DNA of 64,000 bases, taken from NCBI RefSeq assembly GCF_024713975.1, contig NC_091096.1:20682458-20746457 (forward strand), read 5' to 3'. This stretch comes from Paralichthys olivaceus. Lineage: Eukaryota > Chordata > Actinopteri > Pleuronectiformes > Paralichthyidae. The stretch's first letter is position 1, and every line of letters begins with the position of its first letter. The notes under the pieces are model-generated. The model was not told the DNA's origin and searched no databases. It saw only the letters and a list, made by a program, of their open reading frames with translations. The translations under genes and the position numbers were made by a program. Below are positions 1-64,000 of the stretch, piece by piece.

Positions 1-184
1 AGGATGCACGCATTGAATGAAAGTCAGTGCAGCAGCAGCAGGAGGAGGCTGTGGTCCCACAATATCTGCTCACTCAACTCAGCTGACAGCTTGTAGAGCG
101 GGCAGCCGGTGACACTGTGTCCGCGCAGAGAGGAGAGCACGTCGGCAGAAGAAAGGCTCCGATTATCGGCGAAACGGGAAGAAG
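1..184 (+). other. mlec: Possible non-coding first exon of mlec
   Basis: This stretch is GC-rich and ends at a good donor (AAG|GTAAGA, intron from 185). A usable acceptor (CCAG at 583-586) lies 19 bases before the malectin start codon, so a 5' UTR exon spliced to the coding exon is plausible. No coding frame is claimed. Alternatively the whole 1-605 stretch is unspliced promoter and 5' UTR. Confidence 0.35.
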
Positions 185-605
185 GTAAGAGAAATTTGCA
201 TGAGCGTTAGCCAGCTGGGCTCCCATAGACCAAGTATTTCTGGTTGGACAGGTAGCTAGCTAGCGTCACTCACTGCTAATGTCTCGGTATTCTTCACTGC
301 TTGACTAAATAATCCGCACGTTGTAATATTAGGTCACGAATCTGTCCACGCGAGACTGTTTATAATAAAACTGTCCTTTACTGTGTCTCTGTGTGCTCCT
401 GTGCTAATGCTACTACCGGTGTTGGTGCTGTTAGCATACTGGCTAACTCGGAGATATCACGTTGCATGTCACCACGACGAGCCTCGATAGCCCCGTACGT
501 GTGCGGGCAATGTAACATACGGGAGGGTTAGCGCTTGGCTCTGCTGTACGCAGCCAGGTACCGACGCTGTCTGTGTCTGTGTCCAGGACAGGGCTGTGCG
601 GGGCA

Positions 606-3600
606 ATGCAGCGGGTCACGGCGCACCTCGTCGCCGGGTTGGTCGCAGCGGTGCTGTCGCTGCTCGCAGAGCAGTGCTGGGCGGACGGCGGGGGCCCCAG
701 CCTCGCCGAACGGGTCATCTGGGCTGTCAATGCCGGGGGTGAAACACACGTAGACGTGCACGGGATTCAGTTCAAAAAGGACCCGTTGGAAGGAAAGCTT
801 GGTAAAGGTGAGTTGAAAAAGCTTGCTCGTGTGATCGTACGTGTCTTTTTTTTTTCTTTCTGCCTGGTTTCGGCTGCAAGGTGTTGTGTGAGAGTGACAT
901 TGTGAAGGTAAATGCAGCTGCTCCTCGGAGCCTGAGGAAAATTTGCAGCAGAAAACCTGTGCATGCTCCTGCTTCCGCAAGTGAGCAGCATCTAATGAGG
1001 AGTCAGCATAGAGGGCTGCAGCTCCGCCCCTCTCAGTGTGGACAGGAAGCAGGTGATGATGTGATCTAATTGACTGTAGAGTCCTTCATGGCGTCAGTTC
1101 TGAGGCACAGATGCTGGAAGTGAAAGTTGTCGTGAAGCACAGTGTGGTAATCTGGCGTTTGAGACAAAGAGGAAACTGTATTTCACATAGTGGTGGAAAA
1201 GGTAAGGGCTTTGCTGAATTTAAAGGACTATCAGTTTCCCAGTAGTGCAGGTATTACACTGGTCCTGTGAGCAAAGTGCACACATAACTTGATGCTTTTT
1301 TTCCCCTTCGCAGCCTCAGACTATGGGGTGCGTTTGCCAATTTTACGCTCCAGTCCAGAAGACCAGATTCTTTATCAGACAGAACGCTACAACGAGGACA
1401 CTTTTGGATATGATGTTCCCATTCGCGAGGAAGGAGACTATATACTGGTTATGAAGTATGCAGAAGTTTACTTTGCCCAGTCACAGCAAAAGGTAATGTA
1501 TCAGAGATCATCAAGTCTACTGGTGTGTGTTGCAATTTTTATCTGCACTGTTTAAATGGATAACATATGCAATGAACACATTTTCAAAGGTATATTTTTT
1601 ATATATATATTTTCAGTTCAAATACAATGTGAAGGACATTTCATTTTCTGTCCTAATTTACACGGCGCTGCGCGCTGGTGTTCGGACAGTACTCAGGGAG
1701 TTGTTTGATTTCCCACTGGTGTACTGTACTCAATGATGATGCCACAAGTGTTAAGCTGTGTGTCTGTTTGTGATAATCACTTGGAAAATCTGTACTTCTA
1801 GGTGTTTGATGTCCGTCTGAACGGCCATGTGGTGGTGAAGGACCTGGATATCTTTGATCGAGTTGGCCACAGTACCGCTCATGATGAGATAGTGCCTTTC
1901 TCTATTCGACGTGGCAAGCTGAGCGTGCAAAGGGAGGTGTCCACTTTCAACGGCAAGCTCACTGTGGAGTTTGTAAAGGTGAGCTGTTTTTCCTTTTCTT
2001 ATTATTTGAAGAATTTCTGGTTTGAATTGTCTGTGAACAGGACTGACTTAACTTATTTTTGCTGTCATGATTCTCTTCCTTGGCATTCTGACAACTTGGT
2101 CTAGTTTAAACAGGTTGGTCAGTTATGGAAATTGACTAAATGTGAACGTTGCTTTTACTGTTTAGGCAGGGGACTTGGCCATTTGAATGACAGTGTTCAC
2201 TTCCCTACGTGCATTTGTTCTACCTAGAAAAGTTCCCTTCAGACTATTTTGCAGCAGCACATTCAATGCATCCTGGACTTATCGCCACCAAAGACAATTG
2301 TGATTGGTTAAAGAAATACAAACAAAACAGACCTTTTTCCTCCTACCCTGGAACAATAATGGGTGAAGCCAGTCCATTCTCCACCACTGTGGAGATAAGC
2401 CTGACTAATTCTGCAGGAATAGTGTATAAGTTAAAGTATTGTCATTAAAGTATTTTTCAAGCTCTCGGAAGAAAGAGGAACATGCCACATATTTAATATC
2501 TTTTCATTTCAACCTGCATTTATTTCAAACTTAAGGTCTTTGGAAGCGTTTGTCTAGCCAAGTAAAATTGTCATCATGACTGCTGGATGTTGGTGTTGGC
2601 CATGTTTTTGACATCTGACCAAAATCTCATCAGCTTTTATCATATTTGTTCACTACTGCTTTGAACTTTGCTCTGTTGCTCTCACCAGTCCATTTTCTGT
2701 AAATCATGTTTCAACTTCTTCACTATTTAGTATTTCTTCAGGTTAGTGGATGCTTGTGTTCATTTCACCTTTTCATATACACGATTCCCCGTTTATTGTG
2801 ATGTACGAGAGGACGTTAATGATATCCAAAATATCTGTTGTTATTGGTGCATAAAATATAAATAACCGATACAGATAGAACAGATAGAATTTGGAGTTAG
2901 TCTGACAATGAACCCTTTATTCTTAGTCTCTGAAAAGAGCCAGTGTTGAGGTCAGTAATTGTTTCACTTCTTTCCTTGTCACATTTTATTCTTTGCTAGT
3001 ACATATACTGTGTTTTGCCACATTCAGCAGCAATAGTGTGGTAATTTGTGTCTAACCTTCACATTATCCTTAGCATGCTCTTCCTTTTACTCACTTAATG
3101 CAGCCTGACCTGTATTGCTATCGTAGCTCTCAATACAGTGTCATCTCATACAATGATTCTGTACATTTTTGACAATCTGTATGATATTTATAAGGTTAAA
3201 TCTAATCTGTAATAAATGGGAAAATTAACTATATTTATTTAGTGCTTTTCTAGTCAAAGTGCTTAACAGTAAAAGCCACATCCCTACAGTTGTTCTATAC
3301 TCAGTGTTCAGCATGCAAACTGGAGGAGCCACAGGTAGAACCACAGACCTTCTGTTCAGCGGCCCGCCCTGCCTCCTGAGCCAGACATCTGTACAAAACT
3401 TCCCCACAATGTGTGCCTAGGTGTATTTATCACCACAGAATTAAATTCAGAAGGGAACTAGGGAGAGCGTATACCTCCACTGAGGCCCAACCGTCCCCTT
3501 ATGAAATCACATATAAATTTTGGATTTGCACCAAACTGCACACACTCAAAAGTACCTGTCCCATAAAGATGACAAATTCTTTTCATCAACGTCCTGAGAA

Positions 3601-4687
3601 ATCAAAGAAAATGTTGCAAAATGCCTAATCTCGAAACATTAGAGAAAAATCCTAAATCCGTCTGCCGATCTGGATCTGCACCGAAAACTAATGGGTTCTT
3701 CCCTGACCCATACCGGAAGTTTCCTGGTAATCCGCTTAGAAGTTTTTGCGTAATTATGCTAACTAACACTTTTTCAAAGATCCTGAAGAGTTTCACACAC
3801 ACTTTTTTTTGGACACTATTATTCCGTTTAAGTGCTGAATTCTTATAAATCTTTGAATTTTTTGTAGGTCGCTGGTTCTGTTTGCTTTTATTTCTAAAAC
3901 AAAGAAAGGCATTTCTAATGATTGTGTTCATCTTGCATTGAGTGTCATAATAAGATAAGGGTGTTCCAACCATGTTTGTGGAAAGCACAAGTGATTATAC
4001 ATACACGCATACATACAGTTTTTTTTCAATTGTACCATTTCATTCAGCTGTTCTACATCACCACTCCAATGTACTAGTGCAGCCACTGATTATTGTTATA
4101 AATACCTATAACTATTTACTGTCATTTGTTTTGTCTGCATCATGTGGATGATCTGTTCTCTGTTTCAGGGTTATTATGACAACCCAAAGGTCTGTGCGCT
4201 CTATGTAATGAAGGGAACATTAGAAGGTGAGTCCTGACACTGTGAACATACTGTAACCTTTAGTCTTTTGCATAAAATCTTATTATACTGAGTAGTTTCT
4301 CATCTCTGGCAGCTACATGTAAACACTTCTCGATAGCAATTGTAGACCGAGTAGATACAGTGTTATATACCAGCACTTTAGACATATCCAGTTGTTTTAT
4401 GTTCTGTTCTTTTCATGTGTATTTTTTAAATTTTTTTTACAGATGTACCAAAACTTCAGCCTCATCCTGGCATGGAGAAGAAAGATGAAGATGACAATGA
4501 TGATGACGATGATGAAGAAGGCGAGGAAGGTGGAAAGAAAAAGGTGCCAGCAGGTTCTAAGTACAGGGTCCAGTCAGGTCCCCGAACACCAAACCCATAC
4601 GCAGCCGACAACAGCAGTCTAATGTTTCCCATCCTCGTGGCATTTGGGGTGTTCATCCCCACACTGTTCTGCCTCTGTCGGCTGTGA
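606..4687 (+). CDS. mlec: Malectin, ER carbohydrate-binding type I membrane protein
   Basis: Malectin is an ER membrane lectin that binds diglucosylated high-mannose N-glycans and works with ribophorin I in glycoprotein quality control. Five coding exons join in phase: 606-807, 1314-1492, 1802-1978, 4169-4226 and 4443-4687, giving 286 aa (human about 292). Residues 1-26 form a signal peptide. The malectin domain follows (about 35-205), with family-typical stretches such as [22 protein letters not shown] and [17 protein letters not shown]. Then comes an acidic Asp/Glu run (about 217-236) and a C-terminal membrane helix ending in LFCLCRL. The ATG was chosen because it gives the signal peptide directly before the conserved domain. 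Nothing appears broken; all four introns are GT-AG. Identification is by recognised family sequence and is firm. Confidence 0.96.
3460..3770 (+). repeat. Fish interspersed repeat fragment in mlec intron 3
   Basis: The phrases ATACCTCCACTGAGGCCCAA, TGGATTTGCACCAAACTGCA and ATGGGTTCTTCCCTGACCCA are typical of a very common fish repeat whose consensus runs from 'cctccaccaaggcc' to 'cgtaatcctgct'. Related fragments are at about 50225-50400 and 51330-51560. The family assignment is from memory of fish genomes and is not verified. Confidence 0.5.
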
Positions 4688-7600
4688 GCTTAAACTAGCT
4701 ATCAAGAAGACGTTAGGAGGACGACACTGACGCAAGACTATGAAGAGAGAAGGGGAGAGATGAGGGGGAGGGGGTCAAAGTGACAACAGCAGCACAGGTT
4801 GAGCTGAGGGCTCGCAGAAAATCGACAAAGGCAGGAGGAACAAAAGGAGACAATAATTTTTTTGGGGAGGCCACCTCAAGATGAAGCAAACGCTGCTGGT
4901 GAATTGTACCGGAGGACAGAAAAGGAGATGTAGGAAGTGTATGCTGTGCGCTTCTTTGTGAATGTGTTTCGCATCCACCTCTGCTGACCCTTTTGAACAA
5001 TGTTCGTAATTTTTCCACTCATGAGACCGGGCAGGATTTACAGATGCCAGTCTTCACGGTTTGAACCACATCTCAGCAGCTAAGGGACGCTCAGGAGTGA
5101 TTGGTCTGGGCCCGTTTTATAAACTAAAAGCATTGTTTTGTATTGGGTGTGGCAAGGAAGCACACTGTTTAACACTCCTGCTACTCTTGCTCAGCATCTG
5201 GTCATACATGTTACCTTCTAATTGGATATGGTGCTGCACAGAAATAGTTTAAAAGATTAGAAACCATGAGTCTGACGGTAAACGGAAATGCAGTTGCCAT
5301 TTGAAAGGCGTTAATTTTTTCTATTCAATTTGTTGCTTTTTTTTGTCTGTCCACTCAGATCTAGTTAGTCCTGCCTTGACGTGCCATCATTTGTTTGCTG
5401 TACAATGTTGAAAGATCGAAAAAATTCATGTGGAACTAGCTCTGTGGCCGGCAGGATTTTTTGCTGTCTGCTGTCTTAACTCAGCTGCCTTTACAGAAAT
5501 ATTGGTCGGTTTGGATAAATTAGGTCATTTGAGTGGCCATAGGAAAATTATTCCTCAACAGTATCAACAAATTGTCCTTTTTTCCTCTTTTTTTTTTAAA
5601 GGATTAATCAATTTTAAATGTCTAAATTTACACGTTTTGAAGAATCACTGTACTCGCATTTAGTAACAGGCAAGTGAGTGAGTCCTGATTATCACATTGC
5701 TTTATTTTAGGTCATCTTTGCTTTCTCGATTTGTTTATCAATGACGCATGCCTGCCATTTTGTTTCACCAAAGAACATTTTTTTATTTTGTTGTGACAAG
5801 GAAAATTAGCGGCCTGTTTTTTAATTTGACAAATCTGTGATGTGTGTGGCAAACAGTAGGTTTACTTAATAAAAAACAGCATGAAATTTATAACGGTTCA
5901 CTTAGAGGAACATAATGTTCCACTTTTAACATCAGACAGGGAGAGGTCATTTTATTTTTCTATTGAATACATAATGCTGTGTTGACTCTGATCGGCCATG
6001 AACTTCAGTCCATGTTATCAGACTCAAAGAGAGCAGGCCACTGCAGCTCAATGATAATATAATAGATCAGAAGAATCTACCCGTGCTGCATGTGTTTGAT
6101 ACGGAGTCTCTCGGTGTGAACCAAAAGTTCATCCACCTGCAGCGAGAGAAAGCACAACATTGGTATCCGTAGAAAACCAAATGTTTACCAGATGTTCCAG
6201 ATCAATTTTCCACATTCTTCACTTGGCCTTTTCAGATCTGTTGTCTTTTTTATTTAATGTGGACTGTACCATTTTGTTAATTCAGTGCAATTAAGATGCT
6301 TGTTCTGGATGTTGAACCAACTGGATAAAACGTTATCATTGTGGGGTTTTTTTCTACATGGCCATATTATCAGTCTACTCTTGAGTTAGTTTCAGCTTTT
6401 GGAAAAAGTTATCCTTTTATGCTTTATATGTGAACTGAAAAGCAGCTTTGTTCTTTTTTTTTTTTTTTTTTACAGTGTTGTCTTGTAAATCCTCCTATTA
6501 AGTATCTAGTTACTTCCCTTAAGTGCTCAGCTCTTCTCCAAGGACAATTTTGTAACTTTGCCTGTTTCACTAATGCGTCTTAAATTTCCCCGGGCCCCTC
6601 ACCCATCCACCCAACCGCCCACCTTAGTATTGCTGTTGCCATATGCAGTACTTGGAAAAACTGTTAATAATTCAGTTGTTGCAGATCCTCCCCCACTCCT
6701 CGATTTCCCCTTCCCAGTTTGATGGATTGGCAAGAAGTTGGTGCCATAAAATGTTCAGACAGTTGTCTGCATTTTGGAGGTTTCTGTTTTTTGGTAGTCT
6801 TTTTTTTTTTTCTTGATTTAATTTTATCAGTTGGAAACTCAACACATATTCAAGACAGAAGCACCCTTTTCTCCCTATGTGAAGGTGCAAAAAGTTCATT
6901 CAATTCAGCACCAAAGTCCACACAGTTGCATGTGTATATATGGGACAATATCACAAGATTTGTTGTGTGACGACAGTTTTGATCTCATCACTTTTGTGTT
7001 TTAGCTGAGGTGTTAGGGTTTTTCTTTTTTTCTTTTAAGGAAGACTTTGTGGCCTTTCTTCTGGGGAGAACGGTTGTTGGTACAGAATATAAAAAAACTA
7101 AAAAAAAAATTAACAGGCAGCCAGATGAACTGACTGTCAGAAAAGAGTAACAAATAAAAGAGATTACGTCTGAAAATGTGGGATCTTCCATTCTATTACA
7201 TATAATTTAAATCAGAGTGGGGCTGATCTGGAGATATTTTATAATACACTTGGATTTGTATGTTTGAATTTTTCCTCAGGATCTGTTTTGTTTTTGAGTT
7301 CTTAAAACGTGATATTTTATTGGTGTGACATTTTGCACTGCCTCATGTATTTTAATTTTGATGTGTTTGTCTTTGTTGCCTTGAATTATTGAATACAACG
7401 TGCTTTACCATCATTCGCCTTGAGGTTGCTTTTTTGTTGGCTTATATCAAATTCGCCTATTTCTTCTCAGTTAAACCCACATTTCAGGGAGAGATCTTTA
7501 TTCCACACACACGGCTCTTTTCAGACATAAGGCTCAGTAGGATTCTTATTTGTTCAGACTGTTGTTCACCTCAACTTTTCTAGGAGTAAAGCCAGTCACA

Positions 7601-8275
7601 AGTGGAAAGGTCTGCCTTTTTCAGACCTGTTGTGGTCAGTACACCTCACAGCTGAATGAACTGGAGTGGAATGAAGATCCTCTCTTTTTTCCCACGAGAA
7701 CCAAAGAATTTCTGTCATTCCATCAAGATTCTTTAACAGCGTCTCAAAATGACACTTAAGGTTTTTGATTTCTTTCATTCCCCCCCATTACCTGGTAAAG
7801 CAGTAACAAAAACAGGGGAAGCAAACATGTCGTTCAATTTGTCACCACTTATCCGCCTGCCATGACACCATCTTTTATTTGCTCTGATTGTATAAAAAAA
7901 AAAAAAAAATCTTTTTGGAGAACATTTTCAGCCTGATGTTATTTTCCCCTCGTGTCTCATTTTCAAAGCAGCTGAACGTGTGAGATGAATTTAAACTGAG
8001 ACAGATTTGAACAGCGAAACTTTAGCCAATTTAGGCCATGGTATGCGTACATGAAGGGTGAGGTCTGCCACTGGTCACACAGTGGGAGTGTGAGAGACAG
8101 TGAGCGTGAATTAAAATACGAAACCTATACTATAGATATACATGTGTTGGATAAAGGCAGGTTATTTTGACGACTGTGTTGACTGATTTTACTCAGATGT
8201 CATGTACACCTGCAAAATGGGAAATGCTGATTAAATGCTGTCTCTTTTTAATAAATGTGCTATTTTATCAGAATG
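4688..8275 (+). other. mlec: Long 3' UTR of mlec
   Basis: About 3.6 kb after the malectin stop has no credible coding frame and is rich in T runs. AATAAA-type signals occur near 5868 and at 8250-8255; the second is followed by a T/GT-rich stretch and fits the distal poly(A) site. Mammalian MLEC also has a long 3' UTR. The end near 8275 is inferred from the signal position. Confidence 0.6.
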
Positions 8276-8289
8276 TCTCTGCTGTTGTT

Positions 8290-8869
8290 TGGATTCCTCA
8301 GTGTTTGTGACAAGTACTGTGCCTGTGAATACACAGGTTCCAAAGTATTTTTGGAACTGTGCAAACTTGACAGCATTTGCAACCCTTGAAACTCTTCATG
8401 TGCTCTAACAACGTTTCGTACAAAAAGCTAACAGAGCAGCTAAGGTCAGCAGGGTCACAGCAACATGTACGGGCCCTTTGTTTGTCCAGGTGTCGTTTTT
8501 TTTTTTCCCCACCTTTTTCCACCAACTGTGAATACTTCTTGAAATAGAACCACATATCTAAAAGCTGCTGGGAGCAGAATATTTAAAAGACAAACACAGC
8601 TGAACAAAGTAGACGAAGCACGTCCACTAACTAAGGTGGCCACACGCTTTTGTCAAGAGCCATTGTTAAGTTGAGTTTTAATAACCAATGAATGACTGTA
8701 TAAACTCCCAGTATATCATATTCACTATTTACAGATTTATATATATATTTTACAAAACATAACATTTATAAATTAATAGATTTGATGTTGAAGTGCATCA
8801 TTTCCTTGTGCGTCTTTTCAGAGGTAACAGATAAAGCAGTTTCCATGCAGTCCCAGTCTCAGGTTGGCT
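8290..8869. other. Intergenic, no gene seen
   Basis: This AT-rich stretch between the mlec 3' end and the stop codon of the minus-strand secreted-protein gene probably includes that gene's 3' UTR. No canonical AATAAA was found on the minus strand. A Cys-rich minus ORF at 8298-8555 lacks support (see rejected items). Confidence 0.5.
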
Positions 8870-10707
8870 TCATCTGTAGTACAGAGCCATGAACGGTGTG
8901 TGTGAAAGGTGAACACCGCCACTTCCACAGGACACCCCTGCTCCAGCCTGACTGCAGCCCAGCACCAGGCCCAGCTCCAGATCAGGCAGCACGCTGGCGA
9001 CCCCATCCCCCCACGCGTGGCTGTCGGCGTCATGCAGAGCGTGAGGAGCTGGGTTTTCTCCGAGTGGATCCCCCCTGGAAGAAAACACCACCCGCCTCAT
9101 GTTCACCAAACTGGGACCCCTTCCTCCGGCACCACCTGCCGCCTCCTGCAGACTCTGGAAAAGGAACAGCAGATCCACTCTGAGCTCCAGCCGGCTGCCC
9201 CGTGACCACACACTGTACCTAAAGGAGGCGAGAGACAACAGAGTGTCAACCAGGCCTGAGACCACCAGAGGCCTGCAGTTCAGCACTGTCTATGAAGGCC
9301 TCAAAAAGGCATCTAAAGGTTAAGTTCATATTGAGAGTAGTTTTTACCTTGTTGGAAGGCTGCGCTTTGCCATGGATGGAAGCACGGGTTGGACGTTCAG
9401 GTGCTGCGGGTTGGAAAGTTGAAGGTGAAGCTCTGCCCTCGTGACTGTTAGTGACAGAATCTCCCTGGTGAGAAGAAACTCCACATCTCTATCTGAGGAG
9501 GAGGAGAACAAGAGGCAGGAGAGTCTGTCAGAGTCACAGTCCCGTTAAAGACGAAGAGCATTTCAGGTCAGAGAGCAGCACATACTCATGTCAGGCTGCA
9601 TCGTGACAAATCTCAGGGATCAGAAAACAATCTCTACCACAGAGGTGATGTTTTCACTGCTAATTCCATGTTAATCTGTCAGCAGGACACCTCGGCAATT
9701 CATGGAGGGGACATTAAGCCAGCTGAGACTCATTTATATGCAGATGACACCCTCCTCAATACCACTGTATTAATCAAGCTATTATGTCCCCCAAACTGCT
9801 TTTCCAGCTATCTCTCTTTCACCTCTACAGCCTAAGACTTTCCTGCACAGTGTTACTCATGTCAACACCAAATACTGGATGGACTTTGCAGAATGTAAAT
9901 GGAATCTTAGATGTGTGTATGTTCAAAAGACGTCTTGGTGAGTCTGAACAGGTTTAATCTAGACCCGAGCATATATAGATAAGAGCATATCTTATTTTAT
10001 GCAAACATCTTGCTGGATCCTCCTCCTCACAGCTCTGTGGGCTTTACCTGAGAAGGCTGCTCTTTTTCTATTATTCCTCATGTACACATTTCACATCAAG
10101 AACTCAGTAACCTCCATGTAAGGCAATGATGAGTTGTGATGCAGCTGGAGGATTGATTAGAGGCTCCCAAATCCTCTTTACGGAAATAAACCTGATCTTC
10201 AGTTCTCTGGTTGAGCTCTGCATCACTCCACATCAACCCAACCCCCCACAACACACAAACATTAGAACAGAGATCATTAGAACAACTCTTACCTCCTCTC
10301 AAACGACCTTGAATCCCTTTGACGCGTCTGCAGGTTAATCCCTCGTGACAGCATTGGTAAACGCGTCGAACAAAGTTGAAAAGAGATTTTCCTGGGAACA
10401 CCAGGCCTTGCGAGGCTCCCGGGGAAAAGGGTCGACCGCGGAATTGCAACGTTGTCGCGTTATCTCCGGCTGCTTGTGTGTTTTCCAGCCAAGGCGCCGC
10501 CAGCTCTGCGCAGCGCTCCCGGTGCGCCTCCTCCGCCCCGCGCCTCATATCCTCCGTGCGTAAAGTTGGTCCGGATGATTCATCTGCACTTCTCGGCGAT
10601 TGCGACGCAAATCCCAGCGCATCTACTGCACGACCAAATACTCCAGTGTCACTTGTCATCACCGAGAGAAGAATGAGAGCAATCCAGATACAGTGCGAGG
10701 AGGCCAT
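8870..10707 (-). CDS. Secreted protein, unnamed, TGF-beta-propeptide-like layout
   Basis: Three exons (10707-10293, 9492-9348, 9218-8870) join in phase into 302 aa. The start at 10707 gives a clean signal peptide (hydrophobic IWIALILLSV, cleavage near residue 22), and a TATA box lies about 100 bp upstream. The mature part has a possible N-glycosylation site (N83-A-T), a Cys pair at 119-120 and Cys126, a dibasic KR at 181-182, and a C-terminal half with further Cys. Segments such as EILSLTVTRAELHLQL and HLSHTPFMALYYR recall the beta-strand and end segments of activin/inhibin-type propeptides. No cystine-knot growth factor domain follows; the frame stops directly after ALYYR. The gene lies between mlec and hps4. 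I do not recognise the protein; the TGF-beta link is a weak pattern match. Confidence 0.7.
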
Positions 10708-10807
10708 GGTGAGGTGTCTAAATCCTGACTTTCGAATCCTCAATGATGAACAACAAGCTGCTTCTGTGTGGTGCCAGCTCTCCATCCGACGACTTTGCTC
10801 TGCCTGC

Positions 10808-10813
10808 TTTATA
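10808..10813 (-). promoter_or_regulatory. TATA box of the secreted-protein gene
   Basis: On the minus strand GGGGTATAAAGCAGG gives a TATAAA element 95-101 bp before the chosen ATG (10707). A start site about 25-30 bp downstream would leave a 5' UTR of about 75 nt. This supports a regulated, tissue-restricted secreted gene and helps decide the start codon. Confidence 0.6.
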
Positions 10814-10849
10814 CCCCTGTGACAATGGGAACAACTTACCACTTAGAAT

Positions 10850-11500
10850 TTGAATCCTGGCCCTCCTCACAGTCCCTGCCCCTCTTTTTGTTCGTACCTT
10901 TAACCACCCATTTGCCCCCCATCGCTTTCTTTTAATGCGCCTGCATAATAAGGCGCCCCGAAGAGCGCCGACTCCATCCATTCAAATTCAGCCGCTGAGC
11001 TAATGACTCTAAATGCTCCATATTTGGATCATCAGGAACGATCTCATTCACAACACACACAGCACAGAAACCTTGGGACGGAGCATGAGTGATAACATTT
11101 TATGAGCATGCTTCTCAAACAGCCGTGCGCACGTCACCCTCCAGTCGGCTGTGACCATTTTGAAACGAGGCATTAAGCCTGAGGTGGAAAACAAGTGGAG
11201 CCGGATTGCAGGGTCACATGCAGGCCGCTGATGGCCCTGGTAAGACCGTGCAGCCCCGTGGTTTTTACACAAGCGTTTACAAAAGTAGCTCACACAAGAC
11301 TCGACACTGAGAGGGTCCGGTATTCATTTAATTTCCACTAATAATATTTTTTTTTTAAACAGTGCTGTGCAAAAGAAGAGTCTAACAACACATTTATGTT
11401 ACCAAAGAATTGATTTGAAATAAATACACTTTTTTATATATAAAAGATGTTTAAATATAGCTTTAGCAAAAGTTTGATTATGTACAGAAATTAAACAGTA
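10850..11500. other. Intergenic, no gene seen
   Basis: Between the secreted-protein promoter and the hps4 3' end I see only short frames without exon-like borders. On the minus strand an AATAAA at 11510-11505 could be the hps4 poly(A) signal, giving a 3' UTR of about 420 nt. Confidence 0.45.
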
Positions 11501-11928
11501 AAGATTTATTCTTACCTGGGGTCTAAATTTAGTTCTAAATAAATGCATGCAAGTACAGAAAATTTGTACCTTAATTGCATTGATGTGACCGAAGAAAAAA
11601 TATGTGAAAAGTCCAGAAAATGTGAGAAGAGAGTAAACAGGAGTGTGTTTTAACATGGCAGAAATAAATGTAAACTAAGCATGTGAGTAACTAAAGATAT
11701 GGCTAAAACCTTATTGTAAACATGTGCAAACATAACCTGGCAAAACCACAACAACATAAATTACTTTAAACTTATTTTCATTACACACAATAAGCAAATA
11801 TCACGCAATCTGTTAACTATGGCAGCTCCAAAAACAGAGGAAGCTTTGAATCATATTTTGGCAAATCTGTGTTAATTTTAAAGCTATTAACAGAACAGCT
11901 TGTCAGACAGTCACACACTGCAGTTAGG

Positions 11929-14900
11929 TCAGAGCAGGTTTACCCCGTGCTTCAGTAGTCTGTGTCGGGCCTTGCTGGGCAGCGAGAACGCGCTGTCCTG
12001 GTGGTTGGGGATGCCAGAGTTCCTCAGTGATCCCCCGTGCTGCTGGAAGTAAGTCTCCTGAGCCACGCTGCGTGTTCCATACACTGCAGCACCGGCACTC
12101 CTGCGGTTCAAATGTTACATGTATTTTAAAGCATAAAGAATGTGTAGCAGAGCAGAAGATAAAGAGATGCACAGAGCAAGGACAGAAACGTTTTCTTCTT
12201 CCAGTAAATATGAGCTGTTGCTGCAGTGTGGTCTATGCAAGTAAAGGAAGAACATTCAGGGATTGGTGGGATGTAGTGATAGACACAATGTACTGACAAA
12301 CCTCCACCCCCGACTTCTACTTGAGGAGCCATTAAAGGCACGAGAACCACCCCCCCAACATACACACTCACACACACACAAAACCACCACCACCACGTCA
12401 CTGCCATACTGACCTGATAATAGCCTCCTGCAGAGTTTTAGTGTTACAGAAATGCGAGTGAAGAAGCGATGTTGCCCTGACAAAAGGATGCTCCTGGGCT
12501 CCCCCTGGTCGACCAGACAGGTTGGCTGCAGAGACACACAATAACAGTGGCACATTAACCTGGACAGGCATGCCTGCTGCACAAAGGAATGCTGATCTCA
12601 GTCTTACTAATTAGCCGTTTGCTCATGCAAAGACAAATATAAACTTTCAAACCCCACCCCAGTGTCCGGGTACAGATGCCAGGGATTTTACTCACTCCAG
12701 CAGAAAAGTTCAAACTGGAAAAGACAGACTCAGAGCAAAGCCAAGTGAAGGAGAAGTCAAAGAGTGAATACAGAGAGACGTGTGTGATCGTATGAGGCCT
12801 TACTCGTCAGTGTGCTCTGAATGCAGTCATAATGGGCAAAGATATAGGGACCCAGAGCCCCCGGAGCCCCCGGACAAATTGTCCTCAGGTGGGCCTCCAG
12901 TCCGTTGAGTGATGCCAGGCTGCTGTGATACTAGATACAAACCATAAAGGCAGAGCCAAATATTAGCATCACAAAGGCAAATTAGTGCACTCATGCACTT
13001 AAATTCAAATTCTGCCGAGTCACAGCTGGTGGATTATAGAGGGAGACATTGTAATGCATTACATCTGCTGTGTCATGAAGCTTCTTTTTGTTTCACTCAT
13101 CAAAAGAAGTGAGGTCAGGTTTTGTGCTCAAAGAGTTTCAGTATGGAAATGTGACAAACATAGGAGCAATCAGGGTTATTAGTCGCGTGGCTTTTGTTTC
13201 TCACCACTTCCTCCATAGAAGCTGTGTCACTCAGGAACGGAGGATCCACCAGCAGGGCCAGCACCAAGCCTTTCACCCGGTGCAAGTACAGCGTCATGGG
13301 GATCAGTGGACTCTCCTCTGGGTTGTCAGAGGCACCAGAGGAAGGAGAAGGATCTTGTACCTCCACCTTGTGACCTTGCGCACTCCCACAGCCCTCCACT
13401 CCTCTATCTCCCACCACCTCCTCATATTCACGCGATTCCTCATTGCCTGACTCTGACCCTCGCAGGTCAAATTCTGTCCCACAGCCATTGAGGAGGGAGT
13501 TTTCTTCAAATGCAGAGCCATCTCCATTGCCATGTACCTCGCTGTCTCCACCTTCGTTGCTGTGAAAACTCTGATAAAACGATTTGTCAGGCGATTCAGA
13601 GGAATGTTGTTCAATGGAAAAAGGAGGCTCAGGGGACTGTGGTGGAAGGTTGAGGGGATCAGCAGTGCTCTGCGATGGAGCTGGGTTACACACTGAGTAA
13701 TCTGATTCTGACAAGCAAGGACTGACGGACACCTTCTGGGGAGACTGGGAGGGACAGAGGTCAGATGAATCGGACTCACTGGAGGCCATTTCAGATAATG
13801 TTCTTGACAGGCGGGTCTTCTTCTGGGGAGCGTCTCTGCGTGGAGTAGAATGGGAACTGGAGGATGGAACACAGTTTCAGAAAGTCTTTTTACTCACACA
13901 TCCTGTTTTAAGAAACTTTTTAAAGTCTTAAATACTTTCTAATCTCACATGGGGAGGACACTACCTGAGATCTTTGTCGACAGGAGCAGACTGCAGGTAC
14001 TGGAGTTCAGATATGGTCAGGAACACTGTCGTGGTGCTGACAGCAGCTCCGGATCTGCCAGAGGCCCCTGGTCCATGGTGCCTCTAAATAAAAAAAATTA
14101 AAAAAGACTCAGCTTTTTAAAGGAATAGTTAAACTTTTTTTGTATTTGGTTTGTTTTTTTGTGCACCACTTCGATAACCTCAGATGTGATGTCAGTGGTG
14201 TGTATAGCAGACAGACCATTTGCCTTTTCAAAGTGTTGCACTAATGTTGAATTGTTCAGGGTCCCTGCTGGGAAAAGATTGTAGAAAACATTTGGACTAA
14301 ATTTCATGTCGTACCTTTGTGTACATCTCAGTCTCATGGACCATGACCTTCATTGTGAGCTCCGGAGTCATCTGTGTGCTGACAACTCTGAGGACGAGAA
14401 GCAGAAATGGTCTGTGTTTTCAGACTGCGCTTGTTTACGGAAACTACTTCTCAGGAGATGGTTGATGTCAAAATGTCAGCTTACCTTCCTCTGAATAGGA
14501 TGCAGCCTGCCAACACTAGAGGGCAGCGCTGACATGCCTGAAGAATGAGGGCAGCTTTGAGCAACAGAAGTGGGTCAACCTGAGGACAAAAACATTTATT
14601 TATCACCTGCTGAAAGTAGATGAACTGAGAAGTAATGAATACAGAGCCAGACACTTCATCTATCATGAGGCAGGGTCGTCTCAGAATCTGTTGTGTGAAA
14701 GGTTTGCAACAGGACTGAACAAAATGTGCCTTGAAAGGAGCACATTTTAAACTTGGTCATTTAGCGTTTTGTTTGGCTATGAGGCCAGAAAATAACCAGG
14801 ATTTACTGGCACTGCTTTGTGAACATCTAAACTGATTCTCTCGAGACAATGACTAAGCAGAAGTTTGCGGGTTTCTGTTAAGACACATCGAGGGCTTACA

Positions 14901-17539
14901 CAATAACACATAGTCATATCCTGTCTGAAGAAAACATCTAGTTTATGTGCAGCAGCATCATAAGCCACTGCAGCACTGAACTACAGAGGGCATCATCATT
15001 TTATACGTACATTGGTTGAGTCGATGGTTCGTAAACAGCTGAAGATGCGATGGAACTCTGAGGATCCTGGCTGCAGGTATGAGAGGTACTGCCCCCATCG
15101 AGCAGCCAACGTTTCCTGGCTGTTAAGCTACAGCATAAAACAAACTCAAATTACAACATGCAGAGACAGACAAGATATTACTAGGGTCATAGTTCTTGTA
15201 TTTTCTCAATATATACATACAAGATAATAATAATTTCACATACAGTACAACTAAACTGTGATTTTGACTTTCAGCTATGTTGTACATTGTTCTTTAATTC
15301 AATGCAGACCTTCCTGTTTGCCACCACCTTTTATTAAATCAAATCATGAGTTATTTATTACAGTTGCTTTTACTCTTTTATTTCTTAGTTGTTGTTTTTA
15401 ATTAACCACTTAACAGTTTTGTATTTATTTCTAACTACTCCTATGTATTGTCTTATGATAACTGTCATATTTTATGTAAAGCACTTTTAACTGCTCTGCT
15501 GTCAAAATGAGTTACTTAAATAAACTGTCCTTTCCTAATGTTGGTCCATGACTTGGTGCAAATCCTCTTACAAACTCTTAGGAAAAAAATCAGTCTTTCA
15601 TCATACAGAGCTGCTGTAGAACTATGAGGACGACTGGAGTGTGTACCTGGTAGCTCTGTCGGACAGAGCCATTGTAGAAACAAAACAGATTAATGAGCTG
15701 ATCCAGTAGCTCACACACACTGACGGTGGGGACTTCCACTGAGCAGCCCAGAGCCTGAGAGTGAAAAACAAAGAAACATACATCCCAAATAACCAGGTCA
15801 AAACAAAGTCATCTTGAAAAGTTGCAGCCAGACCACCAGTGAGAGCACTCACCCAGAGGAAGTCATCCTTCATGCGGATGGCATACTTGCTGCGCCGTAG
15901 CCTCAGGATGCGCACAGGAGAGGAGGACAGCTCAGAGACACAGCGGCCTACGCCGGCGAGCTGTCCGCAGAGAAGCTCCTGCTTATCTAAAGGGGTCTGC
16001 AAGAAACGCACAGGGGAATTACACAGAAATAATTATAATACAAATCTGTGGATTCAAATACACACAAAATTCAAGTAAGCAACAAGGAATCATTATTTAA
16101 CATACACATACAGGACATCCACCCACAACAGGAACCAAACGTGTAAGTGTTTGTGAGGGTCAAACCTCTTCAGGATGGAAGTAGCAGATTCCCTCTCTCG
16201 TGGGGTCCCCCTCTCCTTTCACTTTTGATCCATCATAGAGAAAGAAATAAGTACACCTGCAAAAGATTAATAATATATTTTAATTGAATAGCCCAAGGAT
16301 TACAAAAGATAAAAGAATGAAGATAAAAATGTAACACCTGTCACACATTAAAAGCAGAGTTAAGAGTTTGAGAAGGGATTTGAAAGTGAACAGGTCCATG
16401 CACTCTATGATATGTTGGAGGAGAGAGTTCCAGAGGGAGGGGCTGTTGTGATGCTCCAGTACATGTGGTGTCAGGTGTAGCAGGAAAAACCCTTCAACCT
16501 GGACTGACTGAAGGCAGCGAGCTGAGCTGAGAGTGCTGCTCAATTACTATATCAAGTCAAACTCTGCCATATGTATGGGTCATAGGCTGATCCCCAGAGT
16601 AAACACATGAGTAGACATATAACCACACATGCTACATACATGTGGCACAACATGTAACTATACAGCGTAGTAGGTGCTTAGGTGCTATGTAAGTACATAA
16701 CATGTTAAGTACTAAAGTAACATATATGTACACAACATAGTATGCAGTGAAAAGTCACAGGATAGACAGGATATGAGTAGTGCAATAAATTAAGCAGTGA
16801 AAATACTTTGTCCATCTACAGGATGAGTAAAATACCAGCAGATGTAGTAAAAAAAAGCAGCAGATGTAGTAGAATAGTGGCACATGTAGTAAAATAGCAG
16901 TAGATGTAGATTAATAGTAGCAGATGTAGTCAAATAGTGGCAGATGTAGTAGAATAGCAGCAGATGTAGTAAAATAGCAGGAGATGTAGTAGAATATTGG
17001 CAGATGTAGTAAAATAGAAGCAGATGTAGTTTAATAGCAGCAGATGTAGTCAAATAGTGGCAGATGTAGTAAAATAGAAGCAGATGTAGTAAAATAGAAG
17101 CAGATGTAGTAACATAGTGGAAGATTTAGTACAATAGTGGCAGATATAGTAGAATATTGGCAGATGTAGTACAATAGAAGCAGATGTAGTACAATAGAGG
17201 CAGATGTAGTATAATAGAGGCAGATGTAGTAGAATATTAACAGATGTAGTAAAATAGAAGCAGATGTAGTAACATAGCGGCATTTACAGTGAGAAGTGAT
17301 AGCTGATGCAATGACAACAAAAAGTGACTGGCACATGTTTAAACTGAAAAGGACTTTAAGTGGATTTCAGCAACAGCTCAGTGATGGCAAGAGAAGACAT
17401 TTGTGTTTGGTTCACGGGGATAAATCTTCTCAGCTGAGGAGACAGAGACTAGTGATCAGAGAGGTGTGTTTACATCCACTCTCCACAGTGGAAGCAGACT
17501 TGATCCGAGCTGATCTCACCTTCTTATTAGCTCAGCCAT
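11929..17539 (-). CDS. hps4: Hermansky-Pudlak syndrome 4 protein (BLOC-3 subunit)
   Basis: HPS4 pairs with HPS1 to form BLOC-3, the Rab32/Rab38 guanine-nucleotide exchange factor needed for melanosomes and other lysosome-related organelles. Twelve exons join in phase into 609 aa: 17539-17520, 16256-16166, 15996-15853, 15754-15647, 15127-15011, 14579-14485, 14387-14315, 14083-13965, 13856-13205, 12930-12804, 12525-12414 and 12100-11929. Recognised family stretches are [17 protein letters not shown] (longin-like N-terminus), [36 protein letters not shown] and the C-terminus [14 protein letters not shown]. The large Ser/acidic-rich exon 9 is the poorly conserved linker, as in mammals (human about 708 aa). 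Exon 1 codes only six residues plus two bases (MAELIR); it was chosen because its donor (AAG|GTGAGA) gives the right phase into exon 2. Confidence 0.95.
12366..12395. repeat. CA-rich microsatellite and CCA run in hps4 intron
   Basis: A short CACACA tract is followed by a CCACCACCAC run within the last intron of hps4. No function is implied. Confidence 0.6.
16340..16545. repeat. Interspersed repeat fragment in hps4 intron 1
   Basis: The phrase GAGTTCCAGAGGGAGGGGCT and its surroundings match a fish interspersed repeat pattern also suggested near 46480-46720. Family not determined. Confidence 0.4.
16830..17285. repeat. 20-bp minisatellite in hps4 intron 1
   Basis: More than twenty imperfect copies of a 20-bp unit (consensus CAGATGTAGTAAAATAGCAG) run head to tail. 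Variation is mainly at the AAA/AGA/ACA and GCAG/GTGG/GAAG positions. The tract creates long artificial open frames on the minus strand (TTSAT/YYICH repeats), which are not genes. Confidence 0.95.
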
Positions 17540-18007
17540 CACCGAGGAAAAGCCCAGAAAGAGCAGAGAAGGTTCCTCGGTCATCAGTTATCTTGTGCCC
17601 ATGAATCCCCACGCAAAAGCCGGGCAGCAGATCCCCTCTGACACCGAGCACAGGAGGGGTCAGATGTTAGAAATCCTCCGACACGGCTCACAGCTCCAGG
17701 TAGCTGTGGATGCTGTCCGACCCGGCGCTGGATGTTGTTTCTCCGCCGCGGTTTGTCTTCGATGCGGCCCGGGCATCGGTGGGACGGGGCTGGTGCCACC
17801 TGAGGAATGCGGCTGGGTCACACGCAGTGGAAGTCATGTGAAAGTACGGCGAGCTCACTGGGACAAAACACCTCAGAGCGACACGCCGCGGAGCGCATTC
17901 ATCTGTTTCCGGAAGTAAACTCCTCATTCATTTTTCTCCTGTGATGTTTCAGGAAATCCTCACCAGAGAGTCTGAAGTGTGGAAACCAGGCCGAGCAGCG
18001 TCGAGAT

Positions 18008-18793
18008 CAGGGCCGGGTCTAGACAGGCATGTATGAGGGGGCAGCCACAAATCTTGAGGGGGCATTGTGAAGAGGGGATTGTAAAAAAGCAGCCAGATTG
18101 CAGAAGTTGGGTGGGGGCGGGGCTTTCTGTAGGGGTCTGTACGCACAGACCATTTGTGCTCAGTCTGTGGCAGGGAGCGGACAGTGCTCTCTCCCCGTGC
18201 TGTGACACATGACAGGGACTGTGGGCCCACACACCCTGATCTAGGAGAATAGGCTACAACTTAGCTACTACAAGAATTTGATTATGTGGTTTTGGTTGTT
18301 GTTGTTGACTGAGCAAATAAAGATTTTCAAGAAAAATATTAACTCTTGTTTTTATTATGTTATTAGCAATTAAGTATGTCACTACACAAAACACTATGAC
18401 CGAATTTAACAGGGCTCCTTTGCTTCGCAGTTTACTGCTGCAAGCTGCTATTAGAAACCTGACACTAGCTCATTTGCATACTAAAGGGTGATTGGAAGTT
18501 GGGCAGACAGCTATCCCTCACAGTGAACCGGCAGCAGGCCGATACACTGAGCAGAGCGAAAAGGGGAGATGGAGCGGAGGTGAGAAACATGACATGAGAA
18601 ACAACTTGATATATTTTATATTTGAGGGGGCAAGCAAGACATTAAGACATTAAGAAGTGGAGCGGAGGAGAGAAGCATGAGATAATAAAAAATATATGAA
18701 ATTTAATATATTTTGGGGGATTTAGTTTGAGGGGGCACAACATTTATTTGAGGGGGCCAGGCCCCCTCTTGCCCCTGCCTAGACCCGGCCCTG
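18008..18793. mobile_element. Non-autonomous hAT transposon, 786 bp
   Basis: The ends are inverted repeats: 5' CAGGGCCGGGTCTAG and its complement CTAGACCCGGCCCTG at the 3' end. The element is flanked by a perfect 8-bp duplication GTCGAGAT (18000-18007 and 18794-18801). An 8-bp target duplication with CAGGGCCGG ends is diagnostic of the hAT superfamily. No transposase frame is present, so it depends on an element elsewhere. Runs of GAGGGGGCA recur inside. It lies just upstream of hps4. Confidence 0.92.
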
Positions 18794-18801
18794 GTCGAGA
18801 T

Positions 18802-19929
18802 GGGTAGAAACATCGTCAGGACCCCCTAACCTTCACATGGCATGGACAGTGGGTGGGTGATGGGTCAGATAATGCCACTTCATTCTTAAAGGATGCAGCA
18901 CAAAGGCCGGCAGGATTAAATCAAATGTCTCTTTTCAAAAGGATTTAAATATGAACGAATGTGAGTTGTTGACCATCCATGACCACCCTCAAATCAAAGT
19001 GTACAATATCTCTGTACAATATCTAGGGAGTACCAATTAACATGAATTGATCAAAATAATCCTGTTCTTACATATGAAAACATAAAATTGGGTATTCAAA
19101 TGCAAATTCAGCGGAGAAAAAGTATGAATTAATTTCTTACAAAATTGTTGTAAAAACAACCCCTCTTTTTTCTGCATATTTAAACTCCTATTAAAAAATA
19201 TCTCAAATGTTGCAAAATGAAAAAAACACAATCTCTTTTAAAGAATTCAGGCTCAGAATTCAGAATCGTGTGTTCAAATTGTTTCTTTTTCTGTGTGTTT
19301 TTTATTATATATTCTCCTGTGACAATTGCTCAGTCTGTTTAATAGTATGTATCATTATGATTATGACGTGCCTTGTTATTTGTATTTGAATTTGAACAAA
19401 AGAAAACAAAAATTGTGGCCACATACATTTAACAAGTGGATGTAGCTTTTGGCTCTGAAAAATGAAGCCTATGTGGACTGCTTGAAAATGCAAGACCAAG
19501 AAATCTCCGGCTCCATAAGTAGACTGTCACTCAAAAACGCAAACATCTACCATGAAATACTCGTTCAATACATTTTTTCCAGTTTGCTTAATTTTAAGAC
19601 GGGTTGCCCGAATTTATCCACGGGTCCAATTCACGAAATTCACTCTCAAAGAGAAGCAGGTTTGGGGGTGTGTCTGTCTGATGAACACACAGATGTCATG
19701 GATGATTGACAGGCAGCAGTTTAGACGGTGCCTGAACAGGGCAGACTCATAAATCCTGTTAACAGAGTTCCACATTTTTAGTTAGTTATTTTATGAGACC
19801 GAATCAGTAAATTGGCTATCTTTTCCCATACTTAGAAGGGTGGTGCTCCAAGGTAACTTTAATGTCAATTAAAGTTATCATATAATAATAATATTACTTT
19901 TTAATATTTATATTTAAATATTTTTCTGA
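18802..19929. other. AT-rich intergenic stretch, no gene seen
   Basis: No exon-like frame was found. The sequence is AT-rich with scattered short ORFs. Confidence 0.5.
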
Positions 19930-19942
19930 TAGCCAAGATTAT

Positions 19943-20206
19943 TCAATGCCCAACGGCACATTTAATGTTGCCATTTTCAATGCAGAGTAATCCCAACATA
20001 ACAAATTCACAGCTGCACATGCAGTAGAGATGGTTTGCTTTTTTCTTGAGGATGTGTGATTGAAAGCACTTTGCCACAGATGCTAACACTACTGGATCAG
20101 GTACAAGTAGCATGTATTTCAGCTTCTTCTGAAATGTCAGTGTCCTCAATCCCCACTCCACCGCTGGCCTGCACTCACCGTATACTTGAACATTAAACAC
20201 CAACAA
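19943..20206 (-). pseudogene. Diverged fragment of the array protein (left outlier)
   Basis: The minus-strand translation contains KKLKYMLLVPDP, LASVAKCFQSHILKKKAN and a following Cys cluster, clearly related to the C-terminal third of the 221-codon frame repeated from 23.4 kb on. The N-terminal two thirds are missing; upstream sequence jumps straight to the shared right-flank sequence. This is a degraded copy outside the main array. Confidence 0.7.
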
Positions 20207-21125
20207 TAATCTAAAATTCTTAGGCCAGTACTGAAGTGATTACTTTTTACTTATTGGATTCACACAAGAGTTTATGAAATATGAAAAAATAACACTAGTT
20301 CGGTAAATCATTCATAGCACACACCACACATCCACAAACTTGTCTTTCACCGGATAGCTTGTCAACCTTTGGGCTATGACACTGAAGAAGATCTTGCCTT
20401 CCACATTGAGCAGAGTTATGGAAATTGGCTGATGTTTCTACTCTTTTGGTATCAGTATTCCTCCAGCTTTGTACAAAGCTTTGGGTTTTATTTGCTTCAC
20501 CCATGCCACTGTTATTTATTTCCACCAAAATTTTAAAAGATCAGTGTTATGGAAGTTTTCTAGAAACTGGTGAAAGGAGAACTCAGGCAGCAACTGATGT
20601 ATGCAGAAGAATCTATGCAGAACATTTTTATGTAGACTTGATGCATCAAGGAGACCAGAAGGTGCAACAATATATAAATGCTATCAGAGTAACATGAGCA
20701 TTTGTCACCCCCAAGTCTTAAGATGTCTCCCACAGCATTCCCATATATCTCACAATACTTGCATCACCCATTCCAACAACACATCCATGAAAGGCATGAA
20801 TTGCTGTCGCTCTCTATGTTACATGTAGATGTTCACATTCTATTGGACAGTTGTGCCTAAAGCATTCCTAAATAATTTTAAACAACTGTGTCCTTATGCC
20901 TTGCCATTGGTGTTATTTGCTAAAGAGTTGAAGTTAGTGCCACTCTGTCTAGGGCATCTGAATAAGATATGAAAGTCCCTGAGCGTACTAGACACTACAA
21001 TGTACTGCTCGTTGGCCCTTTATCTATAACCTGACCTTGCGTATTGCTTGGACAGAGGGAAGTATCTGTGGAACAAGGAAGGCCCCACTCTCCCAATGGT
21101 ATACAGATGTAATGTGTGAGTATGG
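20125..21125 (+). repeat. Left copy of a ~1 kb flanking duplication
   Basis: This stretch matches 37043-38408 in the same orientation. Shared landmarks are the run around GTGTCCTC...CACTCCACCGCTGGCC, then TTTGGGCTATGACACTGAAG, then GGCCCTTTATCTATAACCTG, then CCACTCTCCCAATGG. Several substitutions and small indels separate the copies, so the duplication is older than the near-identical array units. The right copy carries a 487-bp insertion absent here. Confidence 0.85.
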
Positions 21126-21129
21126 TAAA

Positions 21130-22120
21130 AGAAATCCTCAACAACTCCCCCCTTTTTGATCATGAGATCAACAAACCCTACTATCACAATAAAAACAGTG
21201 GTACATATGTTCGGCAGAGGAATAATAAAAGCTATACAATACAGTGGATAAAACACAGCATAAATTCAACATGAAGGTCTCACGCATCAGGCATTTATTT
21301 GAACCCCCCTCTCTTGGACAAACAAGTCGCCGAAGTCAAAACCTCTCTCAGCCAAGTAAAAGTTTTTTGGCAACCAATTAGTCCTCCTGATTTTTAAAGA
21401 TGTTATTCAAAGAATACATGATAATATAACAATCATTACAAGTACAAATGGGACTTATTTCTAGAATGTAATTGTTGGAGCTATTTAGAATGTTTATTAT
21501 ATATTCTAAATGTATTTAAATTATGTGTGTGTGTGTCTGTGTATATATTTGTAGATCACCATTTTGACCACTAGATGGTAGTATGCACCTTGGTTAGGAG
21601 GTAACACAGGACATATGGTTCTTACCGTAAGCGTAATCATAAATGTAATATAGGTAATATTAACAACAATTACAATGGAATATCAAACGGAGTAACTCTT
21701 CTAAAGCAATAAATCAACTGGATCATTTCACCTTCATCTCATCACAGTAATTCTTTATATCGTAACCATCAGTCTGCAATAAGCTGCAACATCACCCAAA
21801 GTTATGGCAAACATTTGGACATTCACTTACGCGTCAAGAACATTCTTTTTTCACCAATGTAAGTGACTACTTTGGAACAATGGAATTAAACTGATAGTCA
21901 CAACAGTAATACAACAATGATTGAGTCAAAACAATCAGATTAGATAAACCTAAACGTTAATCAAAGAGTAAAATTGATATCTTAACACCAGGGACTAGTT
22001 GGTTTCTTAAATTCAGGGGTGGGCACCGGTTTTTTCAATCAACGCCATTTTGATCCTTCGCGGGACACTGAGAAAAATAATTTTTTGGCTATGAATTTTT
22101 TTCCTTGCTTGTGTGGGGGT
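21130..22120. other. AT-rich stretch, no gene seen
   Basis: I see no coding signal. A (GT)n-like patch lies near 21523-21540. Confidence 0.45.
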
Positions 22121-22170
22121 CTAGGTGAGTGGGCCACATGATATGATTCCTGCCGATAGGCAGGAGGTGA

Positions 22171-22545
22171 TAAAAAGTCTACCCGTTTCAGGAGAGACTA
22201 TGGTGATACTACGTAATGAGTGTGCTTTCTTCCCTTCTGTAGCCATAAAAAGTCTACCCGTTTCAGGAGAGACTATGGTGATACTACGTAATGAGTGTGC
22301 TTTCTTCCCTTCTGTAGCCATAAAAAGTCTACCCGTTTCAGGAGAGACTATGGTGATACTACGTAAAGAGTGTGCTTTCTTCCCTTCTGTAGCCATAAAA
22401 AGTCTACCCGTTTCAGGAGAGACTATGGTGATACTACGTAATGAGTGTGCTTTCTTCCCTTCTGTAGCCATAAAAAGTCTACCCGTTTCAGGAGAGACTA
22501 TGGTGATACTACGTAATGAGTGTGCTTTCTTCCCTTCTGTAGCCA
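22171..22545. repeat. 75-bp tandem repeat, exactly five copies
   Basis: Copies start at 22171, 22246, 22321, 22396 and 22471. They are identical apart from one visible T-to-A change in copy 3 (GTAATGAG to GTAAAGAG). Because 75 is a multiple of three, both strands read open: 25-residue units on the plus strand (containing LPVSGETMVILR) and on the minus strand (MATEGKKAHSLRSITIV...). Each unit also holds a strong splice-acceptor-like tract, TTTCTTCCCTTCTGTAG. No protein family is recognised on either strand. Confidence 0.93.
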
Positions 22546-23417
22546 TAGAGGATGTGGTAAAAGGCCGGGCCTTTGCTGACACACTGTCCCTGTCTGTGGT
22601 GAGGCTGTAGTGGTGTGTATTCTTAACCTCAATACTACATGAACTTTCATTCCTTATATTTATTGTATAGTGCATGTTGATGTGTCAGGCTTGCTGTTGC
22701 CTCTCTTCTGTCTCTCCATAGTTGTCTGGTTGGGGTTTGTGCCAGCAAAACCCGACCTTCCTACGAGAAAAAGAGCAAACTCCAGTGTTTACCATTTAAT
22801 GAATCTGTTAATTGGCTTCCTACTTCATGCCTCTGGTATTTTTATAATTATTCATATGCTATTTATAATAAAATTAAATTGAACTTGCCAATCCTTCCTT
22901 TTTTGGGGAAGCCACATGATAGACTGATAAAGGTTAATGGTTTAAGGGTTCCTCCTGTCCCTAAGCGGGAGGTGGCGTTGTCAGTACAGTTTCTGTATTT
23001 AAGGGTCACCACACTTGTTTCTACAATAAAATATTATTAAAGTGCCTTTATTTCAAAATGCCATGTGGTATTTAATCTGCTACTTGTTTGTTATTAATTA
23101 TCAATCATCAAGTAATTTTTATCATTCACGCAAAGTAATATTAACTAGACTTCTGTCTTGACAACCTGACACAATTAATTCAGATTTAAAGAAAAATACC
23201 TTATTCAACAACACATTTAATAATCTTATCTATCTGTTTGAGAGATAAAATGCAACAGAAAGATATATGAAATGATTATGGACATAATGCTCATACATTA
23301 TTTATTCAAGACAGATCTTCATGTTCATATTTAGTATGAAATTTATTAGATTAAAAGGGGAAAACTGGAGCACCCGGAGAAAACCCTATACATTTTCCAA
23401 AAATAGGGGTGTTGGTT

Positions 23418-24083
23418 TTAGAGCAATAATGCAGCTATAAATAATATAATGAAAGGACCTGCAACTGATGCTAACCCTGTGACAGCTGTGATAACGTTCA
23501 GGATGCAATTACGGCTGCATATGCAGTAGTTTGCTTTTTTCTCGAGCATCTGTGATTGAAAACACTTTACCAGGGAAGCTAACGCTCCTGGATCAGGTAC
23601 AAGTGGCATGTATTTCAGCCTCTTGCCAAACTTGCTACGAAGCTTGGAATACACAGCCTTTGACACGTTCTTGCTGCACATGTGTGGAACAAAATCCTCT
23701 TTGAGTCCTTTTAGTATTTCTTTTACCAGACACTTTGTGAAGCTGTCCAACTCCTCATTGTTGATGTCCTTCAGTGCACACCTCTTGATGACTTCCATGA
23801 CCACCTTGGCAACAAACTCCTGGCGCTTCTTCTCTTCAGAATCCACACTGTCAGACCGATGCATCGATGGCATGCTATACTGTACGGAATGCATGTCATC
23901 TGAGCACAGGTTAATGGTGTCTAGCTGCTGCTGCACGGTGTCTGTGTGCTGCTGCATGGTGTCCAGGCCGTGCTGCTGCATGGGGTCTGTGTGTTGGTGC
24001 ACGTTGTCTTTTTGCTGCTGTAGGGGGTCCGAGTGCTGCTGCTCCTTGTGTTGTTGCTGCTCAATGTTGTCTGAATTCTCCAC
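23418..24083 (-). CDS. Array copy 1: unknown protein with hydrophobic C-terminus
   Basis: I do not recognise this family. The frame has 221 codons but the first listed codon is GTG; the first in-frame ATG comes about 34 codons later. Residues 1-55 are rich in Gln/His (blocks such as MQQHTDTVQQQ). The middle (about 75-165) is charged and probably helical (KVVMEVIKRC, FTKCLVKEILKGLKEDF, SKAVYSKLRSKFGKRL). A Cys cluster (CFQSQ...YCICSRNC) precedes a hydrophobic tail ending FIILFIAALLL, which would suit a tail anchor. The stop is followed by AATAAA at 23347-23342 and again at 23306-23301, on the same strand. The frame also stays open upstream of the GTG (GQERYNHIWHIDK), as in other copies, so a spliced 5' exon is possible. 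Confidence 0.5.
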   Translation of the reverse strand: MENSDNIEQQQHKEQQHSDPLQQQKDNVHQHTDPMQQHGLDTMQQHTDTVQQQLDTINLCSDDMHSVQYSMPSMHRSDSVDSEEKKRQEFVAKVVMEVIKRCALKDINNEELDSFTKCLVKEILKGLKEDFVPHMCSKNVSKAVYSKLRSKFGKRLKYMPLVPDPGALASLVKCFQSQMLEKKANYCICSRNCILNVITAVTGLASVAGPFIILFIAALLL

Positions 24084-24088
24084 TTTGT

Positions 24089-24289
24089 CTATATGCCAAA
24101 TATGATTGTATCGCTCTTGTCCAATGTTATCTGCTCTGCTTTCGTATGGCTTTCAGCAAGTGTTCTTTCTACAACGTGTGTTGAGCTGTTCATAGGCATT
24201 CTCCTCACCTCAAGGTTGTCAGTCAGCTTTTGATACTGTTCTGGAGTATGTTGATTCGACCCTTCTCCTCCCCCAAGGCTATCTTCCAC
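24089..24289 (-). other. Open frame upstream of array copy 1
   Basis: A 66-codon frame beginning at GTG ends in TAG six bases before the main frame. It is Ser/Thr/Glu-rich, without a domain I recognise. Its first ATG is internal (MPMNSSTH). The same frame recurs unchanged at 25653-25853, 27217-27417, 28785-28985, 30353-30553, 31598-31798, 33637-33837 and 34880-35080. It could be 5' UTR, an upstream exon or non-coding. Confidence 0.25.
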
Positions 24290-24981
24290 TGCTTTTTAAG
24301 CTGCCCACTCTGTTGTACCAAGCATTCTATTTCCAGCTGCCTTCAGGACTTAATTTAAGTTGTTTGGGTTATTAGTTTCCTCCAAAATGTTCTACTGCTT
24401 TGTCATACATAATGTTCCACATCAAACCCTATACATTTTCAAAAAATAGGGGAGTTTTAGAGTAATAATGCAGCTATAAATTATATAATGCAAGGACCTG
24501 CGACTGCAACTGATGCTAACCCTGTGACATCTGTGATAACGGTGAGGATGCATTTACGGCTGCATATACAGTAGTTTGCTTTTTTCTCGAGCATCTGTGA
24601 TTGAAAGCACTTTGACAGGGAAGCTAATTTTGAACGAACCGCTTGGCGAATGTCTTAGGAAAAAAAGTAATTTTTATCATTCAAGCAAAGTAATATTAAC
24701 TAGACTTCTGTATTGACAACCTGAACAACCTGACAAAATTAATTAAAATTTAAAGAAAAATACCTTATTCAACAACACATTTAATAATCTTATCTATCTG
24801 TTTGAGAGATAAAATGCAACAGAAAGTTACATGAAATGATTATGGACATAATGCTCATACATTATTTATTCAAGACAGATCTTCATGTTCATATTTAGTA
24901 TGAAATTTATTAGATTAAAAGGGGAAAACTGGAGCACCCGGAGAAAACCCTATACATTTTCCAAAAATAGGGGTGTTGGTT

Positions 24982-25647
24982 TTAGAGCAATAATGCAGCT
25001 ATAAATAATATAATGAAAGGACCTGCAACTGATGCTAACCCTGTGACAGCTGTGATAACGTTCAGGATGCAATTACGGCTGCATATGCAGTAGTTTGCTT
25101 TTTTCTCGAGCATCTGTGATTGAAAACACTTTACCAGGGAAGCTAACGCTCCTGGATCAGGTACAAGTGGCATGTATTTCAGCCTCTTGCCAAACTTGCT
25201 ACGAAGCTTGGAATACACAGCCTTTGACACGTTCTTGCTGCACATGTGTGGAACAAAATCCTCTTTGAGTCCTTTTAGTATTTCTTTTACCAGACACTTT
25301 GTGAAGCTGTCCAACTCCTCATTGTTGATGTCCTTCAGTGCACACCTCTTGATGACTTCCATGACCACCTTGGCAACAAACTCCTGGCGCTTCTTCTCTT
25401 CAGAATCCACACTGTCAGACCGATGCATCGATGGCATGCTATACTGTACGGAATGCATGTCATCTGAGCACAGGTTAATGGTGTCTAGCTGCTGCTGCAC
25501 GGTGTCTGTGTGCTGCTGCATGGTGTCCAGGCCGTGCTGCTGCATGGGGTCTGTGTGTTGGTGCACGTTGTCTTTTTGCTGCTGTAGGGGGTCCGAGTGC
25601 TGCTGCTCCTTGTGTTGTTGCTGCTCAATGTTGTCTGAATTCTCCAC
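24982..25647 (-). CDS. Array copy 2
   Basis: Same 221-codon translation as copy 1, at +1564 bp. No coding difference was noticed. GTG at the first codon; in-unit AATAAA after the stop. Confidence 0.48.
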   Translation of the reverse strand: MENSDNIEQQQHKEQQHSDPLQQQKDNVHQHTDPMQQHGLDTMQQHTDTVQQQLDTINLCSDDMHSVQYSMPSMHRSDSVDSEEKKRQEFVAKVVMEVIKRCALKDINNEELDSFTKCLVKEILKGLKEDFVPHMCSKNVSKAVYSKLRSKFGKRLKYMPLVPDPGALASLVKCFQSQMLEKKANYCICSRNCILNVITAVTGLASVAGPFIILFIAALLL

Positions 25648-26545
25648 TTTGTCTATATGCCAAATATGATTGTATCGCTCTTGTCCAATGTTATCTGCTC
25701 TGCTTTCGTATGGCTTTCAGCAAGTGTTCTTTCTACAACGTGTGTTGAGCTGTTCATAGGCATTCTCCTCACCTCAAGGTTGTCAGTCAGCTTTTGATAC
25801 TGTTCTGGAGTATGTTGATTCGACCCTTCTCCTCCCCCAAGGCTATCTTCCACTGCTTTTTAAGCTGCCCACTCTGTTGTACCAAGCATTCTATTTCCAG
25901 CTGCCTTCAGGACTTAATTTAAGTTGTTTGGGTTATTAGTTTCCTCCAAAATGTTCTACTGCTTTGTCATACATAATGTTCCACATCAAACCCTATACAT
26001 TTTCAAAAAATAGGGGAGTTTTAGAGTAATAATGCAGCTATAAATTATATAATGCAAGGACCTGCGACTGCAACTGATGCTAACCCTGTGACATCTGTGA
26101 TAACGGTGAGGATGCATTTACGGCTGCATATACAGTAGTTTGCTTTTTTCTCGAGCATCTGTGATTGAAAGCACTTTGACAGGGAAGCTAATTTTGAACG
26201 AACCGCTTGGCGAATGTCTTAGGAAAAAAAGTAATTTTTATCATTCAAGCAAAGTAATATTAACTAGACTTCTGTATTGACAACCTGAACAACCTGACAA
26301 AATTAATTAAAATTTAAAGAAAAATACCTTATTCAACAACACATTTAATAATCTTATCTATCTGTTTGAGAGATAAAATGCAACAGAAAGTTACATGAAA
26401 TGATTATGGACATAATGCTCATACATTATTTATTCAAGACAGATCTTCATGTTCATATTTAGTATGAAATTTATTAGATTAAAAGGGGAAAACTGGAGCA
26501 CCCGGAGAAAACCCTATACATTTTCCAAAAATAGGGGTGTTGGTT

Positions 26546-27211
26546 TTAGAGCAATAATGCAGCTATAAATAATATAATGAAAGGACCTGCAACTGATGCT
26601 AACCCTGTGACAGCTGTGATAACGTTCAGGATGCAATTACGGCTGCATATGCAGTAGTTTGCTTTTTTCTCGAGCATCTGTGATTGAAAACACTTTACCA
26701 GGGAAGCTAACGCTCCTGGATCAGGTACAAGTGGCATGTATTTCAGCCTCTTGCCAAACTTGCTACGAAGCTTGGAATACACAGCCTTTGACACGTTCTT
26801 GCTGCACATGTGTGGAACAAAATCCTCTTTGAGTCCTTTTAGTATTTCTTTTACCAGACACTTTGTGAAGCTGTCCAACTCCTCATTGTTGATGTCCTTC
26901 AGTGCACACCTCTTGATGACTTCCATGACCACCTTGGCAACAAACTCCTGGCGCTTCTTCTCTTCAGAATCCACACTGTCAGACCGATGCATCGATGGCA
27001 TGCTATACTGTACGGAATGCATGTCATCTGAGCACAGGTTAATGGTGTCTAGCTGCTGCTGCACGGTGTCTGTGTGCTGCTGCATGGTGTCCAGGCCGTG
27101 CTGCTGCATGGGGTCTGTGTGTTGGTGCACGTTGTCTTTTTGCTGCTGTAGGGGGTCCGAGTGCTGCTGCTCCTTGTGTTGTTGCTGCTCAATGTTGTCT
27201 GAATTCTCCAC
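26546..27211 (-). CDS. Array copy 3
   Basis: Same translation as copies 1 and 2, at +1564 bp from copy 2. The unit that follows its 5' side differs by the 4-bp indel in the second fragment (27609-27812 reads open where units with GAATGTC do not). Confidence 0.48.
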   Translation of the reverse strand: MENSDNIEQQQHKEQQHSDPLQQQKDNVHQHTDPMQQHGLDTMQQHTDTVQQQLDTINLCSDDMHSVQYSMPSMHRSDSVDSEEKKRQEFVAKVVMEVIKRCALKDINNEELDSFTKCLVKEILKGLKEDFVPHMCSKNVSKAVYSKLRSKFGKRLKYMPLVPDPGALASLVKCFQSQMLEKKANYCICSRNCILNVITAVTGLASVAGPFIILFIAALLL

Positions 27212-27608
27212 TTTGTCTATATGCCAAATATGATTGTATCGCTCTTGTCCAATGTTATCTGCTCTGCTTTCGTATGGCTTTCAGCAAGTGTTCTTTCTAC
27301 AACGTGTGTTGAGCTGTTCATAGGCATTCTCCTCACCTCAAGGTTGTCAGTCAGCTTTTGATACTGTTCTGGAGTATGTTGATTCGACCCTTCTCCTCCC
27401 CCAAGGCTATCTTCCACTGCTTTTTAAGCTGCCCACTCTGTTGTACCAAGCATTCTATTTCCAGCTGCCTTCAGGACTTAATTTAAGTTGTTTGGGTTAT
27501 TAGTTTCCTCCAAAATGTTCTACTGCTTTGTCATACATAATGTTCCACATCAAACCCTATACATTTTCAAAAAATAGGGGAGTTTTAGAGTAATAATGCA
27601 GCTATAAA

Positions 27609-27812
27609 TTATATAATGCAAGGACCTGCGACTGCAACTGATGCTAACCCTGTGACATCTGTGATAACGGTGAGGATGCATTTACGGCTGCATATACAGT
27701 AGTTTGCTTTTTTCTCGAGCATCTGTGATTGAAAGCACTTTGACAGGGAAGCTAATTTTGAACGAACCGCTTGGCGGTCTTTGGTCTTAGGAAAAAAAGT
27801 AATTTTTATCAT
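27609..27812 (-). pseudogene. Internal second fragment of the array frame
   Basis: Within each unit a diverged duplicate of the frame's 3' part (KCFQSQMLEKKANYCICSRK...) is fused to unrelated sequence. In this unit and at 29177-29380 and 35272-35475 the 4-bp-longer variant keeps it open. The other units carry the same fragment near 24480-24630, 26040-26200, 30740-30890, 31980-32140 and 34020-34180. It looks like a decayed half copy trapped in the unit before amplification. Confidence 0.6.
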
Positions 27813-28113
27813 TCAAGCAAAGTAATATTAACTAGACTTCTGTATTGACAACCTGAACAACCTGACAAAATTAATTAAAATTTAAAGAAAAATACCTTAT
27901 TCAACAACACATTTAATAATCTTATCTATCTGTTTGAGAGATAAAATGCAACAGAAAGTTACATGAAATGATTATGGACATAATGCTCATACATTATTTA
28001 TTCAAGACAGATCTTCATGTTCATATTTAGTATGAAATTTATTAGATTAAAAGGGGAAAACTGGAGCACCCGGAGAAAACCCTATACATTTTCCAAAAAT
28101 AGGGGTGTTGGTT

Positions 28114-28779
28114 TTAGAGCAATAATGCAGCTATAAATAATATAATGAAAGGACCTGCAACTGATGCTAACCCTGTGACAGCTGTGATAACGTTCAGGAT
28201 GCAATTACGGCTGCATATGCAGTAGTTTGCTTTTTTCTCGAGCATCTGTGATTGAAAACACTTTACCAGGGAAGCTAACGCTCCTGGATCAGGTACAAGT
28301 GGCATGTATTTCAGCCTCTTGCCAAACTTGCTACGAAGCTTGGAATACACAGCCTTTGACACGTTCTTGCTGCACATGTGTGGAACAAAATCCTCTTTGA
28401 GTCCTTTTAGTATTTCTTTTACCAGACACTTTGTGAAGCTGTCCAACTCCTCATTGTTGATGTCCTTCAGTGCACACCTCTTGATGACTTCCATGACCAC
28501 CTTGGCAACAAACTCCTGGCGCTTCTTCTCTTCAGAATCCACACTGTCAGACCGATGCATCGATGGCATGCTATACTGTACGGAATGCATGTCATCTGAG
28601 CACAGGTTAATGGTGTCTAGCTGCTGCTGCACGGTGTCTGTGTGCTGCTGCATGGTGTCCAGGCCGTGCTGCTGCATGGGGTCTGTGTGTTGGTGCACGT
28701 TGTCTTTTTGCTGCTGTAGGGGGTCCGAGTGCTGCTGCTCCTTGTGTTGTTGCTGCTCAATGTTGTCTGAATTCTCCAC
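28114..28779 (-). CDS. Array copy 4
   Basis: Same translation as copies 1-3, at +1568 bp from copy 3. Confidence 0.48.
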   Translation of the reverse strand: MENSDNIEQQQHKEQQHSDPLQQQKDNVHQHTDPMQQHGLDTMQQHTDTVQQQLDTINLCSDDMHSVQYSMPSMHRSDSVDSEEKKRQEFVAKVVMEVIKRCALKDINNEELDSFTKCLVKEILKGLKEDFVPHMCSKNVSKAVYSKLRSKFGKRLKYMPLVPDPGALASLVKCFQSQMLEKKANYCICSRNCILNVITAVTGLASVAGPFIILFIAALLL

Positions 28780-29681
28780 TTTGTCTATATGCCAAATATG
28801 ATTGTATCGCTCTTGTCCAATGTTATCTGCTCTGCTTTCGTATGGCTTTCAGCAAGTGTTCTTTCTACAACGTGTGTTGAGCTGTTCATAGGCATTCTCC
28901 TCACCTCAAGGTTGTCAGTCAGCTTTTGATACTGTTCTGGAGTATGTTGATTCGACCCTTCTCCTCCCCCAAGGCTATCTTCCACTGCTTTTTAAGCTGC
29001 CCACTCTGTTGTACCAAGCATTCTATTTCCAGCTGCCTTCAGGACTTAATTTAAGTTGTTTGGGTTATTAGTTTCCTCCAAAATGTTCTACTGCTTTGTC
29101 ATACATAATGTTCCACATCAAACCCTATACATTTTCAAAAAATAGGGGAGTTTTAGAGTAATAATGCAGCTATAAATTATATAATGCAAGGACCTGCGAC
29201 TGCAACTGATGCTAACCCTGTGACATCTGTGATAACGGTGAGGATGCATTTACGGCTGCATATACAGTAGTTTGCTTTTTTCTCGAGCATCTGTGATTGA
29301 AAGCACTTTGACAGGGAAGCTAATTTTGAACGAACCGCTTGGCGGTCTTTGGTCTTAGGAAAAAAAGTAATTTTTATCATTCAAGCAAAGTAATATTAAC
29401 TAGACTTCTGTATTGACAACCTGAACAACCTGACAAAATTAATTAAAATTTAAAGAAAAATACCTTATTCAACAACACATTTAATAATCTTATCTATCTG
29501 TTTGAGAGATAAAATGCAACAGAAAGTTACATGAAATGATTATGGACATAATGCTCATACATTATTTATTCAAGACAGATCTTCATGTTCATATTTAGTA
29601 TGAAATTTATTAGATTAAAAGGGGAAAACTGGAGCACCCGGAGAAAACCCTATACATTTTCCAAAAATAGGGGTGTTGGTT

Positions 29682-30347
29682 TTAGAGCAATAATGCAGCT
29701 ATAAATAATATAATGAAAGGACCTGCAACTGATGCTAACCCTGTGACAGCTGTGATAACGTTCAGGATGCAATTACGGCTGCATATGCAGTAGTTTGCTT
29801 TTTTCTCGAGCATCTGTGATTGAAAACACTTTACCAGGGAAGCTAACGCTCCTGGATCAGGTACAAGTGGCATGTATTTCAGCCTCTTGCCAAACTTGCT
29901 ACGAAGCTTGGAATACACAGCCTTTGACACGTTCTTGCTGCACATGTGTGGAACAAAATCCTCTTTGAGTCCTTTTAGTATTTCTTTTACCAGACACTTT
30001 GTGAAGCTGTCCAACTCCTCATTGTTGATGTCCTTCAGTGCACACCTCTTGATGACTTCCATGACCACCTTGGCAACAAACTCCTGGCGCTTCTTCTCTT
30101 CAGAATCCACACTGTCAGACCGATGCATCGATGGCATGCTATACTGTACGGAATGCATGTCATCTGAGCACAGGTTAATGGTGTCTAGCTGCTGCTGCAC
30201 GGTGTCTGTGTGCTGCTGCATGGTGTCCAGGCCGTGCTGCTGCATGGGGTCTGTGTGTTGGTGCACGTTGTCTTTTTGCTGCTGTAGGGGGTCCGAGTGC
30301 TGCTGCTCCTTGTGTTGTTGCTGCTCAATGTTGTCTGAATTCTCCAC
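29682..30347 (-). CDS. Array copy 5
   Basis: Same translation as copies 1-4, at +1568 bp from copy 4. It is the last full-length near-identical copy before the deleted forms begin. Confidence 0.48.
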   Translation of the reverse strand: MENSDNIEQQQHKEQQHSDPLQQQKDNVHQHTDPMQQHGLDTMQQHTDTVQQQLDTINLCSDDMHSVQYSMPSMHRSDSVDSEEKKRQEFVAKVVMEVIKRCALKDINNEELDSFTKCLVKEILKGLKEDFVPHMCSKNVSKAVYSKLRSKFGKRLKYMPLVPDPGALASLVKCFQSQMLEKKANYCICSRNCILNVITAVTGLASVAGPFIILFIAALLL

Positions 30348-31262
30348 TTTGTCTATATGCCAAATATGATTGTATCGCTCTTGTCCAATGTTATCTGCTC
30401 TGCTTTCGTATGGCTTTCAGCAAGTGTTCTTTCTACAACGTGTGTTGAGCTGTTCATAGGCATTCTCCTCACCTCAAGGTTGTCAGTCAGCTTTTGATAC
30501 TGTTCTGGAGTATGTTGATTCGACCCTTCTCCTCCCCCAAGGCTATCTTCCACTGCTTTTTAAGCTGCCCACTCTGTTGTACCAAGCATTCTATTTCCAG
30601 CTGCCTTCAGGACTTAATTTAAGTTGTTTGGGTTATTAGTTTCCTCCAAAATGTTCTACTGCTTTGTCATACATAATGTTCCACATCAAACCCTATACAT
30701 TTTCAAAAAATAGGGGAGTTTTAGAGTAATAATGCAGCTATAAATTATATAATGCAAGGACCTGCGACTGCAACTGATGCTAACCCTGTGACATCTGTGA
30801 TAACGGTGAGGATGCATTTACGGCTGCATATACAGTAGTTTGCTTTTTTCTCGAGCATCTGTGATTGAAAGCACTTTGACAGGGAAGCTAATTTTGAACG
30901 AACCGCTTGGCGAATGTCTTAGGAAAAAAAGTAATTTTTATCATTCAAGCAAAGTAATATTAACTAGACTTCTGTATTGACAACCTGAACAACCTGACAA
31001 AATTAATTAAAATTTAAAGAAAAATACCTTATTCAACAACACATTTAATAATCTTATCTATCTGTTTGAGAGATAAAATGCAACAGAAAGTTACATGAAA
31101 TGATTATGGACATAATGCTCATACATTATTTATTCAAGACAGATCTTCATGTTCATATTTAGTATGAAATTTATTAGATTAAAAGGGGAAAACTGGAGCA
31201 CCCTGAGAAAAAACCCCTTTCAGTATTTCTTTTACCAGACACTTTGTGAAGCTGTCCAACTT

Positions 31263-31592
31263 CTAATCGTTGGTTTCCTTCAGTTTACACCTCTTGATGA
31301 CTTCCATGACCACCCCGGCAACAAACTCCTGGCGCTTCTTCTCTTCAGAATCCACACTGTCAGACCGATGCATCGATGGCATGCTATACTGTACGGAATG
31401 CATGTCATCTGAGCACAGGTTAATGGTGTCTAGCTGCTGCTGCACGGTGTCTGTGTGCTGCTGCACGGTGTCTGGGCCGTGCTGCTGCATGGGGTCTGTG
31501 TGTTGGTGCACGTTGTCTTTTTGCTGCTGTAGGGGGTCCGAGTGCTGCTGCTCCTTGTGTTGTTGCTGCTCAATGTTGTCTGAATTCTCCAC
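31263..31592 (-). pseudogene. Array copy 6, C-terminally truncated
   Basis: The Q/H-rich N-terminal half is kept but the frame ends early after KRCKLKETND. About 320 bp is missing at a junction reading GAGCACCCTGAGAAAAAACC then CCTTTCAGTATTTC. The whole charged/Cys/hydrophobic part is lost, so if translated it would be soluble. Confidence 0.7.
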
Positions 31593-32507
31593 TTTGTCTA
31601 TATGCCAAATATGATTGTATCGCTCTTGTCCAATGTTATCTGCTCTGCTTTCGTATGGCTTTCAGCAAGTGTTCTTTCTACAACGTGTGTTGAGCTGTTC
31701 ATAGGCATTCTCCTCACCTCAAGGTTGTCAGTCAGCTTTTGATACTGTTCTGGAGTATGTTGATTCGACCCTTCTCCTCCCCCAAGGCTATCTTCCACTG
31801 CTTTTTAAGCTGCCCACTCTGTTGTACCAAGCATTCTATTTCCAGCTGCCTTCAGGACTTAATTTAAGTTGTTTGGGTTATTAGTTTCCTCCAAAATGTT
31901 CTACTGCTTTGTCATACATAATGTTCCACATCAAACCCTATACATTTTCAAAAAATAGGGGAGTTTTAGAGTAATAATGCAGCTATAAATTATATAATGC
32001 AAGGACCTGCGACTGCAACTGATGCTAACCCTGTGACATCTGTGATAACGTTGAGGATGCATTTACGGCTGCATATACAGTAGTTTGCTTTTTTCTCGAG
32101 CATCTGTGATTGAAAGCACTTTGACAGGGAAGCTAATTTTGAACGAACCGCTTGGCGAATGTCTTAGGAAAAAAAGTAATTTTTATCATTCAAGCAAAGT
32201 AATATTAACTAGACTTCTGTATTGACAACCTGAACAACCTGACAAAATTAATTAAAATTTAAAGAAAAATACCTTATTCAACAACACATTTAATAATCTT
32301 ATCTATCTGTTTGAGAGATAAAATGCAACAGAAAGTTACATGAAATGATTATGGACATAATGCTAATACATTATTTATTCAAGACAGATCTTCATGTTCA
32401 TATTTAGTATGAAATTTATTAGATTAAAAGGGGAAAACTGGAGCACCCTGAGAAAAAACCCCTTTCAGTATTTCTTTTACCAAACACTTTGTGAAGCTGT
32501 CCAACTT

Positions 32508-32853
32508 CTAATCGTTGGTTTCCTTCAGTTTACACCTCTTGATGACTTCCATGACCACCCCGGCAACAAACTCCTGGCGCTTCTTCTCTTCAGAATCCAC
32601 ACTGTCAGACCGATGCATCGATGGCATGCTATACTGTACGGAATGCATGTCACCTGAGCACAGGTTAATAGTGTCTAGCTGCTGCTGCACATGCTCAGTT
32701 TGCTGCTACACAGTATATATGTGCTGCTGCACGGTGTCCGGGCCGTGCTGCTGCATGGGGTCTGTGTGTTGCTGCACGTTGTCTTGTTGCTGCTGTAGGG
32801 GGTCAGAGGGCTGCTGCTCTTTGTCTTGCTACTGCTCCATGTTGTCTGTATTC
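32508..32853 (-). pseudogene. Array copy 7, truncated and interrupted
   Basis: It shares the deletion junction and the ending KRCKLKETND with copy 6. The Gln-rich part has diverged and holds an in-frame stop (TAG just before QQTEHVQQQL, on the minus strand near 32700). Not translatable as one protein. Confidence 0.7.
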
Positions 32854-33121
32854 TCCACTTTGTCTCTATGCCAAATATGATTGTATCGCTCTTGTCCTAT
32901 GTTATGTGCACTGATTTCATATGGCTTCGAGAAACTGTTCTTTCTACAGCGTGACAATGTTCCACAACAGAGCCCCATACATTTAGAAGAAAATGGGGGT
33001 GTTGGTTTTAGAGCAATAATGCAGCTATAAATAATAACATTCAGGATGCAATTACGGCTGCATATGCAGTAGTTTGCTTTTTTCTCGAGCATCTGTGATT
33101 GAAAACACTTTACCAGGGAAG

Positions 33122-33631
33122 CTAACACTCCAGATCAGGTACAGGTACAAGTAGCATGTATTTCAGCCTCTTGCCAAACTTGCTATGAAGCTTGGAATAC
33201 ACAGCCTTTGACACGTTCTTGCTGCACATGTGTGGAACAAAATCCTCTTTGAGTCCTTTTAGTATTTCTTTTACCAGACACTTTGTGAAGCTGTCCAACT
33301 CCTCATTGTTGATGTCCTTCAGTGCACACCTCTTGATGACTTCCATGACCACCTTGGCAACAAACTCCTGGCGCTTCTTCTCTTCAGAATCCACACTGTC
33401 AGACCGATGCATTGCTGGCATGCTATACTGTACGGAATGCATGTCATCTGAGCACAGGTTAATGGTGTCTAGCTGCTGCTGCACGGTGTCTGTGTGCTGC
33501 TGCACGGTGTCCGGGCCGTGCTGCTGCATGGGGTCTGTGTGTTGCTGCACGTTGTCTTGTTGCTGCTGTAGGGGGTCCGAGTGCTGCTGCTCCTTGTGTT
33601 GTTGCTGCTCAATGTTGTCTGAATTCTCCAC
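33122..33631 (-). pseudogene. Array copy 8, mosaic with altered C-terminus
   Basis: The frame matches the full-length copies to KRLKYMLLVP. An insertion of a few bases (CAGGTACAGGTACAAG region near 33136) then shifts it, ending in PDLEC. The Cys cluster and hydrophobic tail follow in another frame (33000-33125). Upstream on the plus strand it abuts copy 7, forming the 2039-bp unit. Confidence 0.6.
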
Positions 33632-34628
33632 TTTGTCTATATGCCAAATATGATTGTATCGCTCTTGTCCAATGTTATCTGCTCTGCTTTCGTATGGCTT
33701 TCAGCAAGTGTTCTTTCTACAACGTGTGTTGAGCTGTTCATAGGCATTCTCCTCACCTCAAGGTTGTCAGTCAGCTTTTGATACTGTTCTGGAGTATGTT
33801 GATTCGACCCTTCTCCTCCCCCAAGGCTATCTTCCACTGCTTTTTAAGCTGCCCACTCTGTTGTACCAAGCATTCTATTTCCAGCTGCCTTCAGGACTTA
33901 ATTTAAGTTGTTTGGGTTATTAGTTTCCTCCAAAATGTTCTACTGCTTTGTCATACATAATGTTCCACATCAAACCCTATACATTTTCAAAAAATAGGGG
34001 AGTTTTAGAGCAATAATGCAGCTATAAATTATATAATGAAAGGACCTGCGACTGCAACTGATGCTAACCCTGTGACACCTGTGATAACGTTGAGGATGCA
34101 TTTACGGCTGCATATACAGTAGTTTGCTTTTTTCTCGAGCATCTGTGATTGAAAGCACTTTGACAGGGAAGCTAATTTTGAACGAACCGCTTGGCGAATG
34201 TCTTAGGAAAAAAAGTAATTTTTATCATTCAAGCAAAGTAATATTAACTAGACTTCTGTATTGACAACCTGAACAACCTGACAAAATTAATTAAAATTTA
34301 AAGAAAAATACCTTATTCAACAACACATTTAATAATCTTATCTATCTGTTTGAGAGATAAAATGCAACAGAAAGTTACATGAAATGATTATGGACATAAT
34401 GCTCATACATTATTTATTCAAGACAGATCTTCATGTTCATATTTAGTATGAAATTTATTAGATTAAAAGGGGAAAACTGGAGCACCCTGAGAAAAAACCC
34501 CTTTCAGTATTTCTTTTACCAGACACTTTGTGAAGCTGTCCAACTTCTAATCGTTGGTTTCCTTCAGTTTACACCTCTTGATGACTTCCATGACCACCCC
34601 GGCAACAAACTCCTGGCGCTTCTTCTCT

Positions 34629-34874
34629 TCAGAATCCACAGTCAGACCGATGCATCGATGGCATGCTATACTGTACGGAATGCATGTCATCTGAGCACAG
34701 GTTAATGGTGTCTAGCTGCTGCTGCACGGTGTCTGTGTGCTGCTGCATGGTGTCCAGGCCGTGCTGCTGCATGGGGTCTGTGTGTTGGTGCACGTTGTCT
34801 TTTTGCTGCTGTAGGGGGTCCGAGTGCTGCTGCTCCTTGTGTTGTTGCTGCTCAATGTTGTCTGAATTCTCCAC
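34629..34874 (-). pseudogene. Array copy 9, truncated
   Basis: Same deletion junction as copies 6 and 7, plus a small deletion (CCACAGTCAGACC instead of CCACACTGTCAGACC) that shifts the frame so it ends in HRSDCGF. Confidence 0.7.
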
Positions 34875-35739
34875 TTTGTCTATATGCCAAATATGATTGT
34901 ATCGCTCTTGTCCAATGTTATCTGCTCTGCTTTCGTATGGCTTTCAGCAAGTGTTCTTTCTACAACGTGTGTTGAGCTGTTCATAGGCATTCTCCTCACC
35001 TCAAGGTTGTCAGTCAGCTTTTGATACTGTTCTGGAGTATGTTGATTCGACCCTTCTCCTCCCCCAAGGCTATCTTCCACTGCTTTTTAAGCTGCCCACT
35101 CTGTTGTACCAAGCATTCTATTTCCAGCTGCCTTCAGGACTTAATTTAAGTTGTTTGGGTTATTAGTTTCCTCCAAAATGTTCTACTGCTTTGTCATACA
35201 TAATGTTCCACATCAAACCCTATACATTTTCAAAAAATAGGGGAGTTTTAGAGTAATAATGCAGCTATAAATTATATAATGCAAGGACCTGCGACTGCAA
35301 CTGATGCTAACCCTGTGACATCTGTGATAACGTTGAGGATGCATTTACGGCTGCATATACAGTAGTTTGCTTTTTTCTCGAGCATCTGTGATTGAAAGCA
35401 CTTTGACAGGGAAGCTAATTTTGAACGAACCGCTTGGCGGTCTTTGGTCTTAGGAAAAAAAGTAATTTTTATCATTCAAGCAAAGTAATATTAACTAGAC
35501 TTCTGTATTGACAACCTGAACAACCTGACAAAATTAATTAAAATTTAAAGAAAAATACCTTATTCAACAACACATTTAATAATCTTATCTATCTGTTTGA
35601 GAGATAAAATGCAACAGAAAGTTACATGAAATGATTATGGACATAATGCTCATACATTATTTATTCAAGACAGATCTTCATGTTCATATTTAGTATGAAA
35701 TTTATTAGATTAAAAGGGGAAAACTGGAGCACCCTGAGA

Positions 35740-36060
35740 AAAAACCCCTTTCAGTATTACTTTTATCAGACACTTTGTTAAACTGTACAACTTCTAATCA
35801 TTGGTTTCCTTCAGTTTACACCTCTTGATGACTTCCATGACCACCCCGGCAACAAACTCCTGGCGCTTCTTCTTTTCAGAATCCACACTGTCAGACCGAT
35901 GCATCGATGGCATGCTATACTGTACGGAATGCATGTCATGTTGTCTTATTGCTGCACGTTGTCTTGTTGCTGCTGTAGGGGGTCAGAGGGCTGCTGCTCT
36001 TTGTCTTGTTGCTGCTCAATGTTGTCTGTATTCTCCACTTTGTCTCTATGCCAAATATGA
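35740..36060 (-). pseudogene. Array copy 10, truncated and rearranged
   Basis: It carries the shared deletion junction. Most of the middle of the Gln-rich segment is also deleted (GCATGTCATGTTGTCTTATT). It lies directly beside the diverged terminal copy. Confidence 0.6.
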
Positions 36061-36189
36061 TTGTATCGCTCTTGTCCTATGTTATGTGCACTGATTTTGT
36101 ATGGCTTTCAGAAAGTGTTCTTTCTACAGCGTGACATAATGTTCCACATCAGAACCCCATACATTTAGAAGAAAATGGGGGTGTTGGTT

Positions 36190-36777
36190 TTAGAGCAATA
36201 ATGCAGCTATAAATAATATAATTAAAGGACCTGCAACTGCAACTGATGCTAACCCTGTGGCAGCCGTGATAACATTCAGGATGCAATTACGGCTGCATAT
36301 GCAGTAGTTTGCTTTTTTCTCGAGCATCTGTGATTGAAAACACTTTACCAGGGAAGCTAACGCTCCTGGATCAGGTAGAAGTAGCATGTATTTCAGCTTC
36401 TTGCCAAACTCGCTACGAAGCTTGGAATACACAGCCTTTGACACGTTCTTGCTGCATATGTGTGGAACAAAATCCTCTTTGAGTCCTTTTAGTATGTCTT
36501 TTACCAGACACTTTGTGAGGCTGTCCAACTCTTCACTGTTGATGTCCTTCAGTTTACACCTCTTGATGACTTCCATGACCACCTCAGTAACAAACTTCTG
36601 GCGCTTCTCTACAGAATCCACACTGTCAGACTGATGCATGTTATTCTCCTCGGAATTCATGTCATCTGTGCACAGGTTAGTGTCTAGTTGCTGCTGCTCT
36701 TGCTCATTTTGGGGCGGCAGATTTTCCTTGCTACCCACAGTGCTTGGTTTCTGCTTCATGTTGTCTGTATTCTCCAT
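36190..36777 (-). CDS. Terminal diverged copy, intact with ATG start
   Basis: A 195-codon frame starts with a true ATG (36777-36775) at the position where amplified copies have GTG. Compared with copy 1 it has a shorter, less repetitive Gln/Glu-rich N-terminus (NEQEQQQLDTNLCTDD) but a well conserved charged middle (EVVMEVIKRCKLKDI, DFVPHICSKNVSKAVYSKL), Cys cluster and hydrophobic tail ending LIILFIAALLL. Many differences across the gene with no frameshift suggest past protein-level constraint. No name or function can be given. It may be the founder from which the array arose, since it sits beside the unduplicated flank. Confidence 0.6.
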   Translation of the reverse strand: MENTDNMKQKPSTVGSKENLPPQNEQEQQQLDTNLCTDDMNSEENNMHQSDSVDSVEKRQKFVTEVVMEVIKRCKLKDINSEELDSLTKCLVKDILKGLKEDFVPHICSKNVSKAVYSKLRSEFGKKLKYMLLLPDPGALASLVKCFQSQMLEKKANYCICSRNCILNVITAATGLASVAVAGPLIILFIAALLL

Positions 36778-36951
36778 TCTGTCTGTATGCCAAATTTGAC
36801 AGTATTGGTGTTGTCCTATTGTGTGCTCTGTCTACAGCGTGTGTTGATGCTACAGCACATTGTTGTTGTTGTAGAACAAAATGCTTTTACATAAAAGACA
36901 TTTAAAAAAATAAAGACATCAAATGTCTTTAATGTAAAGATTAATTACATG

Positions 36952-37069
36952 TGGTGGAGTGAGGACACTGACATCACAAATGAGATCAAAGGAAATTTGC
37001 TGTTGCTGATCAAGGGAAATTTCCCTTGATCTCACTTGTTATGTCAGTGTCCTCCCTCCCCACTCCACC
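36952..37069. repeat. Long imperfect palindrome at the array edge
   Basis: Left arm 36952-36998 and right arm 37018-37069 are inverted copies (GTGGTGGAGTGAGGACACTG against CAGTGTCCTCCCTCCCCACT, continuing inward). The centre contains a perfect 24-bp palindrome at 37008-37031 built on AAGGGAAATTTCCCTT. It separates the terminal array copy from the right flanking duplication. Confidence 0.85.
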
Positions 37070-38408
37070 GCTGGCCTGCACCCACTGTATACTTTAACAA
37101 TAAACCAACAATAATCTGAAATTATTAGGCCATGTCCAGTACTGAAGTAGTTACTTTGTAATTATTTACTTATATACATGAACCACACATCCACAAACTT
37201 GTCTTTCATTGGATAGCTTGTCAACCTTTGGGCTATGACACTGAAGAAGATCTTGCCTCCCACATTGAGGAGAATTATGGGCTAAAATTGGCAGATTTTA
37301 TTTGCTTCTGTACTTGTCTTGGACCTGGACTTGAAGGAGGACTGTATGAAACAGAAAATCACTCCACTTGGATGAAAACAAAAAGGGCTAAGAACTACAA
37401 ATTCAAAACACTCCCTAAAGATGAAAACCAAACTCGGTTCAAGAAAGACCAAATGAAAACGCACTCCTAAAAAACGGAGGCTCTACTACTCACTATGAAA
37501 TTCTTAACTAGAACAAAAAAACACTCCTAAGGAGGCTATGAAAATGGCTATGAAACTTAAACTACGCACGACACTAAAGTACAAACCAAAGGTCACTCCA
37601 CTGGAGGTAAAGAAAACGGGTTACGTAAAACACATGAAGGTAATGAGCAACAGGTGGACACGATCAGACTATCAGAGCGGTGACACATGAGGAAGGTCAA
37701 GTGACCTGAAATGAGAGGAGAGTTAATTTTCAAAATAAAACAGGAAGTCACGAGACAAAAACCCAGAACAAGACAAACCTCACTGCGGTGTGACAGCTTC
37801 ACCCATGCCATTGTCATTTCTTTCCACAAAAAGTTTAGAAGATGAGTGCTATGGAAGATTTCTTAGGAAGCTGGTGAAAAGAGAAGTCCGGCAGAAACTG
37901 ATGTCTTATGCACAAGATTTTAATGTAGACTTGATGAATCAAGGAGACCAGAAAGTGCAACAATATACAAACACTAACAGAGTATCATAAGCATTTGTCA
38001 CTCCCAAGTCTGAAGATGTCTCCCACAGCATTCCCATATATCTCACAATACTTGCATCACCCATTACGACAGCATATCAAAGAAAGGGTACAATCGCTGT
38101 CACTCTTTATGTTCCATGTAGTATTCACATCCTTTTAGATCGTTGAGACTAAAGATAACATTCCTAAATCATGTTTTGTCCTTTTGTCTTGCCACTGGTG
38201 AAATATGCAAAAGAGGCAGAGTTAGTGTGTCTCTGTCTGGGGCATCTGAGTTAGATATGAAATTCCCTCAACGTAGACAGTACAATCTACTGCTGGTTGG
38301 CCCTTTATCTATAACCTGACCGTGGGTATTGCTTGGAGAGAAGGGAGTGTCTGTGAAACGAGGCAGGCCCCACTCTCCCAATGGTGTACAGATGTACTGT
38401 GTGAGGAT
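37043..38408 (+). repeat. Right copy of the ~1 kb flanking duplication
   Basis: Direct-orientation partner of 20125-21125. Short frames such as SLEDECYGRF...NVDLMNQGDQKVQQY (37830-37965) have a counterpart in the left copy (VDLMHQGDQKVQQY), suggesting a decayed coding region shared by both, but neither copy forms a full gene. Confidence 0.85.
37309..37795. mobile_element. 487-bp insertion with 5-bp duplication, possible solo LTR
   Basis: Comparison with the left flank shows a clean insertion between TTTGCTTC and ACCCATGCC. The flanking GCTTC is duplicated (37304-37308 and 37796-37800). The insert begins TG and ends CA and has AATAAA near 37735. TG...CA ends with a 5-bp duplication fit a solo LTR. 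The absence of an internal region is expected for a solo LTR, but the family is unknown and a small DNA element is not excluded. Confidence 0.6.
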
Positions 38409-39469
38409 GCTCATAAATTCCTAAACAATCAGAACATTTCCAAGGGTTCACATCCATTTGATGGTCTCAGTTCATGCCTCTTTGGATCAGACTGTGTATT
38501 TTCAGGGTCCTCCGCTCTGGCCTGTTTCAAGGTCCTCAGGCTGACTTGTGTAGCTAACCCATGCCAGCCCCCATGGGGTCTTCTCTTTCCAGTCAGCTGT
38601 CATTCCTCACCATCACCCTTTTTGTCAGCTAACCTGTATTTAGCAGTCACTGGCTATATCCAACTACAATCAAAAAGATCATATAACTGTTGTGTATTCA
38701 CAAAATGGGGCCTGAAATGTGCGTATACCACTTCTCACGCAAACGTTTGGATTTATAAAAACAAACTTGACAGAAAAATTTGCACATTTCCACGCAAACT
38801 CTGACCCATGCGTATGAACATTTTGGAGACGGGAAAGTGGCATTGCAGACCTGAGGAGATGAACTGAAGCAGATTATTGATCCACTTCATCATTTCCATT
38901 CAAAGTAATAGCTTTAGCTGTGCTCGCGCGATGTAACTGTTCCATAAGAGCCTTCAATTTCAAAAGATATAAAACAGCTTACAGCAAATTAAGTTCAGAT
39001 ACCATTAAACAGCAGAGTTGGAGAGCCAAGTCATTAATAGTTTTAATCATATCTTTTAACACTGTGCATGTATCATTAAGGATGAGTGTGTGTAAAATCC
39101 CCACAGTGAAAGTGCCATCAGGATCCATCGCACAGCGCACTGGAGATCACTCACAAAAATAAAAAAATTAAATTTTACTTTCAAACTTATAGTTTCAAAT
39201 AATATCCCAGAGTGGAGGTTACGATCCACAGTCAGTCAGATTGCTCTAAATAAATAAATACTGCGGTGACATTCGTGTGTAATGCTGCGTGATGGATGCA
39301 CGCAAATGGAAGGCAGAGGAAAACGAGGGTTCAGCCACTGATCAGCTGATACAGATTCTATAGCTCTGTGATCCCCGATCTCTATGCTGAACTGAGTCCA
39401 GTATTAGATTGACTGACGGAACTGAACCATCCTAGTACAAACACAAGCATAAAATATATTTGCATATAG

Positions 39470-40260
39470 AACTCTTCAGGGCATGGAAGTTACAGCTACT
39501 TGAAGGCTCTTTGCGAGTCATCGACATTCGCCGCCATGCCAAGGACACGCCCCCTGATGAAAAGTTACAAGTTAGGCTCTCCTGACCAAATTTCACATGC
39601 ATAGGCTGAACGGGCTAGAAGCAGGACACTTAAATGTAAAACATGACATTTCCTGTTACAGGTAGGGGGCACTATGACTGTTATTGAATGTTATCAATAA
39701 GAGCTGTTGAGGGCGGTACCTTTGTTGTACATATGTGGTTTGAGGCAGATTGGACAATATACATGGAGGTTATGAGAACTAATTGTTTTCTAGCGAATCA
39801 TCAAAATTTGCCGCCACGCCACAGCCACGCCCCTTTATAAAAACTCACAGTTTATATAACTTTAAATCAGAAAGTCGCTGACATGACATAAATCCAATAT
39901 GAAGTCAATCGCATGAAATCTGTAGGAGAAGTACGAATATGAAATTCATGTGAAAATGCCCAAAATCGAGCCAAATATAATTTTCAATCCAAAATGCCTG
40001 ACTTTCTTTTCGGTGTGGGGAAGAGTTTCAAGATAATTTTTGAATGGCTGGGCATGATAAACATATGTGCCGATTCTCATTACTCTAAGTAAATGAATAG
40101 GAAGACCCTCATCAAAATGTATAGGGGGCACTATTGAGCCATTTTTGGATGAACGTTCCCAAACACAAAATACGTACATTTTCGCCAGACCTGACCCACC
40201 TGCACAATTTGGTGAGTTTTTTACTATGTCAAGGCACCCAAAAAGACATTTCAATTTGAA
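39470..40260. repeat. Interspersed repeat block
   Basis: Two diverged repeats of a motif reading CGCCGCCATGCC...ACACGCCCCC and TTGCCGCCACGCCACAGCCACGCCCC lie about 300 bp apart, each with GGGGGCACTAT-type sequence nearby. This resembles a common fish repeat. No coding capacity. Confidence 0.5.
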
Positions 40261-40559
40261 GAAAAAGAGGGAAGAATAATTCTAGCAAAAACAAAGAGTC
40301 ATAATTCTCTTAAATTCTATACATTGGGTACATCACAGCTGTCTCTGAATTAAATAATCCTGCAGTTTTGGATTATTAAAATATAGGCTATATAACACGT
40401 GAAGTGATTCTTTTTTTTGCCTCATCCTTTGATTTGGATCTTTTTCTATTTTCAGGCCCCTTTATCTCTATTGAACTCACTCTCATACACTGTATTAACA
40501 GCAGCAGTGTATCAGTCAATCAATCAAGTTTCGGTATAATATCTGAGTAGACATATTGT

Positions 40560-40880
40560 ATAGCAAGCAGTCTTGTTGTAGTCATAGTCCACGATCAGCT
40601 GCCATCACAATCAGGATACGCCATTTTTTATTCCATTATCATGATCCATTGCCATCTGGATCTACCGTCGGCTGCCACCATCAGCTGCCACCTTAATCAT
40701 GGTCCACCAGTTTGACCAGATGCCAGCACAATACAGGATCCACCATTACATCACGATCAGCCAGCACCATACAGGATCCGCCATTATGATCATCTCTGAT
40801 TCGTGATCCACCAAATAATCCACAATGTGGCCGTAGTCATGGCCCTGGATCAGCGAATGATAATGCACAGGGACTCCGGG
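40560..40880. repeat. Degenerate CAGGATCCACCAT/GATCAGC repeat
   Basis: Variants of 'atcaggatccgccat' and 'gatcagctgccaccat' recur about every 25-40 bp over 300 bp, with an imperfect period. Origin not identified. Confidence 0.5.
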
Positions 40881-41469
40881 GAAGGAGTCAAGTCAGTAAC
40901 ATGTATTGATGATAGACATTCATTTATTTGTTTAACTAGAGACCACATACCATTATTGAATTGGTGATGTCATACATATGTACACACATACCCATGCACA
41001 TTTGCTCTCAAGTACAACAACCTGAGATTAAAAAATAACTTTAAATATTCTACTTTTTCAGTAGTTTTCAATTAATTAAAATTAATGGGAAAAGGAGAAG
41101 CATTTTCTAATTAGAAATTGTCCAAACATCTGTGCCCAGCTGTCAAAGAGTGCAGAGAATGGTGCGCTGCAGAGTCACTGAAGGACATCCATACAGTGTC
41201 CTGTTGCTGCAGGTATCGTGCCAAGGAAGAAAAAAACTGTGCCCCCTTTTGGGGGAACATGCCTGCATTCTACCGAAGCTGGAGCAACATTACCTGGAAT
41301 AGAGTAACAGCCACATCTGGTTAGGTGTTAAACAAAACCTGAAACCAGACTCAACAAAAACAACATAACACACAATATGCCAGTCCTGTAGCCTCATCAA
41401 AAATATAGCCTTATAGTGACTGTGGCAACTTTAATGCCGTTTGCATTTTTCAGAGAGATATTTAAGTTC

Positions 41470-41640
41470 TTGAAAACCAGAGGTGGGAAGTAACGAAGTA
41501 CAAATACTTTGTTACTGTACTTAAATAGATGTTTGAAGTATCTGTACTTTACTTGAGTATTTATTTTCCTGACAACCTTTTACTTTTACTCCCTTCATTT
41601 TACACAAATATCTGTAATTTCTCCTCGTACAGTGTTTTTC
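41470..41640 (+). repeat. High-copy fish repeat fragment
   Basis: The phrase GTGGGAAGTAACGAAGTACA followed by TACTTTGTTACTGTACTTAA is characteristic of a very abundant teleost interspersed repeat. Only a fragment is present. Confidence 0.65.
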
Positions 41641-41644
41641 CTAA

Positions 41645-42010
41645 AATACAGGCTCTGTGGTTCCAAGAGTCTGTAAGAGTAGAACAGGAGGTAGAGCATT
41701 CAGCTACCAGGCTCCTCTCCTGTGGAACAAGCACCCACTCTGTGTTCGGAAGGCAGACACCATCTCTGCATGTAAGGTCAAACTAAAAATGTTCCTTTTT
41801 GATAAAGCCTACAGTTAGTTCTGGATCAGGTGAGTCCTGAACCATCCCTTAGTTATGCTGCTATAGGTCTAGACTGCTGGGGGAACTCCCATCATCCACT
41901 GAGCACCTCTCCACTTCTCTCACATTCATTCATACATGTCAATAACTATATCACATTTTTTCTCTCATAGTCCCTATCTCTTTCTCTAAATAAATAGGAT
42001 TTTTTTTATT
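41645..42010 (+). mobile_element. L2/Maui-type LINE 3' fragment
   Basis: The final 38 codons of a LINE reverse-transcriptase ORF are still open at 41705-41818: APLLWNKHPLCVRKADTIS then LKMFLFDKAYS and stop. The LLWN and LFDKAYS motifs end many L2-like elements in fish. Typical 3' UTR follows (CTTAGTTATGCTGCTATAGG). The rest of the element is missing: a 5'-truncated copy. Confidence 0.8.
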
Positions 42011-42544
42011 GAATTGAACCTCTCTCGAATGTGCACAGATGATGAACAACCTTTTAGCATTTCATTGTGTATTTCACATCATATCCATTAACTATATTGA
42101 ATGTGAATGTTACGATGATTAATTGTTTTACAGCATTGAATGTTAATTGGAATCAACACAGTTTATACTAAAGTTTGAATTACAGAGTGCTTGGAATTTG
42201 CCACCTTACAGTGACACAGGATGTAAGAGTGATTGACAACATGCTACATGACATCTATTTATAAAGAAAGGGCATCTCTTATTGCTCTACCTTTGTATTT
42301 AGGATTTATAATATACTAATCTTACCAAGGATATCCAACACCATTCCAAATAGTCACCCCTAAGTTTAGGCTGAGATGTCTTCACCCAGGAAATTTAAAA
42401 AAAATGTCTAAAGAGCGCAGTTCTGGGAGGCGAGGCTAAGACAGGGCTACCTATACCCCCTAAAAATACTACACAAATGAAAAAAACACAATCTGTTTTA
42501 GCTATAATTGTTGTTCTTGTCAATAACTTAAAACATTTACATTT

Positions 42545-42720
42545 GATGTAGAGATGCCGGTCCAACGAGGAAGAAGATGGTCTAAGACAGTTCGAAATGC
42601 TAGGTGGCATTATGGGCCATGTTCAATCCATATATGTAGATTTGGCAATATGGTAATAAATGTGATATTAAAACCAGCATTAATATGTTTCATCAAAGAA
42701 AAGTCATATAATCTATCTTA
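42545..42720 (+). repeat. Dispersed repeat, copy 1
   Basis: This segment (AAGACAGTTCGAAATGCTAG, GGTGGCATTATG, ATGTGATATTAAAACCAGCA) matches 58356-58510 (AAGACGGTTTGAAACACTAG, GGTGGCGTTATG, ATGTGATATTTAAACAAGCA). No coding content. Confidence 0.7.
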
Positions 42721-43642
42721 TAACTCAACAAAACCAGTATCCAGTATCCAGTATCTCTTTAAGCACTTTCTGGATAATATTACAAACATTTAACAAAGAG
42801 AACTATCACATCACCATGTTTAACATTTTACTAACTATTCTGTACTGAAGTCAGTACATACAAAATTTTAACAAATAGAACAGCAAATCACAAGTATTCA
42901 TAATAAAAGACAGATCCTCTGCAGCATAAATGTACAGGCAGCATAGTGTCATTCCTTAGAGCAGTAATGCCATCGCTAATGCAAAAGGTTGAAGTAGTCC
43001 ATGCTGAATGCAACAAAAACAAGTTAGCTAGCCCAAACTATACTGACTGTATGAAAAAGGCCTCTAAAATAAGCAATAAATGAAGATGACAGCAGCACAG
43101 GATTATCAGAACCTCAGCTCAGGTTTATTTGTATAGATGAACATTGTTTTTTTTGCTGCTTCAAGTCCATGACCAAAGGTGTGTCAGTGCTCTTCAGTTT
43201 ATAATGATGAGTCTTCTTGGGCCACAGAGTTATGCTGCAGCTCCACAGTGGCTCCGTTTAGAAGTCTTCAGTTATGACCCTTCCCTGAACCCTAAATGGA
43301 CCTCAAGCCCACTTTGGGCCAACACCTACAAAGACAGTGCTCGGATTGATATGATCTTTGGGTAGTTAAAGAAAACATTTCAACACAGCCTCAGTCTGAG
43401 GATTGAAATAGATACCTGACTTGCTGCTGTATGTGTACACTTAGAAGTGCAATATTTCAACAATAAGGAAGGGTCTGTCATGTTGGAAACCTCACCAACC
43501 AAATTTGTCAAGTTGTCAGAAAACAGATATTGCTGCCAAAGTTGTAACTGTGTTGTATATTATGACACTGAAGTAATTTATTGATAACATCTGAACTAAT
43601 ATTATAATAATAGGATAAAACCACTTGCATTTCTTTACATTG

Positions 43643-46010
43643 TCACCCCAGCTGCTTATCAAGTAATAATATTTCTTTTTCCAACTTCCTCATTTTAAGT
43701 GCTCTGTATGCCATCTGTTGGTCACGGTTCTCCATCTCTTTTTTGAGGTAGCTGCAGTAAAGGGCCCTTATGTCTTCTGTCTGCCTCTGCAAAAGAAATT
43801 TAAAAAAACACATGTGACCACAATGTCATATTTCCTTTGCCCCACTACTGACACATTTAATTCACCTCTGCATCTCGGCCACCCCTTGTAGCACATGCTG
43901 AGTTGGACCTTTCCTGAAAGCTGCTACTATGCAAGTCCTACCAGAAAAAGGAGTCCATATGTTAAGCAGTAAGACACAAATGGCTAAAAAATGCACCTTT
44001 TAGAAGCATTTACCTCCTCAAAATGTGCATCACTGATGTCTGTCTCATCACTGCTCAAGCTCTCTGGTTCAGTCTTTGTAACAGGCAGTAGGAGCACAGG
44101 ATGGCCTGACACTGTAGCAGAGGGGGCCAATATTAAATAAAGCTATGTGAAAGATTCCACAAAGGTTTTTATGAGGAGAACTACACCTACTGCTAATAAA
44201 AGAGCTGTCAGATCCAGTCAGTGGGTCAATACAGGCAGCCCCAGGGAAGACCTCAACTCTCAGTCTGTTGTCTTTGTGCTGCAGCATATCATCCTCAGCA
44301 GAGGTCAGTGACAGGGTCGCTGAATCCTCCTGATGATTCCGCATCAGCTCAACCCTTCTTCTTTTTGCTGCAGGAAGATAAATCCGTAAGGTAAAACATT
44401 CGGCCAGACATTTAAGTGCTAGAAAATGTAAACTTAGTCATAACACATGGCCATCATGCAACAGAGTGGCACAAAGCTACATTGTGATACAGGGTCAATG
44501 GTGCTGATCCATCGATGTGGAAGGAGCAATATAATGGTTCAGTAGACTAGGTGGAGGAGGGACTAATTTAATAGATTTTTACAATGTTGGGTAGTCTATA
44601 ACAGTACATTATATTCTGAGAAATTATATTTTGCTTATCATGAAAAATAACTAGCATGTTTAATAATAATATTTGACTTGAAAGTACAATATCAATGTAA
44701 AAATATTCAATTCAAATTTTATTTGTATAGCGCCGAATCATAATATACATTATCTCAAGGCACTTTACATAGAAGGTCAAGACCTTAAAATTTTATTAAA
44801 ATAGAGAAACCCAACAGTTACCACAATGAGCAGCAATTTGGCGGCTGTGGAGAGGAAAAACTCCCTCATTAACAGGGAGAAACCTCTAGAACCAGACTCA
44901 ATGTGGGCGGTCATCTGCCTCGACCGGTGGGGGTGAGCAAAGAAAAAAGGGGTGGAGAGGAGAGATGGGTGGAAAAGAGGGGAGAGAAGAGAGAGAGATA
45001 ATGGGGAGGGGGAGGAGGGGGAGGAGGGGGAGAGAGAGAGGCGAGAGAGACCGAGAACACTTGTGCACCATCAGGTATCAGATCTGACTAGTTAAAATGT
45101 AAACAATAACAGTGTAAAGAGTTATTGATTAATGATGATAACAGTCACAGTTCATATAATAATTAATTACAGAAGTGTTGTTGTTAATAATAGTTGTTGT
45201 CCTGCAGGTCCCGGGTCAGAGATATCTGCAATGAGATAGAGAAAGAGAGAGAGGGACTATGGGAGAAAAAAGTGACATAGTTATTGACATGTATGAAAAT
45301 AAATAAATGAGTGTGGGGGGGCAGAGAGACAGAGAGAAGTGGAGAAGTGCTCAGTGCATGATGGGAGTTCCCCCAGCAGTCTAGACCTATAGCAGCATAA
45401 CTAAGTGATGGTTCAGGACTCACCTGATCCAGCACTAACTATAGACTTGATCAAAAAGGAACATTTTGAGTTTCACTTAAAATGCTGAGATGGTGTCTCC
45501 AACATCCAATGCTTGAGTAAATGCTCCACCATTGTTTGCAATATTACCTGATTGTACAATGTTTTTGTGTTTAATCTTGACTTGCTGCCATGTCCTTTTG
45601 TAGCCACTGTCCGACACCCTGTGAATCATAAAGAACATTTTTATTTTGAATGCAAGGGTTGGGAGGGGTTGACTTCTATAATGAATTGAATTAAACTGGT
45701 GACATTGTTCTTACACGTTTATTTTATCAGCAATTCTCTGCCAGGCCTCCTCTCTCAGCTTGGAGGCGCTGGTGGTGTTGGATTTAGCTGTCAGTATCTC
45801 CCTCTCTTCTTCATACAACTTCAAAATCAGCTCCTGCTCCTTGGAGCTGAAGAAATGTGCCCTCTCGTGTTTTTTCATCATATGGAAATCTGGAACTATA
45901 GAAACAAATATATAAAATGTACATATAAGTCCACTGTTGTTTGTGTGTAGTTTATAACGTTCTTGGATCTGGAATAAGGTCTCCTCACCTCCGATCGTGC
46001 TCATGTTCAT
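43643..46010 (-). CDS. Myb/SANT-like DNA-binding domain protein
   Basis: Six exons (46010-45989, 45895-45715, 45618-45548, 44367-44191, 44111-44014, 43786-43643) join in phase into 230 aa. The N-terminal ~85 residues form the Myb/SANT-like domain of the NAIF1/MSANTD type: KKHERAHFFSSKEQELIL, EEAWQRIADKIN and, after an intron, GYKRTWQQVKIKHKNIVQ. A basic KRRR follows, then an acidic/Ser region with EPESLSSDETDISDAHFEE, and a C-terminal coiled coil (SYLKKEMENRDQQMAYRALK...LEKEILLL). The domain family is probably a transposon-domesticated DNA binder; target and role are unknown. AATAAA lies at 43582-43577. Intron 3 hosts a LINE fragment. The first exon codes only seven residues. Confidence 0.82.
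44706..45470 (-). mobile_element. L2/Maui-type LINE 3' end in an intron
   Basis: On the minus strand the last ORF codons LKMFLFDQVYS and stop are followed by the same 3' UTR phrase as the 41.6 kb copy (ACTTAGTTATGCTGCTATAG), then a longer UTR with purine-rich patches. It ends with the typical tail whose complement is TTTTATTTGTATAGCGCC near 44720. It lies in the intron between exons 3 and 4 of the SANT-like gene, in the same orientation. Confidence 0.82.
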
Positions 46011-46479
46011 GACCTGCGATCCGGGTTTCGACGTGCGATTGGTATCCCCTGTATAGCGAAGCGGGAGCGCGCAGTTATCCGAGATGTTTCAGTGCTGGAT
46101 TGAATGATCAAATCCTGATCCGCGGTGGAGAAACCAAACAAGCCCGAGCTGAATCGACGCGACAGCATGGAACGAGATGCACCACTACACTGAGGGATGT
46201 CGAAGCTCCGGAGCCGGGAGGGGGGTAGCCGGTGTCAAGAAGCGGGATATCGGTTTAATCGGGGAGCTTTGTTAACCCAGGATTTTCTAATTCGGCTAAT
46301 GGCGCGTTCACGTGAAGGAGGTGGAGTCTGTAGCTCAGCGCGAGTCACACGTAACAGTTCCGAAGCAGACAAGATAAACAGATGCACCACGAGAACTACA
46401 ACACTGACTCCGTTATAAATCTAATGACGCTAGATTTCATTCTTTACCACTAAATATATCAACAACAGAATAAACCGTA

Positions 46480-46720
46480 TTAATATAGCGCCTTTCAAAA
46501 CGTTGGTACGAGGTGCTTTACGAGTTAAAAATAAAACATTGAAGGCAAACAAGAGGAGACAGTTAGAAAAAGCAAACAATAAGGAGAATCATTAAGATCA
46601 CACAGCAATATGTTTAAGTTACAGATGAGGAAAGAGGGGAGATTGTTCCACACAGATGGAGCCCTGACAGGAAAGACCCGATCACCTTTGTCCTCAACTT
46701 TGCTGACTTTGATGTCTTTT
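46480..46720. repeat. Interspersed repeat fragment
   Basis: The string TAATATAGCGCCTTTCAAAA with GTGCTTTACGAG, and later GAGATTGTTCCACACAGATG, is typical of LINE-tail-derived fish repeats. Not coding. Confidence 0.5.
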
Positions 46721-46729
46721 TTCTCATAT

Positions 46730-47725
46730 TAAAAAAGAAAAAACATGGTCCACCTGTGGAATTTGCTGCAAAAGAATTGAATTATTGTGGGGGGGAAACA
46801 GATAAGGACACAACTAAACAATTCAACAGGAAACACCCAAATTTTGTCTTCAATGTCAACACACAATATCTGATGTGTGGTGCTTTCCACTTAATTAACT
46901 TGTTTTTTTTTTTTTGCATTATGCCAATAAATATCTGTTTCAGTTTATTTCAGTAGTATTTGGTTGAATGTCTATAAACAGATTCTGCATGTGAATGTGT
47001 AATTTGGAAGCAAGGGACAAGATTTGGGGATCAGGAGCCTTCTGGTTTCCATTTCTCATTTGACCTATCACATTTGAGCACGCTTTTGTTGCCCGCAGAT
47101 AAACAATCCGCATGGAGAGCCAGAGAGCATAAAACACATTGACAGAAAGGCATCAGGCTCAGTGTTTTGTGCATTCATATGCAAATAGCTGTTAATAGCA
47201 ATTAGCCAAAAATTGCATCTGGACACCTACAAAAAGTTATCACTGTTCATATTTCGTGTAAGGAAGTGTTTGACTTGCGTGATAAAAGAAACTAGTCAGG
47301 CTGTAAACAGTGTAAAGTCTTTGCTCAGATATCCACTGTTTGCACTAGAGGCCACATAATATTGGCAATTGACCCCAGAGGCTAATTCATCATCCGATGA
47401 GAGCTAATGTTATACTGTAGTTATTCCTGTTGAGCCATACACTAGTGCCCAGGCTTATTTTCACAGCAGATATTTTGACTCAGAGCAGAGAAAGCAAAGT
47501 TGTTTATAACACTAACATTGGCTCAATTATTATATCTCTTCCTGTATGAGCCATCAGTCTGCATGGACAATACCACAACGGCAAAAATGAAGCAAATAAA
47601 TTAAATTTAGTAGTTTTATTATTTACATATGTGGATATTCAAGCTTACTCAGTAATTGAAAAACCTTGAATACAAACAACATCACATTGACAAAAAGACA
47701 AACCATGAAAATTAGGTAATAATTG
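46730..47725. other. Intergenic, no gene seen
   Basis: Only short frames without splice support. The cox6a1 poly(A) signal (AATAAA on the minus strand at 47735-47730) marks the left limit of that transcript. Confidence 0.5.
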
Positions 47726-47925
47726 TTACTTTATTTATTTAAGTTAATTCAGTTCAAGTGGACATTTTGTTTAATGGTCCAGATAAAACCAAAGTGTTGG
47801 TTTGGTGCCCAATGTTGAGAGCAAAGAGGTATAGCAGAAAAAACAAACAAAAGTAAACTGAATGTGTGTGGTCCAGTAACAAATGCTGAGGGACTGGTCC
47901 CTGTTGTGAGATCTGGAGGGAAGCT

Positions 47926-49435
47926 TCATTCATGATCATCCTCATAGCCATCAGGAAGGGCATTCACATGGGGGTTGTGAAAAAGGCTTTTCTTGCCATC
48001 TCCCCAAGGAAAGGCCTGTGGGGATAAAAACAATCAGACAACATATAATTGAATACAAATTGGGATGTGGCATTTGAGACAGACATTTTAAAACGTGAAT
48101 TACTTGAAGAACAAAGTCAGACCTTGGTGCGAATGCGAAGGTGGGAGTAAGGGATGAATTCCGGGTGTTCCTCGCTATGGTGCTGCTGTTTCAGGAATGT
48201 GTTCAACATGCACACCGCAACACCAGGAACAGCAATCAGGAAACTGAGCATCCTCCATTTCTCAGCTAGAAGAGAAACACAATGATACATTTAACAAACA
48301 AAGAAATGAAGAGCATCAGATGAGCAATGTGAAAATGTGGAATACTACAAGCAAATGCCAACAGAATATTTGCAACTATACATGATAAATAGTAATAATA
48401 ACTTGAATTTAATTTGGCTGACCACAAAGACTGCTTCCTTTGCGTGCAATCGGTCTTAAGATTTAACCTCTGAAGGATGCAGACCCTGAATCGAGACACA
48501 GCCAGGGTGTCCTTTAAAGCAAATGCTGACATCATTGTTTGCATGCAGCTGGTTGCCCTCTGATCAAGACTTGATCGAGTTTCCACAAAAAACTACTTAA
48601 AACACATATAAGACAGTTTAATTTGAGGTCATACCACGGCACCTCAGCGTGCTGGTGAATAAGGAGACTGTTAAACCCTTTTGATTTGTCTTTAAGATTC
48701 ATGAGTTTGTCACTTCCTGCATGTTATTAGTTTGAACAAGAGTAAAATTATCACGTTCAGATTCGAAAGTAATCATACAAACAGTCCTTTCAGTTTACCT
48801 CTACTTATTGTTCTTTCTCATTTAAAAATTTTATAAACTGAGAAATAAAACATGACGATTATACACTTCGTTTGTTTTAATGACAGTGACTCCTGATGAT
48901 ACCGACGTGGTTTTCCTCTCCACAGTGTTTACTCGTATGTTGAGCAGAATTCTTACCTCTTACTTTTCCAGTAGTTGTGTGAACTACGTGTTATTTATTA
49001 CAGTTATTAGATACTACACCATTCCTAGGTGACATCAGAGCCATAGACATGGCTGCAGTTGCTCTTGAACTAACCGGACGTGCTGTTCGTGACACTGTGG
49101 CGTTACAAAGCCAAGTCAATAAATATATAACAGTCAACTGTTACGTTTAGTCTTTAAACGTGGATGCTGGAATGAAAACAGACCCCACGTTACACAGTGG
49201 ATGCCTTTGGCAGATACCCGCTCAAGGATGTTAAGCTAATGCTCACACAGCTAACGTTAGCCCGGCAAGGTCACCGTCACAACACGAGATCAATTCCACG
49301 AGAGACCACTTTTAACGGGTTGCTATAGTTACCTAAAGCGCCATGTCCATCGCCGGCAGACGCAGAAAGCTGACGCCGGGTCTGGGTCGAAGAAGACCTC
49401 AGCACGGCTTTGTAGACGCGTCCCAGAGCCGCCAT
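47926..49435 (-). CDS. cox6a1: Cytochrome c oxidase subunit 6A1
   Basis: COX6A is a nuclear-encoded single-helix subunit of mitochondrial complex IV in the inner membrane. Three exons (49435-49333, 48265-48123, 48015-47926) join in phase into 111 aa (human 109). The N-terminus ([20 protein letters not shown]) is a typical basic mitochondrial presequence. Exon 2 holds the transmembrane helix ([19 protein letters not shown]). The family signature [22 protein letters not shown] spans the last intron, followed by [10 protein letters not shown]. The in-frame upstream TTG/ACG region was not used because the second position (ATG 49435) starts the presequence. The upstream 200 bp is GC-rich, fitting a housekeeping promoter. 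Confidence 0.95.
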
Positions 49436-49820
49436 TTTCCTCTCTGAGAGCCGTGCGACCGGAAGAGGTTTGTATGTGAGTGTCACGTGGAGGACAGGCT
49501 CGACAGCTCTGCTACCCCCCAGCGGCGAGGCTGAGAACTACAGACACAAACTCTCATAATAGTTCAAACTAGTGCCGGAGTTACTTCAGAATTATTCCTC
49601 GCCATTACTCCTCAAACAGTTATATACTGTCACTTTGTATTGTTTGTGTGCTGGATGTTGTGTGCAGAGAGAGAAAACGGTGTTCATTCTACCTGGTTAA
49701 TCCGCAAATCACATTTGGTGAGAGTTAGAGGTAAAAACGAAATACTGCAATATCAGTCAAATTCAGTGGGGGTTTATTTCACAAAGACAATCTGACTCTA
49801 CTCAATCTTCATCAAACCAG

Positions 49821-49931
49821 GAACATGTTGGAATGGACAGGCATCTTTCGAGAGAAGCTGCTACCTGCTGTCCACCATGGCCGTGACCTGGAGCAAAGCC
49901 AAGGAGCAATGTCGAGCAGAAGGAGGAGCTG
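49821..49931 (+). pseudogene. Orphan C-type lectin domain exon
   Basis: Between an acceptor (CAAACCAG) and a donor (GCTG|GTGAGG) the frame reads CWNGQASFERSCYLLSTMAV then TWSKAKEQCRAEGGA. This is the start of a C-type lectin-like domain (SCY...W..A...C). I found no following exons with the WIG or later Cys motifs and no signal-peptide exon. It is therefore a relic or a single displaced exon. Confidence 0.7.
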
Positions 49932-50224
49932 GTGAGGTTTAGTTGTCCTCTATTTTATTTCGTAAACCTATTTTGCCGTCACTCTTAACTATATCAATAA
50001 CTGTAAGAAGAAATCTGAAAATAACCCCAAAACAAAATGGGACTCAAATAAAATAATATGTACCCTAAACTTGCTACTGTGGGCAAGGAGGCTCTGGCAA
50101 ACCTGTTGATGAGCTTGGCAGCTAAAGAACCTGTGCACAGAAACACACAACACACCAATTTTTGCTGTAATATTTACTAAATCCTTCTAAATAAGACAGG
50201 CAAACACATTAGAAGGGTATTCAG

Positions 50225-50400
50225 AGGGTGCTTACCTCCACCTAGGCTGATTGGCTACTTTACCACCAAAACATGTAAAGCTCCTTAAGGTCCCTTGGAA
50301 ATTAAATGAGTTCTTCCTTAAGTCATGCTTCACCTCTGCACAAAATTTCATGGAAATAGCTACAGTATTTACACAATCCTAAGTGCTGGTGAGTTTCACT
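50225..50400. repeat. Copy of the 'cctccac' fish repeat
   Basis: The phrase TGCTTACCTCCACCTAGGCT followed by CTGCACAAAATTTCATGGAA is related to the fragment in mlec intron 3. A further related piece lies at 51330-51560 (CATACCTCCACCAAAACCCA). Confidence 0.45.
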
Positions 50401-50413
50401 GTGCATCCCTGCA

Positions 50414-51850
50414 TCACTCAGCCGACTTGCAGTGGTCACTGGGAAGGCGAGCGTTTCTTTCATTATAATCTGCGCTGGCAAAGCACATGGCAGCTTTCCT
50501 GTTACACTTACAGATGAAGTTCTTACAGGGACTGTTGTCAGCTGTCATCCGAAGAGAGACACAGAATTATAAGAATTTGCTATATACACTATAATAATGG
50601 ACAATTAAATCCTTGTTTTCCAAAGGCCCAGTTGGAAAATAATAACAGAAACCACAATAGATAGTAGATGAAAGTTGCCATAGTTAAAGACAATATTGAT
50701 GTTGAAGACACACTCAGACAGGTGACAGTCTTGCCTCAGATGTAGCTGTATGTTTCAGTGTAAGGGTTGTCCACGATGGGCTGGCAATCTCCGTGCTGCA
50801 AGGCAACAGCATCTATAACAAGCACAAAGTATAGAGACAACAGCAATTTTTAAATTTCAAACTTTAATCTTGAAAGGCTTTAAATTGCCATAGGTTGCTC
50901 CTACCGATCACTTTGTTTCAGTTTGCCAATTAATTGTTTTGTAATTTAGTAAAAAAACAGAAAAGCATACTGACAAGTGGCCATCGCAATTTTCCAGAAT
51001 CCAAGGGGATTTCTCCAAATGTCTGAAGATTAGTCCTACACCCAACAATTTAGAGGAGGAATAAAACCAGCAAATATTCACATGGTGGAAGCTGGAACCA
51101 CTGTGGCCTTTTCAATTATAGAAAATGCTTGAATGAAGGATTTCTGTGCAGCAAGAAGCACAAACAAAATTCCTCTTGGCCCTATTATCTTGGAGTGAAG
51201 ACAGGATGGCTCAGAGACAGGTGTTTCAAAAGCTGCCTTTAAATTGGACTGTACTGAGGAACATTCTTTAATCCAGGAATTAAAGAACCACTTTATAAAT
51301 CCACAGTGCAGAATGGCACTCAGTAGAGCGCATACCTCCACCAAAACCCAACAGTACCCTTAAATTCAATTAAGCTGCTCCAAATTTATAACATACACAC
51401 CTATAAATATCAATCTGATTCTTTCATTGAGATCCATGGATTATAACTACCACCAAGGGGCTTATGTTTTGACCACTGTCCATTTGTTTGTTTGTTAGTT
51501 AGCAGGATTACTCAAAAACTACTGGACAGATGAAGCATGAAAAGGGGCAGGATGTGGTATGTGTCAGGGAAGCCATTTAAGGGAAGCCATTTAATTTGTA
51601 TGCATATTTTTCTAATCTCTTTCTTTTATATTTTTTTTACGTTTTTAAATTGATCCAGAATAACACAGGCTTGAGTGTTTCTGTGCCCAAGTTCTTACCT
51701 GTCAAGCTCATCCACAGGTGTGCCAGAGCCTCCTAGCCCACAGTAACAGCCATAATCAGTGTAGTCCAGCACCGGCCAGCTTCCAGGGGCAGCGCAGAGG
51801 TACTTCTGAGACACAATATCCGCATCACATGAAATCCAAATGCACCCGGG
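50414..51850 (-). pseudogene. Decayed secretory phospholipase A2 gene
   Basis: Three exon remnants of a group I-type sPLA2 are in order on the minus strand. About 51800-51699 keeps the calcium loop ([20 protein letters not shown]) and a good donor. About 50815-50720 keeps DAVALQHGDCQPIVDNPYTE, but it ends in a TGA (50738-50736) where the family has Cys, and the catalytic CC-x-x-HD-x-C segment is not readable. 50541-50414 keeps an intact last exon (FICKCNRKAAMCFASADYNE). Without the His/Asp pair and with the stop no active enzyme is expected. I found no signal-peptide exon. It lies head to head with intact pla2g1b, so an inverted duplicate is likely. Confidence 0.8.
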
Positions 51851-52920
51851 ACGCTGATCAGTCAGACATGCACACATAAAGTAGAAATGAGAGTGGAGAA
51901 TAAAAAGGCCTCCGGGTACTCACAGGCCAGGAGCATCTTGCAGGAAATGATGTGGACTCTGAAGCTTAAAGCTAAACGCTGACTGTTGACATCGAGAGGA
52001 GACTCCAGGAGTTTTACAAACTCTTTCCATTGTGTCATGTGTACACATGTATAGTGTGTACTTACACATATGCTCATACAGTATGCATACAAATACATAT
52101 GCATATAAACGGAAATTCTGCTTATATCCATTTTTTACTTATCATGTTGTACTATGCATAGATTACTTTTGTGTTGACGTGAGCATCCAGCATGAGCAGC
52201 CCGCAGGGAGAAGTCATGGGAACTCGAACAAATGCTGGCTATTTACACAGCTGTGTGTTAAATGTAACTTCTGTCTAAAGGGAAAATGCTAAATCAAGTG
52301 AGTCCAGAGTGAGCAGGAATAAATGGAGAAGGGAATATTTGATTAGAAAACGTATGTGGAAAGATCAAAAGAAAAAGGAAAGTTAGTCTATTTCCTGATG
52401 AACCAATGAGAGGAGAATAAATGAGGATTTGAGGGAAGAACACAAGAAGGTGAATAAGACTAGATGTGTCATGTTTCCTGTGGATGAACTCACATTATTT
52501 TATTCTACACTGTGGTTACAGACTAAAAGTTGACCAGGATATTTGAAACTCATTATCCTTTCAATTCCAACACAGTTATCCGTCAATTTAAGAATTTCCT
52601 GTTTTAGTAGTGCAATCTCAGAAAAATGCATCATATCTTCAAAGCATATGTTTTGTATATAAAATCTGAATCTGTAAAGTAAAATAGTAACTTAATCTGA
52701 TGGATAAATGTTGCTGAATGAAGGAAAATATTTGCTTTTGAATTTAAGTTGGCTGAAATACAACTCCCGGAATTTCTGCTTAAGTAATAACAGCAATTGA
52801 GTTCATGCGATTAGATTCCACCACTGAAACACAGGTCTCACAGGCTGATTACATGATCCAGCTGACAGCCACCTCTCGCTTGTTTCCCTCTTATCTCTGG
52901 TTTTCTCATGCCTCAGATCC

Positions 52921-52926
52921 TATAAG
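52921..52926 (+). promoter_or_regulatory. pla2g1b: TATA-like element of pla2g1b
   Basis: TATAAG lies 42-47 bp before the pla2g1b start codon, which would place the transcription start about 15-20 bp before the ATG. Plausible for a tissue-restricted pancreatic gene. Confidence 0.4.
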
Positions 52927-52967
52927 GGCAGGCTGCAGCAGTGTGAGGGTTTTTTTTTCCTGCAGCC

Positions 52968-54121
52968 ATGAATGTGACGGCACCTCTGCTGCTGCTGCTT
53001 CTCACTGGTAAGACTGAAGTTGAACTATATCAGCCTGTTCCAGATCCTATTTGTAAAGGCTGATTCTGTGTGAATTACTTTTCTCACAGCTCAGTCGATA
53101 ATATTTCTATCTCTTGCAGCAGGACACTTATTTTCTCCTGATCTATTGTTTCTCCACCAGCTTGTATAGCCAGCGGTGCTCTGCTGCCCAAGGCATTATG
53201 GCAGTTTGGGAAGATGATCCAGTGCCCCCAGCCCACTGTTAACCCCCTGGCCTACAACGATTATGGCTGCTGGTGCGGCTTTGGCGGCAGTGGAACCCCT
53301 CGGGATGAACTAGACATGTAGGGAGCAGACATTCGTCAATAATTATCACTTCAGTCATCATCTTTAAAACAAAGAGACTCTTTTCACACTGGTCCTTTCC
53401 CTCCTGTATCCATAGGTGCTGTAAGGTTCACGACAAATGCTACGAAGCGAGCAGAAAGAAGCCCGGGTGCACGGCCATCGCCGACCTGCCTTACGTTCTG
53501 CTTTATGATTTCACCTGCTCAAACCAACAAGTGACCTGCTCAGGTACCATCATTTAAACTTCACTTTCATACTGTTAATCTACTACTAGCTGTTCCTTAA
53601 TGAAATGTTAAAATGAAATGAAATATGAAAAGTTCTTGGATGGCACTGGTCAAAATTACACAAAGAATAGGTTGAAGTTTTAATTAAAATACAGATATAC
53701 CCATAGATTGTATATAAAATATTACATATCCAGTACTTACCTTACCTTAGGATCTTGTCATTCACTGTAAACAGGTGTGAGGTGTAATGACATCTTTAGT
53801 TGGAGCTGTGTATAGGTGCTGTATATTTAGCAGCTGTAATTAAACAGCTATATATGGGTATTACACAACCAGCTTGAGACAAGTCCACAACAAACAAATG
53901 CTCTCCTGTGGAGCACTTTCACGCTGGCATCTGGAGAACCAAACCAAACTATTGCTAAAACATGTTTGACTTTTTGTTATAAACTCGTCTCCACAGCGAC
54001 CAACAACAAGTGCCAGGCTGCTGTGTGCGAGTGTGATCGGGTGGCGGCTCACTGCTTCGCTCAGAGCACATACAACCCTGAAAACAAGAACCTGGATTCC
54101 AAGGTCCACTGTGTCAACTGA
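52968..54121 (+). CDS. pla2g1b: Phospholipase A2 group IB (pancreatic type)
   Basis: This secreted, calcium-dependent enzyme hydrolyses the sn-2 ester of phospholipids in digestion. Four exons (52968-53007, 53161-53317, 53416-53543, 53997-54121) join in phase into 149 aa. A Leu-rich signal peptide (TAPLLLLLL) is followed by a short propeptide-like stretch and [11 protein letters not shown]. The calcium loop [13 protein letters not shown] (about 48-60) and the catalytic CCKVHDKCY with His71-Asp72 are intact. The C-terminal [12 protein letters not shown] supplies the conserved Asp and disulfide Cys. Unlike the 50.4-51.9 kb relic, no stop or missing motif is seen. AATAAA at 54222-54227. Confidence 0.95.
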
Positions 54122-54137
54122 GTTGTGCAACTTGTCA

Positions 54138-54163
54138 ACCCCCCCCCCCCCCCCAAAAAAAAG
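54138..54163. repeat. Poly-C/poly-A homopolymer in pla2g1b 3' UTR
   Basis: A run of C followed by a run of A lies just after the stop codon; such runs are prone to length error in reads. Confidence 0.8.
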
Positions 54164-54679
54164 AACGCTGGATTTGTAAAAATCTTCTTTTGAATTTATT
54201 TTAATTTCTCACTCATTTTAAAATAAAACCCTGATGTAAAACACATCTGATCTTGTGCAAAGGAGTCAGTTTAAAATAAAAAGAATATGCCATCCTGTTG
54301 AATTTCATCCTCTTTGTCTCCTCACATGTTTGTTCACATATGAAGATGTTATGTAGCAGAGGTCATAGTTTAGCTTTTGAAGCTAAAGCCAGTTTCAACA
54401 TCCACATCAATCTATTGACAAATCTGAGGTTACAATGAAAACTTCATTTGACCCTTTGTTTTTCCTTCTTCTTCTGTTTGACACAGACTCATCATAACGA
54501 TGGAAGCATTGGGCTACAGTTATTACAATAAGCACATTTTCAAAATATTACAGGATGTCTAAGATGATATCAGGAAGATATTTAGGTTCACAAAGAAGAC
54601 AACAGTCACAGTAACAGCTGTGTACAAAAGTAGACAAATGATTGTTCTAACACACGAGGCTGGATCATGGCTCTGTGGG

Positions 54680-57600
54680 TTATATTGGCTTGTACAGAAG
54701 AGTGGTCACATACTTCTTTTTGTATCGGTGGGTTGCACTGAGAACCATCACCCCGTCCTGAAACACAAAGATCAGAAGAAAGCTTAAAGCTAACAGTTAA
54801 GTGGTAAAGAAGAGTTTTTCAGATGATCCCTTTCCTCTAGTGCATTATAAAGATTTATGTAAAAAGTCTTAAAGGCCAAAGGGAGCCCGTCTCCCCCACG
54901 AAAACAAAAAAAATGCCCCTGGAACGCCTCATCAGTACTTTGGCTGATACCTCTGCCTCATTGTGATGTTGTGTGACAAGAAGAATGTCAGGACATCTCA
55001 ATACTCAACGTTTTTCATAATGCACACCTAGCGTCTAGTCTGGCATGCCCCCGAACAAAGCCACGGCCACGATCAATATCAAAACGTTTTGCACCGTTTT
55101 GGCACAGTTTCCTGGTTGGACGACATGTTTTCTCAGAATGGTGGGTGTGTAAGAGGTGTTTTCTGAACATTAGAGAATGTAAATAACACAAAATGTATGA
55201 ACCTAAGCATGAGCATGTCTGCTTAATAACAATTGTGAGCAAAATAAAAACCAAAGCTGTGCCGATATGTGCATTCTCTCTGAGACAGAGGGGGTTGATC
55301 TATCATTTTCACCAGGTTTTTATTATGAGGGACAACATTAAAAAGCAAATATGTTCTATAAGGACTTGTTACCTTGATGGAGAGGGCGTACAGGTGATTG
55401 AGCATCACATGGTTGGGCTCTGGAAGTAGCGTCGGGTCACACTGAGAGTAGATAAGAGTAGAGGGTGAATTTCACTGAATAAAATAGGCTCCTGGACTGG
55501 TGTGAGTCATAACGACCAGCATCTACTGCCACACGAAACCTGTACTCACAGAGATGCCTGTGTCCTTGTTGAGCAGCACTTGCAGCAGGTGGGGAGGTAA
55601 GATAGGAGGGTGTTTGATTTTGTCCTCTGATTTGATCACATATGCGTCCTGTTGGTAGGGGCCGGGCGGGGAACTGGACAAGTCTGTGAAAGAACCAATC
55701 ACATAACTCTCTTTAATCCAGCCCCACATAAAAAAATAAAGCAGACAGAATCCTTCCAAGGGTCCACAGATGAGCAAATGTCACTAGCATTAGTGAATGT
55801 CACTGAGGACTACAAGCTATGTAAGTAGTAATCAGACATTGTTCAGAAAAAATCTAAATGGCTGACTTGAAAACAATTAAAAACCATATTTTACACACAT
55901 TCATTTTTCGTCATATTGAGAAGCAGAAAAAAAATGTGTGAAACTATTGATGCTGCTCTACAAGCTGAAGATACTAGGGAGGGGCGAGGGAGACGAAGCA
56001 GAGAGCCGGGAGAGAGCAATGGGAGAAAAGTGGACAGACTGTGATAGTTTCCAACATGTTGCCAATAAATGAAGCCCACAGCATGAAAACACAAAGCGTG
56101 TGAGATTTTGTCTCAGTTTGACCTTTAATATTTTATATATGCATTATTTGGGAACTCTCCTCACTCTGTAATGCAAAAACTGTGATGTACCCATTTGTCT
56201 AACTGAGTATATAAACAGTTTTGAAGTGTTTTCTAGTACTAAGAAAAAAAAGTCTCTGCACACCTGCTATTTATTTCAAATAGGTACCTACTACTTGATG
56301 TTATATTACCTTTCAGTTATATGTTCAATTTACAACTACATTTAGATTTTCTACTTTGAAAATGTTTTGTTGAGCATGTCTGTGGTTTTTATAGTAAAAC
56401 ACATAATTCTCCTTATGGGACTTGATGTTTCATGTGTATTTTTGAGTCCAATGTTGATATACAATATAAAATGAACCAAACAATGGCATGGGAAACATTT
56501 TTCACGTGGTATATAAAGGCCAATTCAAAAGCATTCAACAAACTGTTAAAATAGCTCAGGACACTTGAGGGTTAATGAGTGAATACAGGTACCAGTACCT
56601 GAAATGTCAACAGAATCCTCTGAGTCAATCCTGAGGGCATCAAAAACTTCAAAGTCGGTTCTCTTCACCTGGATAACGTTATTGACTGTTCCAGTTTTAG
56701 ACGTCATCACAGCCTGTGACTCAGTGTAAACAGAAATTTGATATCAACACATGCGGGTGTACACTAGGCTTTTGTTGTGACTGCAAAAATGTTAATGTAG
56801 TTTTCTCACTCACCCCAGTCGGATCCAGAGTCCACTGACCGTCCACACAGAACTTGTACTGGTGCTCTCCCTCCGGAAGGTCAACGATAGCCACAAAGTT
56901 CTTCTGGCTGGGTTTGAAAGAGAGAACCACGAGTCCCAACTTCGTTAACAGGTTCAACCATGCGAGATGTTACCATGTGTGAGTCAAAGTACCTTCTGTT
57001 GAGTGGGATTTTGGTGGCCCAGTTGTTAAAAGAGCCAGACACAAAGACTTCCTTGGCGACCCCCGCCCACCTGAACACAGTGGGTCTGTCCTGCGTTGGA
57101 CTTTTGCTGTCACTCTCCAGGTCCTGCTGCCAGGCCAGGAACTCCTGTATTTCCTGTGGAGCCTGGAAAACATGGATCAATGTATTGTTCCCATGTTTAT
57201 GAGAGCAACTTCAGAATCTACACCACAACACACACACAACTCCTGACTAGGGTGGGAGCTGAAGATTGAGTTACCTTGATTATGTTGTGTGTTTTATAGT
57301 ATGTTTCCTGATATACATATTATTTTGTTTATCCTGAGCTAATGAGAACAGACGTAACGCACATTCTTCATTTTAATTCTTGGGAGTTCTTGGTAAGTTG
57401 GATTAATACAAAACTGTTTGCTAAATATGTTAGCCACAATTTTTCAAGTTGGTAAACAATTTAAATTTTTCAATGTACCAAAATATTATTTTGAAAAATG
57501 TCTTGGTCAAGCTTTATGGGGCAAATGAAAAACTATTAAACATTTAACATCTATCAGATGCAAATCAACCAATAAACAAACTCAAAATGATGGTTTACAA

Positions 57601-57873
57601 TCATATGCAATTCATAATAAATATGCAAATGCTGTTGAATGTAATGGATGGTCCAGAAATATGACATATAGGTTAATCATTACATAGAGTGGGTAGTATG
57701 TGTGTATGATAAACACTGGATTTTACCTTTGAGTCTTCCCTCTGGAACAGATCTGCGTCCTCGGTGCTGTCCATCAGGATGTTAGGACGTGCCTCCTTCC
57801 CTCCCTGCGCTCCATCTCTGTATGACCTTTCACCCTGACCTCCACTGGACCTGTCACTGCTGCTGTTCCCCAT
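54680..57873 (-). CDS. prkab1: AMP-activated protein kinase beta-1 subunit
   Basis: The beta subunit scaffolds AMPK, joining catalytic alpha and regulatory gamma subunits and binding glycogen. Seven coding exons (57873-57727, 57162-56993, 56907-56814, 56713-56599, 55683-55550, 55441-55373, 54757-54680) join in phase into 268 aa (human 270). MGNSSS gives an N-myristoylation signal. The carbohydrate-binding module (about 76-138) has FRWAGVAKEVFVSGSFNNW, Trp97 and Trp131 for glucan contact, and Ser106 in NRSQKNF, equivalent to human Ser108. The C-terminal alpha/gamma-binding domain has PPILPPHLLQVLLNKDTGIS, NHVMLNHLYALSIKDGVMV and the end YVTTLLYKPI. The first coding exon begins at an acceptor at 57890, so a 5' UTR exon lies upstream. 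Which fish paralogue it is (1a or 1b) was not decided. Confidence 0.96.
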
Positions 57874-58355
57874 CCTGGTGGCACCAACCACTGCAAAGAC
57901 ACACATCAAGATCAAGTCAGCGTCCTGAGACATGCAGGGTAGAGACCCCCAGGAGACTAACCCCCCCAAAAAATCTATATGGGTTAAAGGTGGAGCCTTG
58001 TACATTTGGTTTAAAGTATGAATCCAGCAGCAGCGCTCACACTTTTGTGACACAAATGTTGCATAAAGTCCAGAGTTTCCTGTCGACCAAGACCAGGGTC
58101 GTCCCAAGCTGTTTAAACCGCTGGCACTGACAGATGTGGTCTTGATCACCAAGGAAACAAAGAAGGCAAGACATGAGGACACGAGGATGGTGGGAAGTCT
58201 CTGAATGGTAGACGTTCATGGGTCAAGTAGTTGCTGGTGGCGGGGGGGCGACCACCTAGGACTAGCCAGTGTTAACCTTAACATAAATAAATTAAGGGTC
58301 ATGACGTGGAGTCGTCCCAAGCTGTTGACTCCATGTAAGCACCCGCCCTGCAAAG

Positions 58356-58510
58356 TCCAAGACGGTTTGAAACACTAGGTGGCGTTATGAGCTGTGTTCA
58401 ACTTTATAAACAGTCTACGTGTTCAACCCATACATGTAGATTCCTTTTAGAATTCTGGTCAAATGTGATATTTAAACAAGCATACATGTGTTTCACCAAA
58501 GAACCGTTTA
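58356..58510 (+). repeat. Dispersed repeat, copy 2
   Basis: Second member of the repeat at 42545-42720, here in the prkab1 5' intron. It contains an extra segment (ATAAACAGTCTACGTGTTCA) relative to copy 1. Confidence 0.7.
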
Positions 58511-58614
58511 GTTTGCAGGTTAAAAACACACACTGGAGAGTGTGGCGTGTCTTTAGAGAGGGGGATCTGCAGGATCACGGATGTCAGTGTCAGTGAGCTC
58601 GGTGTCCTGCTCAC

Positions 58615-58900
58615 CTGGATCCTCTCAGCTCAGGTGTTGGTGGCTGCAGTCTCTGCTCCAATGCGCATCTGTTTCCGGGTGGAAACTCGCTGGTTGTTTG
58701 TATCGCTGCTGTTTGGGAGACGTTTACCTCGTGGACTGAAAAGAAAAGCGGAACAGCGGTCACATAGCACAGCTTCCAAACAAAAAGAAGAACCGGGCTC
58801 TTTGTTTCTCCTGCCTCCTGTTTCTTTAGTCTCCGGTTCTCCACCGAACTGTGCGCGTTCTCGCCATTTGAACGAAAGTCCAGTGAGTGTGTGTGTGTAT
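58615..58900 (-). other. prkab1: Probable 5' UTR exon of prkab1
   Basis: On the minus strand a donor GATCCAG|GTGAGC at 58615/58614 lies upstream of the coding exon's acceptor at 57891. The sequence before it is unremarkable and GC-moderate. The 5' limit is a guess. Confidence 0.45.
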
Positions 58901-59024
58901 GCGTGTGTGTGTAGGGAACAAAGCACACCTCTTCCGCCTCCTCCTCCTTGAGCTCAGGCCGAGTAGAAGTTTAACCCGATGCTCCCCAGACTGTTTACAC
59001 CACTGTCCCAGCTTTATTTAACTT

Positions 59025-59025
<1 letters not shown>

Positions 59026-59079
<54 letters not shown>

Positions 59080-59088
59080 TGTGTGTGT
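59026..59088. repeat. (GT)n microsatellite
   Basis: About 30 GT units with one TT interruption. It produces an artificial His/Thr-repeat ORF on the minus strand. Confidence 0.97.
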
Positions 59089-59389
59089 TCAGAGACACTC
59101 GTGAAAACGATCCAGTGGTTGGAAGTTGAAGTCTGATCCGTGGTTTTCAACCTCAGGTCCGCGGTACAGCTAGCGGTCACACAGTAGCTGCTCTCAGACC
59201 TGCACTGGACTCCACTGTTCCTCCAGAGGAGGTGCACGTGTGAACACAAATGTCAGTGAGAGGCTCCGCAGTCTCTACAGACTTTATCTGGCCTGACCTC
59301 CTAGTGTACAGTCTGTAGAAATCCAGGAGAAGTGGATCTGTGAGCAAAGCACGGGATCCCCACTGGATTCACCATGAGCGAGTGGGGGG

Positions 59390-60230
59390 GTTAATGACGC
59401 TTCTTATGCATGACAGACACAAAAATAAAAAAAAACAAATATCTATCGGAGAAAAAGTGGTGACACACGTGGAAGACACCAACAAAGATGTCGAGAGTTA
59501 GCGGTGATAAAAGCTGACAACGGTGTCTGGGTGCTGCAAACAGGATCACCTGATTTGCATAGGAGTTAATATGTCACTTCCTGTCTCTGCCTGCTGTACT
59601 CTCACCTGAATAATCTAGAGGATTTGTTGCTGTCATAAACGCATCTGTGCAGAGAACCTCCAGCTGTGTTCTGCATGTGCGAAAGGAAAACTCTGGGTAA
59701 ACTCCATAGCTAATTCTCCGGATTTTACACAAAGGTCATGTCTGAAAACGACTTAAGTGTGAACGCAAATTTCCAAGAAAGAGCCTTCAGACTTTCCCCA
59801 GGGTTTCTCCTGCCAATCCCCTAGTTGAAACTCTGGAGAATGGAATGAGAGTATGTGAGAAAACAGCAGGAGATCCTCCGCAGGAGAGCGAGTGGGTGAC
59901 AGATGCAAAAATGAAAAAAAAACGAACAAAAGAAAGCAAAATATGTCAGGATGAAAAATCTGGGCCATATACATGTAGAAGACAGCGACTAAGATGTCAA
60001 GAGATCTTTCAGTGATAAGAGCTGACGCCAGTGTCGATAATAAAAACATCTCTGCAGCAGAATCAACACGTTATATCCTGTGTCTTCATGCTGCGCCACC
60101 CCTCACCTGAACAAGAGAGAGATTTCTGTATTGTTATGAACACGTCTGAGCTGAGCTGGACCCAATTCTGTGGACATCAGGAGTGTGTGACTCCAGAGTT
60201 CATGTCTGAAAATGGCTAATAAGGCCTTGC
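59390..60230. repeat. Two diverged copies of an interspersed repeat
   Basis: 59460-59750 and 59970-60215 share order and wording: AGATGTCGAGAGTTAGCGGT against AGATGTCAAGAGATCTTTCA, CTCACCTGAATAATCTAGAG against CTCACCTGAACAAGAGAGAG, and both end in CATGTCTGAAAA. A third, inverted relative seems to begin near 62758 (ACGTTTTCAGACATGAACGT). This looks DNA-transposon derived; family unknown. Confidence 0.55.
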
Positions 60231-60299
60231 ATAGACTACTGTGGTGTATTTTTGAAAGAATATTAGTGCCTCTTTTAAAAAAAAAACTCTTCATTGTTC

Positions 60300-61300
60300 A
60301 AAATATCTCTGTCCAGACATCAAATTCCTGAGAAGAACAAAGTGGTCCAAAGAATTACTTTACTAGATCCAATAACCTTTATAAACAGAAATGCAACTGT
60401 TGAGGACACATTTAATTCATGTTAAAGATACAATATGTAACATTTCTCCATTCAAAGTCTTAAAACGACCAGATATGTTGTATATGTTGTTGACTTGTGT
60501 CATCAGTTTACCAGGTCTGAATGGGGTAGAGTGTGTCTTTGGGGTGTGTGTTTAAATGAATCTACTATTTGTTTTCCTTGTAGATTTTATTTTTGATGTA
60601 TTTTGTATTGTCATAGTTGTGTGGCTTTTAAAGCTGAAACATAGTCAGTGGTTTTTAAAATTGCTGCAGGTCAGCTAAACAGTGTCCCTGCTCCATATCT
60701 CATCTGGTTTCTGTAAGATGTTCTCACGGATATCCAATTTCATAGAATTCCTACACTGCATCCAAAGCCTGTAACTCGAATTAAGAGTCATCCGTATATC
60801 CATGTTAGGAAAGGTCACCTCTTTACCCTCAGGGTCAGGGTTAGTAATAGTCTGTAACGATTATAAACCAGCAGTATGCAGTTTATGTTCTTTTCCCACC
60901 TAAGTACCATATTATCATTACATTAACCTGCTGATGGGTAATGGTCTGGTCTGGTGGGTCAATGTGTGTGTGTGATGATTCCGCCCCGGCTTCTCATATG
61001 AACTATTGAGACGGTTTTCTGGACCCTATTTTCTGGACTTCTTGTACATGGACATTAACATTGGTTGTCCTTGTGTTTGGTTGTTTATAATCACTGTATT
61101 CTCTGTTTCCTGTTTTATTTAGAAATTATGCTCCTTGTGTGTCTCCAACTTGATCTGTGTATATAAGTGTCTTTGATTCCCTTGGTCTTGTTCCCCTCAT
61201 TCCATATCTGTTGTGTGTGCCACTGTTTTGGTTTTCCTCGTGTTTGTCCATGCACAGAATATTTTGGAGTGGATTTTTTCTGGAGCCTCTTCATAAAAGA
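60300..61300. other. Intergenic, no gene seen
   Basis: Short frames only. T-rich phrases near 61090-61200 resemble fish transposon or LTR ends, but I could not delimit an element. Confidence 0.45.
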
Positions 61301-61309
61301 GTTTTATCT

Positions 61310-61440
61310 GTCCATTTTCTGCCACTTATCTGGGTGCAGGTCAGTGTCCTTGTCCTAGCCACCTCCTTTCTGCTTCAAGGGATCATGAGGCATTCTCAGG
61401 TCAAACATGTAATCTGTGTGTTGTGTTCTTCATCTGTTTG
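61310..61440 (+). repeat. Fish interspersed repeat fragment
   Basis: The string CCATTTTCTGCCACTTATCT followed by AGCCACCTCC and GGGATCATGAGGCATTCTCA is a diverged copy of a widespread fish repeat whose consensus reads 'ccattttctaccgcttatccggg' and 'gggatcccgaggcgttccca'. Confidence 0.55.
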
Positions 61441-61499
61441 CACGAAGCAGAAATGAACTTGTTAGCTGCATGACCCATCTCATATCCTTGACGTCAAAG

Positions 61500-63220
61500 A
61501 GCAGGCCTATCATGTGGTCCTCCTGAGAATAAGTCTTCCCCTCAGACCTTGGCATCTCGGATGGGTCAGTTGGTTATTTTCACGTTTCCTCACCGCTCTG
61601 TCCTCAGTGAAGGTCAACAGTGCTCCAGACCCTGCAGAGAACAAGACCCCGCCTCCCCTTGCTCGAGTTGTCTCTGGGTTTGGCAGATGGGGGCCTAAGC
61701 AAAAAAAAAGACCTCCCACTTCAGCTGCTGTCCACCAGCAGGTTCATAAGTTGCCATGGTGACCCGGCGGACCAAAACTCCAAGCAGCTGCATCAGCAAA
61801 GAGAGCTTGAAAACTGTTTACTCAGAGTTCATGTCCCAAGCCCTCCCTTAAGTACAAGAAAAGTTCACCTGGTGAAAGCTGTTGGTTTGACAGGAAGAGC
61901 ATTATTTTTATATGTTTCCAGTTTATTATCACTGGATGATTTTTTTGGGGTTCATCACAACATCCAGCAGCTTTCCCTGTCATCTCATCCGGCTCACTGG
62001 AGATCAATTTACAGATCTGCTCCTCCTTTCACACGACTGTCCCGAGACACATAGCTGCATTTACAACAATAACACTCAAAGCCTTTTTTCAGTCTTTGGC
62101 CTAAAGGCTCTGGTTCCAGTTAAACTCAAACAATTTCTTTTCAACATTTACTGAGATGTGGGTCAGGGGTGAAAAACGAATGTTTAGGATTCTCTTTCAT
62201 AACGACCTTTGAGTGAATATTTGCAAAAACAAAAGCTGCATAAGTGTCATATTAATATAATGTGCACAACAGCATCAAACTGTGACTGAAATCATTTCTT
62301 TCCACCGTTAAATTTCATATTGGGTGCATCTGCAGAAAATGCAGCGATGACCATGAGACACATGACAAAAGGAAGATCATCATAGTCCTGCTCATCATGG
62401 CTCTTTTGAGCCTACAAGAAAAAGGTCAAATTCAGTTTTAGGATTTCACAATTGAGCCCCATAGTAGCAAGTCACATATTACTTCTGCATGTGTCTTTCA
62501 TGGGACACTATTTGGAACATTTGGACAGAAACGATTCACTGCTTTGACTTGAATCCACATGTATCTCCCTACACCTGCCTCTCTTGTTTTACTCCAGTTC
62601 TGAACTGAAGCCAGAGTCCTTGGCGACGAAAAACAGTGGACAGCTGAGCCGACGTCTCATCCAGTCACTCACAGCTACAATGATGGGACAGCTGCTGTGG
62701 GCACAGTGACTTAACACATCTCTGTCGGACAGCTCAGAGACCTGAGACAGATCTAAAGACGTTTTCAGACATGAACGTGTTTGTCTTTCACATATGAAGA
62801 ATGCAGCAGGAGATTGTCCGGATTAGACGCTTTCACAACAGGAAAGTGTCTGGAACTTTCAGGTAAGGGGCAGTGCGTGGGTAGAGCATCCAGGAGGCAG
62901 AAGATGATGTACACATCGAGACTGGTGTTTACCCTTGTCGCGAAAAGCTCTTGAATCTTGTTGTCTTTCCAAGGTGATATCATTTCAGGAGAATATCCAG
63001 AGTTCAGTACATGATAGCAGCTTACACATGCTGCGTCTATCCAAAGCTTTGACTTCTTCAACCTTTGTGTCACACTGACAGGAAATTAATTTTGACCAAG
63101 GAGCTGCAAAACCTATGAGCTTGGGTTCTCCAGTTTTAAACACTGATTTTAAAAAAAAGTGTGCATATCACTACAGTCAGCAGTTATGGGCATGGTTTAC
63201 CATAGGGATGGCTCCCCTGC
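61500..63220. other. No convincing gene
   Basis: An isolated acceptor-like site on the minus strand (CTTTTTCTTGTAG at 62424-62412) precedes short frames that stop within 30 codons. Nothing joins into a gene. Confidence 0.4.
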
Positions 63221-63224
63221 AAGT

Positions 63225-63286
63225 GCCCCAGTGGCCTAATGGATGAGGCCCTGCCCTCATGGTGGGTTCAATTCTCATCTGGGGTG
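63225..63286 (+). pseudogene. tRNA-Arg-like pseudogene or SINE head
   Basis: GCCCCAGTGGCCTAATGGAT followed by GAGGCC resembles the 5' half and A box of vertebrate tRNA-Arg. GGTGGGTTCAATTCTCATCT resembles the B box and T arm. About 11 nt of the anticodon stem and variable region are missing, so no functional tRNA can fold. It could be a decayed tRNA gene or the head of a tRNA-derived SINE. Confidence 0.6.
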
Positions 63287-63289
63287 TCT

Positions 63290-64000
63290 GATGGCATAGT
63301 GGCACATCATGTTGGACCCATAACCCTGATGTCATTAGGTTGGAGCTATCCTCTGCTATTAGCCTTCAGAAATTTCAGTTAGAGATCGATTAAGTACATG
63401 TATCTGTGAACTAGAGGTATGTTGAGTATCCTGCCTTAAAACTAGTTATAAACAGGAATGTGCAGAAACCTCAAACCTTCAGCACTGGATAACTCACCAG
63501 CCCGGCACCATAGTATTAATGGGCCAGGCAGGGCAATTGCATGGTGAGATATAAAGTCACCCCTCAGAGGGGGGATCTCCTGAGCCTCCCCATTCTTCAC
63601 AAGGTCAGAGCTTTCTTGAAGCGAGGGTTTGGTGTTCACGACTGGCTGCGGCTTCCCCCCGGAGACCGTCAAAGCAGATAGGTGAATGCAACAGGGCCGA
63701 GACGTTGGGAACGTGGAGGTGGAGGCAGGGGAGGAGAGGCAGCAGAGCAGTGATGATGGAAGAGAGAGATCAGCCAGCAGAGAGATGTGAGGGACACACA
63801 GAGGCAGCCTGGAGACTCAGGCCAGCAGCCACACTGAGATATCAGTGGTATTAATATCTGGAAGTGGAGGAAAGACAAGGAATACATATTAAGTCATTTA
63901 TTCTAAATATATATTTAAAGTCATTTAGTACAGATATATTAATTATTACACTCTCACAGGCATTAGTAAAAAAATTATACCAATTTATTAGACATTCCTA
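63290..64000. other. No assignable gene at window end
   Basis: On the minus strand a 76-codon frame ends at 63442; it begins at TTG, not ATG. A donor-like CTG|GTGAGT lies at 63502. No partner exon is visible, so it may be a chance frame or an exon of a gene beyond the window. Confidence 0.3.

Follow-up and report, generated by a model that had tools for sequence, protein, structure and literature searches.

An array of head-to-tail copies, probably mostly non-functional, beside an intact single-exon frame in Paralichthys olivaceus

Described arrays and gig genes as points of comparison

Tandem pseudogene arrays under concerted evolution are a known kind of locus. The array analyzed here lies in a window of the Paralichthys olivaceus genome (the whole stretch of 64,000 nt at C4:20682458-20746457; the genome searched comprises 588 Mb in 25 contigs), and it resembles such loci in its head-to-tail arrangement, its mosaic exchange, its diverged outer edge, and the presence of lesioned copies next to an intact parent. 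It differs from them in that its near-identical units all retain the same long open frame.

Among fish genes, gig1 is described as antiviral (PMC7316828 and PMC4337036, as excerpted), and the accessible part of PMC12247413, the only paper found in the literature on PTHR38706, reports three tandem gig1-like genes of that family in salmon, which encode 222-240 aa, have a small first exon with the frame in exon 2, and neighbor nlrp3-like and abcc6b.1. The excerpts of PMC10991768, PMC8621919, PMC5591513, PMC5641065, PMC11091188, and PMC7316828 contain no gig1 sequence or primers. The intact frame at our locus, G0, shares with Gig1 a short protein, a one-exon frame, and tandem copies; its length also falls near the 200 codons looked for, a weak criterion. 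The comparison with the salmon neighborhood covered the locus in this window and did not recover it here, where the flanks of G0 are instead malectin, HPS4, phospholipase A2, and AMPK beta. Gig1 is a lead for the family of G0, the two being likened by description only.

No strict interferon element was detected within 3 kb upstream of G0, and the single interferon core site in that interval lies at -580 (0.27 expected), while the full-length array copy A5 has none. The corresponding regions of relatives elsewhere in the genome hold one core site (C5), one (C1:30.97 Mb), three (C6; 0.23 expected), or none (C9 and two frames of an array on C1), and a strict site is present in one of eight upstream regions, that of the C6 relative.

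A second point of comparison is the antifreeze locus of starry flounder, which the available part of PMC9122973 describes as derived from Gig2 and arranged head to tail, with 33 copies on one allele and four on the other, these copies being presented as expressed isoforms. On that account, a small fish gene was amplified locally and head to tail at both loci, but Gig2 is described as PARP-like, whereas neither G0 nor the full-length (A) copies of our array match any Pfam family at E values up to 1.

Structure of the locus

Self-comparison and module mapping confirm the tandem array in 23-37 kb that had been reported in an earlier note on this DNA, placing it at 23110-36133 beside its intact relative (Table 1). 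The ATG-bearing G0 is followed on the minus strand by ten head-to-tail copies, in the 5'-to-3' order G0, B1, B2, A', B3, B4, A5, A4, A3, A2, A1; the nine unit phases counted previously thus captured the repetition and missed the number, which is ten array copies plus G0. A 221-codon frame is present in five of the ten, and the other five are damaged by stops, by deletions, or by a 3'-end segment that is out of place.

Table 1. Positions within the window of G0, the array copies, and associated segments
Feature	Position	Strand	Stop-codon anchor	Description
G0	36777-36190	-	36190	Intact single-exon frame with ATG, 195 codons; 5' end of the cluster
G0 upstream region (putative promoter side)	36778..37300	-		Only a ~50-bp leader recurs in the array
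B1	35198..36133	-		5' gene part with GTG and stops; module 35742-35460; 3' part 35418-35198
B2	33955..34969	-		Broken copy, make-up as B1
A'	33034..33726	-		Full-length type; GTG, early stop, 3' deletion; near-identity to G0 in the 3' part
B3	31916..32953	-		Broken copy
B4	30671..31687	-		Broken copy
A5	29682..30347	-	29682	221-codon frame, GTG opening
A4	28114..28779	-	28114	221-codon frame; DNA identical to A5
A3	26546..27211	-	26546	221-codon frame; DNA identical to A5
A2	24982..25647	-	24982	221-codon frame; DNA identical to A5
A1	23418..24083	-	23418	221-codon frame; DNA identical to A5; 3'-most copy
Terminal 283-bp module copy	23110..23383	-		94% to other modules; two AATAAA
221-bp spacer	30450..30670	-		One of eight identical array copies; piece of a dispersed repeat
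Old relic	20004..20436	-		Gene 3' part and G0-upstream-like region

Behind each of A2 to A5 come a tail, a 283-bp module, the broken 3' part of a further copy, and a 221-bp spacer; behind A1, only its own tail and module are present. In the B copies, which have a TAG in common, the 5' gene part runs into the module, and the 3' part and spacer come after it; module and spacer are both missing from A'. The stop-codon anchors of A1 to A5 are spaced by 1564, 1564, 1568, and 1568 bp, matching the five near-identical units of 1564-1568 bp noted previously. Their 666-bp frames constitute a single distinct DNA sequence, so the openness of the frame counts as one observation and not as five. Whole units A2 to A5 are 0-3 substitutions apart, plus a 4-bp length difference, with A3 and A4 identical across 1568 bp; A1 is separated from them by 16-19 substitutions confined to its last 120 alignment columns, at the array's outer edge. 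The 5' parts of the B copies lie 2-10% away from A5. The earlier note was right that this pattern reflects very recent amplification or strong homogenization beside a diverged intact relative.

Divergence from G0 is distributed as a mosaic. Over the 5' part, 70 of 373 sites in A5 and 70 of 374 in A' are not shared with G0, as against 14 of 207 and 2 of 170, respectively, over the 3' part; runs of identity to G0 of the observed length (103 sites in A5 and 154 in A') were reached in none of 2,000 permutations for either copy. A fast-evolving, Q-rich start adds to the contrast between the two parts. Synonymous divergence between G0 and A is low in the conserved part (dS of 0.04), a pattern that gene conversion would fit better than constraint.

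The AATAAA signals noted previously are organized by the module: 18 of the 19 minus-strand sites in 23-37 kb form pairs within its nine copies, and those closest downstream of G0, at 35706 and 35665, lie inside B1. Genome-wide, the module has 23 scored matches (nine full-length, all at this locus, and 14 partial), and the spacer, identical in its eight array copies, matches 16 other places wholly or in part at 70-90%; these counts, like those given below for the G0 protein, are lower bounds.

Nine neighboring frames of the window were scanned, and five of them match Pfam: the first longin domain of INTU, CCZ1, and HPS4 (15625-16032), malectin (1271-1552), phospholipase A2 (53309-53554), and AMPK beta (56884-57210 and 56724-56969); PDB matches identify 13118-13876 as HPS4 and 56884-57210 as AMPK beta-1. 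An Rfam scan of the whole window at gathering scores returned no match. The segment at 37796-38428, once considered part of the local duplication, is a dispersed repeat and was dropped.

At the start site, G0 reads ATGGAGAAT, with ATG, versus GTGGAGAAT, with GTG, in all ten array copies. The 221-codon frame of the earlier note is present but runs on the minus strand and opens with GTG, its first in-frame ATG being codon 35, which leaves 187 codons. The array copies begin, in alignment, at a GCTGTAG or GTTGTAG leader; when the 523 bp upstream of G0 were compared with the array, a leader of about 50 bp was all that matched (in B1 and B3 at the search setting used, although it is visible in the copies aligned to G0), so the copies lack the promoter side of their parent. 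The region upstream of G0 is 73% alike to part of the old relic (20134-20436). The C5 relative has an ATG, and its 60-nt leader can be aligned with the G0 leader at a score matched in 42 of 2,000 shuffles, the best alignment being to the first of two leader repeats in G0 and not to the ATG-adjacent one; the corresponding figure for the A5 and C5 leaders is 181 of 2,000. This comparison weakly suggests that ATG, not GTG, is ancestral.

At the other end of the gene, the C5 relative contains GGGTTTCTCCGGGTGCTC 43 nt past its stop, followed by AATAAA, and the A units contain nearly the same stretch 31 nt past theirs, also followed by AATAAA (distances taken from the printed sequence). The junction between tail and module of the A units recurs in a fragment on C7 (83% across 81 bp). 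These two resemblances make it probable that the gene natively ended in the module, which A1 kept and G0 lost; on the same grounds, the idea that the module is foreign DNA inserted into the gene was dropped. The C5-like stretch is absent within 140 nt in four other relatives (C1:30.97 Mb, C6, C9, and the C1 array), and two further stretches like it lie near C5; it may therefore represent a repeat.

The protein family and its codon changes

The protein encoded by G0, whose C-terminal end is hydrophobic, has 34 matches in the genome at E values of 0.001 or less, of which 21 are at the locus and 13 elsewhere (nine on C1 and one each on C5, C6, C7, and C9). Those off the locus are distant relatives of 24-36% identity or, on C7, a 38-residue fragment. 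This distribution, together with the confinement of all nine full-length modules among the 23 scored matches to this locus, lends no support to the proposal that the array is an unrecognized satellite that captured coding DNA. On C1, C5, C6, and C9, open relatives of 146-208 codons counted from ATG align with G0 across the core and the hydrophobic C-terminal end at 23-29% identity, and a search started from the C5 member recovered the same loci except C7. The combination of distant protein likeness and open frames speaks for a real protein family, and by these comparisons, G0 belongs to a fast-evolving family with multiple loci in this genome; the protein regarded earlier as unrecognized is so with respect to Pfam, but it has relatives here.

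The family includes a second array, on C1, with five 229-codon stop-to-stop frames that contain ATG, and a related subgroup; the first three frames are 3436 bp apart, and the first two units are 99.6% identical. Between the two C1 subgroups, whose frames are both open, omega is 1.17 (17.5 synonymous and 70.5 non-synonymous changes over 158 codons).

Profile searches yielded no convincing assignment for the family: eight members hit twelve Pfam families, each in one member only (best E of 0.0027), and the best E values were 0.011 in PHROGs and, in PDB, 0.35 by sequence and 0.21 by family profile. Scans of viral_contigs and genome_contigs, sensitive to close relatives only, confirmed no relative of G0. 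Of the nine matches to PF03446 in a synteny check (C5, C6, C13, and C20), not one lies closer than 10 Mb to a family locus of its own contig. A single-sequence structure model of G0 (mean pLDDT of 43.3) contains helices that are suggestive only (56-73, 81-96, 104-107, 114-130, 137-152, and 163-194). We infer a small membrane-anchored protein, and since the family combines fast change, arrays, and the Gig1 lead, an antiviral role would be our guess.

Codon changes between G0 and A give omega values of 1.15 over 193 codons (13.2 synonymous and 54.8 non-synonymous changes), 1.18 over the last 144 codons (4 and 16), and 1.20 over the last 128 (3 and 12). Omega is 1.17 between G0 and A' (89 codons) and, on few changes (2.5 and 8.5), 0.84 between A and A' (165 codons). 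The probability of at least 16 non-synonymous changes among 20 is 0.007 at an omega of 0.3, 0.087 at 0.5, and 0.51 at 1. Strong constraint (an omega of at most 0.3) is rejected for the divergence separating G0 from A, which is compatible with neutrality, with mild constraint, and with adaptive change. In neutral simulations that introduced substitutions only, the 438-bp conserved part stayed open in 59% of runs with 20 substitutions, the entire G0 frame in 13% of those with 68 changes and 36% of those with 34, and the C1 pair in 9% (88 changes) or 29% (44 changes).

Origin of the copies

We favor, with a probability of about 0.6, the reading that the array arose by tandem duplication of a coding exon, was homogenized by unequal crossing-over and gene conversion, and is mostly non-functional. 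G0 would have been duplicated head to tail as a piece comprising the coding frame and about 95 bp of leader, its limits shown by where likeness ends and the piece itself presumably being one exon. If an inner piece is duplicated head to tail, the end copies should keep their outward flanks: the 5'-most, G0, would have kept the original upstream region and ATG, and the 3'-most, A1, probably the original 3' end. The array copies would have lost the ATG, if the direction was from ATG to GTG, and five of the ten would have gained stops and deletions; judging from the mosaic divergence, they would also have exchanged sequence with G0 through gene conversion. Unequal crossing-over would then have multiplied and evened the copies, its latest step being the 1564/1568-bp unit. 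G0 would be the likely working gene, with the array copies alike through recombination and not through selection on the protein. Several observations pull the other way: five frames are intact and precede AATAAA signals, and their GTG has A at -3 and G at +4; an omega near 1 fits adaptive change too, an omega of 0.5 is not rejected (P of 0.087), and omega between A and A' is 0.84; the whole G0 frame stays open in just 13% of simulations with 68 substitutions; and the arguments depend on a weak C5 leader match for the ancestry of the ATG and on C5 and C7 for the 3' end.

The earlier note had proposed dosage selection on an amplified protein-coding unit. Such a reading, in which the five near-identical copies are working genes that start at GUG or at an internal AUG, use their own poly-A signals, and draw a promoter from the spacer, is unlikely in our view, although intact and identical frames in five units, an AATAAA pair behind each, and a second recent array of the family whose frames do have ATG all speak for it. 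A at -3 and G at +4 make a favorable start context, and a start at the internal ATG would keep the entire conserved domain of the 221-codon frame. Set against this are the native start without ATG, the uncopied upstream region of G0, and five broken copies among ten; the relaxed dN/dS found between the terminal and amplified copies (1.15-1.2), one half of the sign that the earlier note had named as refuting, likewise gives dosage selection no support. Protein coding is likely for the intact frame of G0 and weakly supported for the copies, and it is more probable that the amplified units are start-less, promoterless duplicates of G0 than that they are a dosage-selected gene. Less credible still is that the copies serve as alternative coding exons of one transcription unit, with a shared non-coding first exon upstream of G0 spliced to one or another of them; all copies do share the strand of G0, follow it downstream, and have the GCTGTAG/GTTGTAG leader at their start, and in the excerpted account of the salmon gig1-like genes (PMC12247413), the frame sits in exon 2 behind a small first exon. 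Yet AATAAA signals intervene between copies, and by a crude score, no convincing acceptor was found, the pyrimidine share being at most 0.56 before the A5 sites and 0.56 near the G0 start, with 0.64 reached at -222, beyond the duplicated leader. We give least credence to an assembly artifact that multiplied one or two true units; the identity of A3 and A4 across 1568 bp is what such an error would leave, but unit lengths vary (1564 and 1568), the edge of A1 is divergent, and the B copies depart by 2-10% from A5 in their 5' parts.

On the favored reading of duplication, homogenization, and loss of function, the lesson is that copies evened by recombination can make one frame look like five, and that start codon, flanks, and codon changes alone tell such copies apart from genes. 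There is also an outside chance that the array acts as a donor stock, conversion from promoterless copies reshuffling the 3' coding part of G0; if that were true, pseudogenes would supply variants to a single expressed gene whose family evolves fast and may be antiviral. This family, which lacks a Pfam model, has recent arrays on two chromosomes and a dN/dS near or slightly above 1, and is a candidate for an arms race.

A second array of the family

The protein family of G0, the intact gene beside the ten-copy array of the window, forms a second array on contig C1 of the same genome. Its first three frames are spaced at 3436 bp, and 10.9 kb is the repeat distance of a second subgroup. Two near-identical places between the later copies hold additional frames that resemble an LTR retrotransposon, and a flanking frame resembles SMAD6.

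Members of the G0 protein family, copy fragment and repeats
Feature	Location	Extent
Second array (L011-L015)	C1:25137424-25176679	229-codon frames
C6 relative (L019)	C6:23819473-23819910	
C7 fragment	L021:4401-4635	
Hairpin-like stretch	window 36951-37063	113 bp
75-bp repeat	window 22170-22547	5 copies
20-bp minisatellite	window 16822-17277	22.8 copies
Dispersed repeat	window 37796-38428, 20494-21144	

Repeats in the window

Upstream of G0, the hairpin-like stretch includes GGGAAATTTCCC and is 83% alike to the reverse complement of itself. One copy of the dispersed repeat also lies upstream of G0 and the other beside an old relic of the gene, with at least about 40 further scored matches genome-wide. 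Both strands of the 75-bp repeat (99% matches) can be read in frame without a stop, and the frames listed for it have 184 and 161 codons; the minisatellite has 82% matches.

A fragment and a relative on other contigs

The C7 fragment is an isolated, degenerate piece of an A-type array copy (83% alike), retaining its tail and the beginning of the 283-bp module. For the C6 relative, the upstream 3 kb hold three core sites of the interferon element against 0.23 expected, and one of the three is strict.
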